From positions 1 to 51,297 of the IMG/VR virus record IMGVR_UViG_3300013111_000216: a stretch of DNA of 51,297 nt, one strand, 5' to 3'. Under the pieces are notes generated by a model, which was not told the origin of the DNA, made no database searches, and worked only from the letters and a program-made list of their open reading frames with translations. The translations under genes were made by a program, and so were the position numbers. Numbering within the stretch: position 1 is the first letter of the stretch; each line of letters opens with the position of its first letter. This DNA comes from a virus. Shown in pieces: positions 1-51,297 of this stretch.

Positions 1-119
1 TCATACCCGTCAATTAGTTTCTCTTGTAGCACAATTCCTTTTATAAAATCAACAAGATCCTCGTTCACAGAGGTCATCTTCCCGTCTTCGCCTAATTCGT
101 GATTGAATAAAACACTATA
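1..119. repeat. Terminal direct repeat (copy 1), assembly overlap
   Basis: These 119 bases are identical to 51179-51297. The repeat lies inside the reading frame of the giant minus-strand gene, and the frame continues correctly when the two ends are joined. A physical direct terminal repeat would more usually lie between genes, so this looks like the k-mer-sized overlap left when an assembler closes a circular or circularly permuted genome. The true unique length is then about 51,178 bp. A real packaging repeat elsewhere cannot be excluded. Confidence 0.93.
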
Positions 120-3100
120 TTGACTACTTGACATACTTATTGTAATAGGATCAACATGCTTATTAGGTAATGGATGAATCAACAACTCTTCTTTTTCTGG
201 ATAATAAAAAGTATTCATTAAAGCACTTTTTCTAGTAGAAGATTCGTTTGGATCAGCTGTCTCGGCATATATGGCTTCAAACGTAAGCATAAGATTTACA
301 TAGTCATCACGCTTTCTATAAATATCCATACTCACCGATTCAGACTTACGAAAAGGAAGCGCCACTTCATAAGGACCAAGCGTAACAGAATCCAAGAAAT
401 TAACTTTCCTAATCATCTCCCGCAATGAAAAGTGTTCTGGAAAATATGCTCTTAAAACTTCCGCTAGGAGATGTTTCTTCGGAAGGGCTAGATGCATATG
501 ATCACCTTCCTCTACAAAATCCTTTACATAGTCAGCAGGTCTTTGATTAAACTTCAACGGTGTTACGTCATAAAGCTCTTGCAACTTAACACTATTTGAA
601 ATATTCACCGGGATAACTTGATCGTATTCCGAACCTCTTTTATCATATATATGAACCTGAGCTAAACCACTTACCATCATTCTATCTTTTGCATAAGATT
701 CTTGATACTTTAAATCTTTTTTCTCAACAGAGATATGACCAATTACAACTGGTTCGTTGCTATTAGAATTAATAGCTACCACGTCTCCTTCAAAGGTATT
801 GTATCCAGTACTACTTACTTCTTCTATGTCCATTCTAGTTGTCCCATAACGAGACAAATTAATTCCATCTGTTTCAACCAAAAGCAAATCACCCGGCATG
901 TCGTCGAAGTCAGGCCCGAGAATCATATCTGGATATTCTTCAGCTATAGAATACAACCCTGCTGAGTGAATAGTTCCACGATCAATCCCGTATATCTCCA
1001 ACGCCTTAATATAATCCTTGATGGGCATTCTGTCTTTCTTGCGGAACACTTTGATAGGAGACTTAGGATTCCCCAGAGATGCCATTGCTTTGGCTGCTTT
1101 TGTTTTGTAGAAAAACTCAGCTACAGTCTTATTAAGTTCGCTATGATGCGGTGCTTGGAAGAGAGCAAATCCTTTACCCTTTCGCTCTTCGGCTAGCAAC
1201 CGAGCGTTGGAGCGTTCCACGTATTCTTTATTAAGATCGAATCCAACAAAGTGACGACCATTCTCAGCAGAGATTTTACCAACTGTGCCAGAGCCAGAGA
1301 ACGGATCAACAACCACGTCGCCGGGATCTGTAGCTTCATCGATGAATAGTTGAGCAAGACTACGAGGCATTGGCGCAGGGTGCCATGGGATATTAGCTGG
1401 TGCTCCTTCTACCACATCCCCACGTACGTAGGGCTCACCTTCTTTTCCCTGTATCTTCTTGGTGTGATACTTTGGCTTCTTACTTTTCGATAAGACAAAG
1501 ATATCCTCAGTCAACTGTGTAGGTGCGCCTTCCCTTTTACGCCGAGTATTCGTCTTCCGCCAGCGGGTCTTGGAAAACACATGGAGACCGACGTCTTGAG
1601 CCAACACAGCAAGTTTCTCAGGAGTGAGGAAGAATTCACCTTGGCGGGTGTCACTAATATTGATCACCATTACGCCGTCTTCTTTCAACACACGCTGAGA
1701 GCGGATAAGAACATGCTTCATGTATTCTAGATATTGTTCCTCAGTGTCAACACGACCAAGATCACCCTCACCAATATCATAGTCAATATGCTTCTTTCCA
1801 AAGTACGGAGGGGATGTTATAATCGCCTGGACGGTTCCTTCTTCTATCTGAGCCAACCCGTGAACTGCGTCAAACTGATAGTGACGATCTACGTCGAGGT
1901 TTCCTATGATTGGTGTACTATCAGCTTCTTCATCTGCCTTCTCTATCAACCAGAAGATATACTCAGGTAGAGTGTCGTAAACTAAATCGATCTCCTCCTT
2001 GTTAAGTAACTGAAGTTCTTGCAAACGGTAGTATTCAAACAGCTCTGAGAATTTAGTAAAGTCAGCCTGAACCTCTCCGCCATTCAAATCTTGAAGAAGT
2101 ATCTCCTCACTCCGTCCTGCCTCTTTCGAGAGAATGAAGTCGGTCATTTTACCTTCAACGACAAACGCTTGGAGGTGATCCTCTATGTATTCATCAATGG
2201 ATTTGTCTTCAGAAACTGCCATTGCTCGTAAGAGGTACTCCGCAATGTCTGCTTGGAGCTTAGCTTGTTTCCTCGTAGCAGGCTTCCGGCGGGTGGCACC
2301 GCGAGCTTCTGGGTCTTCGATAGATACAGTCTTACCAGACTCTGGGTCAGTTACTTTTCCTTCATAATAAGGATTTGTCTGCGCATGACGGATGATCATA
2401 TCTCGGATATTACGCAGAGTTGGTACGGCTGTTCCCTCGTATAAGCGCACGTCTGAGCGGTCGAAGTGGATTAGATCACCATCTTTATCCCCCTTCACCC
2501 TGCCTTGATACACGTTGTCGTCAAGTTGTCTAACAACCTCAATGAGTGACGACCCATCCCTCAGCTCGACAACTTCCCCAACGTTATAGTATGCCGGCAC
2601 CATATCTGCACGCCGGACACGTTCCATCAGACGCTTAGCGATTATGTTAGATGCTTTCCTATCAGGGTCTTTCTCCTCATACTTCTGACCAAATTGACGT
2701 TGGAGGGGAGTAGCTGCCCCGCCACCAATAGCCCCTGCCACCGCACCTGTTGTACCCGCATAGAGAGCCCCTTCAACTGGGTCAGGTAAGTCACCCTCTT
2801 CCAGTTCAAGACCAAGCTCTTTTTCGAGATACCTCTTCATTATCGCCTGCTGGCCGAGAAAAGCTATGACTTCCTCTGCTCCTTCAATCGGCGCAGCCTT
2901 GGTAGCATTCTCGATACCTTGTGCCCAGGCGTTCATCAACCCCTTAGCATACGGCTTGTCCAAGAACCCAAGAGCCCGAACAAAGAACAGATCGCCCGCA
3001 GCCTCAGAACCAAGCTCTACTGCACCAGCCATGTTGCCATATTCCATCAGCTTTTCACGGCCCTCGAGAATCTTCTGATCTATCTGTTCTTCAGACAAAC

Positions 3101-3869
3101 CCTCTCGAGCATAGATGTGCCTAGCTGTACGTTCGGTACTGTCAATAAGATCCTTCTTTGCGGAATAGAAGAACATTCCGTAACGACCTAAGTTGGCCGC
3201 AAACTGGCCAACTCGTGCTGCCGCTGGCATGTTCCTGGTAGTCGCTGCAGTGGATAGAAACGCTCCTACACCCAACGGCCAAGTCGGGGCACTAGACCCT
3301 ACGGAAGTTATATTAGTTCTCAATCCGTTGAAAATATGATCTTCAACTGAATCATACTCGAAATAAGATCTACTCTCCTCCGACATCTGAGAGCCAAACT
3401 TCTGGAACTCTTCTACGTTTATTTCCGTCTCTTCGCCTTCAAACATCTGAGGCGGCATATAGCCTTTTTCTCTCACGTCAGCATTTACAACGTGTTGGAA
3501 AATTGCTTTGGCATTATCATCGAATTCAAACCAAGCACCATAACCTTCTATCACTTCACCCATCGCAGCTTCAGGAATCTTAGCAAACTCCTGCATCATA
3601 GGCATTGGTTTTCTATAGTAATTAATAAAGTGATTCCACTCTTCCCAAGATAGATCCTCTTTATAAATATTATAAGCATCTTGACGCATTTCGGGGTTGA
3701 CTGAAAGAATATCCATCCACTCCTGGGGTTCTTTCGTCTGTCGACCCTCCGCAGCACCGATGTCGAGGTACTTTTGATAAGCTGCGTCGAAGTCAATCTT
3801 AGGCTTTTCTGCTCGCCGTCCTACTTCCTTCGCGACGAATCGAAGCATAGGATTTATGTATTCAGGCAT
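1..3869 (-). CDS. Giant polyvalent virion protein, N-terminal part with DNA methyltransferase domain (partial in window)
   Basis: This is the 5' part of a gene whose 3' part is at 46909-51297. I read the frame through from the ATG at 3869 and found no stop. Joined across the contig ends the product is 2,712 residues. It starts MPEYINPMLRFVAKEV, overlapping the previous stop as TAATG. Residues about 190-430 hold Ala/Gly-rich helical stretches. Around residue 684 is AIITSPPYFGKK and around 855 DPFSGSGTVGK. These are motif IV (TSPPY) and motif I of an amino-methyltransferase in beta-class order, as in N4-cytosine or N6-adenine enzymes. Its place after the capsid, tail-tube and gp13-like genes matches the large ejected core protein of T7-like phages (inference). 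The methylase could modify phage or host DNA on entry. The target is unknown. Confidence 0.9.
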   Translation of the reverse strand, partial: MPEYINPMLRFVAKEVGRRAEKPKIDFDAAYQKYLDIGAAEGRQTKEPQEWMDILSVNPEMRQDAYNIYKEDLSWEEWNHFINYYRKPMPMMQEFAKIPEAAMGEVIEGYGAWFEFDDNAKAIFQHVVNADVREKGYMPPQMFEGEETEINVEEFQKFGSQMSEESRSYFEYDSVEDHIFNGLRTNITSVGSSAPTWPLGVGAFLSTAATTRNMPAAARVGQFAANLGRYGMFFYSAKKDLIDSTERTARHIYAREGLSEEQIDQKILEGREKLMEYGNMAGAVELGSEAAGDLFFVRALGFLDKPYAKGLMNAWAQGIENATKAAPIEGAEEVIAFLGQQAIMKRYLEKELGLELEEGDLPDPVEGALYAGTTGAVAGAIGGGAATPLQRQFGQKYEEKDPDRKASNIIAKRLMERVRRADMVPAYYNVGEVVELRDGSSLIEVVRQLDDNVYQGRVKGDKDGDLIHFDRSDVRLYEGTAVPTLRNIRDMIIRHAQTNPYYEGKVTDPESGKTVSIEDPEARGATRRKPATRKQAKLQADIAEYLLRAMAVSEDKSIDEYIEDHLQAFVVEGKMTDFILSKEAGRSEEILLQDLNGGEVQADFTKFSELFEYYRLQELQLLNKEEIDLVYDTLPEYIFWLIEKADEEADSTPIIGNLDVDRHYQFDAVHGLAQIEEGTVQAIITSPPYFGKKHIDYDIGEGDLGRVDTEEQYLEYMKHVLIRSQRVLKEDGVMVINISDTRQGEFFLTPEKLAVLAQDVGLHVFSKTRWRKTNTRRKREGAPTQLTEDIFVLSKSKKPKYHTKKIQGKEGEPYVRGDVVEGAPANIPWHPAPMPRSLAQLFIDEATDPGDVVVDPFSGSGTVGKISAENGRHFVGFDLNKEYVERSNARLLAEERKGKGFALFQAPHHSELNKTVAEFFYKTKAAKAMASLGNPKSPIKVFRKKDRMPIKDYIKALEIYGIDRGTIHSAGLYSIAEEYPDMILGPDFDDMPGDLLLVETDGINLSRYGTTRMDIEEVSSTGYNTFEGDVVAINSNSNEPVVIGHISVEKKDLKYQESYAKDRMMVSGLAQVHIYDKRGSEYDQVIPVNISNSVKLQELYDVTPLKFNQRPADYVKDFVEEGDHMHLALPKKHLLAEVLRAYFPEHFSLREMIRKVNFLDSVTLGPYEVALPFRKSESVSMDIYRKRDDYVNLMLTFEAIYAETADPNESSTRKSALMNTFYYPEKEELLIHPLPNKHVDPITISMSSSQYSVLFNHELGEDGKMTSVNEDLVDFIKGIVLQEKLIDGY

Positions 3870-4807
3870 TATTCAGTCCCAGTCTCTGCACCTAAGTACG
3901 GGAAATCAAAACTATCCAAAATCTGTCTGGCCCTGACTTGCTCTTCTTCTGAAGGGGTGAAGGGTTTAACTGTCCCATCAGCCTCCATCCGGCGAACCAT
4001 CCTGCCATTGGCAATATCGTTGAGTTGCTTGAAGTACGTTGCCCATCCCTTACTGTACATACCCTGAGCGCGGCTGATATCCGGGAGTAATCCGGAAGAG
4101 CTAGCTACCGTAACTGCGCCCATCATTCTGTCGTTGGTAGAACGAGGGGCTCGTGTACCCCCGGCGTTTTCGAGAGATAGTGCTTTGAAGAATACGTCTT
4201 CGTTTATATCATATACAACTTTGCCTGTTTCTGGATCTGTGCGCGACATAACTCCGGGGACCTGAGTTTGATCGAATTCTTGTATAGCCGCACCTATTGC
4301 TTCGGTTTCCTTCTTTGTCTTACTAGTCTCAGCCTCTATATTCTCTATCTTAATCTCTTCCATACGATCTTCGATATCTGCCAACTGCTGGTCAATATCA
4401 ACCTTGGCTTGTTCCATTAGAGCTTGGTGAGCAAACATGGTTTCTTGGAACTCGAATTGATTCCGTTGGATCATTGCGTCTTGAACCTGCTTCTGCTGAG
4501 TTGGATCAAGGATCTCGAGATCATCAGGGTTTGGTTGGTATCCTTGGTTAACCTCATCAATGGCTTTTGCCAAGACCTCCTGCCCAGCACTCTGCAGAGC
4601 ATAGTCAGCGATTGTCTGGACGGCTTTGTTCTCTGGGGCGAAAGCCTTGCCGAGAGTAGCCAGTCCCATTGCGCGCTTAGCGGGCATGGTTGCGGATTTT
4701 CCTATATCCTCTGGCATCACACCCATAGGGGCTTTTTCCATAGGATTAAATGTTGTAGTCAGTGGTGGGTTCACAGGTTTCTTAAATCTAATCGTTCTTT
4801 CTTCCAT
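3869..4807 (-). CDS. Putative internal virion or ejection protein, 312 aa
   Basis: No family recognised. The protein is highly charged and helical. A long Glu/Gln/Lys-rich stretch at about residues 110-190 (IDQQLADIEDRMEEIKIENI) looks like a coiled coil. It sits between the 561-residue protein and the giant protein, the position of T7 internal core genes 14-16, so an internal core role is inferred. An upstream TTG is in frame, but the ATG at 4807 follows GGAGG by a normal distance and is preferred. The last bases overlap the next gene as TAATG. A perfect GTTACA-TTT-TGTAAC palindrome lies at 4828-4842, just ahead of the ribosome site. Confidence 0.8.
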   Translation of the reverse strand: MEERTIRFKKPVNPPLTTTFNPMEKAPMGVMPEDIGKSATMPAKRAMGLATLGKAFAPENKAVQTIADYALQSAGQEVLAKAIDEVNQGYQPNPDDLEILDPTQQKQVQDAMIQRNQFEFQETMFAHQALMEQAKVDIDQQLADIEDRMEEIKIENIEAETSKTKKETEAIGAAIQEFDQTQVPGVMSRTDPETGKVVYDINEDVFFKALSLENAGGTRAPRSTNDRMMGAVTVASSSGLLPDISRAQGMYSKGWATYFKQLNDIANGRMVRRMEADGTVKPFTPSEEEQVRARQILDSFDFPYLGAETGTE

Positions 4808-4827
4808 CTCTCTATCCTCCAAGCGGT

Positions 4828-4842
4828 GTTACATTTTGTAAC
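4828..4842. promoter_or_regulatory. Dispersed palindrome site 1, GTTACATTTTGTAAC
   Basis: Perfect inverted repeat GTTACA/TGTAAC with a 3-base centre, flanked by a further T..A pair. It lies in the 42-bp gap ahead of the 312-residue protein. One of ten copies of GTTMCA-N3-TGKAAC in the genome. Confidence 0.75.
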
Positions 4843-4849
4843 ACTTCTT

Positions 4850-6535
4850 TTATCCGTTTAAGAATCCTGCCAATATACCGGCGGTTATTGCAACTGGAGC
4901 ACCGCCGGGTATCGCCGCCATTGCTGCTTCTGGCAACGCAGCTGCGGCCAAACCACCTCCGATACCACCACCGATCGTCTCAGCCATAGTTGGTTTCGTA
5001 CCCCCGACCGAAGATGTAGCACCCGCCATACCAGCCACGATGTTAGAATACTCCTGCCACATATCCATAGGATAACCCATAAAGTTATTTTCCCAAGCGG
5101 CTTTTTCTTTATACCACTTTATTATATCATCGTGATTAGACTTATCTCTCAGATATTGGTTATGAGTATATGTTTGATAAAGACCGGCCCACTGCGCTTT
5201 ATTCGACGCATAAGCCAAGCCGGTAGTCTTGACAAAGTCAGTTCCTGTCGTTCTACTATTAGCTTTATCCGCTACGAAACTCCTCAACGAGGTATCGAGA
5301 ATTCCTTTGAAAGCATTCAACCAATTTGAAACACCCTCGTCCCCCGACTTAACAAGATTATTAAACCCTGACGACTCATGCTGTGCGAGTGTCCCCAGTG
5401 CATTAGCATAGATCTGAGGGAACGTCAAGTATGCTTGCAACCAAGTTTTAAGGGCAGTATCTTTGAGTGCCGCAAAAGTTGAGAGATACTGCTGGAGATA
5501 ACTGAAGTAGTTCGAGATATACACTTGTAGTGCAGTAGTAAAAGTTGAGATAAACTGGTCGTGGGTTTTATAGAATATCTCTTTCTCTAACTCTGCCCGA
5601 AACTGGGTGATTTGCTTAGAATGATCACTCTCGATCGTAGCCATACCCACCCAGAAAGCCAGTCCGTTAGATGCATTCGCTTCAACAGCTGAACTAGCGA
5701 ATCTGTTCTTAGAACGATAAAACTCGTTTTCGAGGTTACTTTCAAAAGCATCAACGATGGAGTCAATCACAGTGTCATCAATAGCCGCCTGAGCAACTGT
5801 GAGAGCTTGGGTAAATGCCAGTTGGATATAGTTATCTGTGTCGTTCAAGAGTAGGTTAATTGCCTTAGTAACCCCCGAGTCCAACATAGTATCTGCGCGA
5901 CCGTCTGCTTCGTTGGTTGTAGTAAACAACTCTAGCCGTGAAGCATTCCCCGCCGCCAGACTAGCAGATATTATATCCGTATCTGCCTGAGTATTCGCAT
6001 CATCGAACACCGACTTAACCAACGGGTCATCATCTACCACGCCAAGAACACTACGCGCAGACGAGAGAAAACTCGTCATGAGTCCTCTGGAAGATGAACC
6101 GAAACCCGCTGATTGTGTTGCTTGAGCAAGACCAAAAATGAAGGCCGTTGCATCTATCTGTTCCATCCACTCTTCTGTATTATCAACCCAGGTTCCTACC
6201 TCGCCAGTATCAAAAGAGTCGATAAAATGTTGCTCGAGATAATCTCTCCAGTAAGCAAAAGCATAGCTTATGGAATTCACGACGTTGTTTAGATTATCTG
6301 AATTGAATCTAGATTGTGTACTAGACTCTTGTGGGCCTGCTCTACCCTCAATATCTGTGGTAGTAACATCTGTAGTAAACCCAGTTGTATCCCAAGGGTT
6401 GAAGGTATCACCTATTCTGTCGTAGACAAAATCATCCATCCAGTTCATACGAGTCAACAAGGTAGTCCGCAACGGATCACCCGCCGATCCCCACAACCAC
6501 GAGGAGACACCGCCTCCACTGCTTCCACCAGACAT
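4850..6535 (-). CDS. Putative internal virion protein, 561 aa
   Basis: No family recognised. The ATG at 6535 follows a strong T7-like ribosome site (AAGGAGATATAAA), which decides against an in-frame start further up. The N-terminus is Gly/Ser-rich (SGGSSGGGVSSW). The middle is Asn/Gln/Ala-rich helix, and the last 45 residues are Gly/Ala-rich and hydrophobic (PGGAPVAITAGILAGFLNG). This pattern of soluble helix plus a hydrophobic tail suits an ejected protein that inserts into the cell envelope. Position downstream of the gp13-like gene suggests the gp14/gp15 role in a T7-type core (inference from order only). Confidence 0.8.
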   Translation of the reverse strand: MSGGSSGGGVSSWLWGSAGDPLRTTLLTRMNWMDDFVYDRIGDTFNPWDTTGFTTDVTTTDIEGRAGPQESSTQSRFNSDNLNNVVNSISYAFAYWRDYLEQHFIDSFDTGEVGTWVDNTEEWMEQIDATAFIFGLAQATQSAGFGSSSRGLMTSFLSSARSVLGVVDDDPLVKSVFDDANTQADTDIISASLAAGNASRLELFTTTNEADGRADTMLDSGVTKAINLLLNDTDNYIQLAFTQALTVAQAAIDDTVIDSIVDAFESNLENEFYRSKNRFASSAVEANASNGLAFWVGMATIESDHSKQITQFRAELEKEIFYKTHDQFISTFTTALQVYISNYFSYLQQYLSTFAALKDTALKTWLQAYLTFPQIYANALGTLAQHESSGFNNLVKSGDEGVSNWLNAFKGILDTSLRSFVADKANSRTTGTDFVKTTGLAYASNKAQWAGLYQTYTHNQYLRDKSNHDDIIKWYKEKAAWENNFMGYPMDMWQEYSNIVAGMAGATSSVGGTKPTMAETIGGGIGGGLAAAALPEAAMAAIPGGAPVAITAGILAGFLNG

Positions 6536-6536
6536 T

Positions 6537-6953
6537 TTATATCTCCTTGTAACAGTACCGCTGCTCCACAGCACCGAATCTTTGTAAGAACTTAGACCAT
6601 GCTTCGGTAGTATACGTTGCTATCCCGGAGCACCCAGCCTCTTTTGCATATTCAATTAGTTCGAGAAAGCCCTCTTTTAGGACTTCCTTCTCCAACCTAT
6701 CATCGGCTGGTATGATCATATAGATTAACATAGTCTTCTTTGATAGAATCTCATCCTGGGTGTAGTTTACTAACACACTCCCATAGATCTTCTGCTTCTC
6801 TTCATTAACAAGAACAAAAGCTTCTAAGTGTGAGGTAATCAAAGCGACGCGGATTCTCTCAGCATTCTCTCCTGCGCCTACTAATTCTTTTACCACATGA
6901 CCGTTGGTTTCCCAAAACAGATCAACGTTCGTCGGCAGCACTCGTACTAGCAC
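6537..6953 (-). CDS. GNAT-fold protein, T7 gp13-like
   Basis: A 138-residue protein with the pattern of an N-acetyltransferase fold: beta strands around VALITSHLEAFVLVNEE and KTMLIYMIIPADD, a long helix, then TYTTEAWSKFLQRFGAVEQR as in GNAT C-termini. T7 gp13, which occupies the same place after tail tube B, has about this length and is also described as GNAT-like. The role there is in assembling the internal core. The likely start is GTG at 6953, preceded by GAGGT, overlapping the tail-tube gene by 32 bases. Catalytic acetyl transfer is not implied. Confidence 0.65.
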   Translation of the reverse strand: MLVRVLPTNVDLFWETNGHVVKELVGAGENAERIRVALITSHLEAFVLVNEEKQKIYGSVLVNYTQDEILSKKTMLIYMIIPADDRLEKEVLKEGFLELIEYAKEAGCSGIATYTTEAWSKFLQRFGAVEQRYCYKEI

Positions 6954-8517
6954 GGATACCTCGATAGTAGGTTTTGTCTTCTGGTTGGACGCGTACTTCG
7001 ATTTTGTGAATCTCGACGTCGTTCGAAGGGTCTAACCCCTCCACCTGGATCTTAAACTCTTTACCAGACAAACCGACGAAGACAGCCCCTTCCTTGTTCA
7101 CATCCTTAACCCGGCTGGTATAGATCTCCCCATCTTGCTCATACCGCGTACCTACGGTAACTTGAATATGATCCAAATCCTTGCCGCGGAACAAGATCCA
7201 TGTTATCTTCTTGTTCCCACTATAACCGAAGTCCATCCACTCAGTGGTTGCCTCAACCGTTAAGGAGAAAGTCCTTCGGCCATATAACAGACTCTCGCCG
7301 CTAGGCTTAGAAGTCACACCTGTTATCCGATAAGGGATGTTGAACAACTTACTACTTTCCTTCAGTACAAACTGCTCTTCGCCGTTTCCGATATAGAAAT
7401 AGCCCGAATCGTTGTCATACGACATCGCCACAAGGCTAAGATCTGTCCAAGCATCAAAGAATTCTCTATAACCTAGATTGGTCATCTCTAAATCCCGCCC
7501 AATGTGGATTAGGTAACCCTCGTTTGAGATATAAATAGTTTCATTCAACCCTCTGCACCAAGCACTCCTGGAGATACAACCTGGGAACCTTTGCTCTACA
7601 AAACCATAACCGAAAGTCTGCACAGGACGAACCGCCCGTGTGATTTCTGTCCCTAGTATAAGCAAATATGGATCCATGTCCGACAAACCTACTACCGAAC
7701 CCGCCTCAGGAACCGGCATCCATCCGAGATCCGCCTGTTTCACCTGCTCGTGGAACCAACGCCTCTGCCCCGTTGCACTCGAATAACCGTAGTCATTCTC
7801 TCCAGTTATACCTCTAGTTGCATAATCTGTCTCCCATAGCCACATCAAGTTGCCGCCAACACTACTCCATAGGATCATATGTTCGTCTGGCAACCAGTGT
7901 TGATTCTCCATCCTGAATATACCATCCAAGACAACGTCATAACCGCCTGTTACCCATGACCTCAGCATTTCAAAGAAGCCCTGATTCATCCCTGCGCCTT
8001 GATCAAAGCCGCCAACCACAGTCCTGCCACGATGCGCAGTTATCGTATTCACAATAGGACGGGAGGTGCCGACTATAATCTCGTCCACGCCGTCTCTAAA
8101 AGGACCAAACCAAGGACTAAAGTACAAAATACAACTGCCATTACAGAAGGTACCCGCCTGACCATGATCAGCAAAGTGCCAAGAACCACCTCCTGTTACA
8201 GTAAAAGTAGACGCAGTATTAGAAAATTTCTTAATATCGTCAAATTCTTGAAACTGATTCTGCCCATAAAGATACTGATACACCGCAGTTTTGGTCAAAA
8301 CCCACGTGCGATCAATCCCTCTGAATACCTGCGGGAAAGGCCAGTTGAAATAATCTTCGATTTCAAAATAGTCAGGCCCTGAGAACCTGCGGACGCCATT
8401 CTCGAACGGCTCCAGATTGTTAAGCGAAGTCATACCGGGCACGTTAGTCCGGGCGTCCTCAGCCGTCCGCAGGCCAGCGGTAAAGAAATCAGTTATATCG
8501 TTGCCGTATTCTCTCAT
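6922..8517 (-). CDS. Tail tubular protein B-like (nozzle), 531 aa
   Basis: The protein begins DITDFFTAGLRTAEDARTN, with a pattern (NVPGMTSLNNLEPFENGVRRF) common at the N-terminus of podovirus nozzle proteins. It is rich in beta strand and aromatic residues (WPFPQVFRGIDRTW, LMWLWETDYATRG), consistent with a multi-bladed nozzle subunit. It directly follows tail tube A with a 4-base ATGA overlap, as gp11 and gp12 pair in T7. The role is to form the distal tail channel below the portal. Confidence 0.7.
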   Translation of the reverse strand: MREYGNDITDFFTAGLRTAEDARTNVPGMTSLNNLEPFENGVRRFSGPDYFEIEDYFNWPFPQVFRGIDRTWVLTKTAVYQYLYGQNQFQEFDDIKKFSNTASTFTVTGGGSWHFADHGQAGTFCNGSCILYFSPWFGPFRDGVDEIIVGTSRPIVNTITAHRGRTVVGGFDQGAGMNQGFFEMLRSWVTGGYDVVLDGIFRMENQHWLPDEHMILWSSVGGNLMWLWETDYATRGITGENDYGYSSATGQRRWFHEQVKQADLGWMPVPEAGSVVGLSDMDPYLLILGTEITRAVRPVQTFGYGFVEQRFPGCISRSAWCRGLNETIYISNEGYLIHIGRDLEMTNLGYREFFDAWTDLSLVAMSYDNDSGYFYIGNGEEQFVLKESSKLFNIPYRITGVTSKPSGESLLYGRRTFSLTVEATTEWMDFGYSGNKKITWILFRGKDLDHIQVTVGTRYEQDGEIYTSRVKDVNKEGAVFVGLSGKEFKIQVEGLDPSNDVEIHKIEVRVQPEDKTYYRGIRASTSAADER

Positions 8518-9299
8518 GAGTCAAACCCAGACCATGAATCACCCATCTGAAGTGCCCCAATAGCGGCCATTTCATGCTGGATGGCGTCAAATTCTATGCC
8601 TCGAATGAACGGTTGGAGAGCATTCAGATAGTCGTTATACCCACTGGTATTGCGATTATCAATGGCTTCCAACGCAGCGAGGCTAGCCAAAAGAATCATC
8701 TGAGGATGTCTTGTGATCCAAAACGTCGTTGCTGTATCACTAGTGAGCCAGTCGTCGTAGAAGGTTCCAAGAATCCTTAAAGAAAGATCAGCCTGACAAG
8801 CAGGTGAGACAAGAACTCCGTCGTAACCGAAGTAGTTTCCAAACGACATGTAGCCGGTATCAGGTACATCGGTATAATCTCCGGATACCTTCGCCCGGTA
8901 TTCATTTGAAAGACCAATCGGAATGTAGCTCCAATAGGTAGGGATTCCGTAATCAGCAGAATCCGTCCCATAGGAACACTCCGCTAACATCCAAGTGGTC
9001 TCTTTCGGCTCGACAAAGAAACGACCCTGCTCAGAACTTGAAGCAGTATCGTCGACAACCCACACCTGATCCGCAGATCGCAGGTTTTGGAGATTGAAGA
9101 TATACTCGCCACCAGTGGTTACAGCATCTGAGACATACCACTGTTGCTCTGCTGGTCGCTCAACTAACGAGTCGAGCAGCCGGTGGCCCGCATTGACGTA
9201 TAGGTTACCGATGTATGCTTCATCGTAGCCTAAGTCATTGAGATCCAACCGACCACTCTTGTCGATTAGGAGCTCTCTTATGGTCTTAAGATTGCTCAT
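8514..9299 (-). CDS. Tail tubular protein A-like / head-tail adaptor, 261 aa
   Basis: The N-terminus is an alpha-helical segment (KTIRELLIDKSGRLDLNDLG followed by LYVNAGHRLLD) typical of podovirus adaptor proteins. A beta-rich middle follows, then a C-terminal helix (TRHPQMILLASLAALEAIDNRNT). It lies between capsid and nozzle genes, the gp11 position of T7. Such proteins form the 12-fold ring between portal and nozzle. The start at 9299 is close to the preceding capsid stop, consistent with one late transcript. Confidence 0.72.
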   Translation of the reverse strand: MSNLKTIRELLIDKSGRLDLNDLGYDEAYIGNLYVNAGHRLLDSLVERPAEQQWYVSDAVTTGGEYIFNLQNLRSADQVWVVDDTASSSEQGRFFVEPKETTWMLAECSYGTDSADYGIPTYWSYIPIGLSNEYRAKVSGDYTDVPDTGYMSFGNYFGYDGVLVSPACQADLSLRILGTFYDDWLTSDTATTFWITRHPQMILLASLAALEAIDNRNTSGYNDYLNALQPFIRGIEFDAIQHEMAAIGALQMGDSWSGFDS

Positions 9300-9307
9300 G
9301 TATCACC

Positions 9308-10663
9308 TTACACAACGTTTGCCAGACCAACACCTTCGATCCAGCCCATACGTTCGATGTTGTGGAACTCCCACCCACCTTCGGTGATGTACTGTTCCTT
9401 GACCCCATCCTTACCGGTGGTAGTCACATCCTTCAGCTTGGTGTCACGGTTTTCGCCGTTACCAACCAGCGGACGGAAGTGGATATCTTCCGGCTTGAGG
9501 AACAACATCGTGTTACGCAACGACGCGTGACGGCTCATCAGCGGGGAGATATGAGTGTAGCAAGTACCGAAGTCATTCACCCAACGATTCAGCTGGAAGC
9601 CGTAGTCGATTGTCTGACCTTCGAAGTCGTTCGAGATACGATTCGCACGAGCTAGCTGAGTCAGACCCTTTTGCGCACCGGAACCCAAGAGGACGAAGTA
9701 ATCCGTACCTTTGTTCCAGCGATACAACGATTCCATGGCATCCAGGAGGGCATCGTCACCGTAGTTGAGCCATGCCTGGCTGGAGTAACTGGAGTCGCGG
9801 TGCAGGAGGAAACGGTTGCTGGAAGCGTAATTGCGGAGCATCCAGTCGAAGCCGCCTGTGAGACGCTTTTCTTTGTTGGTCTTGGAATCGGTCATGGTCT
9901 TACGGATACCGTACAGACCAGCCCACTCGATATCCATACCGTGATCGAGAAGCTTCTCACGCTCTTCCTGGTTGAGTGGATCACCGGTTTCGATCTTTGT
10001 CGCCAAAGCGGTACCAGTGAGTTCCAGAGTATTCTGGAAGATTTGCGTGTAGTTGAAAATCTTGGTCGGGATTCGATTGGTAGCTTCGATCGGGTCAGAA
10101 CCTTCACCCGAGGCAGTACCAGTCACCCAGACTTCGTTGCAGTCAGAGAGGTCGAACGAGCAATTTGCATCGTTTTCGCCACGGTCGTCTTCGAGAAGCT
10201 TCACCTTGATGTAGGAGCTAGCTCCGTTAGCCACCGGGTCGTCGACAACTTCAGCCACTGTATCAGCACGTGAGTCACCACCTGCTGCGTTGTAATAGCG
10301 GAAGGTAACAATCTGACCTTCGAGGAACTCGTAGATATCCGCAGAGCCCTCAGTAACAGTTGCGCCCATCTTGCAGTAGAGAATATCATTCTCAGAACCG
10401 CCAGAGGTGTAGGCGCTGGAAAGCGCGACATCAGTGTACAATTCGGTGAATGTACCACCGTGTCCAGCAAGGCGCTGTGTCAGCCAACTGTATTCGGGCG
10501 TCGGAGTTGGAACCACTTCCGAGACCGACTTAATCGCAGTTAGAGGAGCATCGCCATTTGGGTACATCATCATGATCATAGCGCGAAGGTTCTTCACGAG
10601 CTGATCTTCAGCCCACTCCTCAGACGAACGCATCCCGAAGAAGTTCGAGGATACATAGTCCAT
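9308..10663 (-). CDS. Major capsid protein, SU10 / DUF5309-like
   Basis: A 451-residue protein directly after the acidic scaffold gene. The segment RIPTKIFNYTQIFQNTLELTG resembles the NYTQIF..E.TGT signature of the SU10-type HK97-fold capsid family. Next comes an adaptable helix (NQEEREKLLDHGMDIEWA), then a P-domain-like stretch (DYFVLLGSGAQKGLTQLARAN). No decoration domain or frameshift was seen. GC content and codon use look higher than in neighbouring genes, as expected for a highly expressed structural gene. Assignment rests on motif memory plus order. Confidence 0.8.
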   Translation of the reverse strand: MDYVSSNFFGMRSSEEWAEDQLVKNLRAMIMMMYPNGDAPLTAIKSVSEVVPTPTPEYSWLTQRLAGHGGTFTELYTDVALSSAYTSGGSENDILYCKMGATVTEGSADIYEFLEGQIVTFRYYNAAGGDSRADTVAEVVDDPVANGASSYIKVKLLEDDRGENDANCSFDLSDCNEVWVTGTASGEGSDPIEATNRIPTKIFNYTQIFQNTLELTGTALATKIETGDPLNQEEREKLLDHGMDIEWAGLYGIRKTMTDSKTNKEKRLTGGFDWMLRNYASSNRFLLHRDSSYSSQAWLNYGDDALLDAMESLYRWNKGTDYFVLLGSGAQKGLTQLARANRISNDFEGQTIDYGFQLNRWVNDFGTCYTHISPLMSRHASLRNTMLFLKPEDIHFRPLVGNGENRDTKLKDVTTTGKDGVKEQYITEGGWEFHNIERMGWIEGVGLANVV

Positions 10664-10666
10664 GAT

Positions 10667-11500
10667 TTATCCTTTTCGTTTATGTCCTTGTGCAAGTACC
10701 GACTTAGCCAAACGACTAGCCGGTGTCTTTGGCAGATCCTTGTCCTTCCTCTTGGTTGCCCTTGAGCCATCAGGCTTCGGGTCCTTTGGATCTTTGCCGT
10801 CTTGGTTGTCAGCTTTGCGTGTCAGCCCTCGCGCGGCCCTAACACGGGTTTCAGCTTCTTCCAAGATTTTAGTCAATGTCCACTTTGGATTTTCTGCCCT
10901 GACCTTATTGGCCATCCACTCGACAAACTCCGCGTCGGGTTTGAGATCATCATTGCGGCTCCAGAAGTTATTATACTCATTCTGGACCGCAAACTGACCG
11001 GAGATAATCTTCGGTGTGACATCTTTGATGAAATCGACGACGTGTTCTCGAACGTTGTCGGCGATTGTTGGAAGGGCTCCTTCGAGATCCTTCCGAATGT
11101 AGGGGTCGACATCATCACTGAGTTCAACACCCTTCATTAGATCAATGGAAATGCCTTTCTTCTTATCCTGATCATCGTCCCCTTTTGAGGCTGACGATTT
11201 GTCGTCAGAACGAAGCTGAGCCAATTCCTCTTGCATCGCAGTCATGTCTTTCGACATTTCGTTGATTATACTCCAAGGGTCATCGCCCTTATCTTCTTTC
11301 TTCTTATCTTCGTTATTATCGTCTCCCGTTCCATTTTGTAACGCTGCTTTTTTGCTTTCATCGTCATTGTTGTTCTCGCCTTTGGCTTTATCAAAAGCCT
11401 TCGCGGCGTCTTCGTCTGACAAGTTTTTTGACACACCCTTGTCATCATCACCAGATTCATTATCTGGCTTATCATACATCTTCTGAAAGTTCAGTCTCAT
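10667..11500 (-). CDS. Scaffolding-like protein, 277 aa
   Basis: A very acidic first half (Asp/Glu/Asn/Lys runs such as GENNNDDESKKAAL), helical middle (SIINEMSKDMTAMQEELAQL) and very basic C-terminus (ATKRKDKDLPKTPA, ending GHKRKG). Acidic body plus basic tail just upstream of the capsid gene is the classic layout of a scaffold that binds the capsid shell through its C-terminus. Start chosen at ATG 11500, 6 bases after GAGG. A copy of the genome-wide palindrome (11328-11342) lies in the coding region and encodes LQNGT. Confidence 0.72.
   Translation of the reverse strand: MRLNFQKMYDKPDNESGDDDKGVSKNLSDEDAAKAFDKAKGENNNDDESKKAALQNGTGDDNNEDKKKEDKGDDPWSIINEMSKDMTAMQEELAQLRSDDKSSASKGDDDQDKKKGISIDLMKGVELSDDVDPYIRKDLEGALPTIADNVREHVVDFIKDVTPKIISGQFAVQNEYNNFWSRNDDLKPDAEFVEWMANKVRAENPKWTLTKILEEAETRVRAARGLTRKADNQDGKDPKDPKPDGSRATKRKDKDLPKTPASRLAKSVLAQGHKRKG
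11328..11342. promoter_or_regulatory. Dispersed palindrome site 2, GTTCCATTTTGTAAC, inside scaffold gene
   Basis: Matches GTTMCA-N3-TGKAAC. Read on the minus strand it encodes LQNGT in the scaffold protein. One of two copies that lie inside genes. Confidence 0.65.
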
Positions 11501-11795
11501 CACTTACCTCACTCTTCGCCTGTTCAATCTCTTGTTTAAGTTCTTGTCGCAAACTCACAGGGTATTCTATCATCTTGTTCAACCCTAACAACATACCCCG
11601 GAAGACTAGTGTTTCGTCGTGACTATCGGAGTTGATCGCCGCATCCTCAAGCAGATTTAGCCTGGTGATGTGGTAGTCATGTTCTTTAAAGAACTTCCAA
11701 ACAGCACTGTTTATGAACGAATCTATGTCACTACTGGACAGGTGATCCGCTATTCTGACTGCCCTGTTTGGCTCCTTGTAGTTCAAGTTGTCCAT
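11472..11795 (-). CDS. Hypothetical head-region protein, 107 aa
   Basis: Not recognised. It is helical and acidic (SLRQELKQEIEQAKSEVSDE at the C-terminus). It lies between portal and scaffold, overlapping the portal 3' end by 65 bases and the scaffold start by 29. ATG at 11795 is 6 bases after GAAAGGA; an in-frame ATG at 11831 is an alternative. Small proteins at this place in podoviruses often serve head assembly, but nothing in this sequence shows that. Confidence 0.65.
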   Translation of the reverse strand: MDNLNYKEPNRAVRIADHLSSSDIDSFINSAVWKFFKEHDYHITRLNLLEDAAINSDSHDETLVFRGMLLGLNKMIEYPVSLRQELKQEIEQAKSEVSDETELSEDV

Positions 11796-13695
11796 CAAGA
11801 TCCTTTCGCCGTGACTGCTCAACTTCTTCATCTGTCTTCATGTAAGAAAAGACGTCTTTCATACCAGAAGACCTCAACACGTTTGCGACAATGTTCTGAA
11901 CATGGAACTGCCTGTATAGTTCAGGCTGAGTGGACAGAACTTGTAACAGCCTCATTCCAAGTTCACCCTGATCAGGTGAGGGTGAAGTAAGGTCGAGTGG
12001 AACAACATCGTAGATAGAATCTAACATCAGCGGATCAACTCGAACGGAATCTGTGTCTTGCGGAACGTTCCAGATTTTTCGAATATCGTGCTCGTGTCGT
12101 CCGCTGATTTTAATGTACTGTTCGCGAGACATATGGTATTGGGTATTAGCTCCGAACATAAATCCTAAATCTGTCAGAGTCATTAGTGCCGCCACTTTGA
12201 TAAACCTATCGATGCGGGCCGCCGACCCAGCGAACGTTCCTCTCATCTCCGTGGCTGAGACACGTTCACCTCGTTTTATCGGCATGCCCTGCATCGCTTC
12301 CGTTGCACCTGTGCCACGATACATCAGTTCGATGAGCGCATTTGCGTCCGGTACGTTGTTCCTCGTAATGTCGTTGATCTGCAGTTGGAAAATAGATTTT
12401 CGGATGTCAGATCCCCATGCATTACGACGCGTACGCACGACTTTGGCAGGGCCGGGAGCCAACAAATCAGCGAGGTTAATCCTCGACTGGTCAACCACGA
12501 TCGAGTCATCAACGGCTCTCCGGACGTTGGCGATATGGCTACTATGGTAGAAATCAACGGCCTTTTGGAGACCGAAGTTAACTTCCAAGCGGCTTATGGG
12601 AGAAGTATCGAAACCGCTGTAATCAGGTGCACAGTTCAAAACTGGGAATGTATTGTAAGGGTGTTTCACTCGCCTGGCTGAGATAATCAGTTCGTTCCCA
12701 GCCACTGCGAAGTACCAGCGTTCGGGTTTCGTCCCGTCTCCTAAGTTACGGGATTCGGGTATTACACGGACATATAAGTGCGCAACATCTACCGGGTTTG
12801 ACGCCTTCTGATAACCCGTAATAGATTGGGTGGAACCTGGGATGTGGTCGACGTCCACTTGACCCGCCACTGAATACTTTTCATGATCAGCATAGTAATC
12901 TGGCGAGCGCGCACCTGCCTCTGAGATATACTCGACATTGAAAATACCACTGTCTTCGCTGTCTTCCTTTTCTAACAACTCGTATCGGTTTGTCCTACTC
13001 ATCCACCCAACGTACTCTCCCTCATTCACTCGTTGGACAGGCACGTTAGGATCTGGTATGTAGTTGTATGGGTCTATATTGTATAACTTATTACCCTCAT
13101 AGATCATATCTTCAACAAGAGTTTTCTTATATCCAGTTGCGTTAAATTGTCCTTGCTGGTTAAATTCTCCATTTACTGTAATCTCAGGCCTGAGTCCAAA
13201 GTCTTTCTCCCATATACCCATAACTGGGGAGACGCCGTATAACAGAGCGTTTCGGAACATAACGTATACTGATAACAGATGCTTGTTTCTAATAGTTTGA
13301 TGTTTAACAATCTCTTCTAATAGAAGGGCTCCGGGTACATCCTCTGGCCCAACACCTTCATAACGATAAAGCGGAACGTCAAGAACAGACATTGAAATAT
13401 GACTGAGCAAAGTATCAAGAATCGAATAAATAACAGGAACAATGATCTCTCGCCGTGTCGGTTCATTTCGCTTCTTCCCAGTGGATACCTGCTTGGCTTC
13501 TTGGACCACAAAGTCCGTGATTGTTCTATCTATCTCTTCCCAGTCAGAATATCTCGGACGCATCGCGGACTTACCGGCTTTGATCAATCCGTTAAGCCAG
13601 TTAAGTAGTTCGCCATGTAGTGGTTGACCCGGTCTCAAATCCAAATCATGTGGATATGTATATCCGAGATCATCGCCTGTGTTTTGTAAACTCAT
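11731..13695 (-). CDS. Portal protein, 654 aa
   Basis: Size and order (large terminase, portal, scaffold, capsid) match a podovirus portal, the 12-fold ring through which DNA enters and leaves. Features seen include REIIVPVIYSILDTLLSHIS near the N-terminus, LLYGVSPVMGIW, DPYNYIPDPNVPV and a crown-region helix DQGELGMRLLQVLSTQPELY. PYNYIPDP and MFRNALLYG are patterns often seen in phage portals. ATG at 13695 overlaps the terminase stop as ATGA and is preferred to an in-frame GTG at 13704. No frameshift. Confidence 0.8.
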   Translation of the reverse strand: MSLQNTGDDLGYTYPHDLDLRPGQPLHGELLNWLNGLIKAGKSAMRPRYSDWEEIDRTITDFVVQEAKQVSTGKKRNEPTRREIIVPVIYSILDTLLSHISMSVLDVPLYRYEGVGPEDVPGALLLEEIVKHQTIRNKHLLSVYVMFRNALLYGVSPVMGIWEKDFGLRPEITVNGEFNQQGQFNATGYKKTLVEDMIYEGNKLYNIDPYNYIPDPNVPVQRVNEGEYVGWMSRTNRYELLEKEDSEDSGIFNVEYISEAGARSPDYYADHEKYSVAGQVDVDHIPGSTQSITGYQKASNPVDVAHLYVRVIPESRNLGDGTKPERWYFAVAGNELIISARRVKHPYNTFPVLNCAPDYSGFDTSPISRLEVNFGLQKAVDFYHSSHIANVRRAVDDSIVVDQSRINLADLLAPGPAKVVRTRRNAWGSDIRKSIFQLQINDITRNNVPDANALIELMYRGTGATEAMQGMPIKRGERVSATEMRGTFAGSAARIDRFIKVAALMTLTDLGFMFGANTQYHMSREQYIKISGRHEHDIRKIWNVPQDTDSVRVDPLMLDSIYDVVPLDLTSPSPDQGELGMRLLQVLSTQPELYRQFHVQNIVANVLRSSGMKDVFSYMKTDEEVEQSRRKDLDGQLELQGAKQGSQNSGSPVQ

Positions 13696-15350
13696 CTTGA
13701 CCACCAGTTATCTGGGAGTACGCTATTGTAGTCCATCAAACTATCAAGTTCGTCTAAAGGTGAATCGTCATCTTCAAACGTTGGGAGAGGATCTTCTTCG
13801 ATCATGTCGTAGATTCGGTTAATATCTACACCAGCTTGTTCGAAGTACATATCCCCTTCGTCAAGAACCTTTATGATATTTGCCAGAGCGTCAGCAATAT
13901 CCTTCTTTTGCCGGGCGTTAGAGAACGTGATCAATTGGAGTTCAAGTTCTTCTGTAACTGCTCTGTTGTGTTTAATCTGACCTCTACGGTAGAAGTCAAC
14001 CATCTGACCCACGCGCTCAGGCTTCCCGCGTGTCGCGTGAATTGGCATAAACGGTAGATCAACCCCACTCATATTTATAGCATTCTTGAATGGGTATGAG
14101 ATGAACTCCTCCAACCCCGAGACTTCACAGGCGATTATATGGCAGTTGTTAACCCTCGCCATTCTTATCGCATTGTCGTAGAGTTCGTCTGGATGCCAGA
14201 ATCCATGATTTACGTCCACGACGTGGATCTCAGGCACGGTGATATCCAGCTTTACCGCCACACAAGCAGATTCCGCCGTGTGGAATTTCACATTCTCCCG
14301 GCCTGTCTTAGCCGGGTCAACCAACACTGCACCGAGCCACTTCTTGGAGCGTTGATGGTCTTTTTTATCCATCGTCTTGAAATACTCCGGCTTGAACATA
14401 GCGTCTTCAGTAGACATAGGCTTGTTCAAATACTCACGGTAGAACTCGTCTAGATGGTTTGGCGCAAACTCCTCTTCTTTCATCTTGCGTATATCTTCTG
14501 TGGACATATAATCTGGCCACATAGATTCCATCTTGTCGTTAGCCAGCGGGAAGTCCACCACCTTGACGAACGGTTTCTCCATTAGTTCCGAGAGAAGTGT
14601 GTTCTGGCCCAGCATGGTACCAACGCCAAATATTTTCCAGTCTTTAATCTCACCAGGAGCATATTTCTTAGATCCCCTATCCACCAAGTTTTTAACAGAG
14701 GACATAAATCTCGACTTGACACGTTCCGTACGAGTCGGAGATTCAGCTTGGAGGTCTTTTTCGAGGTCGTCGAAGAAAATGATGTCCGGTCTGATGGCGA
14801 TGTCTCCGTCGACAATGTTCAGTCCTCGTATAGATTGCTCAGCGCCTTTAGGCACTACGTAGGTTGAATGGTTGGCGTTCGGTACTTTGACACGCCAGAA
14901 GTGTTTGGTATCTCGGGTTGATTTATCTTCTGGTTTTAGTGAATCGAAAAAGTGTTTTATAAATGGGCTGTCTAGTAACATAGATTTTAGGTTAGTAGAC
15001 TGTTGGATTGCCTGTTCTTCGTTAGCACCCAGCATTACGACAAACCTAGTGTCGCCAAATAGTATCTGTTTCACCAACCAGCCACGGAATAGTGATGTCT
15101 TCCCACTACCACGAAATGCAACTGTTAGACCAAACTTAGTCCATCCGTTGTCCAACATATCGAAGATCTCATAGTGTTTTTCACAGAACGGTCGGAAGAA
15201 CATATCTGGAAAAGCACACTTGAGAAACAACGCAGTGTTACGATAGCACTTCAACCAAAAGTCGTCGAAGTCGCCAAAGTTAATCAAATCCTGCGCTTCT
15301 TGTTCTAGTTTAAGATCGTGTTCCATAGAGTATTGATCCTTGGAAGCCAT
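13692..15350 (-). CDS. Large terminase subunit (TerL)
   Basis: ATP-driven packaging motor and nuclease. Residues 78-85 TVAFRGSGKTS form Walker A, and PDIIFFDDLEKD at about 195 forms Walker B with the adjacent catalytic acidic residue. GAVLVDPAKTG near 340 opens the RNase H-like nuclease domain with its first Asp, and KKDIADALANIIK near 500 supplies a later acidic residue. About 552 residues is normal for the family. ATG at 15350 or 15362 are both possible; both overlap the fibre gene 3' end. The small subunit is three genes upstream, separated by the fibre gene and a 125-residue protein, which is unusual. Confidence 0.9.
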   Translation of the reverse strand: MASKDQYSMEHDLKLEQEAQDLINFGDFDDFWLKCYRNTALFLKCAFPDMFFRPFCEKHYEIFDMLDNGWTKFGLTVAFRGSGKTSLFRGWLVKQILFGDTRFVVMLGANEEQAIQQSTNLKSMLLDSPFIKHFFDSLKPEDKSTRDTKHFWRVKVPNANHSTYVVPKGAEQSIRGLNIVDGDIAIRPDIIFFDDLEKDLQAESPTRTERVKSRFMSSVKNLVDRGSKKYAPGEIKDWKIFGVGTMLGQNTLLSELMEKPFVKVVDFPLANDKMESMWPDYMSTEDIRKMKEEEFAPNHLDEFYREYLNKPMSTEDAMFKPEYFKTMDKKDHQRSKKWLGAVLVDPAKTGRENVKFHTAESACVAVKLDITVPEIHVVDVNHGFWHPDELYDNAIRMARVNNCHIIACEVSGLEEFISYPFKNAINMSGVDLPFMPIHATRGKPERVGQMVDFYRRGQIKHNRAVTEELELQLITFSNARQKKDIADALANIIKVLDEGDMYFEQAGVDINRIYDMIEEDPLPTFEDDDSPLDELDSLMDYNSVLPDNWWSR

Positions 15351-17085
15351 AGTTCTTAGCATTAGTCCCGTCGACGCCTAATCTCACTCGGTATATCGTT
15401 CCAGCAGTTAGACCAGATACTGTGACCGCGGCACTATAGAAACCAACACCTCCATCGAGGGCCGTAGTATCACTTAGTTCTTTTACTAAATCCGACTTGC
15501 CCCAAACCTCAAGGTAGAGCTCACCCAACGCGTCGCCAAGAGTAGCGGCGTAGGTGTCCAGAGTTAGTGTCGCAAACTTTCCATCATGGACATAGGTGAA
15601 CCAATACCAGTATATTAGAGCACCTGTGTTAGCAACAGTTCGTAGTGTGCCAGTACCAGCGGCACCAGTTACGTCCATATCCTCGTCGGTCCAAACCATC
15701 TCGTATTGCGGAGTACGGTTGATTACAGTTGCAGGGGTTATTGTATTGACTGTATCGGACAGAGTCGCGAGACACTCCCCTGTCGCCGCAAATCCTGACC
15801 CCGCCGCAATGTTGGTTAGCTGAGTATTCTTAGCTGTTGTTAAGTGTTTATAGTCCGCTCCATCTGCGCAGACAGCTTGGAAATCGTTTAAGTCTCCTGT
15901 AACTGAAATCCCTGCGTCAGTTAGGTCGATACTAATACAATCTCCACCAGAGTTGATCGCGTTGGAGACGTCCGCAGCGGTTGTAGAAGACCCTGTACCG
16001 ATCACCGAAGCGTCGAGAAGTTCCCCTGAGGCGTTAAACAAAGCAGTACCGCCAGAGTCTTCAACAGTCTCAGCAGCGACACTGTCGATAGTTCCTTTTA
16101 TAATCTTAGTAGCCTCCGCCGAGGCGTTTGCCTTTGCTAAGATATTGGTGTAGGTAACTAACTCCTTACTGATTATCTTAGCCGCAGATAGGCCATTTTC
16201 AACTTGGTTCAACGCACTGTAGTTTTCCACGTTACCGAGGTCGAGGTAGCCTTTAACAGTAGCTTTTTCTCCTGACACTGTTTCGTGTGTACCAGATATC
16301 AAAATCGTATCAGTGCCGTCGAGAGTACTAACTGCTCCACCAACTGAGGCGTCCAGCTTAGATTTCTCACTTGAAGATAAGCGAGCGTCTACTTTGGCTT
16401 GTGACCCAGTTACGTCCTCAATAGTATCCGCACCAACGTCGTTGGTTATCTTCGTGTTGGCAGTATCCCCGTTGGTGGCATATGTCTCGATTGTCGCAAT
16501 CGTAGTAGCACCGTCTACCTGTGCAGTGCTTTGGATTCCAGTAGCTTCGAGATGCGACGTAGCGTAGCCAACAGAAGTCCGTTCCGCCGCAGTCATGATT
16601 TTAGCATCAGCGGCTTCTGCGCACTCACTAAGATACATGTTGGTGTCGTCGAAGATACGACCTTCAAAGTCTGCGTCGATGCAACATGTTGCAATTGTAT
16701 CGTCAGGGATATCAGTAGCTTGGATCTTCAGTATATCTGCGGCAACATTATCGGACACCGTGTTAGATGTCCCCGAAGCGTTTTCAGCGTACACCTCGAT
16801 CTGAATAGTCGGTGTCGCACCTTGGGCATCGGTCTCAGTATCGGTCATAATAACCCGGGCTTGAGACAAGTCGGTACGTACCCAACTAGACCAAGACTCA
16901 GATCCCACCTTCGTCCGGTATTTGTACCACTGCGGGCGATCTACAGTGACGTTATCCCACCTGAATAACGCACCACGCACAGTCCCCACGGAGGTGGCCA
17001 AAACAGGATCGCTTGGAGCTCCTGATGTACCAGACCACACAGCGTCGTGGATCTCGACAAAATAAGCATCGTTCATCTCAGACAT
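15310..17085 (-). CDS. Tail fibre or appendage protein, 591 aa
   Basis: Low-complexity Thr/Ala/Asp/Gly-rich sequence over most of its length, with repeated short motifs such as KIITNDVGADTIEDV-like and AAGSGFAATGECLATLSDTV segments. A C-terminal beta-rich domain (TVSGLTAGTIYRVRLGVDGT) is fibronectin-III-like in pattern. Composition and length fit a fibre built from beta repeats. Strong ribosome site AGAGGT 5 bases before the ATG at 17085. It overlaps the preceding 125-residue gene by 8 bases, and the pair probably forms one appendage module. Confidence 0.65.
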   Translation of the reverse strand: MSEMNDAYFVEIHDAVWSGTSGAPSDPVLATSVGTVRGALFRWDNVTVDRPQWYKYRTKVGSESWSSWVRTDLSQARVIMTDTETDAQGATPTIQIEVYAENASGTSNTVSDNVAADILKIQATDIPDDTIATCCIDADFEGRIFDDTNMYLSECAEAADAKIMTAAERTSVGYATSHLEATGIQSTAQVDGATTIATIETYATNGDTANTKITNDVGADTIEDVTGSQAKVDARLSSSEKSKLDASVGGAVSTLDGTDTILISGTHETVSGEKATVKGYLDLGNVENYSALNQVENGLSAAKIISKELVTYTNILAKANASAEATKIIKGTIDSVAAETVEDSGGTALFNASGELLDASVIGTGSSTTAADVSNAINSGGDCISIDLTDAGISVTGDLNDFQAVCADGADYKHLTTAKNTQLTNIAAGSGFAATGECLATLSDTVNTITPATVINRTPQYEMVWTDEDMDVTGAAGTGTLRTVANTGALIYWYWFTYVHDGKFATLTLDTYAATLGDALGELYLEVWGKSDLVKELSDTTALDGGVGFYSAAVTVSGLTAGTIYRVRLGVDGTNAKNYGFQGSILYGTRS

Positions 17086-17455
17086 CGGTTACCTCTTTAT
17101 CAAGCGTAATGATCCCGCGTAGTATCCTGTAGATGTTATCACTAGAGTCATAAACCTCTAGATTGTAATAAGCTTTGTTGAAATCATAAGCTGCGGTCAC
17201 AGTCCCGTCGAGAGTGATATAGATGTCACCATTGGTCTTCGGGGCTGGAATAGAGATTAGCGTCGCATCGTCAACGGTGTTAAACTCGATCTGCGCCGTA
17301 GTGGAGTCCTTCCTCACTCGGGCAACCAAACGCGCGTTGTAATCTGTCAGGTCGATACTGGAACGTGCTCGATCGCGAATCTTAATGATCTTGTTCCAGG
17401 AAGCCCCCTGAGTGATTACTAAATTAGTCCTCGTTCCCCTCATCTTCCGTTCCAT
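17078..17455 (-). CDS. Hypothetical appendage-associated protein, 125 aa
   Basis: A beta-rich protein with YNARLVARVRKDS, IYITLDGTVTAAYD and YNLEVYDSSDNIYRILRG. This order resembles the N-terminal domain of baseplate upper or fibre-attachment proteins, in which a short beta module precedes the fibre gene, but no firm family match is claimed. Start could be ATG 17455, inside the palindrome at 17449-17463, or ATG 17443. Neither has a strong ribosome site, so translation may be coupled to the terminase small-subunit gene it overlaps. Confidence 0.7.
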   Translation of the reverse strand: MERKMRGTRTNLVITQGASWNKIIKIRDRARSSIDLTDYNARLVARVRKDSTTAQIEFNTVDDATLISIPAPKTNGDIYITLDGTVTAAYDFNKAYYNLEVYDSSDNIYRILRGIITLDKEVTDV

Positions 17456-18014
17456 TCTGTAACGCTAGTTGTTGTGCTCGTTCTTCGTCGTATCTCCTGG
17501 CGCGATCTTTGATCACGTCCATGTAATCTGCGTCGATTTTATTCGTGTTGTCGTTAATGTTGATGTTTTTATCAACTGTATGTCCACTTCTGTCCAGTAT
17601 CTTATCAGCGATAGAGGATCTCAGGCGAGGTTCTGTACTCTCATCACGCATTAAAGTCTCAAGAACCTCTAACGCTTCCGGAGTAAGTTGCCGAATACGC
17701 TCCCTGACGTCTGCAACGTCGGCGTCTGCGGCCCCGTTGAGCCACCTAACCTCCTCTTTCACCATCGGGAGACCTAAAATCCTGGAGACTGTTCCCTCGT
17801 GGAGGTTCATAATAGCGGCGATATCACGATTTTTTACCCCAAGAACATGATAACGTGCTATTTCCCGATGACGTGAATGTAGACGACTAATAGCATAGCT
17901 ATCAGGGGAGTCATTCATCGGGAGGGTCTCTTCCCGCTGATTGTGAAACTCCGGTTCTGGCCGAGATTGACCATTCCCAAAGTGATCTTCTAGAAAATTA
18001 CCGTTGTCGTTCAT
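17424..18014 (-). CDS. Small terminase subunit (TerS)-like, 196 aa
   Basis: A helix-turn-helix is visible in ARYHVLGVKNRDIAAIMNLH followed by EGTVSRILGLP (about residues 52-82). This pattern is typical of DNA-recognition domains of small terminases. A helical oligomerisation region follows (ERIRQLTPEALEVLETLMRD) and a charged tail. Start at ATG 18014, 6 bases after AGGAAG and overlapping the amidase stop as ATGA. The C-terminal tail contains ALQNGTEDE, encoded across palindrome site 3. The scaffold protein carries nearly the same peptide. Confidence 0.7.
   Translation of the reverse strand: MNDNGNFLEDHFGNGQSRPEPEFHNQREETLPMNDSPDSYAISRLHSRHREIARYHVLGVKNRDIAAIMNLHEGTVSRILGLPMVKEEVRWLNGAADADVADVRERIRQLTPEALEVLETLMRDESTEPRLRSSIADKILDRSGHTVDKNININDNTNKIDADYMDVIKDRARRYDEERAQQLALQNGTEDEGNED
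17449..17463. promoter_or_regulatory. Dispersed palindrome site 3, GTTCCATTCTGTAAC, inside terS
   Basis: Matches GTTMCA-N3-TGKAAC. Lies within the small terminase 3' end and over the possible start of the next gene. Encodes LQNGT on the minus strand, as site 2 does. Confidence 0.65.
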
Positions 18015-18478
18015 GAAGTTCTTCCTGCTAGACTCCTGATATAGTCCATTTCTAGATTTGGACAAGTTTTCTTCTTGTCAAGCTCATAATGTCCGTGAAT
18101 TGCAACCGCTTTGTGAAGATGATTGTGTTCTAGCTCCCAGATTAGGCGCAAAAGAGCATCGATTTGCTTCCCTGTGAAGTTTTTCTTGCCAATCAAGCAG
18201 ATTCCGATAGATTTCCCGTTGAATCCGGCCACATGTGCGCCTACTTCTAGTAATTCCCGCGAGCCAGAGCTAACATTCCCGTCGTTTTCCACCCTAGGTT
18301 GGCGATCTGCATAGGAATTCTGCGTTGGGTAGCAGTTTTCAATCACGTAGTGATACCCAATCTCGCTCCAACCCTTCTCACGATGCCAATCGTCGATAAT
18401 CTCTGCGTTTCCCCACTCAGAATCTGAGCAATGAACAACGATTGAGTCTATCTCTGCTAGCATTCTTATCTTAGCCAT
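18011..18478 (-). CDS. N-acetylmuramoyl-L-alanine amidase (T7 lysozyme-like endolysin)
   Basis: A 155-residue Amidase_2-type zinc enzyme that cleaves the bond between muramic acid and L-alanine in peptidoglycan. DSIVVHCSDSEW supplies the first zinc histidine (residue 16), GYHYVI the conserved Tyr, and HGHYELDKKKTCP the second histidine (about 130), a Lys and the zinc cysteine (139). T7 lysozyme is 151 residues with the same set. ATG at 18478 follows GGAGG. No signal peptide, so it needs the holin encoded directly upstream. T7 lysozyme also binds T7 RNA polymerase, but no such polymerase was found here. Confidence 0.9.
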   Translation of the reverse strand: MAKIRMLAEIDSIVVHCSDSEWGNAEIIDDWHREKGWSEIGYHYVIENCYPTQNSYADRQPRVENDGNVSSGSRELLEVGAHVAGFNGKSIGICLIGKKNFTGKQIDALLRLIWELEHNHLHKAVAIHGHYELDKKKTCPNLEMDYIRSLAGRTS

Positions 18479-18479
18479 G

Positions 18480-18992
18480 TCAACCTCCGAAGATTCCAGC
18501 AGGCTTCTGGAGGATATCAGTGATTTTATTCGGCCCTTTGACCTTCTCAACTGATCTTCCTATCGCCCAGGAGCCAGTTATGCCTCCCCATGCGGTATAG
18601 AAGAATCCCGACAGTGCTGGTGGGTCCTTCATCATAGTTAAGATTTCGTCGGGAATGCTTTCCCCGCTAAGGAGTAGGAATTGAAGAACCCATGGCAGCA
18701 CTATCTCGTTCAATATCATCATACCGAGACCTACATAGACCACAGTTGGCCTAGCACGCTTGGTATAGAGATCACCTTGGTTCAACTCTGCTACGAGTAC
18801 ATCCTTCTTGGCATTCATTTCAGTTTCGAGAGCATTCAAGTTTGCCATACGATCTGCTTGGAGAACCTTCTCCAATTCTAACTTCGCGGCAGATTTCTCC
18901 TCATCGGAAGTATGCAGATTGTCAATGACGTTGCTGACAGTGCTAACCAGCGGTTGCAAACTTCCCGAAAATATGTCACTTATAAAAGACAT
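18480..18992 (-). CDS. Holin, 3TM / gene-transfer-agent type
   Basis: A 170-residue protein with an N-terminal charged helix (DEEKSAAKLELEKVL), then the signature LYTKRARPTVVYVGLGMMI. It continues into a long hydrophobic stretch (ILNEIVLPWVLQFLLL) and a second one (GFFYTAWGGITGSWAIG). This matches the 3TM holin family first described with gene-transfer agents. It would permeabilise the inner membrane at lysis. TAGGAGT precedes the ATG at 18992. It lies one base from the amidase start, forming a lysis pair. Confidence 0.8.
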   Translation of the reverse strand: MSFISDIFSGSLQPLVSTVSNVIDNLHTSDEEKSAAKLELEKVLQADRMANLNALETEMNAKKDVLVAELNQGDLYTKRARPTVVYVGLGMMILNEIVLPWVLQFLLLSGESIPDEILTMMKDPPALSGFFYTAWGGITGSWAIGRSVEKVKGPNKITDILQKPAGIFGG

Positions 18993-19007
18993 AGATGACT
19001 CCTAACA

Positions 19008-19277
19008 TCATGGGAGGATACTGGAGATTTTTTGAAAAAAGTCCCAAAGGTCTAAGTCTGGGAACATCGCGTGGATGATTATGAGTGCGAAGGCAATCCA
19101 GGCGATTTTTTCTATCCTCGATACTCTCTTGTTGTTTTTGTCAATCTCTTCACCGTGTGCATCTTCCATTCGCTCGGTAGCGTCTGTTAGTTTACCGAGG
19201 ACGTAGTATACGTTTGTTATCTCAGTGTCAGAGAGCCTACGATCTCTTGGTACTCTATCCCGATTCACGAGGTTCAC
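19008..19277 (-). CDS. Small single-pass membrane protein of the lysis cluster, 89 aa
   Basis: A charged N-terminal helix (ATERMEDAHGEEIDKNNKRV) leads into one hydrophobic segment, IEKIAWIAFALIIIHAMFP (about residues 55-75), and a short tail. This layout fits a second holin, antiholin or spanin-like protein. No lipobox was seen. Proximity to the holin and amidase supports a lysis role by inference only. GTG at 19277 or 19268 may be the start; neither has a good ribosome site and the gene overlaps the cupin stop. Confidence 0.62.
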   Translation of the reverse strand: MNLVNRDRVPRDRRLSDTEITNVYYVLGKLTDATERMEDAHGEEIDKNNKRVSRIEKIAWIAFALIIIHAMFPDLDLWDFFQKISSILP

Positions 19278-19692
19278 CCATGAGCGACTCTGCGGGGATC
19301 AAGACTGCAATTGTCCGACATGGGTGGCTAAGAGCTGTGCCCTTATGAACATGCTTGGCATTTACTGTGTAGGAATCCCCGGGGCCGAGAACTACTTTTT
19401 CTTCATTCAGCATTTCTATTTGCAGTCTGCCTTCAACCTGGATGAATATTTCCATTGAAGTATGCCCGTGCATAGGAGTTTCAGTTCCAATCGCATCCCA
19501 CGTGCTTAGTAAGATATCACAGTTCCACCCCGGTGGACGTACCTGTTGTATCGCAACATCTTCATATGGTGAAGACCTTTTCAACTGACGGAAGTATGGG
19601 GTCGAGTTTGTTACTCGCCTCTCCGCGATGTTCTTGATTTCTTTGAAGTCTTTTCGAAACTGCTTTACTTCTGGACGCTCACGAAAAGTCAT
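19255..19692 (-). CDS. Cupin-domain protein, 145 aa
   Basis: A small beta-barrel protein with both cupin motifs. TPMHGHTSMEIFIQVEGR gives HxH(x)4E plus a Gly, and VVLGPGDSYTVNAKHVHKG gives the second-motif PGD and His. The four ligands would bind a metal. A charged helical N-terminus of about 60 residues precedes the barrel. It is encoded in the late operon between appendage genes and the lysis genes, an odd place for a metabolic cupin. It may instead be a sugar-binding or capsule-acting accessory, but no substrate is shown by the sequence. Confidence 0.75.
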   Translation of the reverse strand: MTFRERPEVKQFRKDFKEIKNIAERRVTNSTPYFRQLKRSSPYEDVAIQQVRPPGWNCDILLSTWDAIGTETPMHGHTSMEIFIQVEGRLQIEMLNEEKVVLGPGDSYTVNAKHVHKGTALSHPCRTIAVLIPAESLMGEPRESG

Positions 19693-19701
19693 ACCGTCCC
19701 C

Positions 19702-19995
19702 CTATTCTTCTTCCAGCGGCACAGGATCATCGGGGTCTTTATCGGTTGTATTAGTGTATCCCATTGCCTGATTCTTGGTCAGATTAGTCCCATACTTTTT
19801 GGTTCCACTGAGGTTCATCAAAGCGGTTTCGACACCGAAAGATAGTTGGCCCGGATGGAAACAGGCGATGTAGTAGGTGATCTGACCTGTATCTTTGTCA
19901 AAGAGCGGAGTAGTTAGATCAAACCCTGTCGCAGCTCGGGCAGGTGTTATCTTGTTTTCAGGAACAAGTATGTTGATTCTATCTAGAGCACTCAT
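19702..19995 (-). CDS. Hypothetical appendage-region protein, 97 aa
   Basis: Not recognised. Begins SALDRINILVPENKITPARA, then a beta-rich stretch (GQITYYIACFHPGQLSFGVE) and an acidic C-terminus (DKDPDDPVPLEEE). The ATG at 19995 overlaps the stop of the upstream gene and is preferred to an earlier in-frame ATG because GGAG lies at the right distance. Probably co-translated with the 252-residue protein. Confidence 0.65.
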   Translation of the reverse strand: MSALDRINILVPENKITPARAATGFDLTTPLFDKDTGQITYYIACFHPGQLSFGVETALMNLSGTKKYGTNLTKNQAMGYTNTTDKDPDDPVPLEEE

Positions 19996-20750
19996 GATCT
20001 GTTCTCCGCCATCCAAGTTGCGACCGAAGACATTTGTGGTGCAGAGTGCATTATGTTGTCGTAGACGAGAAATAAAGCTACTTTGTATCCAACGTATGTA
20101 CCCGGTACCCCTGCGTAGTCACCCAGGCGATTGAAAGAGAATGTGTTATTAGCTGGGACGACTAAATCTATACAAGTTACCGTCCCGTCCTCAGCACCGT
20201 ACATTCTACCAACTGATTCATCATACCCTATAGTTTGGACGTGCCAAGCGTTCTCTGTCCATGGTACAGCCCCGTAGGGTGCGTCGACGAGCATGGAGTT
20301 GACCCCGCCTGCCCTGTTGCGAACTTCCCCGCCGACGTTTGAAGTGTCATAATCATTGTTGGCTAGGGTAGAAGCGAACATACCGCCCTTGCCGGTGTTA
20401 ATAGACAGGAGGCGATACAAGGTGTAATTGTCCCCAGATGTCGCTACAGTACCGCTTCCGGTTAGATAGTCGTCGGCTTCATCAAAGACAGCGAGATTGG
20501 AAACGTCCCACGTTGGAGTGGTTGGATCACCCGCCCCTTGTGATGTCCAAGAGACTGAACCAACCCTCGGCTGGACAGACAAGATCTCGTTACCCGCCGC
20601 CCCACCAAGTGTGAGAAACTGCTTGGAACGGAAATCTAGCGCGTAGACAAGATTGTCCTGTATCGGCGGGGGCCACGCAGGAGCACCGCGTCCACGCTCT
20701 CCCCACATAGAGTGCCGGCGTCTTCGTGCGATTACGTCTAACATGCTCAT
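19992..20750 (-). CDS. LamG/concanavalin-like appendage protein, 252 aa
   Basis: An Arg-rich start (ARRRRHSMWGERGRG) precedes a beta-sandwich pattern: LVYALDFRSKQFLTLGG, LAVFDEADDYLTGSGTVATS, NYTLYRLLSINTGKGG, AWHVQTIGYDES and KVALFLVYDNIM. This strand order resembles laminin-G/concanavalin-type domains found in phage receptor-binding proteins. A glycan-binding or accessory structural role in the virion is inferred. The Arg-rich head could anchor it to another virion protein. ATGA overlap with the upstream gene. Confidence 0.6.
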   Translation of the reverse strand: MSMLDVIARRRRHSMWGERGRGAPAWPPPIQDNLVYALDFRSKQFLTLGGAAGNEILSVQPRVGSVSWTSQGAGDPTTPTWDVSNLAVFDEADDYLTGSGTVATSGDNYTLYRLLSINTGKGGMFASTLANNDYDTSNVGGEVRNRAGGVNSMLVDAPYGAVPWTENAWHVQTIGYDESVGRMYGAEDGTVTCIDLVVPANNTFSFNRLGDYAGVPGTYVGYKVALFLVYDNIMHSAPQMSSVATWMAENRS

Positions 20751-21220
20751 GTCGAGATAAAGCGGAAAGTGTAAACGCCAGTGATGTTGTCACCATCGTT
20801 GTCGTCGAAGTCTATACTGAACCCCGGCCAACCTACGTGGTATTCTGGATCAGCTAACGCGATGACTGCCTCAGAGATCGAGATTCTATACCGTGAAGCC
20901 TCCGCACTGAGATCCGCTTGAGTTCCTCCAGCCACTAAGTCGATTGCTGATCCTACTTGTAAAAGTGAACCAGGTTCTCCACCGCACATCGTGATGAAAA
21001 AGTCAAGTTTGTCACTATTAGTCCTTGTTCCACCACTCTGGATTACTTCCATTACAATATTGCCGAAGCCGTGAACGACTGGGCAGAAGATTTGTGGGTC
21101 GATATCGCTCGCGGTAAGAGTCTGAGCCGCTGCTTGGTAGACAAGTGGAGCCCCTACACCGTCAGTATGCTTGACGGTGGATAAGGGTAGAGCTTTTACT
21201 ATGTTAGTATAATCAGCCAT
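20747..21220 (-). CDS. Hypothetical virion-region protein, 157 aa
   Basis: Not recognised. Beta-rich sequence (GFGNIVMEVIQSGGTRTNSD, RYRISISEAVIALAD, GVYTFRFIST at the end). AGAGGTGAAAG precedes the ATG at 21220. A hairpin (21241-21273) and the palindrome site 4 lie just upstream. It starts a chain of overlapping genes reaching 19702, and such chains near fibre genes often encode minor structural proteins. Confidence 0.65.
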   Translation of the reverse strand: MADYTNIVKALPLSTVKHTDGVGAPLVYQAAAQTLTASDIDPQIFCPVVHGFGNIVMEVIQSGGTRTNSDKLDFFITMCGGEPGSLLQVGSAIDLVAGGTQADLSAEASRYRISISEAVIALADPEYHVGWPGFSIDFDDNDGDNITGVYTFRFIST

Positions 21221-21240
21221 CTTTCACCTCTAAAAGGAAA

Positions 21241-21273
21241 CAGCAGCGGGGCCGGGAATAAGACCCCGCGCTG
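21241..21273 (-). terminator. GC-rich hairpin between late genes (terminator or attenuator)
   Basis: CAGC and GCGGGG at 21241-21251 pair with CCCCGC and GCTG at 21264-21273, leaving one bulged A and a 12-base loop. On the minus strand the stem is followed by a pyrimidine-rich run (TTTCCTTTT). It could reduce transcription leaving the 236-residue gene. The T run is broken, so complete termination is doubtful. Confidence 0.5.
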
Positions 21274-21281
21274 TAACTGAT

Positions 21282-21296
21282 GTTACAAAATGTAAC
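21282..21296. promoter_or_regulatory. Dispersed palindrome site 4, GTTACAAAATGTAAC
   Basis: Perfect arms GTTACA/TGTAAC. Another GTAAC word begins at 21273, 9 bp from the first arm. Lies in the gap ahead of the 157-residue gene. Confidence 0.75.
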
Positions 21297-21300
21297 GATA

Positions 21301-22011
21301 CTATGACTGAACGGTGTTGACCGTAACCCAGTGGGTTCCGTCCGCCATGAGAGTTAGCGTGTCGAATGCTGCATCCAGTGCAACAGTCTCAGCACCACTA
21401 ATCGTCGGTGTACCGGGATCAACGGTGACTGTGTTATCATCACCATGTTCAGCAACAATGGTCAAGATGCGACCAGTATCTGTTGCATCCGTCGGAGCGA
21501 TTGTGATTGCCCCTGCAGACGAATCCGTTAGGATTATGTTATCTGAATCAAGAACAGTATAAGGAGAATCAGTGTTGTCGATAGCAGTAGTACCGCGTTG
21601 GAACCCTGCACCGATTTTTACTAAATCATCCCCAGCATCAACCTTGAAAGCGTCTGCAATATCTCCAGATTCGATAGTAAAATCAATCCCTGCAGCACCG
21701 GTTTCGTTGAAAATCACACCACCTGTTGTTACCCTCATATAGGCTTTACTAACACCCATCCACAGCTCGTCAGCATCACCGTCGATATAAAGCATCTGGG
21801 CAACGCCGGCCGTTTGGGCAACAAAGTCGATCGTCCCAGCACCTCCCGGATCGATCCTGAACAGATAGTCTGTCGAGTCGTACCCGAAGTCAAAGACCTC
21901 AGTAGAACCATGATAGAAGTTAATATACGTCTGCCCCGTCATGGTCTTGATGTCTTTATGGTACGCGATTGTGTAGTAGAGGTTTGACCCTCTGATGTCA
22001 CTCAAGTACAT
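21301..22011 (-). CDS. Tail fibre-like structural protein, 236 aa
   Basis: Repeated short beta motifs with Asp/Gly/Thr richness: FYHGSTEVFDFGYDSTDY, MRVTTGGVIFNETGAAG, TVLDSDNIILTDSSAGAITI and HWVTVNTV at the end. Such sequence is typical of trimeric beta-structured fibre or head-decoration fibres. AAGGAGATACCAC precedes the ATG at 22011, a very strong T7-like ribosome site, implying high expression. Confidence 0.6.
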   Translation of the reverse strand: MYLSDIRGSNLYYTIAYHKDIKTMTGQTYINFYHGSTEVFDFGYDSTDYLFRIDPGGAGTIDFVAQTAGVAQMLYIDGDADELWMGVSKAYMRVTTGGVIFNETGAAGIDFTIESGDIADAFKVDAGDDLVKIGAGFQRGTTAIDNTDSPYTVLDSDNIILTDSSAGAITIAPTDATDTGRILTIVAEHGDDNTVTVDPGTPTISGAETVALDAAFDTLTLMADGTHWVTVNTVQS

Positions 22012-22055
22012 GTGGTATCTCCTTATGTTTGGAGCATCTCAATGGAGATACCAGA

Positions 22056-22586
22056 TTAGGCCAAATACGCCGATGGACCAACAGGAGCGAGAAACCATAC
22101 CATGACACGACCAGATACATAGATCGTATCGTCGTCCCCGGCATCTGGAGCGGCATTCGCGGTTACGACAATAGTAATTGCCGCCGCCGCAGGGACACCA
22201 ATCTCCGAGAACCCATTACCATCTGCATGGGTCCAAGAAGTGTCCTCCGCAATCAGCACACCGTCTGCATAGTCATCCGTATCCACACCTGTCGAACCAA
22301 CGTCATAGTTCGCAGTCGTTGGGACACCTCCAACCGGCCCAGCTACCCCAGCAACAGCAAGGATAATTGCACCCTTTGGAATAGTCTCCGTTAGAGACGC
22401 GGTCGTGGCATTGCCCGTAATTGTCCACGTCTCGTTAATTATATGAACTCTGAGATAACCACCACCGTTGGTAGTCGCCTCAGGTCCACCAACCGCCAGA
22501 TTAAAATCATTCACGGCATAAATGGTGTCCAACACCAGTGCCGGATGATTCTCATACTGACGACTGCCTACCGTCCCTTGGCTCAT
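22056..22586 (-). CDS. First late gene: probable structural protein, 176 aa
   Basis: No certain family. Ala/Gly/Val/Thr-rich, beta-structured (TIPKGAIILAVAGVAGPVGG, AAAITIVVTANAAPDAGDDD, SGRVMVWFLAPVGP). The composition resembles capsid decoration or fibre proteins. The start at ATG 22586 follows AGGAGG at an ideal distance, whereas an in-frame start 28 codons earlier would put hydrophobic residues in front and lacks a site. It is the first gene of the leftward block, so it is likely made in large amounts. Confidence 0.65.
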   Translation of the reverse strand: MSQGTVGSRQYENHPALVLDTIYAVNDFNLAVGGPEATTNGGGYLRVHIINETWTITGNATTASLTETIPKGAIILAVAGVAGPVGGVPTTANYDVGSTGVDTDDYADGVLIAEDTSWTHADGNGFSEIGVPAAAAITIVVTANAAPDAGDDDTIYVSGRVMVWFLAPVGPSAYLA

Positions 22587-22638
22587 GACAAAACCTCCTA
22601 AAAAGGAAACAGAAAAGAAACAATACACCTCTACCCCC

Positions 22639-22652
22639 GTAATATACGTAAC
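22639..22652 (-). promoter_or_regulatory. Leftward TTACGTATATTAC element ahead of the late operon
   Basis: On the minus strand reads GTTACGTATATTAC, about 53 bp before the first late ATG. The 13-mer TTACGTATATTAC is identical to plus-strand copies at 25237 and 34460, each also pointing at the nearest downstream gene. TATATT could act as a -10 box, or the phased TTAC words could bind an activator. Confidence 0.6.
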
Positions 22653-22812
22653 AAAGGACGCCAAATCCACCCTCTAACCCCCCATTACTCCCCACTGAAC
22701 AAATGTTTATTCACTTTTTTCATTCCTACGTTGGTGTGAGGTTTTCGCGTGCGTACGTAGCGCGTAGCCCCCGAGTTACCCCTCCCTAACTTTGGAAGGT
22801 AAAACTATCAAT

Positions 22813-22975
22813 GTTAGCCTGTCCAAACACGCCAGTATGTTAGGCTCTACTAACAAGCAAAGAGTTAGGCTTTCCTAACTGTTCAGCTAAGTTAGGAGAG
22901 ACTAACACACTGCCAGCGAGAGTTAGGAAAAACTAACTGGCATGGTAATTGCGACAGCTGTTAGGCTATACTAAT
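22813..22975. promoter_or_regulatory. Array of six GTTAGG-N4-6-CTAAC operator-like palindromes
   Basis: Copies start at 22813 (degenerate), 22839 GTTAGGCTCTACTAAC, 22864 GTTAGGCTTTCCTAAC, 22891 GTTAGGAGAGACTAAC, 22922 GTTAGGAAAAACTAAC and 22960 GTTAGGCTATACTAAT. The arms are constant while the central four to six bases vary, which marks protein-binding half-sites rather than simple duplication. Spacings are 26, 25, 27, 31 and 38 bp, so neighbouring sites lie on roughly similar DNA faces only in part. The last two interleave with the sigma-54-like promoters. Confidence 0.8.
22938..22952 (+). promoter_or_regulatory. Sigma-54-like promoter motif A (weak)
   Basis: TGGCATGGTAATTGC has the required GG-N10-GC spacing and two departures from TGGCACG-N4-TTGCA. 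Starts right at the end of the palindrome at 22922. Confidence 0.5.
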
Positions 22976-22991
22976 TGGCACAGAGTTTGCA
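22975..22991 (+). promoter_or_regulatory. Sigma-54-like promoter motif B
   Basis: TTGGCACAGAGTTTGCA matches the -24/-12 consensus with one change and keeps GG-N10-GC. Abuts the palindrome at 22960. Confidence 0.6.
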
Positions 22992-22999
22992 CTAAAAAA

Positions 23000-23017
23000 C
23001 TGGCACAATAGTTGCAA
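23000..23017 (+). promoter_or_regulatory. Sigma-54-like promoter motif C
   Basis: CTGGCACAATAGTTGCAA matches the -24/-12 consensus with one change and keeps GG-N10-GC. Shares the ending TTGCAACG with motif D. Confidence 0.6.
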
Positions 23018-23026
23018 CGTTGTTAA

Positions 23027-23044
23027 TTGGCACGATTTTTGCAA
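23027..23044 (+). promoter_or_regulatory. Sigma-54-like promoter motif D (best match)
   Basis: TTGGCACGATTTTTGCAA is an exact fit to TGGCACG-N4-TTGCA with GG-N10-GC. It is the closest of the four to the early genes and would start transcription near 23055, about 275 bp before the first ATG. Confidence 0.65.
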
Positions 23045-23329
23045 CGAAACGTGTTGAAAAATGTTACCTAATCTAAGTTGTGTATAACCAACGAGTTAGA
23101 AAAAAAGTGGCGAGTTAGGGGCGCCAAACTGGCTCCTTTTGTTTATTTGGCTTTTTTATTCCGTAAGATGTCTATCGAGCGCTGGGCACGCAACCGGCGC
23201 GAGTGCAGTCCGCGCGAACGTGGCGACTAGTAGTGCGGTGGATCTATGACAAGCTACGGTTTACGGTGTCGTGTGGGTGGGTGGCTCGCTAACCGAATTA
23301 CCACCTACGGGTGAGAAAGTGAGTTACTC

Positions 23330-23794
23330 ATGGCAGAAGACAAAACAACCAAGTGCGAACAGCTCAAGAAGAACGAGGACGGTAGTATTGTGCTCGACTT
23401 GGGTTATCGCAAGACTGGTATGGACGGACCGAATGTTGATCCTAAGACTGGTAAGAAGGAGCGTTTGCCAGTGTGGGATGGACAGCTGACTCTGGTCGTG
23501 CCGAAGGATTTAGTCGCTACGATGCTTGAAAAGGCAGCGGGTGGCTGGCTGATTACGGCACAAGGTCAGATGCGCAAGCATCCGGAACAAGTCAAGGCAG
23601 TGAAGGATCGCGTTACTTGGACGATGGCTGACCATATGGGCAGCGGAACTCGCGAGAGCGATGCGATCAAGAACTTGCGTGCAAAGATTGAGGGCACGCG
23701 AGAGATGCTGGCTGACAAGGATATTACGGAAGAGAAAGCTAAGATCCGGATTAAGGGTCTTACTAACGAGCTGAAGAAGTTGCTGAAGAGCTAA
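23330..23794 (+). CDS. First early protein, hypothetical, 154 aa
   Basis: Not recognised. Charged and Lys-rich. DLGYRKTGMDGPNVDPKTGK is followed by strand-like LTLVVPKDLVATMLEKAAGG, then a Lys/Glu helix pair at the C-terminus (KNLRAKIEGTREMLADKD and LTNELKKLLKS). Codon choice is GC-rich and the gene reads well from ATG 23330. The ribosome site is weak (GTGAG). First gene after the promoter array, so probably made early and in quantity; host takeover roles are usual at this place. Confidence 0.7.
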   Translation: MAEDKTTKCEQLKKNEDGSIVLDLGYRKTGMDGPNVDPKTGKKERLPVWDGQLTLVVPKDLVATMLEKAAGGWLITAQGQMRKHPEQVKAVKDRVTWTMADHMGSGTRESDAIKNLRAKIEGTREMLADKDITEEKAKIRIKGLTNELKKLLKS

Positions 23795-23828
23795 ACTAAC
23801 CACCCACCTACGCGAACAGACAAGGTGC

Positions 23829-23843
23829 GTTACATTTTGGAAC
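23829..23843. promoter_or_regulatory. Dispersed palindrome site 5, GTTACATTTTGGAAC
   Basis: Matches GTTMCA-N3-TGKAAC with the variant arm on the right. Lies 20 bp ahead of the start of the Cys-rich 69-residue gene. Confidence 0.72.
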
Positions 23844-23863
23844 GGTTCTTAGCGGAGGTAGCT

Positions 23864-24073
23864 ATGAGTGCTATCAAGGTTGAGGGTTGTGACCTGTGTG
23901 GACGCAAAGCTGAGAGCATGACAGTGGTTTATGACTCACCTCGGCGAGTTGGTGGCTGGGCGTATATGTGTCATGAATGCTGGCGAGTTCACAGCGATGC
24001 TAAGCCGGGTAAAGGTCTTTGTACGAAGTGGCGTAAGCACAAGGACGGTTGGTTCTACAAAGATCACAAGTGA
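23864..24073 (+). CDS. Small zinc-ribbon-like early protein, 69 aa
   Basis: Two Cys pairs, CDLCGRK (residues 9-15) and CHECW (about 36-40), would bind one zinc. The rest is basic (KGLCTKWRKHKDGWFYK). ATG at 23864 follows GCGGAGG. Function unknown; small zinc proteins of this kind are common among early phage genes and often bind nucleic acid or host proteins. Confidence 0.75.
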   Translation: MSAIKVEGCDLCGRKAESMTVVYDSPRRVGGWAYMCHECWRVHSDAKPGKGLCTKWRKHKDGWFYKDHK

Positions 24074-24121
24074 TAACCTGAGGCAGGTGGGTTGCGGCTC
24101 ACCTGCCAGATAGGACGAACG

Positions 24122-24385
24122 ATGCACAAAGAAGGACGCATGACCAAGAGCCGATACATCATAGCAGCAATGCGTGAGGTCGGCGGTTCAACCCTTTTGT
24201 TCGGTGCTGCAAAGGATCTCGAGAATGCTAGACGATCTACCATTGAGGGACTCGAGAAGCTGAATCAGTATAAAGGACAAACGGAGTTCGACCAATGGCA
24301 GTTCGAGTGGAAACACTTGGTTGGCGATCTCAAAGTGATTGCGAGTGCGCAGAATGAACTGCTGCACATGGCAAGCGCAGGTTGA
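24122..24385 (+). CDS. Hypothetical early protein, 87 aa
   Basis: Not recognised. Mostly helical (LENARRSTIEGLEKLNQYKG, then WQFEWKHLVGDLKVIASAQN). ATG at 24122 follows TAGGA by 6 bases; ATG at 24140 after GAAGGA is an alternative and would remove six residues. Confidence 0.6.
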   Translation: MHKEGRMTKSRYIIAAMREVGGSTLLFGAAKDLENARRSTIEGLEKLNQYKGQTEFDQWQFEWKHLVGDLKVIASAQNELLHMASAG

Positions 24386-24614
24386 TCAGTTAATGGGGTG
24401 TGACTGGTGTTTCGTAACATTGTAACATTTGTAGCACCCCATATTCCCATTGGACAACATTCGGAAGTGGATAGAACTTTAGCTATTTGTAGTGATACTT
24501 GACATTGGATATTTTATGTGAAAAAAATAACTAAAGAATATAATAACATCTACTTCCCTAAATTCTCTTGTTTGGTTCAAAGTGTGGTTTTGATGCCCAA
24601 GGGGAACAGGAGCG

Positions 24615-24637
24615 GTTACGTTTGTTACAAATGTTAC
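24615..24637. repeat. Three GTTAC repeats with 9-bp period
   Basis: GTTACGTTT, GTTACAAAT, GTTAC in direct succession. Same word and same 9-bp phase as the arrays at 25227 and 34459, but direct rather than inverted as in the 15-bp palindromes. Confidence 0.65.
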
Positions 24638-24665
24638 GTTTTGATAGTTGGTGTTGTTCACTACC

Positions 24666-24680
24666 GTTCCAAATTGTAAC
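24666..24680. promoter_or_regulatory. Dispersed palindrome site 6, GTTCCAAATTGTAAC
   Basis: Matches GTTMCA-N3-TGKAAC. Lies 29 bp downstream of the 9-bp-phased GTTAC array, the only place where both arrangements are adjacent. Confidence 0.72.
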
Positions 24681-24766
24681 ACCAGTTGCGGTCTCCCTCT
24701 CTTTCATACCGTGCGCTTTATTGTTGTATATTATGGTTGGACGATGTTTAACTGATGGAGGTTCTA

Positions 24767-24985
24767 GTGAGTTACGAGATCAAGTATGATCGCGACAACC
24801 CTGCCGATTGGCGCAAGGCGTGTTGTGATCTCCTGCAGTGGTGGGGCAGAGATTTCTACAAGGTAGTAGCGAAACAAGCTCTGCCGAACGCCAGAGACTT
24901 CGACAACTTCAGATCGGCAGTTGCTCTACTTGCTGGTGTCGAGGGATTTCCAGTTGAGGCATTTTGGGAAAGGTACAAGAGATGA
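24767..24985 (+). CDS. Hypothetical early protein, 72 aa
   Basis: Not recognised. Helical and aromatic (ADWRKACCDLLQWWGRDFYK). The GTG at 24767 is placed 5 bases after ATGGAGG and is preferred to ATG 24755, which lies within that ribosome site. Overlaps the next gene as ATGA. Confidence 0.68.
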   Translation: MSYEIKYDRDNPADWRKACCDLLQWWGRDFYKVVAKQALPNARDFDNFRSAVALLAGVEGFPVEAFWERYKR

Positions 24986-25191
24986 AACTATTCGTAGCCC
25001 GCTGTGTGGACTGTGATAGTAAAACCATCCCTGACTACATGGCGGCATTTTTCTCCCTTGCGAGTGCACGAGCTTATGTTGCCTCGCTAGTGGGACAGGA
25101 CAAGAGAATTGACGGATGTATCGTTGAGGAGTACTGGGTGGAGGTTGGAGATTGTGTCAAGAAACACTCGATGAAAGCCCGTAGGAAATAG
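24982..25191 (+). CDS. Hypothetical early protein, 69 aa
   Basis: Not recognised. One CVDC pair near the N-terminus, a helical stretch (FFSLASARAYVASLVGQDKR) and a basic C-terminus (KKHSMKARRK). ATG overlaps the previous stop (ATGA), so the two are translationally coupled. Confidence 0.68.
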   Translation: MKLFVARCVDCDSKTIPDYMAAFFSLASARAYVASLVGQDKRIDGCIVEEYWVEVGDCVKKHSMKARRK

Positions 25192-25226
25192 TACTCCACT
25201 ACAGCGGCTCGGGTACTATCATATGT

Positions 25227-25258
25227 ATTACATTTATTACGTATATTACAATTATTAC
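25227..25258 (+). repeat. Four ATTAC repeats with 9-bp period, includes TTACGTATATTAC
   Basis: ATTAC begins at 25227, 25236, 25245 and 25254, exactly 9 bp apart. The 19 bases 25232-25250 are identical to 34455-34473. The array is 55 bp ahead of the next ATG, consistent with a promoter or activator site, or an iteron-type protein-binding array. Confidence 0.7.
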
Positions 25259-25312
25259 AGCGCACACCTGTGCGTCACGTTCTTTCACAATCGAACTACG
25301 GAGGATCGCAGA

Positions 25313-25702
25313 ATGGGTGAAAACCTAAAAATCACCACAGCGGTTAGGCGTAACTTCGCACAACTGTCTGAGGTGGAACAACTCAGGGCTATCATAGCAC
25401 TTGTACCTGTTGCTTATGGTGTGGGCAAGATGGAGCCGATCAAAGAGGTTACTCAAAGAGTCGCGGACGAGATTAAGAAGAATGCCGCTTTACCTAAGTT
25501 AATTCGCGGAGTTGCGGAACCTCTCATCAACACCGACCTTTTGGACGAGATCCCTCAGCAAGCTGAAGTGTGGGATGAACTAGACAAAGGCGGCGACCGT
25601 TTTAGGAAGGACGTCTTACGTGTCATTGCTAAGATAGAGCCTGTCGTCGGGATGGTGAGGATGATGGAAAGGAAGACGAAAAATGATCAAGAAGGTTCCT
25701 AA
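25313..25702 (+). CDS. Hypothetical early protein, 129 aa
   Basis: Not recognised. Helical throughout (VRRNFAQLSEVEQLRAIIAL, KEVTQRVADEIKKNAALPKL). ATG at 25313 follows GGAGG. The frame stays open upstream through the ATTAC array, giving an artificial Tyr-rich extension that was rejected. Overlaps the next gene by 20 bases. Confidence 0.7.
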   Translation: MGENLKITTAVRRNFAQLSEVEQLRAIIALVPVAYGVGKMEPIKEVTQRVADEIKKNAALPKLIRGVAEPLINTDLLDEIPQQAEVWDELDKGGDRFRKDVLRVIAKIEPVVGMVRMMERKTKNDQEGS

Positions 25703-26036
25703 AGCCGATGCCGAAGAGTTGTTCAGTGCAGTCTTGACGATGGTAGGTGAGGGTGAGCAAGATCATGTGATTATCGACCACTTAGAAACTTCTATTAACG
25801 AACTGGTAGAGTATAAAATAAACGAGTATCGTCTTGCTCTTTCCACCATACTCTCCGAACGCGCAGATATGATCAAACGTCCTGTTAAGGACTGGAAGAT
25901 GCCTATCTTCGCTAAGGAACGCATCAAAGAGGCTGCTTCGTTTTACTCCGGGCTCTCAATGTATATTGCGGAGGTCACTGATGACTCTGTAGAATCAGCG
26001 AGAGAACGTCTATTAGACGTAGAGGGTCTGGAGTAA
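25683..26036 (+). CDS. Hypothetical early protein, 117 aa
   Basis: Not recognised. Acidic and helical (DHLETSINELVEYKINEYRL, KERIKEAASFYSGLSMYIAE). Ends before a strong rho-independent terminator at 26083, closing the first early transcription unit from 25313. Confidence 0.7.
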   Translation: MIKKVPKADAEELFSAVLTMVGEGEQDHVIIDHLETSINELVEYKINEYRLALSTILSERADMIKRPVKDWKMPIFAKERIKEAASFYSGLSMYIAEVTDDSVESARERLLDVEGLE

Positions 26037-26082
26037 CTATGGTCGCGATCTCGAGGTTCTTGAGACCTTGAGGTCCGGCACA

Positions 26083-26123
26083 GGTCGGGTGGGATACCAC
26101 ACATATCTCACCTGACCGTTTTT
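26083..26123 (+). terminator. Strong rho-independent terminator
   Basis: A 14-bp stem pairs 26083-26096 with 26104-26117 (two G-U pairs) around a 7-base loop, then GTTTTT. Placed after the 117-residue gene. It should end transcription from the leftmost early promoters, or limit read-through into the next group. Confidence 0.85.
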
Positions 26124-26140
26124 CTAACGAGGTACCAACC

Positions 26141-26362
26141 ATGCCTAGAAGAGTAAAGTGGATCTCTCCAACTGAGTTCGCCCGACAAGATCATAGTACT
26201 GATCTAGAGATGTCGATGATCAAGGGCGCGTGGACTATTCGTATATCGTTCACTAACCACAACGACCAGATGTGTACCTACGCAGACTCTGGCACATCCC
26301 CTTTGTTGCTACTTGAAGATGTTGGCTACGTCCTCGCTCGGGAGGTCAGGTGGTATGAGTGA
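26141..26362 (+). CDS. Hypothetical early protein, 73 aa
   Basis: Not recognised. Beta-rich (MIKGAWTIRISFTNHNDQMC), with hydrophobic PLLLLEDVGYVL near the end. First gene after the terminator at 26083 and coupled to the next by an 8-base overlap. Confidence 0.65.
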   Translation: MPRRVKWISPTEFARQDHSTDLEMSMIKGAWTIRISFTNHNDQMCTYADSGTSPLLLLEDVGYVLAREVRWYE

Positions 26363-26678
26363 CGACCCGATTACATTATCTCGCGAAGAGATGATGAGGC
26401 GGTTGACGCCACTCGGTATTGATGAGGAGAGGATCAAAGGATTCTGTAACAAACTTGATCAGCTCCAATGCTTGTACGAAACTGGACGCCAGATGCTGAG
26501 AGAGCGCATCCCACCTAAAGCGGCTCAGAAGATGTTGGACTCTATTCACAGGATTGATAGTAACCCGGCTCTCTACGGAGATCCTTTCCTTCGTGACTTA
26601 TTCCCTGAGCTGTTTTTCAACCATGATTTAACAAGAGAGCAGTTTGAAACATATTTGGCAAATAGGGAGGAGTCATGA
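26355..26678 (+). CDS. Hypothetical early protein, 107 aa
   Basis: Not recognised. Helical (LSREEMMRRLTPLGIDEERI, KAAQKMLDSIHRIDSNPALY). ATG at 26355 overlaps the previous stop. A longer reading from 26313 would lie inside the upstream gene and lacks a ribosome site. Confidence 0.68.
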   Translation: MSDDPITLSREEMMRRLTPLGIDEERIKGFCNKLDQLQCLYETGRQMLRERIPPKAAQKMLDSIHRIDSNPALYGDPFLRDLFPELFFNHDLTREQFETYLANREES

Positions 26679-26944
26679 AGTGGGTAGAGGTAACACGTTG
26701 GTCGCATTCAGATAGCAAGATACTCGTCAATTCTATAATCAACATTGACGGTATGCAGGGGATGCATATCACAGTTAAAGGAGCGAGAGACTTAGGACAA
26801 GTTGTAGAAGCACTCGAAGAACATGATGCAGACTCTTGCATTGTGCTCGAAGCTGCTGACGGCTTGTTCCTCTTGCCAAACACCAACGAAAACCGAAAGG
26901 CGTTAGAGAACGCCACTGCAGTACCCATTCCGATTAACCGCTGA
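26675..26944 (+). CDS. Hypothetical early protein, 89 aa
   Basis: Not recognised. Alternating strand and helix (SIINIDGMQGMHITVKGARD, QVVEALEEHDADSCIVLEAA), consistent with a small alpha/beta fold. ATGA overlap with the gene before it. Confidence 0.68.
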   Translation: MKWVEVTRWSHSDSKILVNSIINIDGMQGMHITVKGARDLGQVVEALEEHDADSCIVLEAADGLFLLPNTNENRKALENATAVPIPINR

Positions 26945-26955
26945 AAGGAGCGTGT

Positions 26956-27303
26956 ATGGCGAAGTACAAGCTCGCAGAACTTCTGTTGCGCCGCAAGGAG
27001 CTTTCAGAACGCCTGCCTCGGATCGCACACGTGAAGGACAAAGACGTGTATGAGCCGAAGATTGCTCGGCGTGGAGTAACCGAGGGTGTCGATGACATTC
27101 TCGCATCTGTGCCAAAACTCAGCCTCGCTGAAGTCATGGCTGAGTATAACCAGACTGCCTCGCAGTTGAGGCGTGTCGATGCCGCTATCCAGCAAGCGAA
27201 CTGGACAGTGGATGTAGAATGTGATGTCTCCGTGTTCGATGACTTCAAGCTTCCTGAGAGGGATGATTCCGAAAGGGATATGACCTCAAAGAAGAAGAAG
27301 TAA
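26956..27303 (+). CDS. Hypothetical early protein, 115 aa
   Basis: Not recognised. Basic helical N-terminus (YKLAELLLRRKELSERLPRI), acidic C-terminal half ending in a Lys run (TSKKKK). GAAAGGAG precedes the ATG. Directly followed by the first tRNA-like element. Confidence 0.7.
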   Translation: MAKYKLAELLLRRKELSERLPRIAHVKDKDVYEPKIARRGVTEGVDDILASVPKLSLAEVMAEYNQTASQLRRVDAAIQQANWTVDVECDVSVFDDFKLPERDDSERDMTSKKKK

Positions 27304-27313
27304 GAACGCTGGT

Positions 27314-27375
27314 CTCTCATGTAAATTTGGGACTTCCCATAGGAACAGTCGCGGGTTCAACTCCCGCCGTGAGAG
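27314..27375 (+). tRNA. Abnormal tRNA-like element 1 (arm missing)
   Basis: Acceptor strands 27315-27321 and 27368-27374 pair at all 7 positions (one G-U), extended by C27314-G27375. A perfect T arm follows the consensus (GCGGG, TTCAACT, CCCGC at 27351-27367), and TA occupies positions 8-9. Only 29 bases separate the acceptor from the T stem where about 42 are usual. No D arm can be folded. The bases TTCCCAT at 27334-27340 resemble a Gly(CCC) anticodon loop, but its flanks do not pair. A standard tRNA fold is therefore not supported. Confidence 0.5.
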
Positions 27376-27409
27376 CAAACCCCGTAGGGTTAACAAACAG
27401 GAGGACATC

Positions 27410-27595
27410 ATGGAGAATGTCTACATCAAGCGGGAAGGTACGAAACTGATTATTCAGGTCGACCTTGAGCGAACTATCGGACCGAGCAAGTCCGGTAAGA
27501 CAACAGTGGTAGCAACCACTAAGGGCAATCAGCCTATTGCTGGTCTCAACGATGAGACAATTTATCTTGGTCTTAACCTCTATAAGAAGCGTTAA
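27410..27595 (+). CDS. Hypothetical protein, 61 aa, between tRNA-like elements
   Basis: Not recognised. Beta-rich (NVYIKREGTKLIIQVDLERT). GPSKSGKTT formally matches a P-loop pattern, but the protein is far too short to be an ATPase. CAGGAGG precedes the ATG at a normal distance. Similar short proteins occur in many tailed phages to my recollection. Confidence 0.7.
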   Translation: MENVYIKREGTKLIIQVDLERTIGPSKSGKTTVVATTKGNQPIAGLNDETIYLGLNLYKKR

Positions 27596-27604
27596 TAGTT
27601 GATG

Positions 27605-27670
27605 GTTCCCGCGTGGCGAGAGGCACACGCTGAAGTCATTGTCGCAGGTTCGAGTCCTGCCGTGGGAACA
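27605..27670 (+). tRNA. Abnormal tRNA-like element 2 (anticodon arm missing)
   Basis: GTTCCCGCG (27605-27613) pairs with CGTGGGAAC (27661-27669) over 9 bp with one G-U. T arm GCAGG, TTCGAGT, CCTGC at 27644-27660 is perfect. A D-like arm GCG..CGC (27616-27630) follows TG at positions 8-9. Only 12-13 bases remain where the anticodon arm and variable loop should be, so a standard anticodon stem cannot form. Element 1 shows a similar shortening. Confidence 0.5.
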
Positions 27671-27674
27671 AGAT

Positions 27675-27729
27675 AGAGCAGTTCCTGTTGTGTGTCAAGG
27701 TTTCACACAATAGTCATCAGTACTGCTCT
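27675..27729 (+). ncRNA. Two-tier hairpin between tRNA-like elements
   Basis: AGAGCAGT (27675-27682) pairs with ACTGCTCT (27722-27729), and inside it TTGTGTG (27688-27694) pairs with CACACAA (27704-27710) around a 9-base loop. May be a processing or termination structure for the tRNA-like cluster. No family recognised. Confidence 0.45.
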
Positions 27730-27840
27730 TTGACAAACAGGCAAGGGCGTTCGTGGAGGGGCTTCCCATGTGTCCCCTAAACACATAAGGTGAACCGGAT
27801 CATCTGTTGGGCATTGAGGAGAGAGACCTCATACTTTTAC

Positions 27841-27930
27841 GGCGGTTCGAATCCGTCCCCCGCCCCTTTTAGCACCATCAAGTATGGGCGGGGTAGCCAA
27901 GTGGACAAAGGCACTAGCATCTGGAGCTAG
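27841..27930 (+). tRNA. Permuted tRNA-like element 1, Gln(CTG)-like 5' half after its 3' half
   Basis: The 3' part comes first: T arm GGCGG, TTCGAAT, CCGTC at 27841-27857, then CCCCGCCC at 27858-27865. The 5' part follows: GGGCGGGG at 27886-27893 pairs with it over 8 bp, then TA, D arm GCC..GGC (27896-27912), and a perfect anticodon arm CTAGC, ATCTGGA, GCTAG (27914-27930) reading CTG. No acceptor partner was found in the ordinary order. The D arm and CTG suit tRNA-Gln. A 20-base linker joins the two parts. Confidence 0.45.
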
Positions 27931-27940
27931 CATAACCGAC

Positions 27941-28014
27941 GCTATAGGTCACTGGTTCGATTCCAGTATCGCTAAGGCGATTAGCTCAGTCTGGTTAGAG
28001 CAATAGCTATGCAA
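27941..28014 (+). tRNA. Permuted tRNA-like element 2, complete but circularly rearranged
   Basis: Order along the DNA: anticodon 3' strand GCTAT (27941), variable loop AGGTC, T arm ACTGG, TTCGATT, CCAGT (27951-27967), acceptor 3' strand ATCGCTA (27968-27974), then directly acceptor 5' strand AGGCGAT (27975-27981), TA, D arm GCTC..GAGC (27984-28001), A, anticodon 5' strand ATAGC (28003-28007) and TATGCAA. Acceptor pairs 6 of 7 and anticodon stem 5 of 5. Total 74 bases equals one tRNA opened in the anticodon loop and closed at the acceptor. Position 33 would be A, not U, so normal decoding is doubtful. Confidence 0.5.
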
Positions 28015-28159
28015 ACATCTCGTACTCCGAATACCCTAACTCCAAACCTAGAATATCCGACTGACCCGAAACATGGGCCTGAGAACCGAAAGGGGAGGCT
28101 TACCCACATCCGACTAGATAACAACTCAGATCCGAACTCAGACTAACCAACCACGAGAC
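28015..28159. other. Structured or untranslated stretch after the tRNA-like cluster
   Basis: About 145 bp with repeated CCGA/ACTC words and one good RNA hairpin: GGG-CCT at 28075-28080 pairs with AGG (28096-28098) and CCC (28103-28105) around an inner CC-GAAA-GG tetraloop (28086-28093). No start codon of quality for the following frame is present. Together with the region 27604-28014 it makes a 560-bp stretch free of supported protein genes. Confidence 0.5.
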
Positions 28160-28489
28160 TTGCCTGTTCCTTTTAACTACCACAGTGAGCATAAATTGGA
28201 CTACACACAACATTTCGATGAAAGATTCCAGAAACATCTAGGATCGTCACCAACGCGATCCTTTGTACGGCGAGCTCTTTTCATCGGCAAATCGTTGGCT
28301 AAACAGATCCCTTATAGAGATCAGGAGAAGTTCTCCTGTACTATTCAATATGAGGGATCTTTTTATCAGTTTGTCTATTCACCTGATACTAAGAAGCTGA
28401 TCACGATGTGGCCGATGCAGGAACAAACCAACGAGGACACGGAGGATGTTCAGGAAGATTCGGAAGTTACTAGACCACCGTCAGTGTAG
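28160..28489 (+). CDS. Hypothetical protein, 109 aa, start uncertain
   Basis: Not recognised. Begins with TTG at 28160 (frame open from 28118 but with no ATG or GTG) and lacks a ribosome site. The product starts PVPFNYHSEHKLDYTQHFDE, then basic FVRRALFIGKSLAKQIPYRD and strand-like CTIQYEGSFYQFVYSP. The missing start suggests the 5' end was lost when the tRNA-like segment was rearranged, or use of an uncommon start. Overlaps the next gene by 44 bases. Confidence 0.5.
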   Translation: MPVPFNYHSEHKLDYTQHFDERFQKHLGSSPTRSFVRRALFIGKSLAKQIPYRDQEKFSCTIQYEGSFYQFVYSPDTKKLITMWPMQEQTNEDTEDVQEDSEVTRPPSV

Positions 28490-28649
28490 AAAGTGTGGGA
28501 AGTGGTCAGGGACTGTGATTCACACGGTACCCGGCGAACACGTAGGAGACAAACCGATCAATGTTTGCTGGACTTGTTTAGAAGCCCACTTCGGCTTCGG
28601 CAAGTTCAATACCTACGTCAAAGATAGGAAAAAGTGGTGGAAATTGTAA
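28446..28649 (+). CDS. Small zinc-ribbon protein, 67 aa
   Basis: CRKCGK (residues 14-19) and CWTC (about 42-45) form a Cys4 zinc site; the remainder is basic (TYVKDRKKWWKL at the end). The ATG lies just after GGACACGGAGG. Function unknown; resembles other Cys4 early proteins in this phage in layout only. Confidence 0.68.
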   Translation: MFRKIRKLLDHRQCRKCGKWSGTVIHTVPGEHVGDKPINVCWTCLEAHFGFGKFNTYVKDRKKWWKL

Positions 28650-28655
28650 ACTATC

Positions 28656-28670
28656 GTTCCATATTGTAAC
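28656..28670. promoter_or_regulatory. Dispersed palindrome site 7, GTTCCATATTGTAAC
   Basis: Matches GTTMCA-N3-TGKAAC. Lies in the 92-bp gap before the beta-helix gene, followed by a small CAGGC/GCCTG hairpin at about 28686-28699. Confidence 0.72.
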
Positions 28671-28741
28671 ACATCTATGGCAGTTTCAGGCGTTAGCCTG
28701 TTTCCTATGGTTCCTGCCTCAACCGAACACGGAGGCAGAAG

Positions 28742-30283
28742 ATGTCTACTTTTAATTACTACGTAGATTGGGAGGCCGCACCTGGCGGCGACGGTTCTAT
28801 CGGCACACCGTTCCAGACAATCGACGAGGCGCGTGCCGAAACAGGAGCAAAGATACTTGACACGACAATCGGTGCGGGTGATCTTGTATACTGGCAGATC
28901 GCCCCTGGAACATATCGTGAGGAAGTTTCAACATCTAATTACAAAGTTGCAGATGTTGATCTTACTATACGAAGCACGGGCTCTGCTCCGGTCATTGTCA
29001 AAGCCTCTGAAGTTGAGAGCTCTTGGACCGCCGATACAGGGTCGATATACTATTGTACGTGGACCAACGATTGGTGGGTTTCCCTCGACGATGAAGGACT
29101 AATCTACGGCGGTGTCCAGTATGACGCCGGATGGGATGCTTGGTGGTCTTCCGTTGACGGCCCTTGGTATTATATGCTAGAGGCTGCTTACGACACTACG
29201 GTTGGAGACGCAAGGGCGCAGATGTTATCTCGAAGAGAAGGAGTATTTGTCAATGAGACTACCCCGCTCCTTCAGGTTCTTTCAAAAGACGATATGGTGG
29301 CCGGGACTTTCTTTGTAGACCAGACGGCGGACCGCATCTATGTTTGGCTCGCAGACTCGTCCGACCCAGCTAATCACACAATGGAACTGACGTCTCGCGA
29401 CAGATGTTTTGACTTCGACAACATGGCAGACATAAGGTTCGAGCGAATCAACACGCTCCACTCTGGTCTCCGTGGCTTCGACGTTATTACATCGACTAAC
29501 GTGAGATTCACACGGTGCCGTGCTGAGTGGAACGTAAACATGGGTGTGCAGACAAACAACTGTAGCTCCATCCAGCAGATTAGGTCTCACTTTGATAACA
29601 ACGGAGATCTTGGTTGGTCCTGTGCATTTTGTGGAGAAGGAGGAACCCTGACGTGCGATTGTCTCAGTGCTAACTACAACAACTGGCATGGCGCGAACGC
29701 AGATGCAGGCAACTGGAGAGTAGCAGGCATTAAGTTCTACGCTGTTGCTCATGTGACTATTAATAATTTGACTGCGATTGGCAACTACACCTATGGCCTA
29801 TGGTTCGACCGTTGGTGTTGTGACATCGAGATTAACCACCCGTACCTTGTTAACAACTACGGGCCGGGATTGTTCTGGGAGATTTCACCAGGACCGTGCG
29901 TGATCAACTACCCGACTATCACCGGGAACGGTCTGCACGATGCGATACAACCAGCTCTAACCACACACGACTGCGGAGTGCTAATCAACTCTGCGTCGAA
30001 CATAACTATGAACTACCCCAAGATATGGGGCAATCACGGGAAACAGTGGTACATAGAAAACAGCGGTAGACAGGCACGCCTCTGGGGTGAATACGGGGAG
30101 CTGGACGAATACTCGGCCGCTATCAACGTAACCGATCACGTTATCAGGCGCAAACTTGACGACGGCGAACAATTCATAGAAACATACGGTTCCAACTCAG
30201 TCTTATCAGCCTATTGGAACCTCTTAACGGTCACCCCGTCTCGGGCAGAAACAGAACTGGAACCCGAACTTGACCAAGGATAA
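28742..30283 (+). CDS. Right-handed parallel beta-helix protein, 513 aa
   Basis: The N-terminal pattern NYYVDWEAAPGGDGSIGTPFQTI is the common opening of parallel beta-helix (pectate-lyase-like) proteins. Repeats of strand turns follow: DIRFERINTLHSGLRGF, NVRFTRCRAEWNVNMG, VTINNLTAIGNYTYGL and NITMNYPKIWGNHGKQ. These are coils of about 22 residues. Such folds occur in tailspikes, depolymerases and cell-surface enzymes. It lies among early genes on the plus strand and away from the fibre genes, which is odd for a virion part. No signal peptide was seen. Catalytic residues cannot be assigned by eye. Confidence 0.75.
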   Translation: MSTFNYYVDWEAAPGGDGSIGTPFQTIDEARAETGAKILDTTIGAGDLVYWQIAPGTYREEVSTSNYKVADVDLTIRSTGSAPVIVKASEVESSWTADTGSIYYCTWTNDWWVSLDDEGLIYGGVQYDAGWDAWWSSVDGPWYYMLEAAYDTTVGDARAQMLSRREGVFVNETTPLLQVLSKDDMVAGTFFVDQTADRIYVWLADSSDPANHTMELTSRDRCFDFDNMADIRFERINTLHSGLRGFDVITSTNVRFTRCRAEWNVNMGVQTNNCSSIQQIRSHFDNNGDLGWSCAFCGEGGTLTCDCLSANYNNWHGANADAGNWRVAGIKFYAVAHVTINNLTAIGNYTYGLWFDRWCCDIEINHPYLVNNYGPGLFWEISPGPCVINYPTITGNGLHDAIQPALTTHDCGVLINSASNITMNYPKIWGNHGKQWYIENSGRQARLWGEYGELDEYSAAINVTDHVIRRKLDDGEQFIETYGSNSVLSAYWNLLTVTPSRAETELEPELDQG

Positions 30284-30305
30284 ACTGAAAAAGGAGGACA
30301 ACGAT

Positions 30306-31037
30306 GTGTTAGTTCAACAGTATAGAGTTAACAGAACAGATGATGCAGCGGCCCGGCCACGTAGGTGGAACGCAATCCTAATGTGTCTCTACGACTACGA
30401 ACCTATCCACGATAGGATAAAGGAGAGAGAAGCCGGACACGATGCGGTTTTCTTCTTCATTCCCGTAGAAAGGCCGCGTACATTCATCAAGAAAATCGTG
30501 GACATGTATCACCCACACGTGGTAGACAAACTCCTTTGGAGTGACATCAATCATGCTTTCACGTGGCTACAAAACACCTGTGAGTGTGGTGACCGACGTA
30601 AAGCAAAGGGTTGGGAGGCAAGGGTAATGGGTGACCTTCCTCCACTGGCTAAAAACAGACTAGAACGGGAAGAAGTAGCTTGGGAAGAAGAAACTCCATC
30701 CAACCTCAGTAAACAAATCAACGATTTTCTCAAGCAAACAAGAAAAAAGAAAGGCACCAAGATGACTTCAAAAGATCGTCTCGATAGGTGGTGGAGAGAC
30801 GTAAACGCCGCCATGCATCTTATCAACGTCAAGCCAACAAAGGAGGAGGGTAGCACCTCTCTCGAAATCAACGTCGCTTGGCCTCTCAGCATCGCACCAA
30901 CGAAAAGCGAAATCGCTCGTATGACAACCATGTGGGAGGATAACTCTCCTCCTAATTTTGAAATCGACGACGTTTCGTTCGATGGAGAAGATAGTGAAGT
31001 AATCTTCAACGTTACCGTCACAGCACCAGAAGACTAG
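30306..31037 (+). CDS. Hypothetical protein, 243 aa
   Basis: Not recognised. Start chosen at GTG 30306, 8 bases after AAGGAGG; a TTG 36 bases upstream lies in the end of the beta-helix gene. Aromatic and charged (WNAILMCLYDYEPIHDRIKE, then RPRTFIKKIVDMYHPHVVDK), with a Lys-rich middle and a beta-rich end (SLEINVAWPLSIAPTKSEIA). Followed by a UUCG terminator. Confidence 0.68.
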   Translation: MLVQQYRVNRTDDAAARPRRWNAILMCLYDYEPIHDRIKEREAGHDAVFFFIPVERPRTFIKKIVDMYHPHVVDKLLWSDINHAFTWLQNTCECGDRRKAKGWEARVMGDLPPLAKNRLEREEVAWEEETPSNLSKQINDFLKQTRKKKGTKMTSKDRLDRWWRDVNAAMHLINVKPTKEEGSTSLEINVAWPLSIAPTKSEIARMTTMWEDNSPPNFEIDDVSFDGEDSEVIFNVTVTAPED

Positions 31038-31044
31038 TCACATT

Positions 31045-31067
31045 AGCAGGCCTTCGGGTCTGCTTTT
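31045..31067 (+). terminator. Rho-independent terminator with TTCG loop
   Basis: AGCAGGCC (31045-31052), TTCG loop, GGTCTGCT (31057-31064), then TTT. Eight pairs with one G-U. Ends the unit before the tRNA-Lys gene, so the tRNA is probably made from a read-through or its own promoter. Confidence 0.82.
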
Positions 31068-31069
31068 CT

Positions 31070-31142
31070 GGATCACAAGCTCAGTAGGAAGAGCAAGGGC
31101 CTTTTAAGCCCGAGGTTCTGGGTTCGATCCCCAGGTGATCCA
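31070..31142 (+). tRNA. tRNA-Lys (TTT)
   Basis: Seven of seven acceptor pairs (GGATCAC with GTGATCC), D stem GCTC/GAGC, anticodon arm with loop CTTTTAA giving TTT, variable loop AGGTT and T arm CTGGG, TTCGATC, CCCAG. The outer anticodon pair is A-G, so four of five pair. No CCA is encoded. Normal in order and length, in contrast to the elements at 27.3-28.0 kb. Confidence 0.93.
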
Positions 31143-31157
31143 CAAAGGAGGTTGATT

Positions 31158-31391
31158 ATGAACTTATACACAGTAATACCTGTAAGCGATCAAGGTATTC
31201 TTGATTACTTGGAAACTGAATTCTTTAATAAAAAGAACGCTAAGAAAGCCGCTCTTAACTACATAGGTGCAGGATACACCGATGCTCTTATCAAAGAGTG
31301 GACAGTTGTTGCTACTGGTAAAACCGTAGCCACAACAGGCATGGGAAACTATAGTACTAGAATTTATACGAGAGAGGGATTGGATGGATAA
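31158..31391 (+). CDS. Hypothetical protein, 77 aa
   Basis: Not recognised. An alpha/beta pattern (NLYTVIPVSDQGILDYLETE, AKKAALNYIGAGYTDALIKE, WTVVATGKTVATT) typical of many small phage proteins. AAAGGAGG precedes the ATG by 6 bases. Overlaps the next gene by 8 bases. Confidence 0.72.
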   Translation: MNLYTVIPVSDQGILDYLETEFFNKKNAKKAALNYIGAGYTDALIKEWTVVATGKTVATTGMGNYSTRIYTREGLDG

Positions 31392-31812
31392 AATCAAAGA
31401 GTGGGAGTACCACTACGTTTATATCGGACAAACTCGGATAGAAAACATCCGGCAGTATAAAGATAGTGTAAACATGGTAGTCTTATTCAAGCTCGAGATA
31501 TCATACCTCCGAACTTGGCAAAACACAGGTGTACTTGAAGAGGTATGGGAACGGGCTATTCGAACACTACCTAACTTTAGGTTCTTAGGATGGGACAGAA
31601 AGACTTATCGCACGCACGTGGGCTTCGCCGTAGAGATCCCAATGCGCATCGTTGGCGACCGGACAACCGACTTAAAGGACTTATTACTACGCAAGTTAAG
31701 GTTAGACGTCTTACATCGCATGACGAATACCAAGCCTATCGAGAGCTCGCACCTACTAGAGCCACCACCAACGAGAAAAGAAAATACTGGAATTCTGTCT
31801 ACGAGGAGGTAA
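31384..31812 (+). CDS. Hypothetical protein, 142 aa
   Basis: Not recognised. Begins DKIKEWEYHYVYIGQTRIEN. A helix-rich centre (LRTWQNTGVLEEVWERAIRT) follows, then a strand-like segment (THVGFAVEIPMRIVG) and a basic C-terminus. Coupled by overlap to the gene before it. A competing frame (31590-31946) is Arg-rich and lacks a ribosome site. Confidence 0.66.
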   Translation: MDKIKEWEYHYVYIGQTRIENIRQYKDSVNMVVLFKLEISYLRTWQNTGVLEEVWERAIRTLPNFRFLGWDRKTYRTHVGFAVEIPMRIVGDRTTDLKDLLLRKLRLDVLHRMTNTKPIESSHLLEPPPTRKENTGILSTRR

Positions 31813-31818
31813 AACCCC

Positions 31819-32178
31819 GTGAATCACCGAGAGATCGCCATGCGAGTTTTAATGCACACCTACGACGGATTATCTCCGAGGGACTTCGACCCGGACAATC
31901 CTATCTCAGTGCTCAAAGCTCAGATAATCCGCAGTCAGAACGGTAAAGACTGTGCGACACTAACTATCCCCATCAACCTTGCATTCCGGAGATGGTTTCC
32001 CGAAGAGTATCAGAACATAACTAAATCCGAAACACGTGGTTGTCAGTGTCCTCACTGTGGCGAGTCTACAAGCGTCACGCTTGTGGAAAACCAGTGGATT
32101 ATCAATAGACATATGTCCTCTCTAGGAGGCTTCTGTGCAGGTGAAGGTATGGCCGCCTCTCTGGGGGATCTATTCTAA
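31819..32178 (+). CDS. Hypothetical Cys-containing protein, 119 aa
   Basis: Not recognised as a family. GTG start after GAGGAGG. The C-terminal half carries GCQCPHCGES (residues 75-84), a CxCxxC zinc-type motif. The last Cys lies at about 108. Its stop shares bases with the ATG of the membrane microprotein (TAATG). Confidence 0.66.
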   Translation: MNHREIAMRVLMHTYDGLSPRDFDPDNPISVLKAQIIRSQNGKDCATLTIPINLAFRRWFPEEYQNITKSETRGCQCPHCGESTSVTLVENQWIINRHMSSLGGFCAGEGMAASLGDLF

Positions 32179-32255
32179 TGATCGAGAAACTCTTCATTCT
32201 TTTTTTTGTCATTTGTGTTTTGATTTCCATCTTTGGAGGACGACGAGATGAGTGA
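32178..32255 (+). CDS. Membrane microprotein, 25 aa
   Basis: ATG directly overlaps the previous stop (TAATG). The product starts MIEKL, then FILFFVICVLISIF, a single membrane-spanning helix, and ends in a charged GGRRDE. Its 3' end contains the ribosome site and start of the next gene. Size, coupling and hydrophobicity support a real small membrane protein, but at 25 codons chance cannot be excluded. Confidence 0.5.
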   Translation: MIEKLFILFFVICVLISIFGGRRDE

Positions 32256-32754
32256 CCAACAACTCCCCGAGGTTATCCAGTTGCCGCAAGTCGGAGGGAT
32301 TAACCGCTTTGTCTATGAAGAACTATTACGTTATCGAAGAAAGATGGAGAATATCATCAATTGCTCAGACTTCCTTAACGACACTTGTACTATTTTTAAT
32401 AGCGACTGGGAGAATCTTAGACATAACAATATGGATGTTTTATACACATTCAGTGGTTCCGCAAAGGAACTTAACGAAATGGCGGGGAAACTAACCTCTT
32501 TATTTGCCAACAACCCTGCACCGTATCTATTCTCACAACACTCAATCAAATGGTCTACGTGGCGATTTGGCATCTGTGTACGCGCCATCATTACTCCCGC
32601 AGAGGAACACAAAGAACGTCTCATAGAGGCAATAGGGGATTTAGTAGACTGGACCGATAATTGTTTTACTATGCACGTAGGAACACCTAAGACAGTGACG
32701 CTCTGTAGCGAGGAGGCTCGCGCAGCTTTTGAAGACGGTAGTGGTTTGTATTAA
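32248..32754 (+). CDS. Hypothetical protein, 168 aa
   Basis: Not recognised. Mixed alpha/beta (RFVYEELLRYRRKMENIINC; WSTWRFGICVRAIITPAEEH; WTDNCFTMHVGTPKTVTLCS). ATG at 32248 follows TTGGAGG; the TTG at 32233 within that site was rejected as a start. Confidence 0.68.
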   Translation: MSDQQLPEVIQLPQVGGINRFVYEELLRYRRKMENIINCSDFLNDTCTIFNSDWENLRHNNMDVLYTFSGSAKELNEMAGKLTSLFANNPAPYLFSQHSIKWSTWRFGICVRAIITPAEEHKERLIEAIGDLVDWTDNCFTMHVGTPKTVTLCSEEARAAFEDGSGLY

Positions 32755-32763
32755 GGAGGAGAA

Positions 32764-33303
32764 ATGAGTGTGAAACGGTACGGGTCACCTCGGTCACAAT
32801 TACCCGAGCGACCTTACGGACATTTTGTAGAGTATGAAGACTACGACTCCCTCCGCGCCAGTTATAAAGAAGACGCCAAGCATCTTGAGGAGGTGTGTGA
32901 GAGCGCTAAGAAAGAAATAGACAGGCTCCGCGCCGATTATAAGGCCGCAGTATCCCTATTAGATAGTTTTGCTGAGTATATGGGCTACAAAGATGGGCAG
33001 TGGGCGGACGCTCATGGGGTACTTGAAGATATTGATGAATTAGATGATGCTTCGCTCCCCAAGTATCTTGAAAACCTCCGCGCCGAGCTGAAGGGTGAGG
33101 CCGCGCTGCGTGAGTTTGAGGAAAACAAGGTTGAACAATTGGAGAGACAACTAGCAGAAGCCCGCGCCAACGAGCGTGAACGATGTGCGAAGGTGTGTGA
33201 CACAATGGTACAGGAACACCACAAGCCTAATGAACGCATAACGCTTGAGGCTATAGCAGCCCATGAGTGCGCTCGGCGCATCCGACAACTGGAGGACGAG
33301 TGA
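32764..33303 (+). CDS. Coiled-coil protein, 179 aa
   Basis: Long heptad-type segments (KHLEEVCESAKKEIDRLRAD and FEENKVEQLERQLAEARANE) make two coiled coils. The end RERCAKVCDTMV..HECARRIRQL is a Cys/Arg motif seen at the C-terminus of many phage early proteins. AAGGAGG precedes the ATG. Biological role unknown. Confidence 0.68.
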   Translation: MSVKRYGSPRSQLPERPYGHFVEYEDYDSLRASYKEDAKHLEEVCESAKKEIDRLRADYKAAVSLLDSFAEYMGYKDGQWADAHGVLEDIDELDDASLPKYLENLRAELKGEAALREFEENKVEQLERQLAEARANERERCAKVCDTMVQEHHKPNERITLEAIAAHECARRIRQLEDE

Positions 33304-33476
33304 TGTCTGACAAACTAACCGACCTCAAGCCGTGTCCGTTTTGTGGGAGTAAAGCAGAGCTTTTGAACATGGGAGAGGATTTCCCACACATCGTTGTTTG
33401 CACAAACTGCGGTTCGGCAGGAGCTACATATGAAACCGAACAGGAGGCCATCGAAGCATGGAACAAGAGAAGCTGA
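33303..33476 (+). CDS. Lar-like restriction alleviation protein
   Basis: A 57-residue zinc-ribbon protein: KPCPFCGSKAELL at the N-terminus, VVCTNCGSAGATYETE in the middle and EAIEAWNKRS at the end. This is the full Lar family pattern (CPFCG, then CxxCG, then AWN+R). Rac-prophage Lar eases type I restriction by enhancing host modification. In other phages the role is presumed. The ATG overlaps the stop of the coiled-coil gene (ATG at 33303). Confidence 0.8.
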   Translation: MSDKLTDLKPCPFCGSKAELLNMGEDFPHIVVCTNCGSAGATYETEQEAIEAWNKRS

Positions 33477-33523
33477 CCGACCAAGACTTGAAGCGGCTGG
33501 CGAGGGCGATTGGAGGTGAGTGA
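33458..33523 (+). CDS. Possible microprotein, 21 aa
   Basis: Charged peptide MEQEKLTDQDLKRLARAIGG plus E, beginning inside the Lar-like gene and ending on the ATG of the next one (TGATG). GGAGG lies upstream. May only serve translational coupling. Confidence 0.35.
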   Translation: MEQEKLTDQDLKRLARAIGGE

Positions 33524-33648
33524 TGGAGTGGTTACCGTTTGTATCTCTTGGACTGTTAGCTATAGGCTCGTTTGCTCTTTTAGCTATCCTTTTGACAGCT
33601 CTTGCGAGAGAACTCTTTAAGAAGGAGCCCACCGATGACACCGACTGA
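33523..33648 (+). CDS. Small membrane protein, 41 aa
   Basis: MEWLPFVSLGLLAIGSFALL begins a 24-residue hydrophobic helix; a short basic then acidic tail follows (RELFKKEPTDDTD). GGAGGTGAG lies just before the ATG. Single-pass membrane protein made with early genes. Function unknown. Confidence 0.55.
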   Translation: MEWLPFVSLGLLAIGSFALLAILLTALARELFKKEPTDDTD

Positions 33649-33733
33649 GGGAATGAATATGGACTGTGAGCGAAGCGAACAGATAATCCGCGCCGCCCTC
33701 ATTCTCGCGGCGAACAAGAAAGGTGAAAGATGA
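33635..33733 (+). CDS. Small protein, 32 aa
   Basis: MTPTEGMNMDCERSEQIIRA then ALILAANKKGER; a single amphipathic helix. AAGGAG lies 7 bases ahead of the ATG, and the stop overlaps the next ATG. Coupling on both sides supports translation. Confidence 0.45.
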   Translation: MTPTEGMNMDCERSEQIIRAALILAANKKGER

Positions 33734-33975
33734 CTGACAAAGACATGCTCGACATCGGCTTCGAGCGATTCAACTTCCACGGCAACCCAGTCTGGACGGA
33801 GAAACGTCTCAAAGGACGCCACGCTGATTTTTCTCTCTGTTATAAGTGTGCCAAGTTGCGCACCTATGATAGGGAGCAAAACTGCGATATGGCTAACACA
33901 CTGTACGATTTCGTTCGTAAGAACGGCGGAGTGGCAGTCCGTATGTACTGCCCTGACTTCATCATGAGAGATTAA
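33730..33975 (+). CDS. Hypothetical Cys-containing protein, 81 aa
   Basis: CYKCAK (about residues 37-42), then single Cys at about 52 and 74 could complete a zinc site. The start DIGFERFNFHGNPVWTEKRL is strand-rich. GGTGAAAG precedes the ATG. No family recognised. Confidence 0.66.
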   Translation: MTDKDMLDIGFERFNFHGNPVWTEKRLKGRHADFSLCYKCAKLRTYDREQNCDMANTLYDFVRKNGGVAVRMYCPDFIMRD

Positions 33976-33976
33976 G

Positions 33977-34252
33977 ATGACTATTGACATCATGGACAGT
34001 TTTGTCCGTAGCAGAGTAGCACCTGCTATTCAGAAGTTAAGCACCGTAGACGCTTTGTTTTACTTCCAGTTCTGCGTCAAAATAACTCATAGCTCCGTTA
34101 ATGACTACGACGATAAGAAAGACAAGTCTATTCTGTTGAGGTTACTCAAAGAAGAATACGACTACACCTATACCTTTGACACTTTCTATGACCGCATGAA
34201 AGGGTGGACACTCAGTTGTTCGTGGGGCAAAGTTGAGGAACAGAAACAGTGA
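33977..34252 (+). CDS. Hypothetical protein, 91 aa
   Basis: Not recognised. Helix-rich and aromatic (FVRSRVAPAIQKLSTVDALF, SILLRLLKEEYDYTYTFDTF). Starts one base after the preceding stop and overlaps the following GTG start. Confidence 0.65.
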   Translation: MTIDIMDSFVRSRVAPAIQKLSTVDALFYFQFCVKITHSSVNDYDDKKDKSILLRLLKEEYDYTYTFDTFYDRMKGWTLSCSWGKVEEQKQ

Positions 34253-34452
34253 ACGAAGATATAACTGAATACGAATTCCTACCCCCGGAGTACGTCTTGA
34301 TCAAACGCAAGCATAAGGACGACACTAAGCTTGGTGGATCTTTGGTGCCATGCAAGATCATAGGATTCGAAGCGGAGGGTACAATCCTAACGATTGATGT
34401 GGACCTAACGAGAGTGCTCCAGATGGGGGGCTCCCATTCTAGCACACCGTAA
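34249..34452 (+). CDS. Hypothetical protein, 67 aa
   Basis: Not recognised. GTG start overlapping the previous TGA. Beta-rich: ITEYEFLPPEYVLIKRKHKD, then VPCKIIGFEAEGTILTIDVD. The last codons lie beside the repeat array at 34449-34481. Confidence 0.6.
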   Translation: MNEDITEYEFLPPEYVLIKRKHKDDTKLGGSLVPCKIIGFEAEGTILTIDVDLTRVLQMGGSHSSTP

Positions 34453-34481
34453 CAATTTATTACGTATATTACACATATTAC
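34449..34481 (+). repeat. TTAC repeat array with 9-bp period, includes TTACGTATATTAC
   Basis: ATTAC at 34459, 34468 and 34477, 9 bp apart, with a weaker GTAAC at 34449. Bases 34455-34473 are identical to 25232-25250. The array lies 25 bp before the next ATG. Confidence 0.7.
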
Positions 34482-34505
34482 GGCAACAGTTCGGAGTTCT
34501 TTACC

Positions 34506-34829
34506 ATGCCAAGAGACCTTGTTCTAAACGCAAGAGTCGATACAACCTCTGTCGCGTCCATTGCGCATTTTATGCAAAACATTCGACAGCACCCCTCCAA
34601 GTCGTCCCTCATTGGCGACTCCATCGACGTACTCGCATCTATTCTTATCAAGCAGGGCAAAGCAAAAGTGTTCACTCAGGAGGAAGCCTATGGCTACCTA
34701 AACGAAATCGGTCTCGGTAATCTCAAGACCAAGTTGGAGGACTTGGCAGAAGATATCGCGACTGGTCCTGAAGTTACGCCAGACCTCCAGCGGATAATGG
34801 AGGAGTACAACAAAACCGATGAGGAGTAA
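34506..34829 (+). CDS. Hypothetical protein, 107 aa
   Basis: Not recognised. Helical, with RVDTTSVASIAHFMQNIRQH and SLIGDSIDVLASILIKQGKA resembling small DNA-binding helical proteins, and an acidic C-terminus. First gene after the second TTACGTATATTAC array, so probably the head of a separate unit. Confidence 0.66.
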   Translation: MPRDLVLNARVDTTSVASIAHFMQNIRQHPSKSSLIGDSIDVLASILIKQGKAKVFTQEEAYGYLNEIGLGNLKTKLEDLAEDIATGPEVTPDLQRIMEEYNKTDEE

Positions 34830-34833
34830 TTCT

Positions 34834-35310
34834 ATGGGTAAAACTAACGCCCAAGAACTGTTCGACAAGATCCAGGACGGGGACGTCGAAGGCGTGAAAG
34901 ACGCCAAGATGGAAGGTGACGAAGTTGTCATCGAGCCCGAAGATGGTTACATCGTGATCTCTGTCGCACACCCGAAGTCCGGCAACGAGTGCAAGTTCCT
35001 CCACCACATCGGTGGGTCGCTTGCAGAAGCCCAGGACATCTACACCGACGAGTTGATCTTCGACGGGTTCCGTCGCCAACTCGTTATCGCCGCGCAGGGA
35101 GTAGGCCGCGCTCTTCTCGATCAAGGCTATGAACCGGCGAAGGTCGAGGAAGAGATGGCAGAGTGGACCTATGGCACCAAGCGCAAGGGTACCCGCAAAG
35201 ACAGCCAGAAGGCTCTCTTGGGTCAACTCGAAGGCGATTCGGTGGACGAAGTTATCGAGTCCCTCAACAAGGCTCGCGAAGAGATGGGCCTGCCGCCACT
35301 CGAACTCTAA
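34834..35310 (+). CDS. Hypothetical protein, 158 aa
   Basis: Not recognised. GC-rich codons, acidic N-terminus (DGDVEGVKDAKMEGDEVVIE), helical centre (ELIFDGFRRQLVIAAQGVGR) and C-terminal helix (VDEVIESLNKAREEMG). GAGGAG precedes the ATG at 34834. Codon use suggests high expression. Confidence 0.72.
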   Translation: MGKTNAQELFDKIQDGDVEGVKDAKMEGDEVVIEPEDGYIVISVAHPKSGNECKFLHHIGGSLAEAQDIYTDELIFDGFRRQLVIAAQGVGRALLDQGYEPAKVEEEMAEWTYGTKRKGTRKDSQKALLGQLEGDSVDEVIESLNKAREEMGLPPLEL

Positions 35311-35321
35311 CCCGGAGACAT

Positions 35322-35394
35322 CTGGTCGTGGTGTAATGTCAACACGCCTGCAATTCCCCCGCAGGTACTGCCGGTTAAAGTCCGGTCGGCCAGA
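35322..35394 (+). tRNA. tRNA-Gly-like (CCC), nine-base anticodon loop
   Basis: CTGGTCG (35322-35328) pairs fully with CGGCCAG (35387-35393), and the stem continues outward with ACAT/ATGT. D stem GTGT/ACAC, anticodon stem CCTGC/GCAGG and T stem GCCGG/CCGGT all form. The anticodon loop AATTCCCCC has nine bases instead of seven. The arm is otherwise like tRNA-Gly, in which T-CCC is read. T loop TTAAAGT lacks the usual C, and the D loop lacks GG. A frameshift-suppressor or inactive tRNA is possible. No CCA encoded. Confidence 0.6.
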
Positions 35395-35405
35395 TGTTTA
35401 TTGTT

Positions 35406-35816
35406 ATGTCTATTTACGACGACATTCTGAAAAATCTACAAGATCGTATGCAAGAGAATATGCGTGAAGAGTTCTCTTTCCACCGAGCATTTGATCAAAA
35501 CGTGAAATATCACAAAGGGTTTGTTCTAATCAAAGATATTAATGGACGACTGAGAGCATTCACAGTTAAAAACAAACCACTATGCCCGTGGGTCTTTCGA
35601 AATTTAGAACAAGCAAAGAAGTTTGCTGACTATGTAGACAAAAAGGCAAAACCTCACATGAGACACTCTTATGATCCAAGATGGAAGTCTGAAGCAAGAG
35701 AATACGTCATAACAGTTTGTGACGCTTGGATAGAGTCAGGTGGGGGTTATCCCGAAGCTATTAGATTGATGAATAAATTAGACACTGCTATGAGTCAGCA
35801 AGATTTTGGTTTATAG
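35406..35816 (+). CDS. Hypothetical protein, 136 aa
   Basis: Not recognised. Begins MSIYDDILKNLQDRMQENMR; basic and aromatic centre (GFVLIKDINGRLRAFTVKNK), C-terminal helix. ATG at 35394 is also in frame but is the last base of the tRNA-like gene; neither start has a good ribosome site. More AT-rich than its neighbours. Confidence 0.65.
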   Translation: MSIYDDILKNLQDRMQENMREEFSFHRAFDQNVKYHKGFVLIKDINGRLRAFTVKNKPLCPWVFRNLEQAKKFADYVDKKAKPHMRHSYDPRWKSEAREYVITVCDAWIESGGGYPEAIRLMNKLDTAMSQQDFGL

Positions 35817-35820
35817 AAGC

Positions 35821-35835
35821 GTTACATTTTGTAAC
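35821..35835. promoter_or_regulatory. Dispersed palindrome site 8, GTTACATTTTGTAAC
   Basis: Identical to site 1. It fills most of the 29-bp gap between the stop of the 136-residue gene and the ATG of the ligase, leaving no room for a separate promoter between site and start. Confidence 0.75.
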
Positions 35836-35845
35836 AGGTCTTACC

Positions 35846-37018
35846 ATGAAAAAAGCAGATTGGTTACTAACTGCACAAGAATACGGGGCGGATGAAGCAG
35901 AGATAGAAACCCTATCTAAGCTAACCATCCCGAAGATTCGCCAGTCTATCGCCATGCACCTACTTGGCCCCGAGGCAGACTGGCGGGAGAGACATCGCAT
36001 CCTCATGGACTCTCCTATGCTTTGTTCCCAATCTAAACACATGACCAAGAGTGTAATCAACGAACTGTTCGTCTCCAAGGATTGGGCGTTCGAGAAGAAG
36101 ATCGACGGCGTTCGAGCTCTTGCTTATTACGATCAAGAATCACACACCAAGTGGAAAATATTCGGCAGGAATTATACTGTGTCTCATACCCCGGCCGACT
36201 TTACCTACCACGTAGGTATTGCTCCCACCGAGATTCCTTACAAACAACTGATTCTCGACTGTGAGATAACCATCCCAGAGGATTACGTCGATCTGTTTAA
36301 CGCCCGTACTGTTCAAGACGCTACCTCTGGCCTACTCACTATGACAGAAGAACACGCCATGGACGTACAAGTGGCGAACGGCTTCAGACTTACTATCAAC
36401 CCGTTCGACGTCCTTAGAATTGACTCCACAAGAATTGGCGGGTTGTCCTATGTTAACCGCGCCAAGTTCTTACGCAACCTAACTCTCCCCGACTCTTTTG
36501 AATGCGTCCCCCAGACATGGGATAAGAAGACAAAGTTCCTAAATCAAATCTGGATGGAAGGCGGCGAAGGGGTGGTTGTCAAGTATGCCCATGGCTTCTA
36601 CCATCCGAACGAACGACGCGGACACAAAGAGTGGATCAAGATAAAGCGTGATATGGAGAGTGAGCTTATGACCGACATTGACGCTTTCATCGGAGGTTTT
36701 GAAGATGCACGAGAGGGAAGTAGATTCCGCGATCGAGGATGGATCGGTGCTGTTAAATTCTACGTTCATATCTCAGACGAGAATGATAGAATTCACCACA
36801 TTGCTACCGTCTCAGGTATGCCGGATAGTCTTCGAGAGGCCATGTCAAAGCAACCCGAACTCTACCTCGACCGAGTCTACCCCATCAACGGAATGGACGT
36901 GTCTAGTCGAAACTACAGACTCAGCCACGCAACATGTGACTGGAACAGATACAAATTCGATAAACTAGAATACTCATGCAGGATTGCATGGAAAACCCTG
37001 GAGGACAACATTAGATGA
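35846..37018 (+). CDS. ATP-dependent DNA ligase
   Basis: Seals nicks in DNA. Residues about 83-92 WAFEKKIDGVRA give motif I with the adenylated Lys. FGRNYTV is the motif Ia region and LDCEITIPEDY motif III. GGEGVVVKYAHG (about 239) gives motif IV, and HKEWIKIKRD motif V. At 390 residues it is a compact phage ligase. A helical N-terminal region of about 70 residues (LLTAQEYGADEAEIETLSKL) precedes the core. It opens a run of replication and repair genes and overlaps the next by ATGA. Confidence 0.9.
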   Translation: MKKADWLLTAQEYGADEAEIETLSKLTIPKIRQSIAMHLLGPEADWRERHRILMDSPMLCSQSKHMTKSVINELFVSKDWAFEKKIDGVRALAYYDQESHTKWKIFGRNYTVSHTPADFTYHVGIAPTEIPYKQLILDCEITIPEDYVDLFNARTVQDATSGLLTMTEEHAMDVQVANGFRLTINPFDVLRIDSTRIGGLSYVNRAKFLRNLTLPDSFECVPQTWDKKTKFLNQIWMEGGEGVVVKYAHGFYHPNERRGHKEWIKIKRDMESELMTDIDAFIGGFEDAREGSRFRDRGWIGAVKFYVHISDENDRIHHIATVSGMPDSLREAMSKQPELYLDRVYPINGMDVSSRNYRLSHATCDWNRYKFDKLEYSCRIAWKTLEDNIR

Positions 37019-37389
37019 ACGAAGGAAAAGACATACCAGAATCTGTGTCCGTCATAGATTTTGCCGGACAAAGCTATGCTGTCCCAACTAGTATAGCCGC
37101 CGCTTTTCTCCAAACCTGCCAAGCTGTTGCCCCTGCGAGAGCTGGTGTGCAGGTTGTCTACTACACCACAGAATTCGACTACAACCGATTCTCTATTCGT
37201 CCGTGCTTAGTCGTCGACGAAAAAGATGATCACATAAAAAGGTTCCACGGCAACCCGTTAGGTATCCCACCCGTACCGGAACCGAAGCAAACTGAACTAG
37301 ACTTGGAGGACAAACCCGATGATCAAATTCACGACGCCAGTGAACCACGTGGTCCAGCCACATCGGACGTGGGAGATACTGGACAGTAG
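37015..37389 (+). CDS. Hypothetical protein, 124 aa
   Basis: Not recognised. VSVIDFAGQSYAVPTSIAAA and VQVVYYTTEFDYNRFSIRPC form an alpha/beta start. The C-terminus is acidic and Pro-rich (PVPEPKQTELDLEDKPDDQI), likely disordered. Its 3' end overlaps the nuclease gene by 71 bases. Confidence 0.65.
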   Translation: MNEGKDIPESVSVIDFAGQSYAVPTSIAAAFLQTCQAVAPARAGVQVVYYTTEFDYNRFSIRPCLVVDEKDDHIKRFHGNPLGIPPVPEPKQTELDLEDKPDDQIHDASEPRGPATSDVGDTGQ

Positions 37390-38347
37390 CAAGATCAAAC
37401 AACTAATGACTTGTGAAAGGTGGTACTTTTTCGAATATGTCTTGGGATGGAGACCAGTACGAACCTCGAACGACCTATTACATGGGTCTGCATGGCACGA
37501 GGCAATGGCCATTATGTTGGAGTCGAGAGTCGATCCACCCGGGCCGGGATACGATACTGACCTCATCCCCCGGGCTTTGGCTGCTTACTCGGCTGTCTAC
37601 GAAGAACAATTCCCTCCGGGTACGGATGAGTATGAAGCTAATTATCCTAAGAATACGAAGGGCACTATTGAAGCCCTTCAGCGTTACGTAAAGGAATATG
37701 CCGCTGATGACTTTAAAGTCATGGTCTTGGATGGACAGCCTGCTATTGAGATTGCGGGCATGGCGTTACTCGATTTCGAGTCCGACCTCAAAATCGTTTT
37801 TCGATTGGACACCCTCGTGGAGGACGCCGCCGGGGACGGATGGATCCTCGAACGTAAAACCGCTAAAGCCTTCCCACGTCAGTGGATACAGCAGTGGGAG
37901 AATTCTATGCAAGCGTCGACATACATCCACGCAGCGTGGGCGTATCTCGGACGTGACCGGGTAGCTGGCCTAATTGCTGACGGTGTTGGTTTTCAGAAGA
38001 CCGCCACCAAATTCCTACGTCAGTATGTGCGCCGCTCTGTACCCCAGATGCAGTTGTGGCTAGATAACACGCGCAGGTGGGTAGGACGCCTTCAGCAGGA
38101 GCACGATAGATTGGCTGACACCTCCCCTTCTGACCAAGTGATGGAGGCGTTTCCCTGCAATTTTGAAGCCTGCACGAAATTCTACGGCTGCCCGTATATT
38201 TCTTTCTGTACTGGAGGAGCGAATATACTCCGTCTTGTTCACAACCTCAAAGAGCGTGGGCAGGAAGCCCCGCCGACATACACTGTCGAGCGTTGGGATC
38301 CAACGGAGCATTACGTTGAACCAGCCAAGATCAAGGTGGAAGTCTAA
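37319..38347 (+). CDS. Cas4/RecB-like PD-(D/E)XK nuclease with Fe-S cysteines
   Basis: Residues about 161-180 carry FRLDTLVED and WILERKTAKA, the D..ExK active site of RecB-family exonucleases, followed by QWIQQWENSMQASTYIHAAW (motif QxxxY). One Cys near residue 31 (LMTCERWYFFEYVLGW) and three near the end (FPCNFEACTKFYGCPYISFC) match the split 4Fe-4S signature of Cas4 and AddB. Such phage nucleases resect DNA ends for recombination. Neighbouring Sak4-like ATPase and SSB-like protein fit this. ATG 37319 follows GGAGG. Confidence 0.85.
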   Translation: MIKFTTPVNHVVQPHRTWEILDSSKIKQLMTCERWYFFEYVLGWRPVRTSNDLLHGSAWHEAMAIMLESRVDPPGPGYDTDLIPRALAAYSAVYEEQFPPGTDEYEANYPKNTKGTIEALQRYVKEYAADDFKVMVLDGQPAIEIAGMALLDFESDLKIVFRLDTLVEDAAGDGWILERKTAKAFPRQWIQQWENSMQASTYIHAAWAYLGRDRVAGLIADGVGFQKTATKFLRQYVRRSVPQMQLWLDNTRRWVGRLQQEHDRLADTSPSDQVMEAFPCNFEACTKFYGCPYISFCTGGANILRLVHNLKERGQEAPPTYTVERWDPTEHYVEPAKIKVEV

Positions 38348-38349
38348 CC

Positions 38350-38439
38350 CCGATACCGGGGGCGGCTTTCAATAGAATACGGGGTCTATTGAGAGAGGCT
38401 AGTTGTCCTCCGGCCAGCTCCCGGTCATAAGGAGAACCC
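38350..38439 (+). promoter_or_regulatory. Structured leader between nuclease and zinc-ribbon gene
   Basis: Contains CCCCGATACCGGGG, then TCAATAG (38369-38375) able to pair with CTATTGA (about 38386-38392). It ends in AAGGAG before the GTG start at 38440. May work as an attenuator. No T run follows, so simple termination is unlikely. Confidence 0.4.
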
Positions 38440-38793
38440 GTGAACCAAAAGAAATTCGACATTAAGGATAGCAAAGGAAACCCTGTCGGAGTCGGATACA
38501 TCCCTGTGTTCCCGATGATGATGTTCATGGTCTGTAAGTGCGGCGGAGAGTTTCGACCAAGCCAACTACAGCCATTTGAAGGCAAAATCCAACAGGGGCT
38601 TCCCGCTCCTATCAACTACTTGTGTAACAAGTGTCAAGTGTCCTGTCTCACAGAAGAGATTATGCCCAGGTTGACACATGTTAACTCAGAACAACTAGAG
38701 GCTATGCGTGAACAACACAACAAACCCACCCCAGACGGTACAGAGCCAGGTGCAAGCTTCGACGGATTCGGAACAGAACCGGAAGAAGTATGA
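38440..38793 (+). CDS. Hypothetical zinc-ribbon protein, 117 aa
   Basis: CKCGGEF (about residues 32-38) and CNKCQVSC (about 62-69) form a Cys zinc ribbon; the C-terminus is acidic. GTG start 38440 after AAGGAG. It overlaps the Sak4-like gene by 86 bases. Could be a recombination accessory by position only. Confidence 0.65.
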   Translation: MNQKKFDIKDSKGNPVGVGYIPVFPMMMFMVCKCGGEFRPSQLQPFEGKIQQGLPAPINYLCNKCQVSCLTEEIMPRLTHVNSEQLEAMREQHNKPTPDGTEPGASFDGFGTEPEEV

Positions 38794-39577
38794 AGAACAG
38801 CGAGAGCGCCTTAAAGCCGCTTACACTGAAACCGCTCAAAACGATCGGTGCGCGTTCATCTTGTACGGCCCTAAAGGTTCCGGAAAAACTCGTACAGCAG
38901 CTACTGCACCGGGCCCAATCTGGTTTCACTCGTTCGATCCTCAGGGTACTGCTACCCTCCGTAAAGTCTATGCCGACGATATCGCCAGCGGCAGGATCGT
39001 CATTGATAATTCGTTTGAGAAAGAAATCGTCACTCGTGGCATCCAGCTTACTGGTGCTCAACAATGGGACAGATGGTTACAAACTGTCAACCAAATGTAC
39101 AGGGACGGTGTTTTCAACTGCATACGAACATACGTGTTGGACTCCCTATCGTTTGTGGCCGAGGCGTTGATGAACAAGGAGATCCAACGGAAGAAACGTA
39201 AAGACGGACACCCGGCGATCCAAGACTGGCTTATGTGCCAGAACATCCTCAAAGAACAACTCGTCCGCCTAGTCAACCTCCCCTGCTATGTTATCGTAAC
39301 AGGACACGGCGAGATCGAGAAGGACGAAAAAGAAGGAGGACTTGTCGGCTCTCTATACACAGTCGGCAAACGATCAAAAGTAACTATCCCCCCGGTCTTC
39401 TCGGAGATGTACTATGTTGAACGTACCACATCCGGAGCAAGGATTCATACTCGCCCGTACAAAGCGTTTGAAGCGGGAACAAGAATCGGGGCAGACACTT
39501 TCGCGGCTACAGAAGAAGCAGATATTACGAAACTACTCGAAAAGGCAGGATACGAGTGGCAAGACAAGGAGTTCTAA
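38708..39577 (+). CDS. Sak4-like RecA-fold ATPase (annealase/recombinase)
   Basis: A 289-residue P-loop protein: FILYGPKGSGKTRTAATAPG (Walker A, about residues 52-71), then PIWFHSFDPQGTATLRKVYA. YVLDSLSFVAEALM (about 140) is Walker B and YVIVTGHGEIEKDEKEG a later motif. This is the AAA_24/Sak4 family, proteins that help single-strand annealing with a phage SSB. The SSB-like gene three places downstream supports this. The GTG at 38708 follows AGAGG; GTG 38750 is an alternative. Confidence 0.82.
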   Translation: MNNTTNPPQTVQSQVQASTDSEQNRKKYEEQRERLKAAYTETAQNDRCAFILYGPKGSGKTRTAATAPGPIWFHSFDPQGTATLRKVYADDIASGRIVIDNSFEKEIVTRGIQLTGAQQWDRWLQTVNQMYRDGVFNCIRTYVLDSLSFVAEALMNKEIQRKKRKDGHPAIQDWLMCQNILKEQLVRLVNLPCYVIVTGHGEIEKDEKEGGLVGSLYTVGKRSKVTIPPVFSEMYYVERTTSGARIHTRPYKAFEAGTRIGADTFAATEEADITKLLEKAGYEWQDKEF

Positions 39578-39578
39578 C

Positions 39579-39815
39579 ATGGCTGTAGACAACTGGGCAC
39601 ACCGGAGCACTACAATGAGGTGTCAGACTTGTATGTGGTGGGTAGAAAAAACGCCAAGAGGATCTGATTACAGACCTATCGGGCGTTGCCGTCACAGATC
39701 CCCAACCGTCAAAGGGTGGCCAGCAGTATTCCCTGACGACTGGTGTGGTGATCACAAGATTGACGAAACCAAACTACCCGGACGCCCTGCCATTCCATCA
39801 AAGGAGAAAATCTAA
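39579..39815 (+). CDS. Small Cys/Trp-rich protein, 78 aa
   Basis: RCQTCMWWVEKTPRGSDYRP, then GRCRHRSPTVKGWPAVFPDD followed by WCGDHK. Four Cys (CxxC, C, C) and histidines suggest a zinc site. This layout recurs in small phage proteins beside recombination genes. ATG directly after the preceding stop. Confidence 0.7.
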   Translation: MAVDNWAHRSTTMRCQTCMWWVEKTPRGSDYRPIGRCRHRSPTVKGWPAVFPDDWCGDHKIDETKLPGRPAIPSKEKI

Positions 39816-39816
39816 C

Positions 39817-40041
39817 ATGGCACTTGGCGTAGTTGACATACTCAACGTGATCAAACACACGAAGAAACCAAAACGAGTAACCGCCGCCCCCTGGGAGCAC
39901 TCCCGTCGGGCGATACTCAAATCCTTTGTCGAATTACTCGAAGAAAAACGAGTAACCATCCCGGCTGACGCCCTCTCGTTGCCCGAGGATGAAGAAACAG
40001 AAGAGGGAGAAGAAAAGAAGGAGGACGAATCCAATGGATAA
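39817..40041 (+). CDS. Hypothetical protein, 74 aa
   Basis: Not recognised. Begins MALGVVDILNVIKHTKKPKR, a helical middle (HSRRAILKSFVELLEEKRV) and a very acidic tail (EETEEGEEKKEDES). AAGGAG precedes the ATG, and the 3' end overlaps the SSB-like gene start. An acidic tail is common in partners of SSB proteins. Confidence 0.68.
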   Translation: MALGVVDILNVIKHTKKPKRVTAAPWEHSRRAILKSFVELLEEKRVTIPADALSLPEDEETEEGEEKKEDESNG

Positions 40042-40534
40042 TGACTTTGGATTCCTCGATGATCGAATGGATGACGTTCCGGAGCCAACCCTGCTCCCGG
40101 TCGGTACTGAGTGCAAGATCAAGATTGCCGCTATGTACGTTGGCCGGGGCAGGAACTCTGGAAAGCCCTACGTTCGTGCTTCCTTCGTCGTCACCGACGG
40201 CGATCTGAAAAACGAAGAGGGTGAAGCAATCCTCCCTGTGGCTATTCCGATGATGTCTAGCTTCATCAGTCAGCCTGCAGATGAGGATGATGAAAACACC
40301 GCGATGAACAAGAAGATGCGGTGGAAGGGTTTCCTCAGTACCTTTGGCCTGTTGGAAGATTTCGGCAATCGTGGGTTCACTACAGTGACCGACGAAAACG
40401 AGACAGTATTTCTCTGTTGGGCCGATACTGCCGAGAAGGTCGAGGGTTACGAAGCCTGGGCGACGGTGGATCAAGAGGTTGGCGAAGACGGTGTTACTCG
40501 TAACACTATCAAAGCTTACACCTCAAAAGCCTGA
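40034..40534 (+). CDS. SSB-like protein (DUF669-type), 166 aa
   Basis: ATG 40034 follows AAGGAGG; an earlier in-frame start was rejected. Begins MDNDFGFLDDRMDDVPEPTL. Next come beta strands of an OB-like fold (GTECKIKIAAMYVGRGRNSG, YVRASFVVTDGDLKNEEGEA) and an acidic helix. The sequence ends with VEGYEAWATVDQEVGEDGVT. Proteins of this type sit next to Sak4-like ATPases in many phages and bind single-stranded DNA during replication and annealing. No acidic C-terminal tip typical of host SSB is present. Confidence 0.7.
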   Translation: MDNDFGFLDDRMDDVPEPTLLPVGTECKIKIAAMYVGRGRNSGKPYVRASFVVTDGDLKNEEGEAILPVAIPMMSSFISQPADEDDENTAMNKKMRWKGFLSTFGLLEDFGNRGFTTVTDENETVFLCWADTAEKVEGYEAWATVDQEVGEDGVTRNTIKAYTSKA

Positions 40535-40544
40535 TCTGCCTCAG

Positions 40545-40577
40545 GGGAAGCTGAGTCCACACACTTGGCTTCCCCAA
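40545..40577 (+). terminator. Hairpin after SSB-like gene
   Basis: GGGGAAGC and GCTTCCCC form an 8-bp stem around a loop of about 15 bases. No T run follows, so it may stabilise the transcript or pause polymerase rather than terminate. Confidence 0.45.
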
Positions 40578-40582
40578 CTTCT

Positions 40583-40597
40583 GTTCCATTTTGTAAC
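40583..40597. promoter_or_regulatory. Dispersed palindrome site 9, GTTCCATTTTGTAAC
   Basis: Matches GTTMCA-N3-TGKAAC. Lies 15 bp ahead of the next ATG. Confidence 0.72.
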
Positions 40598-40612
40598 ACT
40601 AGTGGATAATAA

Positions 40613-40972
40613 ATGAACAAGAATCCCCGCCACAGGGCATCTACACCAGCCGTCAGGTTGGCCTTCGATCTCTCCGAAGAGATGTATAACGACCTCAGAG
40701 ACCACGTACCGAAAGGTTTCACACGTAAGATATTCCTTCATGTGATTGATAAAGTAATCTTGACAATCAAGAACGAAGGCGATGTAGGGTTAACCACCCT
40801 CTACAACGGCCACTTCGATATTAACACCACTAAATGTTATGTCGAAGAGCGAACCAAGCTCGTCGGGTTGATGCAAAAGGTAGCGGAAGAAATACCTGAC
40901 GGCAAAGCCAAGGACGATCTTCATTCGCTGTTCGGGATACTGTTAAAAATGGAGGGCGTTGATGAAGCTTGA
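40613..40972 (+). CDS. Hypothetical protein, 119 aa
   Basis: Not recognised. Basic start (NKNPRHRASTPAVRLAFDLS) followed by helical segments (EEMYNDLRDHVPKGFTRKIF, TKLVGLMQKVAEEIPDGKAK). The early part recalls ribbon-helix-helix or small DNA-binding proteins but no clear motif is visible. Overlaps the next gene by 11 bases. Confidence 0.68.
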   Translation: MNKNPRHRASTPAVRLAFDLSEEMYNDLRDHVPKGFTRKIFLHVIDKVILTIKNEGDVGLTTLYNGHFDINTTKCYVEERTKLVGLMQKVAEEIPDGKAKDDLHSLFGILLKMEGVDEA

Positions 40973-41234
40973 GGGAATGAGAAACTCTATTTGTGATCTA
41001 ACCCCTGCGACCGCAATCGCCATTATTCTCGAACAAAGACGCGAGCGCATGGAGTTTACAATAGCCACATCAAAACGCAACTACACCAAAGCGCAGAAGA
41101 CGCGCATCAACAAGTCTGTCAAGAAAAAGGAAGCCTTCCGGGATCTAGCTGCTTCCCTTGATGAAGATAAACTACGTGAACTGTTAAAGAAAAGATTCGG
41201 AGACGACAGTGTTCCAGAAGCCAACGCGGACTGA
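40962..41234 (+). CDS. Hypothetical basic protein, 90 aa
   Basis: Not recognised. Helical, Lys/Arg-rich (RKSNYTKAQ-like stretch ATSKRNYTKAQKTRINKSVK), and a C-terminal helix (DLAASLDEDKLRELLKKRFG). ATG at 40962 after GGAGG; TTG one codon earlier was rejected. Overlaps the methyltransferase gene by 26 bases. Confidence 0.68.
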   Translation: MKLEGMRNSICDLTPATAIAIILEQRRERMEFTIATSKRNYTKAQKTRINKSVKKKEAFRDLAASLDEDKLRELLKKRFGDDSVPEANAD

Positions 41235-42564
41235 TACGATTGAAAGAAAAACAATCTTTGTGGGGGAACGTGCTAGACAGGATATCGAAGATAAGGAATT
41301 ACAAAACTTGGTTAAGTCCATCAGATCGGTCGGATTGATCGAGCCGTTGGCTGTAGTGGAAGGAGGCCCAGATGGCCACAAATATACCCTTCTGGCTGGA
41401 GGCAGGAGGATCATCGCTTGCGACAAACTCGACTACGACGAGATACCAGTTAACATATACCCGAAAGATATCGACGAAGAACAGCGACAAACCATCGAGC
41501 TCCACGAAAACCTGCACCGCGTTGACCTATCGTGGGCCGAAGAAAAACTTATCAAAGCCAAGATCCACGAGCTACAGCTCAAGGTCAAGGGGAAAAAATC
41601 TGCCACCAATCCCGAGGGTGCGTCAATGGCAGAGACGGCGAAGGAGCTGAAGACCTCCAAAGCCGACGTCTCCCGTGCCGTGCAAATGGCCGAGGCGTTG
41701 AAGGCCCACCCTGAGTTGGCCAAAGCTAAGACCGAGAAGCAGGCTCGGCAGATGTTGGATCGTATGGAACGTGAGGTTCGTGCCAAGAAGATTGCACAGG
41801 AGGTTAAGGAAGAATCCTCTGCGGGCGGCAAGTTCAAGAAGATGGTTATCTCGTCCTACGTCACCGGGAACGCCCTCGAAGGGTTATCCCACGTCGCAGA
41901 GAACACTGCTGACTTGATGCTTATTGACCCTCCGTATGTGATCGACTTTGCCAAACGCCGCGACGAGACCCGCAACCATGATATTGACTACACTGAGTGG
42001 GCTCACGACGATATGCTACAGAATATACCCGCCGTCCTTGCGTATGCCAGCAAGATACTCAAGCCGGAGGGTTGGCTAATACTATGGTTCGCCACAACTT
42101 ATCAACAATTCCTATACGATATGCTCGGTAAGTTCAAATTCGCTGCGAATACAATGCCGGCGATCTGGTACAAAGGAGGTCAAGGTGAAACTATGCGCCC
42201 TGACATGGCCCTCGCACCAACCTACGAGCCTTTCATCTATGCGCGCCACGCTGGTGCGAAGGCAAAGTTGGTTAAGAAGGGCCGCTCGTGTGTCTTCCAC
42301 TTCAAACCTGTTCCACCAGCGAAGAAGATCCACGAGACCGAGAAGCCTATCGAACTCATGGAGGAAATCATCGCGACTTTCTCCGGAGTTCACGACCGCA
42401 AAACTATCGTTTCTCCTTTTCTTGGCTCTGGGAACGATATTCTGGCTGGAGTTAATCACGGACACCGTGTTATCGGTTGGGACCTCAGCGAGAAACAGTC
42501 TGAACTCTTCGCGGATCGCGTGATGTCCTCGATTCACCCGTTTAGGAGTTATGATGAAGGTTGA
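41209..42564 (+). CDS. ParB-domain/DNA methyltransferase fusion, 451 aa
   Basis: N-terminal ParB-like domain (residues about 1-190): ELQNLVKSIRSVGLIEPLAV, LLAGGRRIIACDKL and QTIELHENLHRVDLSWAEE, then a helix-turn-helix-like KELKTSKADVSRAVQMAEAL. C-terminal methyltransferase: DLMLIDPPYVIDFAKR (about 240, motif IV DPPY) and, later, VSPFLGSGNDILAGVNHG (about 400, motif I) in beta-class order. Such fusions are widespread in phages and probably N6-adenine or N4-cytosine enzymes. GTG 41209 follows GGAG. The target and any link with the dispersed palindromes are unknown. Confidence 0.85.
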   Translation: MFQKPTRTDTIERKTIFVGERARQDIEDKELQNLVKSIRSVGLIEPLAVVEGGPDGHKYTLLAGGRRIIACDKLDYDEIPVNIYPKDIDEEQRQTIELHENLHRVDLSWAEEKLIKAKIHELQLKVKGKKSATNPEGASMAETAKELKTSKADVSRAVQMAEALKAHPELAKAKTEKQARQMLDRMEREVRAKKIAQEVKEESSAGGKFKKMVISSYVTGNALEGLSHVAENTADLMLIDPPYVIDFAKRRDETRNHDIDYTEWAHDDMLQNIPAVLAYASKILKPEGWLILWFATTYQQFLYDMLGKFKFAANTMPAIWYKGGQGETMRPDMALAPTYEPFIYARHAGAKAKLVKKGRSCVFHFKPVPPAKKIHETEKPIELMEEIIATFSGVHDRKTIVSPFLGSGNDILAGVNHGHRVIGWDLSEKQSELFADRVMSSIHPFRSYDEG

Positions 42565-42922
42565 GTATTGGGGCTGGATACGCCGGGACGATCTCAAACA
42601 CAATAGAGACAAACTGTTCCTGTTTGGCGACAACGTGGAACAAAAAGGTCTTGGTGGTCAGGCCAAAGAGATGCGCGGTGAACCTAATGCTATAGGGGTA
42701 CCTACGAAAAAATCTCCTCATATGAGAACAGAAGCGTTCTTTTGTGATAGTGAGTATGACGACAACATACGAGCTATTGACAAAGCGTTCGAAAAGATTC
42801 TTGAACATGATAGAACCATTGTTATCCCTACAATGGGCCTAGGTACAGGATACGCAAAGCTGAAACATATGGCGCCTCGTACTTGGGAATATCTTCAAAT
42901 GCGTCTGAATGAGTTACAATGA
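42554..42922 (+). CDS. Macro-domain-like hypothetical protein, 122 aa
   Basis: KLFLFGDNVEQKGLGGQAKE followed by AIGVPTKKSPHM, then DDNIRAIDKAFEKILEHDRT and TIVIPTMGLGTGYAKL. The GLGGQA and IPTMGLGTGYA loops resemble nucleotide-binding loops of Rossmann-type macro domains. This family is common in phages and its function is unclear to me. ATG at 42554 is better spaced from AGGAG than ATG 42551. Overlaps the methyltransferase gene. Confidence 0.7.
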   Translation: MKVEYWGWIRRDDLKHNRDKLFLFGDNVEQKGLGGQAKEMRGEPNAIGVPTKKSPHMRTEAFFCDSEYDDNIRAIDKAFEKILEHDRTIVIPTMGLGTGYAKLKHMAPRTWEYLQMRLNELQ

Positions 42923-43092
42923 CTGACGAAGAACGCATCGAGCTCCTTGAAAGAAAGGTAGCAAGACTAGAAGGATACATACGGGCACGCTTTTGGCGCT
43001 ACGGCCCACCACATCTCCCAAAGGTAGAAAATGATAAAGCAAGACTACGATTCGTCGACTCAAGAGACTCTAGTGTTCGACGTCCACTGTGA
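42919..43092 (+). CDS. Small coiled-coil protein, 57 aa
   Basis: MTDEERIELLERKVARLEGY starts a short coiled coil, followed by a basic tail. ATG overlaps the previous stop (ATGA), but the gene overlaps the next one by 62 bases in another frame, so it may be a decoy. Confidence 0.42.
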   Translation: MTDEERIELLERKVARLEGYIRARFWRYGPPHLPKVENDKARLRFVDSRDSSVRRPL

Positions 43093-43237
43093 CCGTTGTA
43101 CTCACTCGAAGACATACCGAGTAGAGAGCTGGAACGTCTTAGTTGCTTTCATGGCACGGGACGACTGGTTGAACTACAAAGACGCTGACGAATGGAACCA
43201 TCACTGTTCGGAGTGTAAGAAAGAGACACTTTCATGA
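43031..43237 (+). CDS. Small Cys-rich protein, 68 aa
   Basis: CDRCTHSKTYRVESW and, at the end, HHCSECKKETLS give two CxxC pairs, a zinc ribbon. AAGGTAG precedes the ATG. The stop overlaps the polymerase ATG, so the two are coupled. Confidence 0.68.
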   Translation: MIKQDYDSSTQETLVFDVHCDRCTHSKTYRVESWNVLVAFMARDDWLNYKDADEWNHHCSECKKETLS

Positions 43238-45696
43238 ACCTAGTACCCGGTCAAGGCCCACTTGATGCACAGATCTGTTTCGTTGGTGAGGCACCCGGCC
43301 ACAAGGAAGCGGCGGTAGGTATACCATTTATCGGTCCCGCTGGTTCGCTTCTTTTCGACCAGCTAGCTCGTGCCGCCGGTATCGTGCGTAACCAGTGTTA
43401 TATCACCAACGTCGTAAAAACTCTACCCCATAAGAGCATAAGTAGCTTCGTCGATCTAAGCAAAAAGCAGGCGGTTGAATCCGACGCCTTTGTAGAATTC
43501 AAGAGTATTCTAAAAGAAGAGCTTGAACAGATACGACCAAACGTGGTTGTGGCTGTCGGTAATGTACCGCTATGGGCCTTGACAGGTTTGAAGGGGATAA
43601 CTAAGTGGCGGGGTTCTATATTGGAATCCACCCTGGTACCGGGTCTCAAGGTTATTCCAATCATCCACCCGGCGTCCGTCCTTCGGGGTATGTACAAGTG
43701 GCGCCACTACATACAACGTGATCTAGCGAGGGTCTTGTCGGAATCTGTCTCCCCTGACATCATATCTCCCAAACACGACTTGATCCTCGCTCCTGACTTC
43801 ACCACATCGATGGAGTTTCTCGAGGATTGCAAAAAGGCGAAGGAGGTGGGCTTTGATATTGAAGTCATGCACGATCACATATCCTGTTTCAGCTTCTCAA
43901 TCGACGAGCGAACAGCAATTTCTATACCTATCCAATGTAAAGCCGGGCACTACTTCGATCCTGACCAAGAGACAGCTATTATCACTACGATGGGAGATGT
44001 TCTTGAGAATCCGGACATCGAGAAGGTCATACAGAACGCAATCTTTGACTCAGGTTTTGTATACAATGATTATGGGATAGTAACCAATAATATGTTCTGT
44101 ACAATGGTGGCACATAAGATGCTCTACCCTGAGTTTGAAGCAGGGTTGGACTTCATGACCTCTGTCCTAACCGAGGTTCCATACTACAAGGACGAGGGTA
44201 AGATATGGGGTAAACTAGTATGGGAAGAACGGGACTTCTGGCGCTACTCTGCGTTGGACTCCGTAGTCCTTCTCCCCATCAAACACAAACTCGAAGCACA
44301 GTTGGACCGAGTGGGTATTCGAGATTCCTTCGATATCAGAATGGCGCAGTTGCACCCACTACACGCCATGACATTCTACGGAGTGAGGACAGATCACAAT
44401 GGGCTTCAAAACGAACGCGATAAGTTGGAGGGGCAAATCGCCCGGAACCAGCAGACCCTCGACGATCTTGTCGGACGACCTCTCAATCCAAATTCCACGA
44501 AACAGCTTCAAGACTACTTCTATAACGAACTTAATATCAAACCGTACATCAATCGAAAGACTAAGCGACCAACCACAGACGCTACGGCACTGGTGCGACT
44601 TAGCACAACTCATGGAAGAAAAGAAGCCTCAACCATCCTCGATATCCGACATGATAGAAAGTTACTGTCAACCTATTACGATGCAAAGTTAGACGACGAT
44701 GGACGTACGCGTGGTAACTACAACCCGGCCGGCACACGGTCCGGAAGGCTTTCATCATCTAAGACGATCTTTGGTACCGGTCTTAATATGCAGAATATCC
44801 CACCTGGGATGGACAGGTATCTCGTTGCAGATGATGGGTATGTTATTATCTCTATCGACCTCTCCCAAGCCGAAAACCGTGTGGTTGCATATATCGCGCC
44901 GGAGCAGAAAATGCAGGCCGCCTTTGAAAGAGGAGAGGATATTCACGCTCTCACTGCATCGGCCATTTTTAAGATACCTCCTGATCAGATAAGCGACGAA
45001 CCCGGATCTGCGCCGTTCGCTGGAGGGAAGTATTCACAAAGGTTCTGGGGAAAGAAGGGGAACCATGCGATCAACTACCACGAAGGGCACGTCACATTCG
45101 CGCTCCAGAATGAGATGCCTCAAAAAGAGGCGAAACTTATTCTTGACTCGATTCTCGCGATGTATCCGGGACTACCTAACTACTGGGCTTGGATTGAACG
45201 TGCTATCCGTTCAGACAGAACTCTTATCGACTGCTTCGACAAGAAGAGAATCTTCTGGGGAGATCCTCGCGATAACGATACGATGCGAGAGGCTTACTCA
45301 TTTATACCACAATCTACTGTGCGACAGATCATGGATAGATGGGGAATGCTCTATGTCTACAACGAGCCAGAGCTCAGCGAAGTCATCCAAATCCGCGACA
45401 AACACGACTCGATGGATCTCCTTTTCCCACTCAAGCATGGCTGGCGTTGGATCGCTGAGCGAGTATTTCTCATCACCCGTAACCTTGAGCAGCCCCTTTT
45501 CTATCGAGGAGCAGAATGGACAATACCTGCTGATGTCTCCATAGGTATGAACCTTGCCAAGAGGGATAAAGACAATCCTATGGGGCTCAAGGAGTGTACC
45601 AATTTCAAGTATGGCTCCGGTACTGGCCCTATGGCCGCTGCGTTAGAAAAAGATGCCACCGAACCACTAAAACTATTCGAAGATCTCTATGTTTGA
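43234..45696 (+). CDS. Uracil-DNA-glycosylase-like domain fused to family A DNA polymerase
   Basis: Residues 1-175 resemble family 4/5 uracil-DNA glycosylase: CFVGEAPGHKEAAVGIPFIG, then IIHPASVLRG. The N-terminal CxxC usual for the iron-sulfur cluster is absent. Then a 3'-5' exonuclease: VGFDIEV (207), QNAIFDSGFVYND and YSALD. Polymerase motif A is SIDLSQAENRV (539). Motif B is KKGNHAINYHEG, with His where pol I has the key Lys758. REAYSFIPQSTV follows, and motif C is DKHDSMD rather than HDE. This polymerase would replicate the phage genome. A similar fusion is known, to my memory, in SPO1-type phages. Confidence 0.9.
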   Translation: MNLVPGQGPLDAQICFVGEAPGHKEAAVGIPFIGPAGSLLFDQLARAAGIVRNQCYITNVVKTLPHKSISSFVDLSKKQAVESDAFVEFKSILKEELEQIRPNVVVAVGNVPLWALTGLKGITKWRGSILESTLVPGLKVIPIIHPASVLRGMYKWRHYIQRDLARVLSESVSPDIISPKHDLILAPDFTTSMEFLEDCKKAKEVGFDIEVMHDHISCFSFSIDERTAISIPIQCKAGHYFDPDQETAIITTMGDVLENPDIEKVIQNAIFDSGFVYNDYGIVTNNMFCTMVAHKMLYPEFEAGLDFMTSVLTEVPYYKDEGKIWGKLVWEERDFWRYSALDSVVLLPIKHKLEAQLDRVGIRDSFDIRMAQLHPLHAMTFYGVRTDHNGLQNERDKLEGQIARNQQTLDDLVGRPLNPNSTKQLQDYFYNELNIKPYINRKTKRPTTDATALVRLSTTHGRKEASTILDIRHDRKLLSTYYDAKLDDDGRTRGNYNPAGTRSGRLSSSKTIFGTGLNMQNIPPGMDRYLVADDGYVIISIDLSQAENRVVAYIAPEQKMQAAFERGEDIHALTASAIFKIPPDQISDEPGSAPFAGGKYSQRFWGKKGNHAINYHEGHVTFALQNEMPQKEAKLILDSILAMYPGLPNYWAWIERAIRSDRTLIDCFDKKRIFWGDPRDNDTMREAYSFIPQSTVRQIMDRWGMLYVYNEPELSEVIQIRDKHDSMDLLFPLKHGWRWIAERVFLITRNLEQPLFYRGAEWTIPADVSIGMNLAKRDKDNPMGLKECTNFKYGSGTGPMAAALEKDATEPLKLFEDLYV

Positions 45697-46891
45697 CACT
45701 CGGGTTTTACCTGATTGGATTGACAGTTATTTAGAATACGTAGAGAATACAGAACCACCTAAGCTTTTCAATAAGTGGGTAGCCATCTCTACAGTAGCCG
45801 CCGCGTTACAGCGTAAAGTATACGCTCGTTTTGGGACAGATTTGTATTTCTATCCTAATATGTATATCGTCTTAGTTGGCCCATCTGCCACGCAGAAATC
45901 AACTTCGATGAAACCAGCCCGGCGGCTACTTCAAGATATCGGCGTCCCGATAACAGCGGAGGTCATAACCCGTGAAGCCCTCATCCGAAGATTTGCTAAG
46001 ACTGAGTCTGCAGACATCAGCCCCGAATCTGTTGTCGTCATTAACCATAGTAGTCTCACCGTCCATTCCAGCGAACTCACTGTGTTTTTGGGATTCAACA
46101 ACCCTCAGTTCCTCCGGGATCTCTGTGACTTCTATGACTGTCCCAATCAGTGGCAATACGAGACTAAAACCCAAGGAGTTGACAAGCTCTCGAACATGTA
46201 CTTTAACCTTGTCGGAGCCTCTACCGCTGAATCACTTCAACAGGCTCTTTCAGCAGATGCTATCGGAGGTGGGCTTACTTCCAGAATGATCTTCATCTAC
46301 GCCGAACAGAAAGACAAAGTCGTCCCTTTCCACGAAATCACAGAAGAAGAAAAGGAGATGGAGAAAGCCCTACTAGGGGATCTCCGCTCTATCCACCGCA
46401 TGATGGGTGGTGTGCAGGTCAGTCCGGAGTTCAGAGAGTTATACACGGGCTGGAGTTTAGAAACTGAAGAAAACCCGCCGTTTCTAGATGAACGATTTCA
46501 CGGTTATAATGGCCGGCGAAGGAACCATCTGGTCAAACTCGCAGTGATATCGTCCGCCAGTCGCGGCGGGTCTCTTATCTTATCAGCAAAGGACTTCGAG
46601 CGTTCACTCAATTGGTTAGTGGATGCCGAGCGAGATATGCAACGCGCCCTTGCTGGAGTGGGACGATCTGAGCTTGCCTTCCTTATTGCTAAAGTCAGAA
46701 TGATTATCGAAAACTTCGACCGTAAAAACATCCCGCTGAAATTTACTGATATCCTTCGAAGATGTATGGATGATGCACCTGAGCCCGATCTCAGGAAGGT
46801 TGTCATAACCCTGGAACGCGTCGGGGAGATCAAAACCGAACGTATCAAAGGCTCCGCTGATTGGCGTATCGAGGTTGTTGTAAACGAGTGA
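45689..46891 (+). CDS. DUF3987-like P-loop ATPase, putative replicative helicase
   Basis: A 400-residue protein with YIVLVGPSATQKSTSMKPAR (about residues 49-68). This is a Walker A in which the Gly before Lys is Gln. HSSELTVFLGF then serves as the Walker B region and STAESLQQALSADAIGGGLT the sensor/arginine part. The pattern fits the DUF3987 ATPase family that replaces a DnaB- or gp4-type helicase in various phages. The last plus-strand gene. It overlaps the polymerase gene by 8 bases, so the pair is likely coupled. No primase domain was seen in it. Confidence 0.7.
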   Translation: MFDTRVLPDWIDSYLEYVENTEPPKLFNKWVAISTVAAALQRKVYARFGTDLYFYPNMYIVLVGPSATQKSTSMKPARRLLQDIGVPITAEVITREALIRRFAKTESADISPESVVVINHSSLTVHSSELTVFLGFNNPQFLRDLCDFYDCPNQWQYETKTQGVDKLSNMYFNLVGASTAESLQQALSADAIGGGLTSRMIFIYAEQKDKVVPFHEITEEEKEMEKALLGDLRSIHRMMGGVQVSPEFRELYTGWSLETEENPPFLDERFHGYNGRRRNHLVKLAVISSASRGGSLILSAKDFERSLNWLVDAERDMQRALAGVGRSELAFLIAKVRMIIENFDRKNIPLKFTDILRRCMDDAPEPDLRKVVITLERVGEIKTERIKGSADWRIEVVVNE

Positions 46892-46892
46892 T

Positions 46893-46907
46893 GTTACAAT
46901 ATGGAAC
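46893..46907. promoter_or_regulatory. Dispersed palindrome site 10, GTTACAATATGGAAC, at the convergence point
   Basis: Fills the 17-bp gap between the last plus-strand stop (46891) and the TAG of the giant gene (46909). It cannot be a promoter site for a neighbouring start, since both genes end here. No terminator hairpin is visible. Confidence 0.72.
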
Positions 46908-46908
46908 G

Positions 46909-49900
46909 CTACTTGGGTTCTGGTAGCGCGACGACGTTTTCACTGGTTACACCTCGCCAGCCTTTGATCTTCCTATGTGTTTTGAAATAAGCTCTGTCCA
47001 TCTTCTGCTCAAGCTCAAGGAATCTCTTTTCAAACAAGTATTCCTTTTGCATAAGCTCGGTTTCACTAATGTCTTCGTTCATCGCCTGCTTATGCACCCA
47101 ACCAAATCCTCGCTTGAGTTCTTCCATATCCCTGCCGACCCTCAACCACTCTGGTTTCCTAACGTAGGAGAACGAGAACTGGTTCAAAAGGAACTGATGC
47201 CAATAAGCATGTTCTCGATAAAGGATTCTGTGAACCAACTCATCAGTATCATTCCAGAAAGAATCACCCATCGCCTCTGCAATGTCGTCACCGAACCCAG
47301 GGATTCCCCTAGTCAACTTAACCCACGGCAAAGCTTCGACATAGATATACTTCGCCATGTCTGCAAACTGGCCGTAGTTAACACCTAAGCCATTCGGCAG
47401 ATTTATTCGCCTCAGGTCGTATTCATCATAGATCGGACCGCCCGAGGGTTTTTGATTATTCAACAAAGCAATAATAATAGGGAACATTGGTGTCAACTGG
47501 TATTTCTCTGAAGCCAACGCATCCGCGATAGGTCTCTGCGACACCCCGGCAAACTCCCTAACCTGCCGATAAAGGTGGCGCAACACAAGGTTGAACGGGG
47601 TACTCACGGCCGTTACCAGTTCGAACTCAGCTCCTTCATCGTCGACCAACCTCTTAACATACCGCACTCCCCAATCATCATCTTCGTATCCCAACGAGTT
47701 CATGAGAAAGTCTACTGCGATATTCGAAGCGATCATGAGACCCAGTGCGCCTGTTGCCCCAGCGTGGTAGATATTCCTATCCTTCCAAGTCCTTGGTTTG
47801 TTCAGCGCAGGGGTCTGCCTCACAGTCTCCTTAATATTATCTAACACCAACTTAGACATTGCTATCTTAAACGTTGGTGTGTATAGCCACCACATACCCT
47901 TCGTTCTCAACTTAGGATGCACACTTGTATAGGCGCCGTGGAATCTATTCGCCGTCCACGCGGCTTCCTCAATAGTGAACCCTTTATCTACCAACATCAT
48001 AGCTGTTGCAACACGCTGGATTCTATCCATCTGCCAAGCCAACTTCCATGCGATCAACCTATAAAACGGCGAAGCAGTTGCCACCGTCTGAGCGGCTCTA
48101 CCAACGTTCTTCCCAAGATGCTTGGCGACAGAATCCCCTTCCTTCTTCTCATTCTCCCACATTGTGAGATCATAAATCATCCTGTTATACCAAGGACCTT
48201 TTTTCATTTTGTCTATTTCAAGATCCCTATATGGACTTGGATAAGGTTGTCCCGCTACACCGTTCCACAACACGGCCTGGGCGAACGTCGACATAACCAT
48301 ATGATCCTTCGCCGCCCGAGCCATATATTCCAGCATATTGAATGAATCTTCACCCAACCCATCTGCGCCGTACAAATGCTTAAATGCCTTACCTACGTAG
48401 TGTGGAAACAGGAGGGCACGAGACCTGGCCACTGCCGCGTGCTGGAACAAGTTGTAAGTAGCCAGCAACAACGGCTTTGTAAACGACCACAGTTTGATCT
48501 TAGTCACTAACCGCGCAAACGGATTATATTCCACGTGGAAGTTGTTCATAGATTGGATATAGTTCAAGAGAACCTTATCAACCTTATACCCCTCCAACAT
48601 CTTGAACCCGCGTGGCGGGTAAGACCAGAAGATCTGCCAACCCTTGTCTTCAATCGGCCCTGTTTGAGCCTGCAGCTTCTCATTCGGCGCTAGCTTCCGA
48701 ACAAGCCCGTCTTCAATACCTGCACGGATAACAGTGTTCCACGCGATATCGTTGGCGGCCATAAAGCCGTATTCCCAAACACTATCTATTATATCAACCT
48801 TCTCTGGATCAAACCCTCCGGGGTATTCCCCAGTTTCTTCATCCTTCTCCAGTAGATCACTTATGAAAAACGTACGACGCTTTTGTCGCATCTTGTAACT
48901 TAGCGACTGTAGGGTACTCAAAGTCCTCTTCGGGTTATGCTTTACATCGCTAGCAAACCAGCTCATCATTATGTGAACAAACCCTGCAGCTTCCTCATCT
49001 GGGGTTCTTTTCTTAGCAAGTTCCACAGTTCTAACAAACTCTTCGAGAGCAGCTTGGCTATCTGGCGAGGAATTCTGAGGACGCCCCAACTCTCTATTCG
49101 CCCAATTCAACATAGTGTCAAAGTGGTCATACTCGAGGATACCAGACGCCTTAGCTGCTTGTCTGACCTCTTGGAAGAACGCCCTGATTAGTTGCCTACC
49201 AGGTTCTATTTTATTCCTCATTGCCGCAGGGACTTCTGCTTCATACCTCGATTGTGGTAGATCTGAGTAGAGAGCGAGAGCCCGACGTTCCTCTCTCGTC
49301 AAACCCAACGCATCTATCCCACGCATAACCATCTTAATCTGTTGCAAAACAGCATCTTGGCGAGTGGCCCAAAGGGGGATTGCTCTTTCTAATCTACCCT
49401 TCCCGACACCTCTAAACAACGCGCCGTGTTCAAAGTAATTCTCAAGCCTCCGGATGCCTTCCTTGTTATTCAACAAAGAACCCAACGGAGCGTGATCGTC
49501 CATCGCCGCTCTGATATACTGCCCAGGTAGAGCATCATCCCCTGTGCCTTCCAGTGCACCTATGAATGCATTCTCGAAGAAGCTACTCGCCTCTGGTGAC
49601 AGCGGCTCTTTATGAAAACCAAAGTCTGATGTTCTATTATAGAGATTCAGCAAATGCTCACGGGCCATATTAAGAACCGCCAACCTCTCCTGGTTCATCT
49701 CTATCGCCTTATTGAACATAATGAAGTTTAGGAAATCGTTAGCGAATGCCTCTTGTCCTCCAACTTCACCATACTTATCCACATACTCAGTTTGGAAATA
49801 CCGACGTTGTTCACCAGTCATAGAGTGTACCCAAAGGTGGGCAAACTCATGAGCTATTGTTCCAAGATCTCCGGAGCGGAAAATAGATATAGCCGCCTGT

Positions 49901-51297
49901 GTCTGGTTTCTCAACCAAGTGGCACCCTTCACAACCTTCTTATCGTTCCCACGTTGGAAGACAGGATCTTGGGCCCAATCAACAAGATCGGGTGTTATCT
50001 GAAGATACAAATCATCAAAGAAGGTTTTACTACTATATCGTCCAGATTCTACTTTACCTGTTGTCAATTTGGATCGTGGACCGGACTCGTTACTATTCCT
50101 TCCTTTCGCAATCTTCTTGAGTTTACCAGGAAGGGACTCACCATAAAAGTTAAGAGTCCCCTTCCCTCCATTGCGAATGAACCTAGTCCGCATTGAGTTG
50201 AATTCCCCAAACCCAAAACTACCGGCTTGAATCATCAAAGCGTGTTCCTCACTCGGGAAAGCTATCTCAGTAAACCCACGCTTATGTGCTTCGATGACTA
50301 GATCTTTTAGAACATGATCCAACCACATGCCGTTCATTCCCGGGGATGGCGCATAGTCACCCTGCTTATAGTTATACGCATCCACCCAAATCGCTATAAG
50401 GTCTTCATTATCGCTTATAAAATCTATTAAGTCGTAATACCTACGCTTTGCCTCTTTTGCTGTTATATTCCCACTAACCAATTCTTCTTCTATCTCAGCC
50501 TTAAGGTCCTGCATCTTCTCGTCAAGCTTTTGCATATCTGTTATATTAAATCTCTCAATAAAACTCTCTAAAGTATGAACAACTGTAGAATGCTCTTCTC
50601 TATCTTTTACTGTCTCTTTTGCTATTGACTGTAATTGAAGACGAGCGTGATTATAATAAGTCTCCGTTATAGCACGTTGTAATGTATTAGGATTCAACTT
50701 CCTACCGTTCATTCCACCTTTCTTATATGCCTGTACTAAGTCATATCCATATCCATCTGTGTCTCCTATCCAAGTATAAAAATCACTCATTAACAAATCA
50801 GGGTCTCGCAATATACTAACATCCCCTAGGTATAAAACCTGTCCGACATAATCTCTTATCGCTGTATTTCCTACTAAAGATTTTGCAACTTTTTGATTTC
50901 GTTGACTTAAGAAATTATACCCGTACTTATTCCCTTTCTGATGATGATCGCTCTGTATTTCAATCACGAACATCACCTTCCCGTTTTCGCCCATTCTCAC
51001 ATCAAAACGGGCGTGGGCCATATTGACTCGACCGTAAGGAGTCTCTTTTCTATAGTGGGAACTTGACCTACCTGGTCCTGTAGAGGTAAAATACAACCTC
51101 TCAACATAATCCGTATTATCCATATCAGACGCACCAGAATGCTGCACATCCGTTTCGGTAGTCGTTAATGAGCTACCATCATACCCGTCAATTAGTTTCT
51201 CTTGTAGCACAATTCCTTTTATAAAATCAACAAGATCCTCGTTCACAGAGGTCATCTTCCCGTCTTCGCCTAATTCGTGATTGAATAAAACACTATA
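46909..51297 (-). CDS. Giant polyvalent virion protein, C-terminal part with metallopeptidase motif (partial in window)
   Basis: Residues about 1290-2712 of the giant protein, continuing in frame from base 120 through the contig junction. Near residue 1362 is the motif FVIEIQSDHHQKG, followed later by a helix-rich AHKRG..EIAFPS segment. To my recollection this pair recurs in large polyvalent phage proteins. Around residue 1733 IAHEFAHLWVHSM carries HExxH of a zincin metallopeptidase. The rest is mostly helical with short hydrophobic segments such as GLMIASNIAVDFLM, fitting a protein that threads into or through a membrane on ejection. The gene ends in TAG at 46909, facing the last plus-strand gene across 17 bp. 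No RNA polymerase or lytic transglycosylase motif was recognised. Confidence 0.9.
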   Translation of the reverse strand, partial: YSVLFNHELGEDGKMTSVNEDLVDFIKGIVLQEKLIDGYDGSSLTTTETDVQHSGASDMDNTDYVERLYFTSTGPGRSSSHYRKETPYGRVNMAHARFDVRMGENGKVMFVIEIQSDHHQKGNKYGYNFLSQRNQKVAKSLVGNTAIRDYVGQVLYLGDVSILRDPDLLMSDFYTWIGDTDGYGYDLVQAYKKGGMNGRKLNPNTLQRAITETYYNHARLQLQSIAKETVKDREEHSTVVHTLESFIERFNITDMQKLDEKMQDLKAEIEEELVSGNITAKEAKRRYYDLIDFISDNEDLIAIWVDAYNYKQGDYAPSPGMNGMWLDHVLKDLVIEAHKRGFTEIAFPSEEHALMIQAGSFGFGEFNSMRTRFIRNGGKGTLNFYGESLPGKLKKIAKGRNSNESGPRSKLTTGKVESGRYSSKTFFDDLYLQITPDLVDWAQDPVFQRGNDKKVVKGATWLRNQTQAAISIFRSGDLGTIAHEFAHLWVHSMTGEQRRYFQTEYVDKYGEVGGQEAFANDFLNFIMFNKAIEMNQERLAVLNMAREHLLNLYNRTSDFGFHKEPLSPEASSFFENAFIGALEGTGDDALPGQYIRAAMDDHAPLGSLLNNKEGIRRLENYFEHGALFRGVGKGRLERAIPLWATRQDAVLQQIKMVMRGIDALGLTREERRALALYSDLPQSRYEAEVPAAMRNKIEPGRQLIRAFFQEVRQAAKASGILEYDHFDTMLNWANRELGRPQNSSPDSQAALEEFVRTVELAKKRTPDEEAAGFVHIMMSWFASDVKHNPKRTLSTLQSLSYKMRQKRRTFFISDLLEKDEETGEYPGGFDPEKVDIIDSVWEYGFMAANDIAWNTVIRAGIEDGLVRKLAPNEKLQAQTGPIEDKGWQIFWSYPPRGFKMLEGYKVDKVLLNYIQSMNNFHVEYNPFARLVTKIKLWSFTKPLLLATYNLFQHAAVARSRALLFPHYVGKAFKHLYGADGLGEDSFNMLEYMARAAKDHMVMSTFAQAVLWNGVAGQPYPSPYRDLEIDKMKKGPWYNRMIYDLTMWENEKKEGDSVAKHLGKNVGRAAQTVATASPFYRLIAWKLAWQMDRIQRVATAMMLVDKGFTIEEAAWTANRFHGAYTSVHPKLRTKGMWWLYTPTFKIAMSKLVLDNIKETVRQTPALNKPRTWKDRNIYHAGATGALGLMIASNIAVDFLMNSLGYEDDDWGVRYVKRLVDDEGAEFELVTAVSTPFNLVLRHLYRQVREFAGVSQRPIADALASEKYQLTPMFPIIIALLNNQKPSGGPIYDEYDLRRINLPNGLGVNYGQFADMAKYIYVEALPWVKLTRGIPGFGDDIAEAMGDSFWNDTDELVHRILYREHAYWHQFLLNQFSFSYVRKPEWLRVGRDMEELKRGFGWVHKQAMNEDISETELMQKEYLFEKRFLELEQKMDRAYFKTHRKIKGWRGVTSENVVALPEPK
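51179..51297. repeat. Terminal direct repeat (copy 2), assembly overlap
   Basis: Identical to bases 1-119. Joining the copies makes one uninterrupted 8,139-base minus-strand gene from the pieces at 1-3869 and 46909-51297. Confidence 0.93.

Follow-up and report, generated by a model that had tools for sequence, protein, structure and literature searches.

Results

Genome organisation

The window analysed here is the whole of IMG/VR virus record IMGVR_UViG_3300013111_000216, a stretch of 51,297 bases. An exact 119-bp repeat is present at both ends of the record, and the window is therefore probably a complete genome. Leftward structural genes (terminase, portal, capsid, lysis) extend from approximately 22,586 across the terminal repeat to 46,909. 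They face away from a rightward block of early and replication genes, and the two sets are separated by a control region that is the sole divergent junction of the genome:

22587 to 23329, no strand: divergent control region between the leftward structural and the rightward early/replication genes, with no convincing ORF inside
23330 to 46891, plus strand: early/replication block encoding a ligase, a nuclease (exonuclease), a Sak4-like ATPase, a ParB-methyltransferase, a UDG-DNA polymerase A and a primase
23330 to 23794, plus strand: first gene of the rightward block, encoding 154 amino acids without a family match

The left border of the control region is formed by a leftward ORF (22056-22670), whose true start is likely to be the ATG at 22586, with AGGAGG just upstream. 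On the minus strand, an ORF of 2,713 amino acids runs across the record ends (46909-51297, continued at 1-3872). In its first part, a segment at residues ~665-930 matches families of phage DNA methyltransferases, and a search of the remainder for family matches returned none. Two fused proteins are encoded at 41209-42564 and 43234-45696: one of the pair joins a ParB N-terminal domain to a DNA methyltransferase, the other a uracil-DNA-glycosylase-like domain to DNA polymerase A. Both fusions are also found in a Desulfofustis phage. Within the rightward replication block, positions 28742-31037 encode a right-handed β-helix protein of 513 amino acids, which is structural or depolymerase-like, followed by a 255-amino-acid protein without assignment.

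Four -24/-12 elements in the divergent junction

The control region contains four elements of the sigma-54 type, all on the plus strand and within 107 bp:

22937 to 22953, plus strand: sigma-54-type promoter A, CTGGCATGGTAATTGCG, GG-N10-GC (element TGGCATGGTAATTGCG at 22938-22953, GC at 22951); matrix score 16.4, predicted start ~22964
22975 to 22991, plus strand: sigma-54-type promoter B, TTGGCACAGAGTTTGCA (element TGGCACAGAGTTTGCA at 22976-22991, GC at 22989); matrix score 19.6, predicted start ~23002
23000 to 23016, plus strand: sigma-54-type promoter C, CTGGCACAATAGTTGCA (element TGGCACAATAGTTGCA at 23001-23016, GC at 23014); matrix score 19.6, predicted start ~23027
23027 to 23043, plus strand: sigma-54-type promoter D, TTGGCACGATTTTTGCA (element TGGCACGATTTTTGCA at 23028-23043, GC at 23041); matrix score 20.4, the maximum, predicted start ~23054

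In all four the GG and GC are exactly 10 nt apart, within TGGCAYR-N4-TTGCW, and D is an exact TGGCACG-N4-TTGCA. The predicted starts follow from the rule that sigma-54 transcripts begin ~12 nt beyond the -12 box. The initial annotation had described four plus-strand motifs with this strict spacing, the same GC positions and the exact match in D, and all of this is present in the sequence. It had also proposed scoring the genome on both strands. Using an approximate -24/-12 weight matrix, with weights modelled on the published consensus and a maximum of 20.4, we found that A-D are the four best sites of the 51 kb (16.4-20.4). A further statement, that no similar motif occurs elsewhere in the window, was right, because the next site scores only 13.5, TGGCAY-N5-TTGC occurs four times on the plus strand and never on the minus strand, and 300 dinucleotide-model shuffles gave a mean of 0.16 such motifs per genome and never two within 110 bp.

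The array is aimed at the rightward early/replication block, and the leader from D to the first gene is ~276 nt long. No sigma-70-type site was flagged in the divergent region by a simple consensus scan, which could miss a divergent promoter. We consider it very probable that A-D are genuine sigma-54 sites, and there is a good chance that they are early-gene promoters.

Palindromes preceding and interleaving the array

Ahead of the four elements and in between them are seven 16-bp palindromes that fit GTTAG-N6-CTAAC (three with a one-base departure), and a possible further copy is found downstream:

22775 to 22790, no strand: palindrome 1, GTTACCCCTCCCTAAC, degenerate
22813 to 22828, no strand: palindrome 2, GTTAGCCTGTCCAAAC, degenerate
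22839 to 22854, no strand: palindrome 3, GTTAGGCTCTACTAAC
22864 to 22879, no strand: palindrome 4, GTTAGGCTTTCCTAAC
22891 to 22906, no strand: palindrome 5, GTTAGGAGAGACTAAC
22922 to 22937, no strand: palindrome 6, GTTAGGAAAAACTAAC, directly abutting promoter A; the same fused geometry is seen in viral loci L144 and L252
22960 to 22975, no strand: palindrome 7, GTTAGGCTATACTAAT, immediately next to promoter B and spanning the predicted start of A
23114 to 23129, no strand: possible degenerate palindrome in the leader, GTTAGGGGCGCCAAAC

The palindrome centres lie at approximately -86 to -271 relative to the predicted start of D (23054), and this is the usual range for enhancers. The nearest palindromes would overlap the promoter or start of A and B. 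The palindromes had initially been read as enhancers or operators. They are real, and either role may apply: those abutting A and B are placed to occlude, and for C and D the palindromes are at enhancer distance.

A de novo dyad search near 66 independent sigma-54 arrays ranked GTTAG-N6-CTAAC first, with four loci near arrays (the window included) and none far from them. In L144, GTTAGTCATAACTAAC is repeated three times in tandem, with a single-base difference in one copy, and each copy is joined to TGGCAC-N5-TTGC or a sequence close to it; L252 contains one very similar unit. Tandem pairs of the palindrome are common in viral contigs of unrelated phages (L130-L249), mostly without sigma-54 sites and often near terminase-like genes. 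No common gene that might encode a binding protein was identified beside the palindromes; their commonest neighbours, read from translations, resembled terminase genes. The window's own matches among these neighbours were only weak, namely TerL and one marginal ATPase match.

Tandem arrays in other viruses

Tandem triples of TGGCAY-N5-TTGC were found in at least 120 viral stretches, compared with five for control triples with an N6 spacer; the motif thus depends on the N5 spacer. In 66 independent clusters, the bases that the search did not fix agree with the sigma-54 consensus, and internal positions vary. The base counts in the viral arrays were G177/A57/C4/T1 at position -20, A114/T101/C18/G6 at -11 and T134/C55/G28/A22 at -27. 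Among 50 viral records with arrays, 49 match the extended consensus; a reversed version of the pattern, used as the control, matches none. The gene downstream of intergenic arrays is co-directional in 22 of 29 cases (p ~0.004, from crude gene calls and with the window included). Distances of 19-23 bp between sites are avoided, and those of 25-29 and 36-48 bp are the most frequent; when we looked for helical phasing, no clean 10.5-bp period emerged. In one family the boxes are 98% conserved and the spacers 90%, a difference that stems in part from selection, given the way in which the loci were collected.

The most extended case is L067, a viral contig of 64% G+C, in which ten sigma-54 consensus sites follow each other at 1963-2252 in an intergenic region with a co-directional gene downstream. 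Other arrays use both strands. In L056 (3660-3780) and L352 (3660-3800), boxes on opposite strands face each other with few bases between them, and in L017 (8252-8448) boxes of opposite strands are interleaved. These convergent and both-strand arrangements fit protein binding or titration better than transcription.

Arrays in prokaryote genomes

A search of 84,980 prokaryote genomes (257 Gb) for the same triples yielded 41 matches, most of which are exact or near-exact minisatellites. Only six of the 41 passed a test on positions -20 and -11, as against 121 of 140 viral arrays. Three of the six (L349, L352 and L368) sit among phage genes, so that at least three of the convincing prokaryote arrays look viral. 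Given how few convincing matches there are, and that at least half of these lie among phage genes, tandem arrays are essentially a viral trait.

The array in L349 is aimed at the structural side. Next to pheT in L368, from a Methylococcaceae MAG, an element with a D5-type primase and six sigma-54 sites occupies 1874-8000; it is possibly an integrated satellite or prophage. The sole array of the six that looks chromosomal is L365, from a Deltaproteobacteria MAG, in which three non-identical sites 25 bp apart (34-100) lie upstream of MotA/TolQ/ExbB-like and CobN-like genes.

Relatives of the window

The nearest annotated relative is Desulfofustis phage LS06-2018-MD01 (OP947158), which shares the gene plan and the order of the replication genes. 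Eleven proteins match at 25-39% identity (TerL 32%, capsid 34%, DNA polymerase 37%, primase 39%), and the replication genes are colinear. With packaging, capsid and replication genes in a shared order, the window belongs to the lineage of this phage. In contrast to the window, the Desulfofustis phage has no sigma-54 array according to the matrix scan.

Further relatives were sought by DNA polymerase, using a two-sequence polymerase alignment. Only seven of 50 such relatives carry even one extended-consensus site; in two of the seven, L338 and L339, a single perfect site lies in a divergent intergenic region. Single-protein scans with TerL and with the first early protein gave no confirmed relative. 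In the divergent region of L104, a more distant relative, there are six sites, and every one faces the early side, away from the terminase. The array therefore varies among related phages, which is what one would predict if its presence tracks the host.

At the DNA level, the control region has no relatives among phage isolates. BLAST of the array loci against isolates returned distant matches only, but led to Vibrio phage VpV262 (NC_003907), a Zobellviridae isolate that is no close relative of the window and shares its divergent genome plan. Near its terminal repeat and ahead of its early genes, VpV262 has four forward -24/-12-like sites (172-325), each departing by one base in the -12 box. 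This imperfect array is the only one among the isolates tested; SIO1, ICP2, O4 and CVT22 have none. A longer segment of VpV262 (L341, 140-700) shows the four forward and two reverse -24/-12-like sites together with repeated ACTGGT/ACCAGT palindromes.

Activator and polymerase genes

Searches with PF00158 (Sigma54_activat) found no enhancer-binding ATPase in the window or in the 50 array-bearing viral records, and the control was positive in 14 of 14 genomes. Activation would thus have to come from the host, and the activator should be the host's own. Pfam and PHROG scans recognised no RNA polymerase among the window's larger proteins; for T7-type polymerase, the control of the PF00940 profile matched nowhere.

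Discussion

The most probable reading of the 107-bp stretch is that of a tandem sigma-54 array from which host sigma-54 polymerase and a host activator would start the early block. Sigma-54-loaded host RNA polymerase would form closed complexes at one or more of A-D; we assume that the host carries rpoN, the nearest isolate being the Desulfofustis phage. A host enhancer-binding ATPase would bind upstream, possibly at the GTTAG-N6-CTAAC palindromes, and open the closed complexes for rightward transcription of the early/replication block. A protein on the palindromes abutting A and B might shut these two while C and D are activated from upstream. The sequences show the elements themselves, their orientation, their clustering, their comparative pattern and the lack of a recognisable activator gene in the phage; that sigma-54 binds, that transcription follows, what the palindromes do and which activator acts are what we infer. 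Two palindromes stand nearer to A and B than a classical enhancer would, which counts against the scheme, as do the small share of polymerase relatives with an extended-consensus site, the lack of any in the Desulfofustis phage and the facing pairs in L056 and L352. The initial annotation had gone further in stating that sigma-54 promoters drive the early region: that promoters of this type are aimed at it is supported by sequence, orientation, position and comparative evidence, and they may also drive it.

Bacterial -24/-12 promoters with upstream sites for enhancer-binding proteins are well known from glnAp2, nifH and pspA. They share with the window the TGGCAYR-N4-TTGCW element with GG-N10-GC, the pyrimidine at -27, the T-rich spacer before TTGC and the presence of upstream palindromes. 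Bacterial operons usually have one sigma-54 promoter, whereas the window has four in 107 bp, in a virus and with palindromes abutting two of them. Moreover, triples other than minisatellites are nearly absent from the prokaryote genomes searched. A viral parallel is provided by the A1-A3 promoters of T7, which are read by host sigma-70. Like the window's elements, they stand in tandem ahead of an early block and would allow a start without a phage polymerase. The window differs in that its promoters are of the enhancer-dependent sigma-54 class and would depend on a host activator.

The main rival is that the array acts as a sink: closed complexes clustered on it would draw sigma-54 holoenzyme off the host's stress or defence regulons, such as the phage-shock response, while the array would itself start few transcripts. 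The ten sites in a row of L067, the both-strand sites of several viruses with the facing pairs of L056 and L352, and the lack of a phage-encoded activator in the records searched would all suit such a role. However, the window's four sites lie in the divergent junction and share one direction, towards the early block; where arrays are intergenic, the next gene downstream tends to be co-directional; and a handful of sites per genome is few for titration unless the genome is heavily replicated. We therefore regard a sink as unlikely.

It is quite unlikely that the elements, though sigma-54 promoters, serve genes needed only under some conditions or later in infection (as in delayed replication) and that the first early genes use another promoter class. 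The simple scan covered the sigma-70 consensus only, the leader downstream of D could hide another promoter, and the L349 array does point at the structural side. Against this, only from the sole divergent junction could the rightward block be transcribed as a single unit, and no sigma-70-like site was flagged there.

Iterons typically form regular tandem repeats close to replication genes, and some arrays occupy both strands, so the elements might be iterons or operators of a phage replication or partition protein that resemble -24/-12 elements by coincidence. This is very improbable, given that the degenerate positions agree with the sigma-54 consensus across independent clusters while internal positions vary, that the N5 spacing is essential, and that the element is common to unrelated phages with different replication genes (among the loci compared, the window's proteins match only L124 and L104). 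Chance or simple tandem duplication, which has only the short length of the motif in its favour, is refuted by the matrix scores and the shuffles, which never produced a cluster, and the spacers differ, with only the boxes shared.

The -24/-12 element itself is of a known kind; its tandem deployment in viruses appears to be new. In the open-access literature that we searched by full text, no account of tandem sigma-54 promoters in phages was found. Early control by sigma-54 had been thought rare at the outset, which is true of that literature and does not hold for environmental viruses, where arrays are common.

Early transcription from sigma-54 promoters would have consequences for the course of infection. 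A sigma-54 promoter gives no transcript before a host ATPase has opened it, and a phage relying on such promoters therefore makes its take-over conditional on host physiology. The arrays suggest that many phages may hold back until a host regulator of stress or nutrient responses has acted. We consider the chances evenly balanced that there is a large unrecognised class of environmental phages, spread over many lineages, that place their first genes under the host's enhancer-dependent sigma-54 polymerase by means of tandem arrays, so that infection would begin only once a host regulator responds to nitrogen, envelope stress or some further condition. That bacterial chromosomes almost lack such arrays points to a design peculiar to viruses. 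If the arrays of the viral stretches found here do depend on a host ATPase, this would explain how many phages without a polymerase of their own start transcription, it would provide a sequence signature for hosts with rpoN, and whether infection waits for a host signal would become testable.
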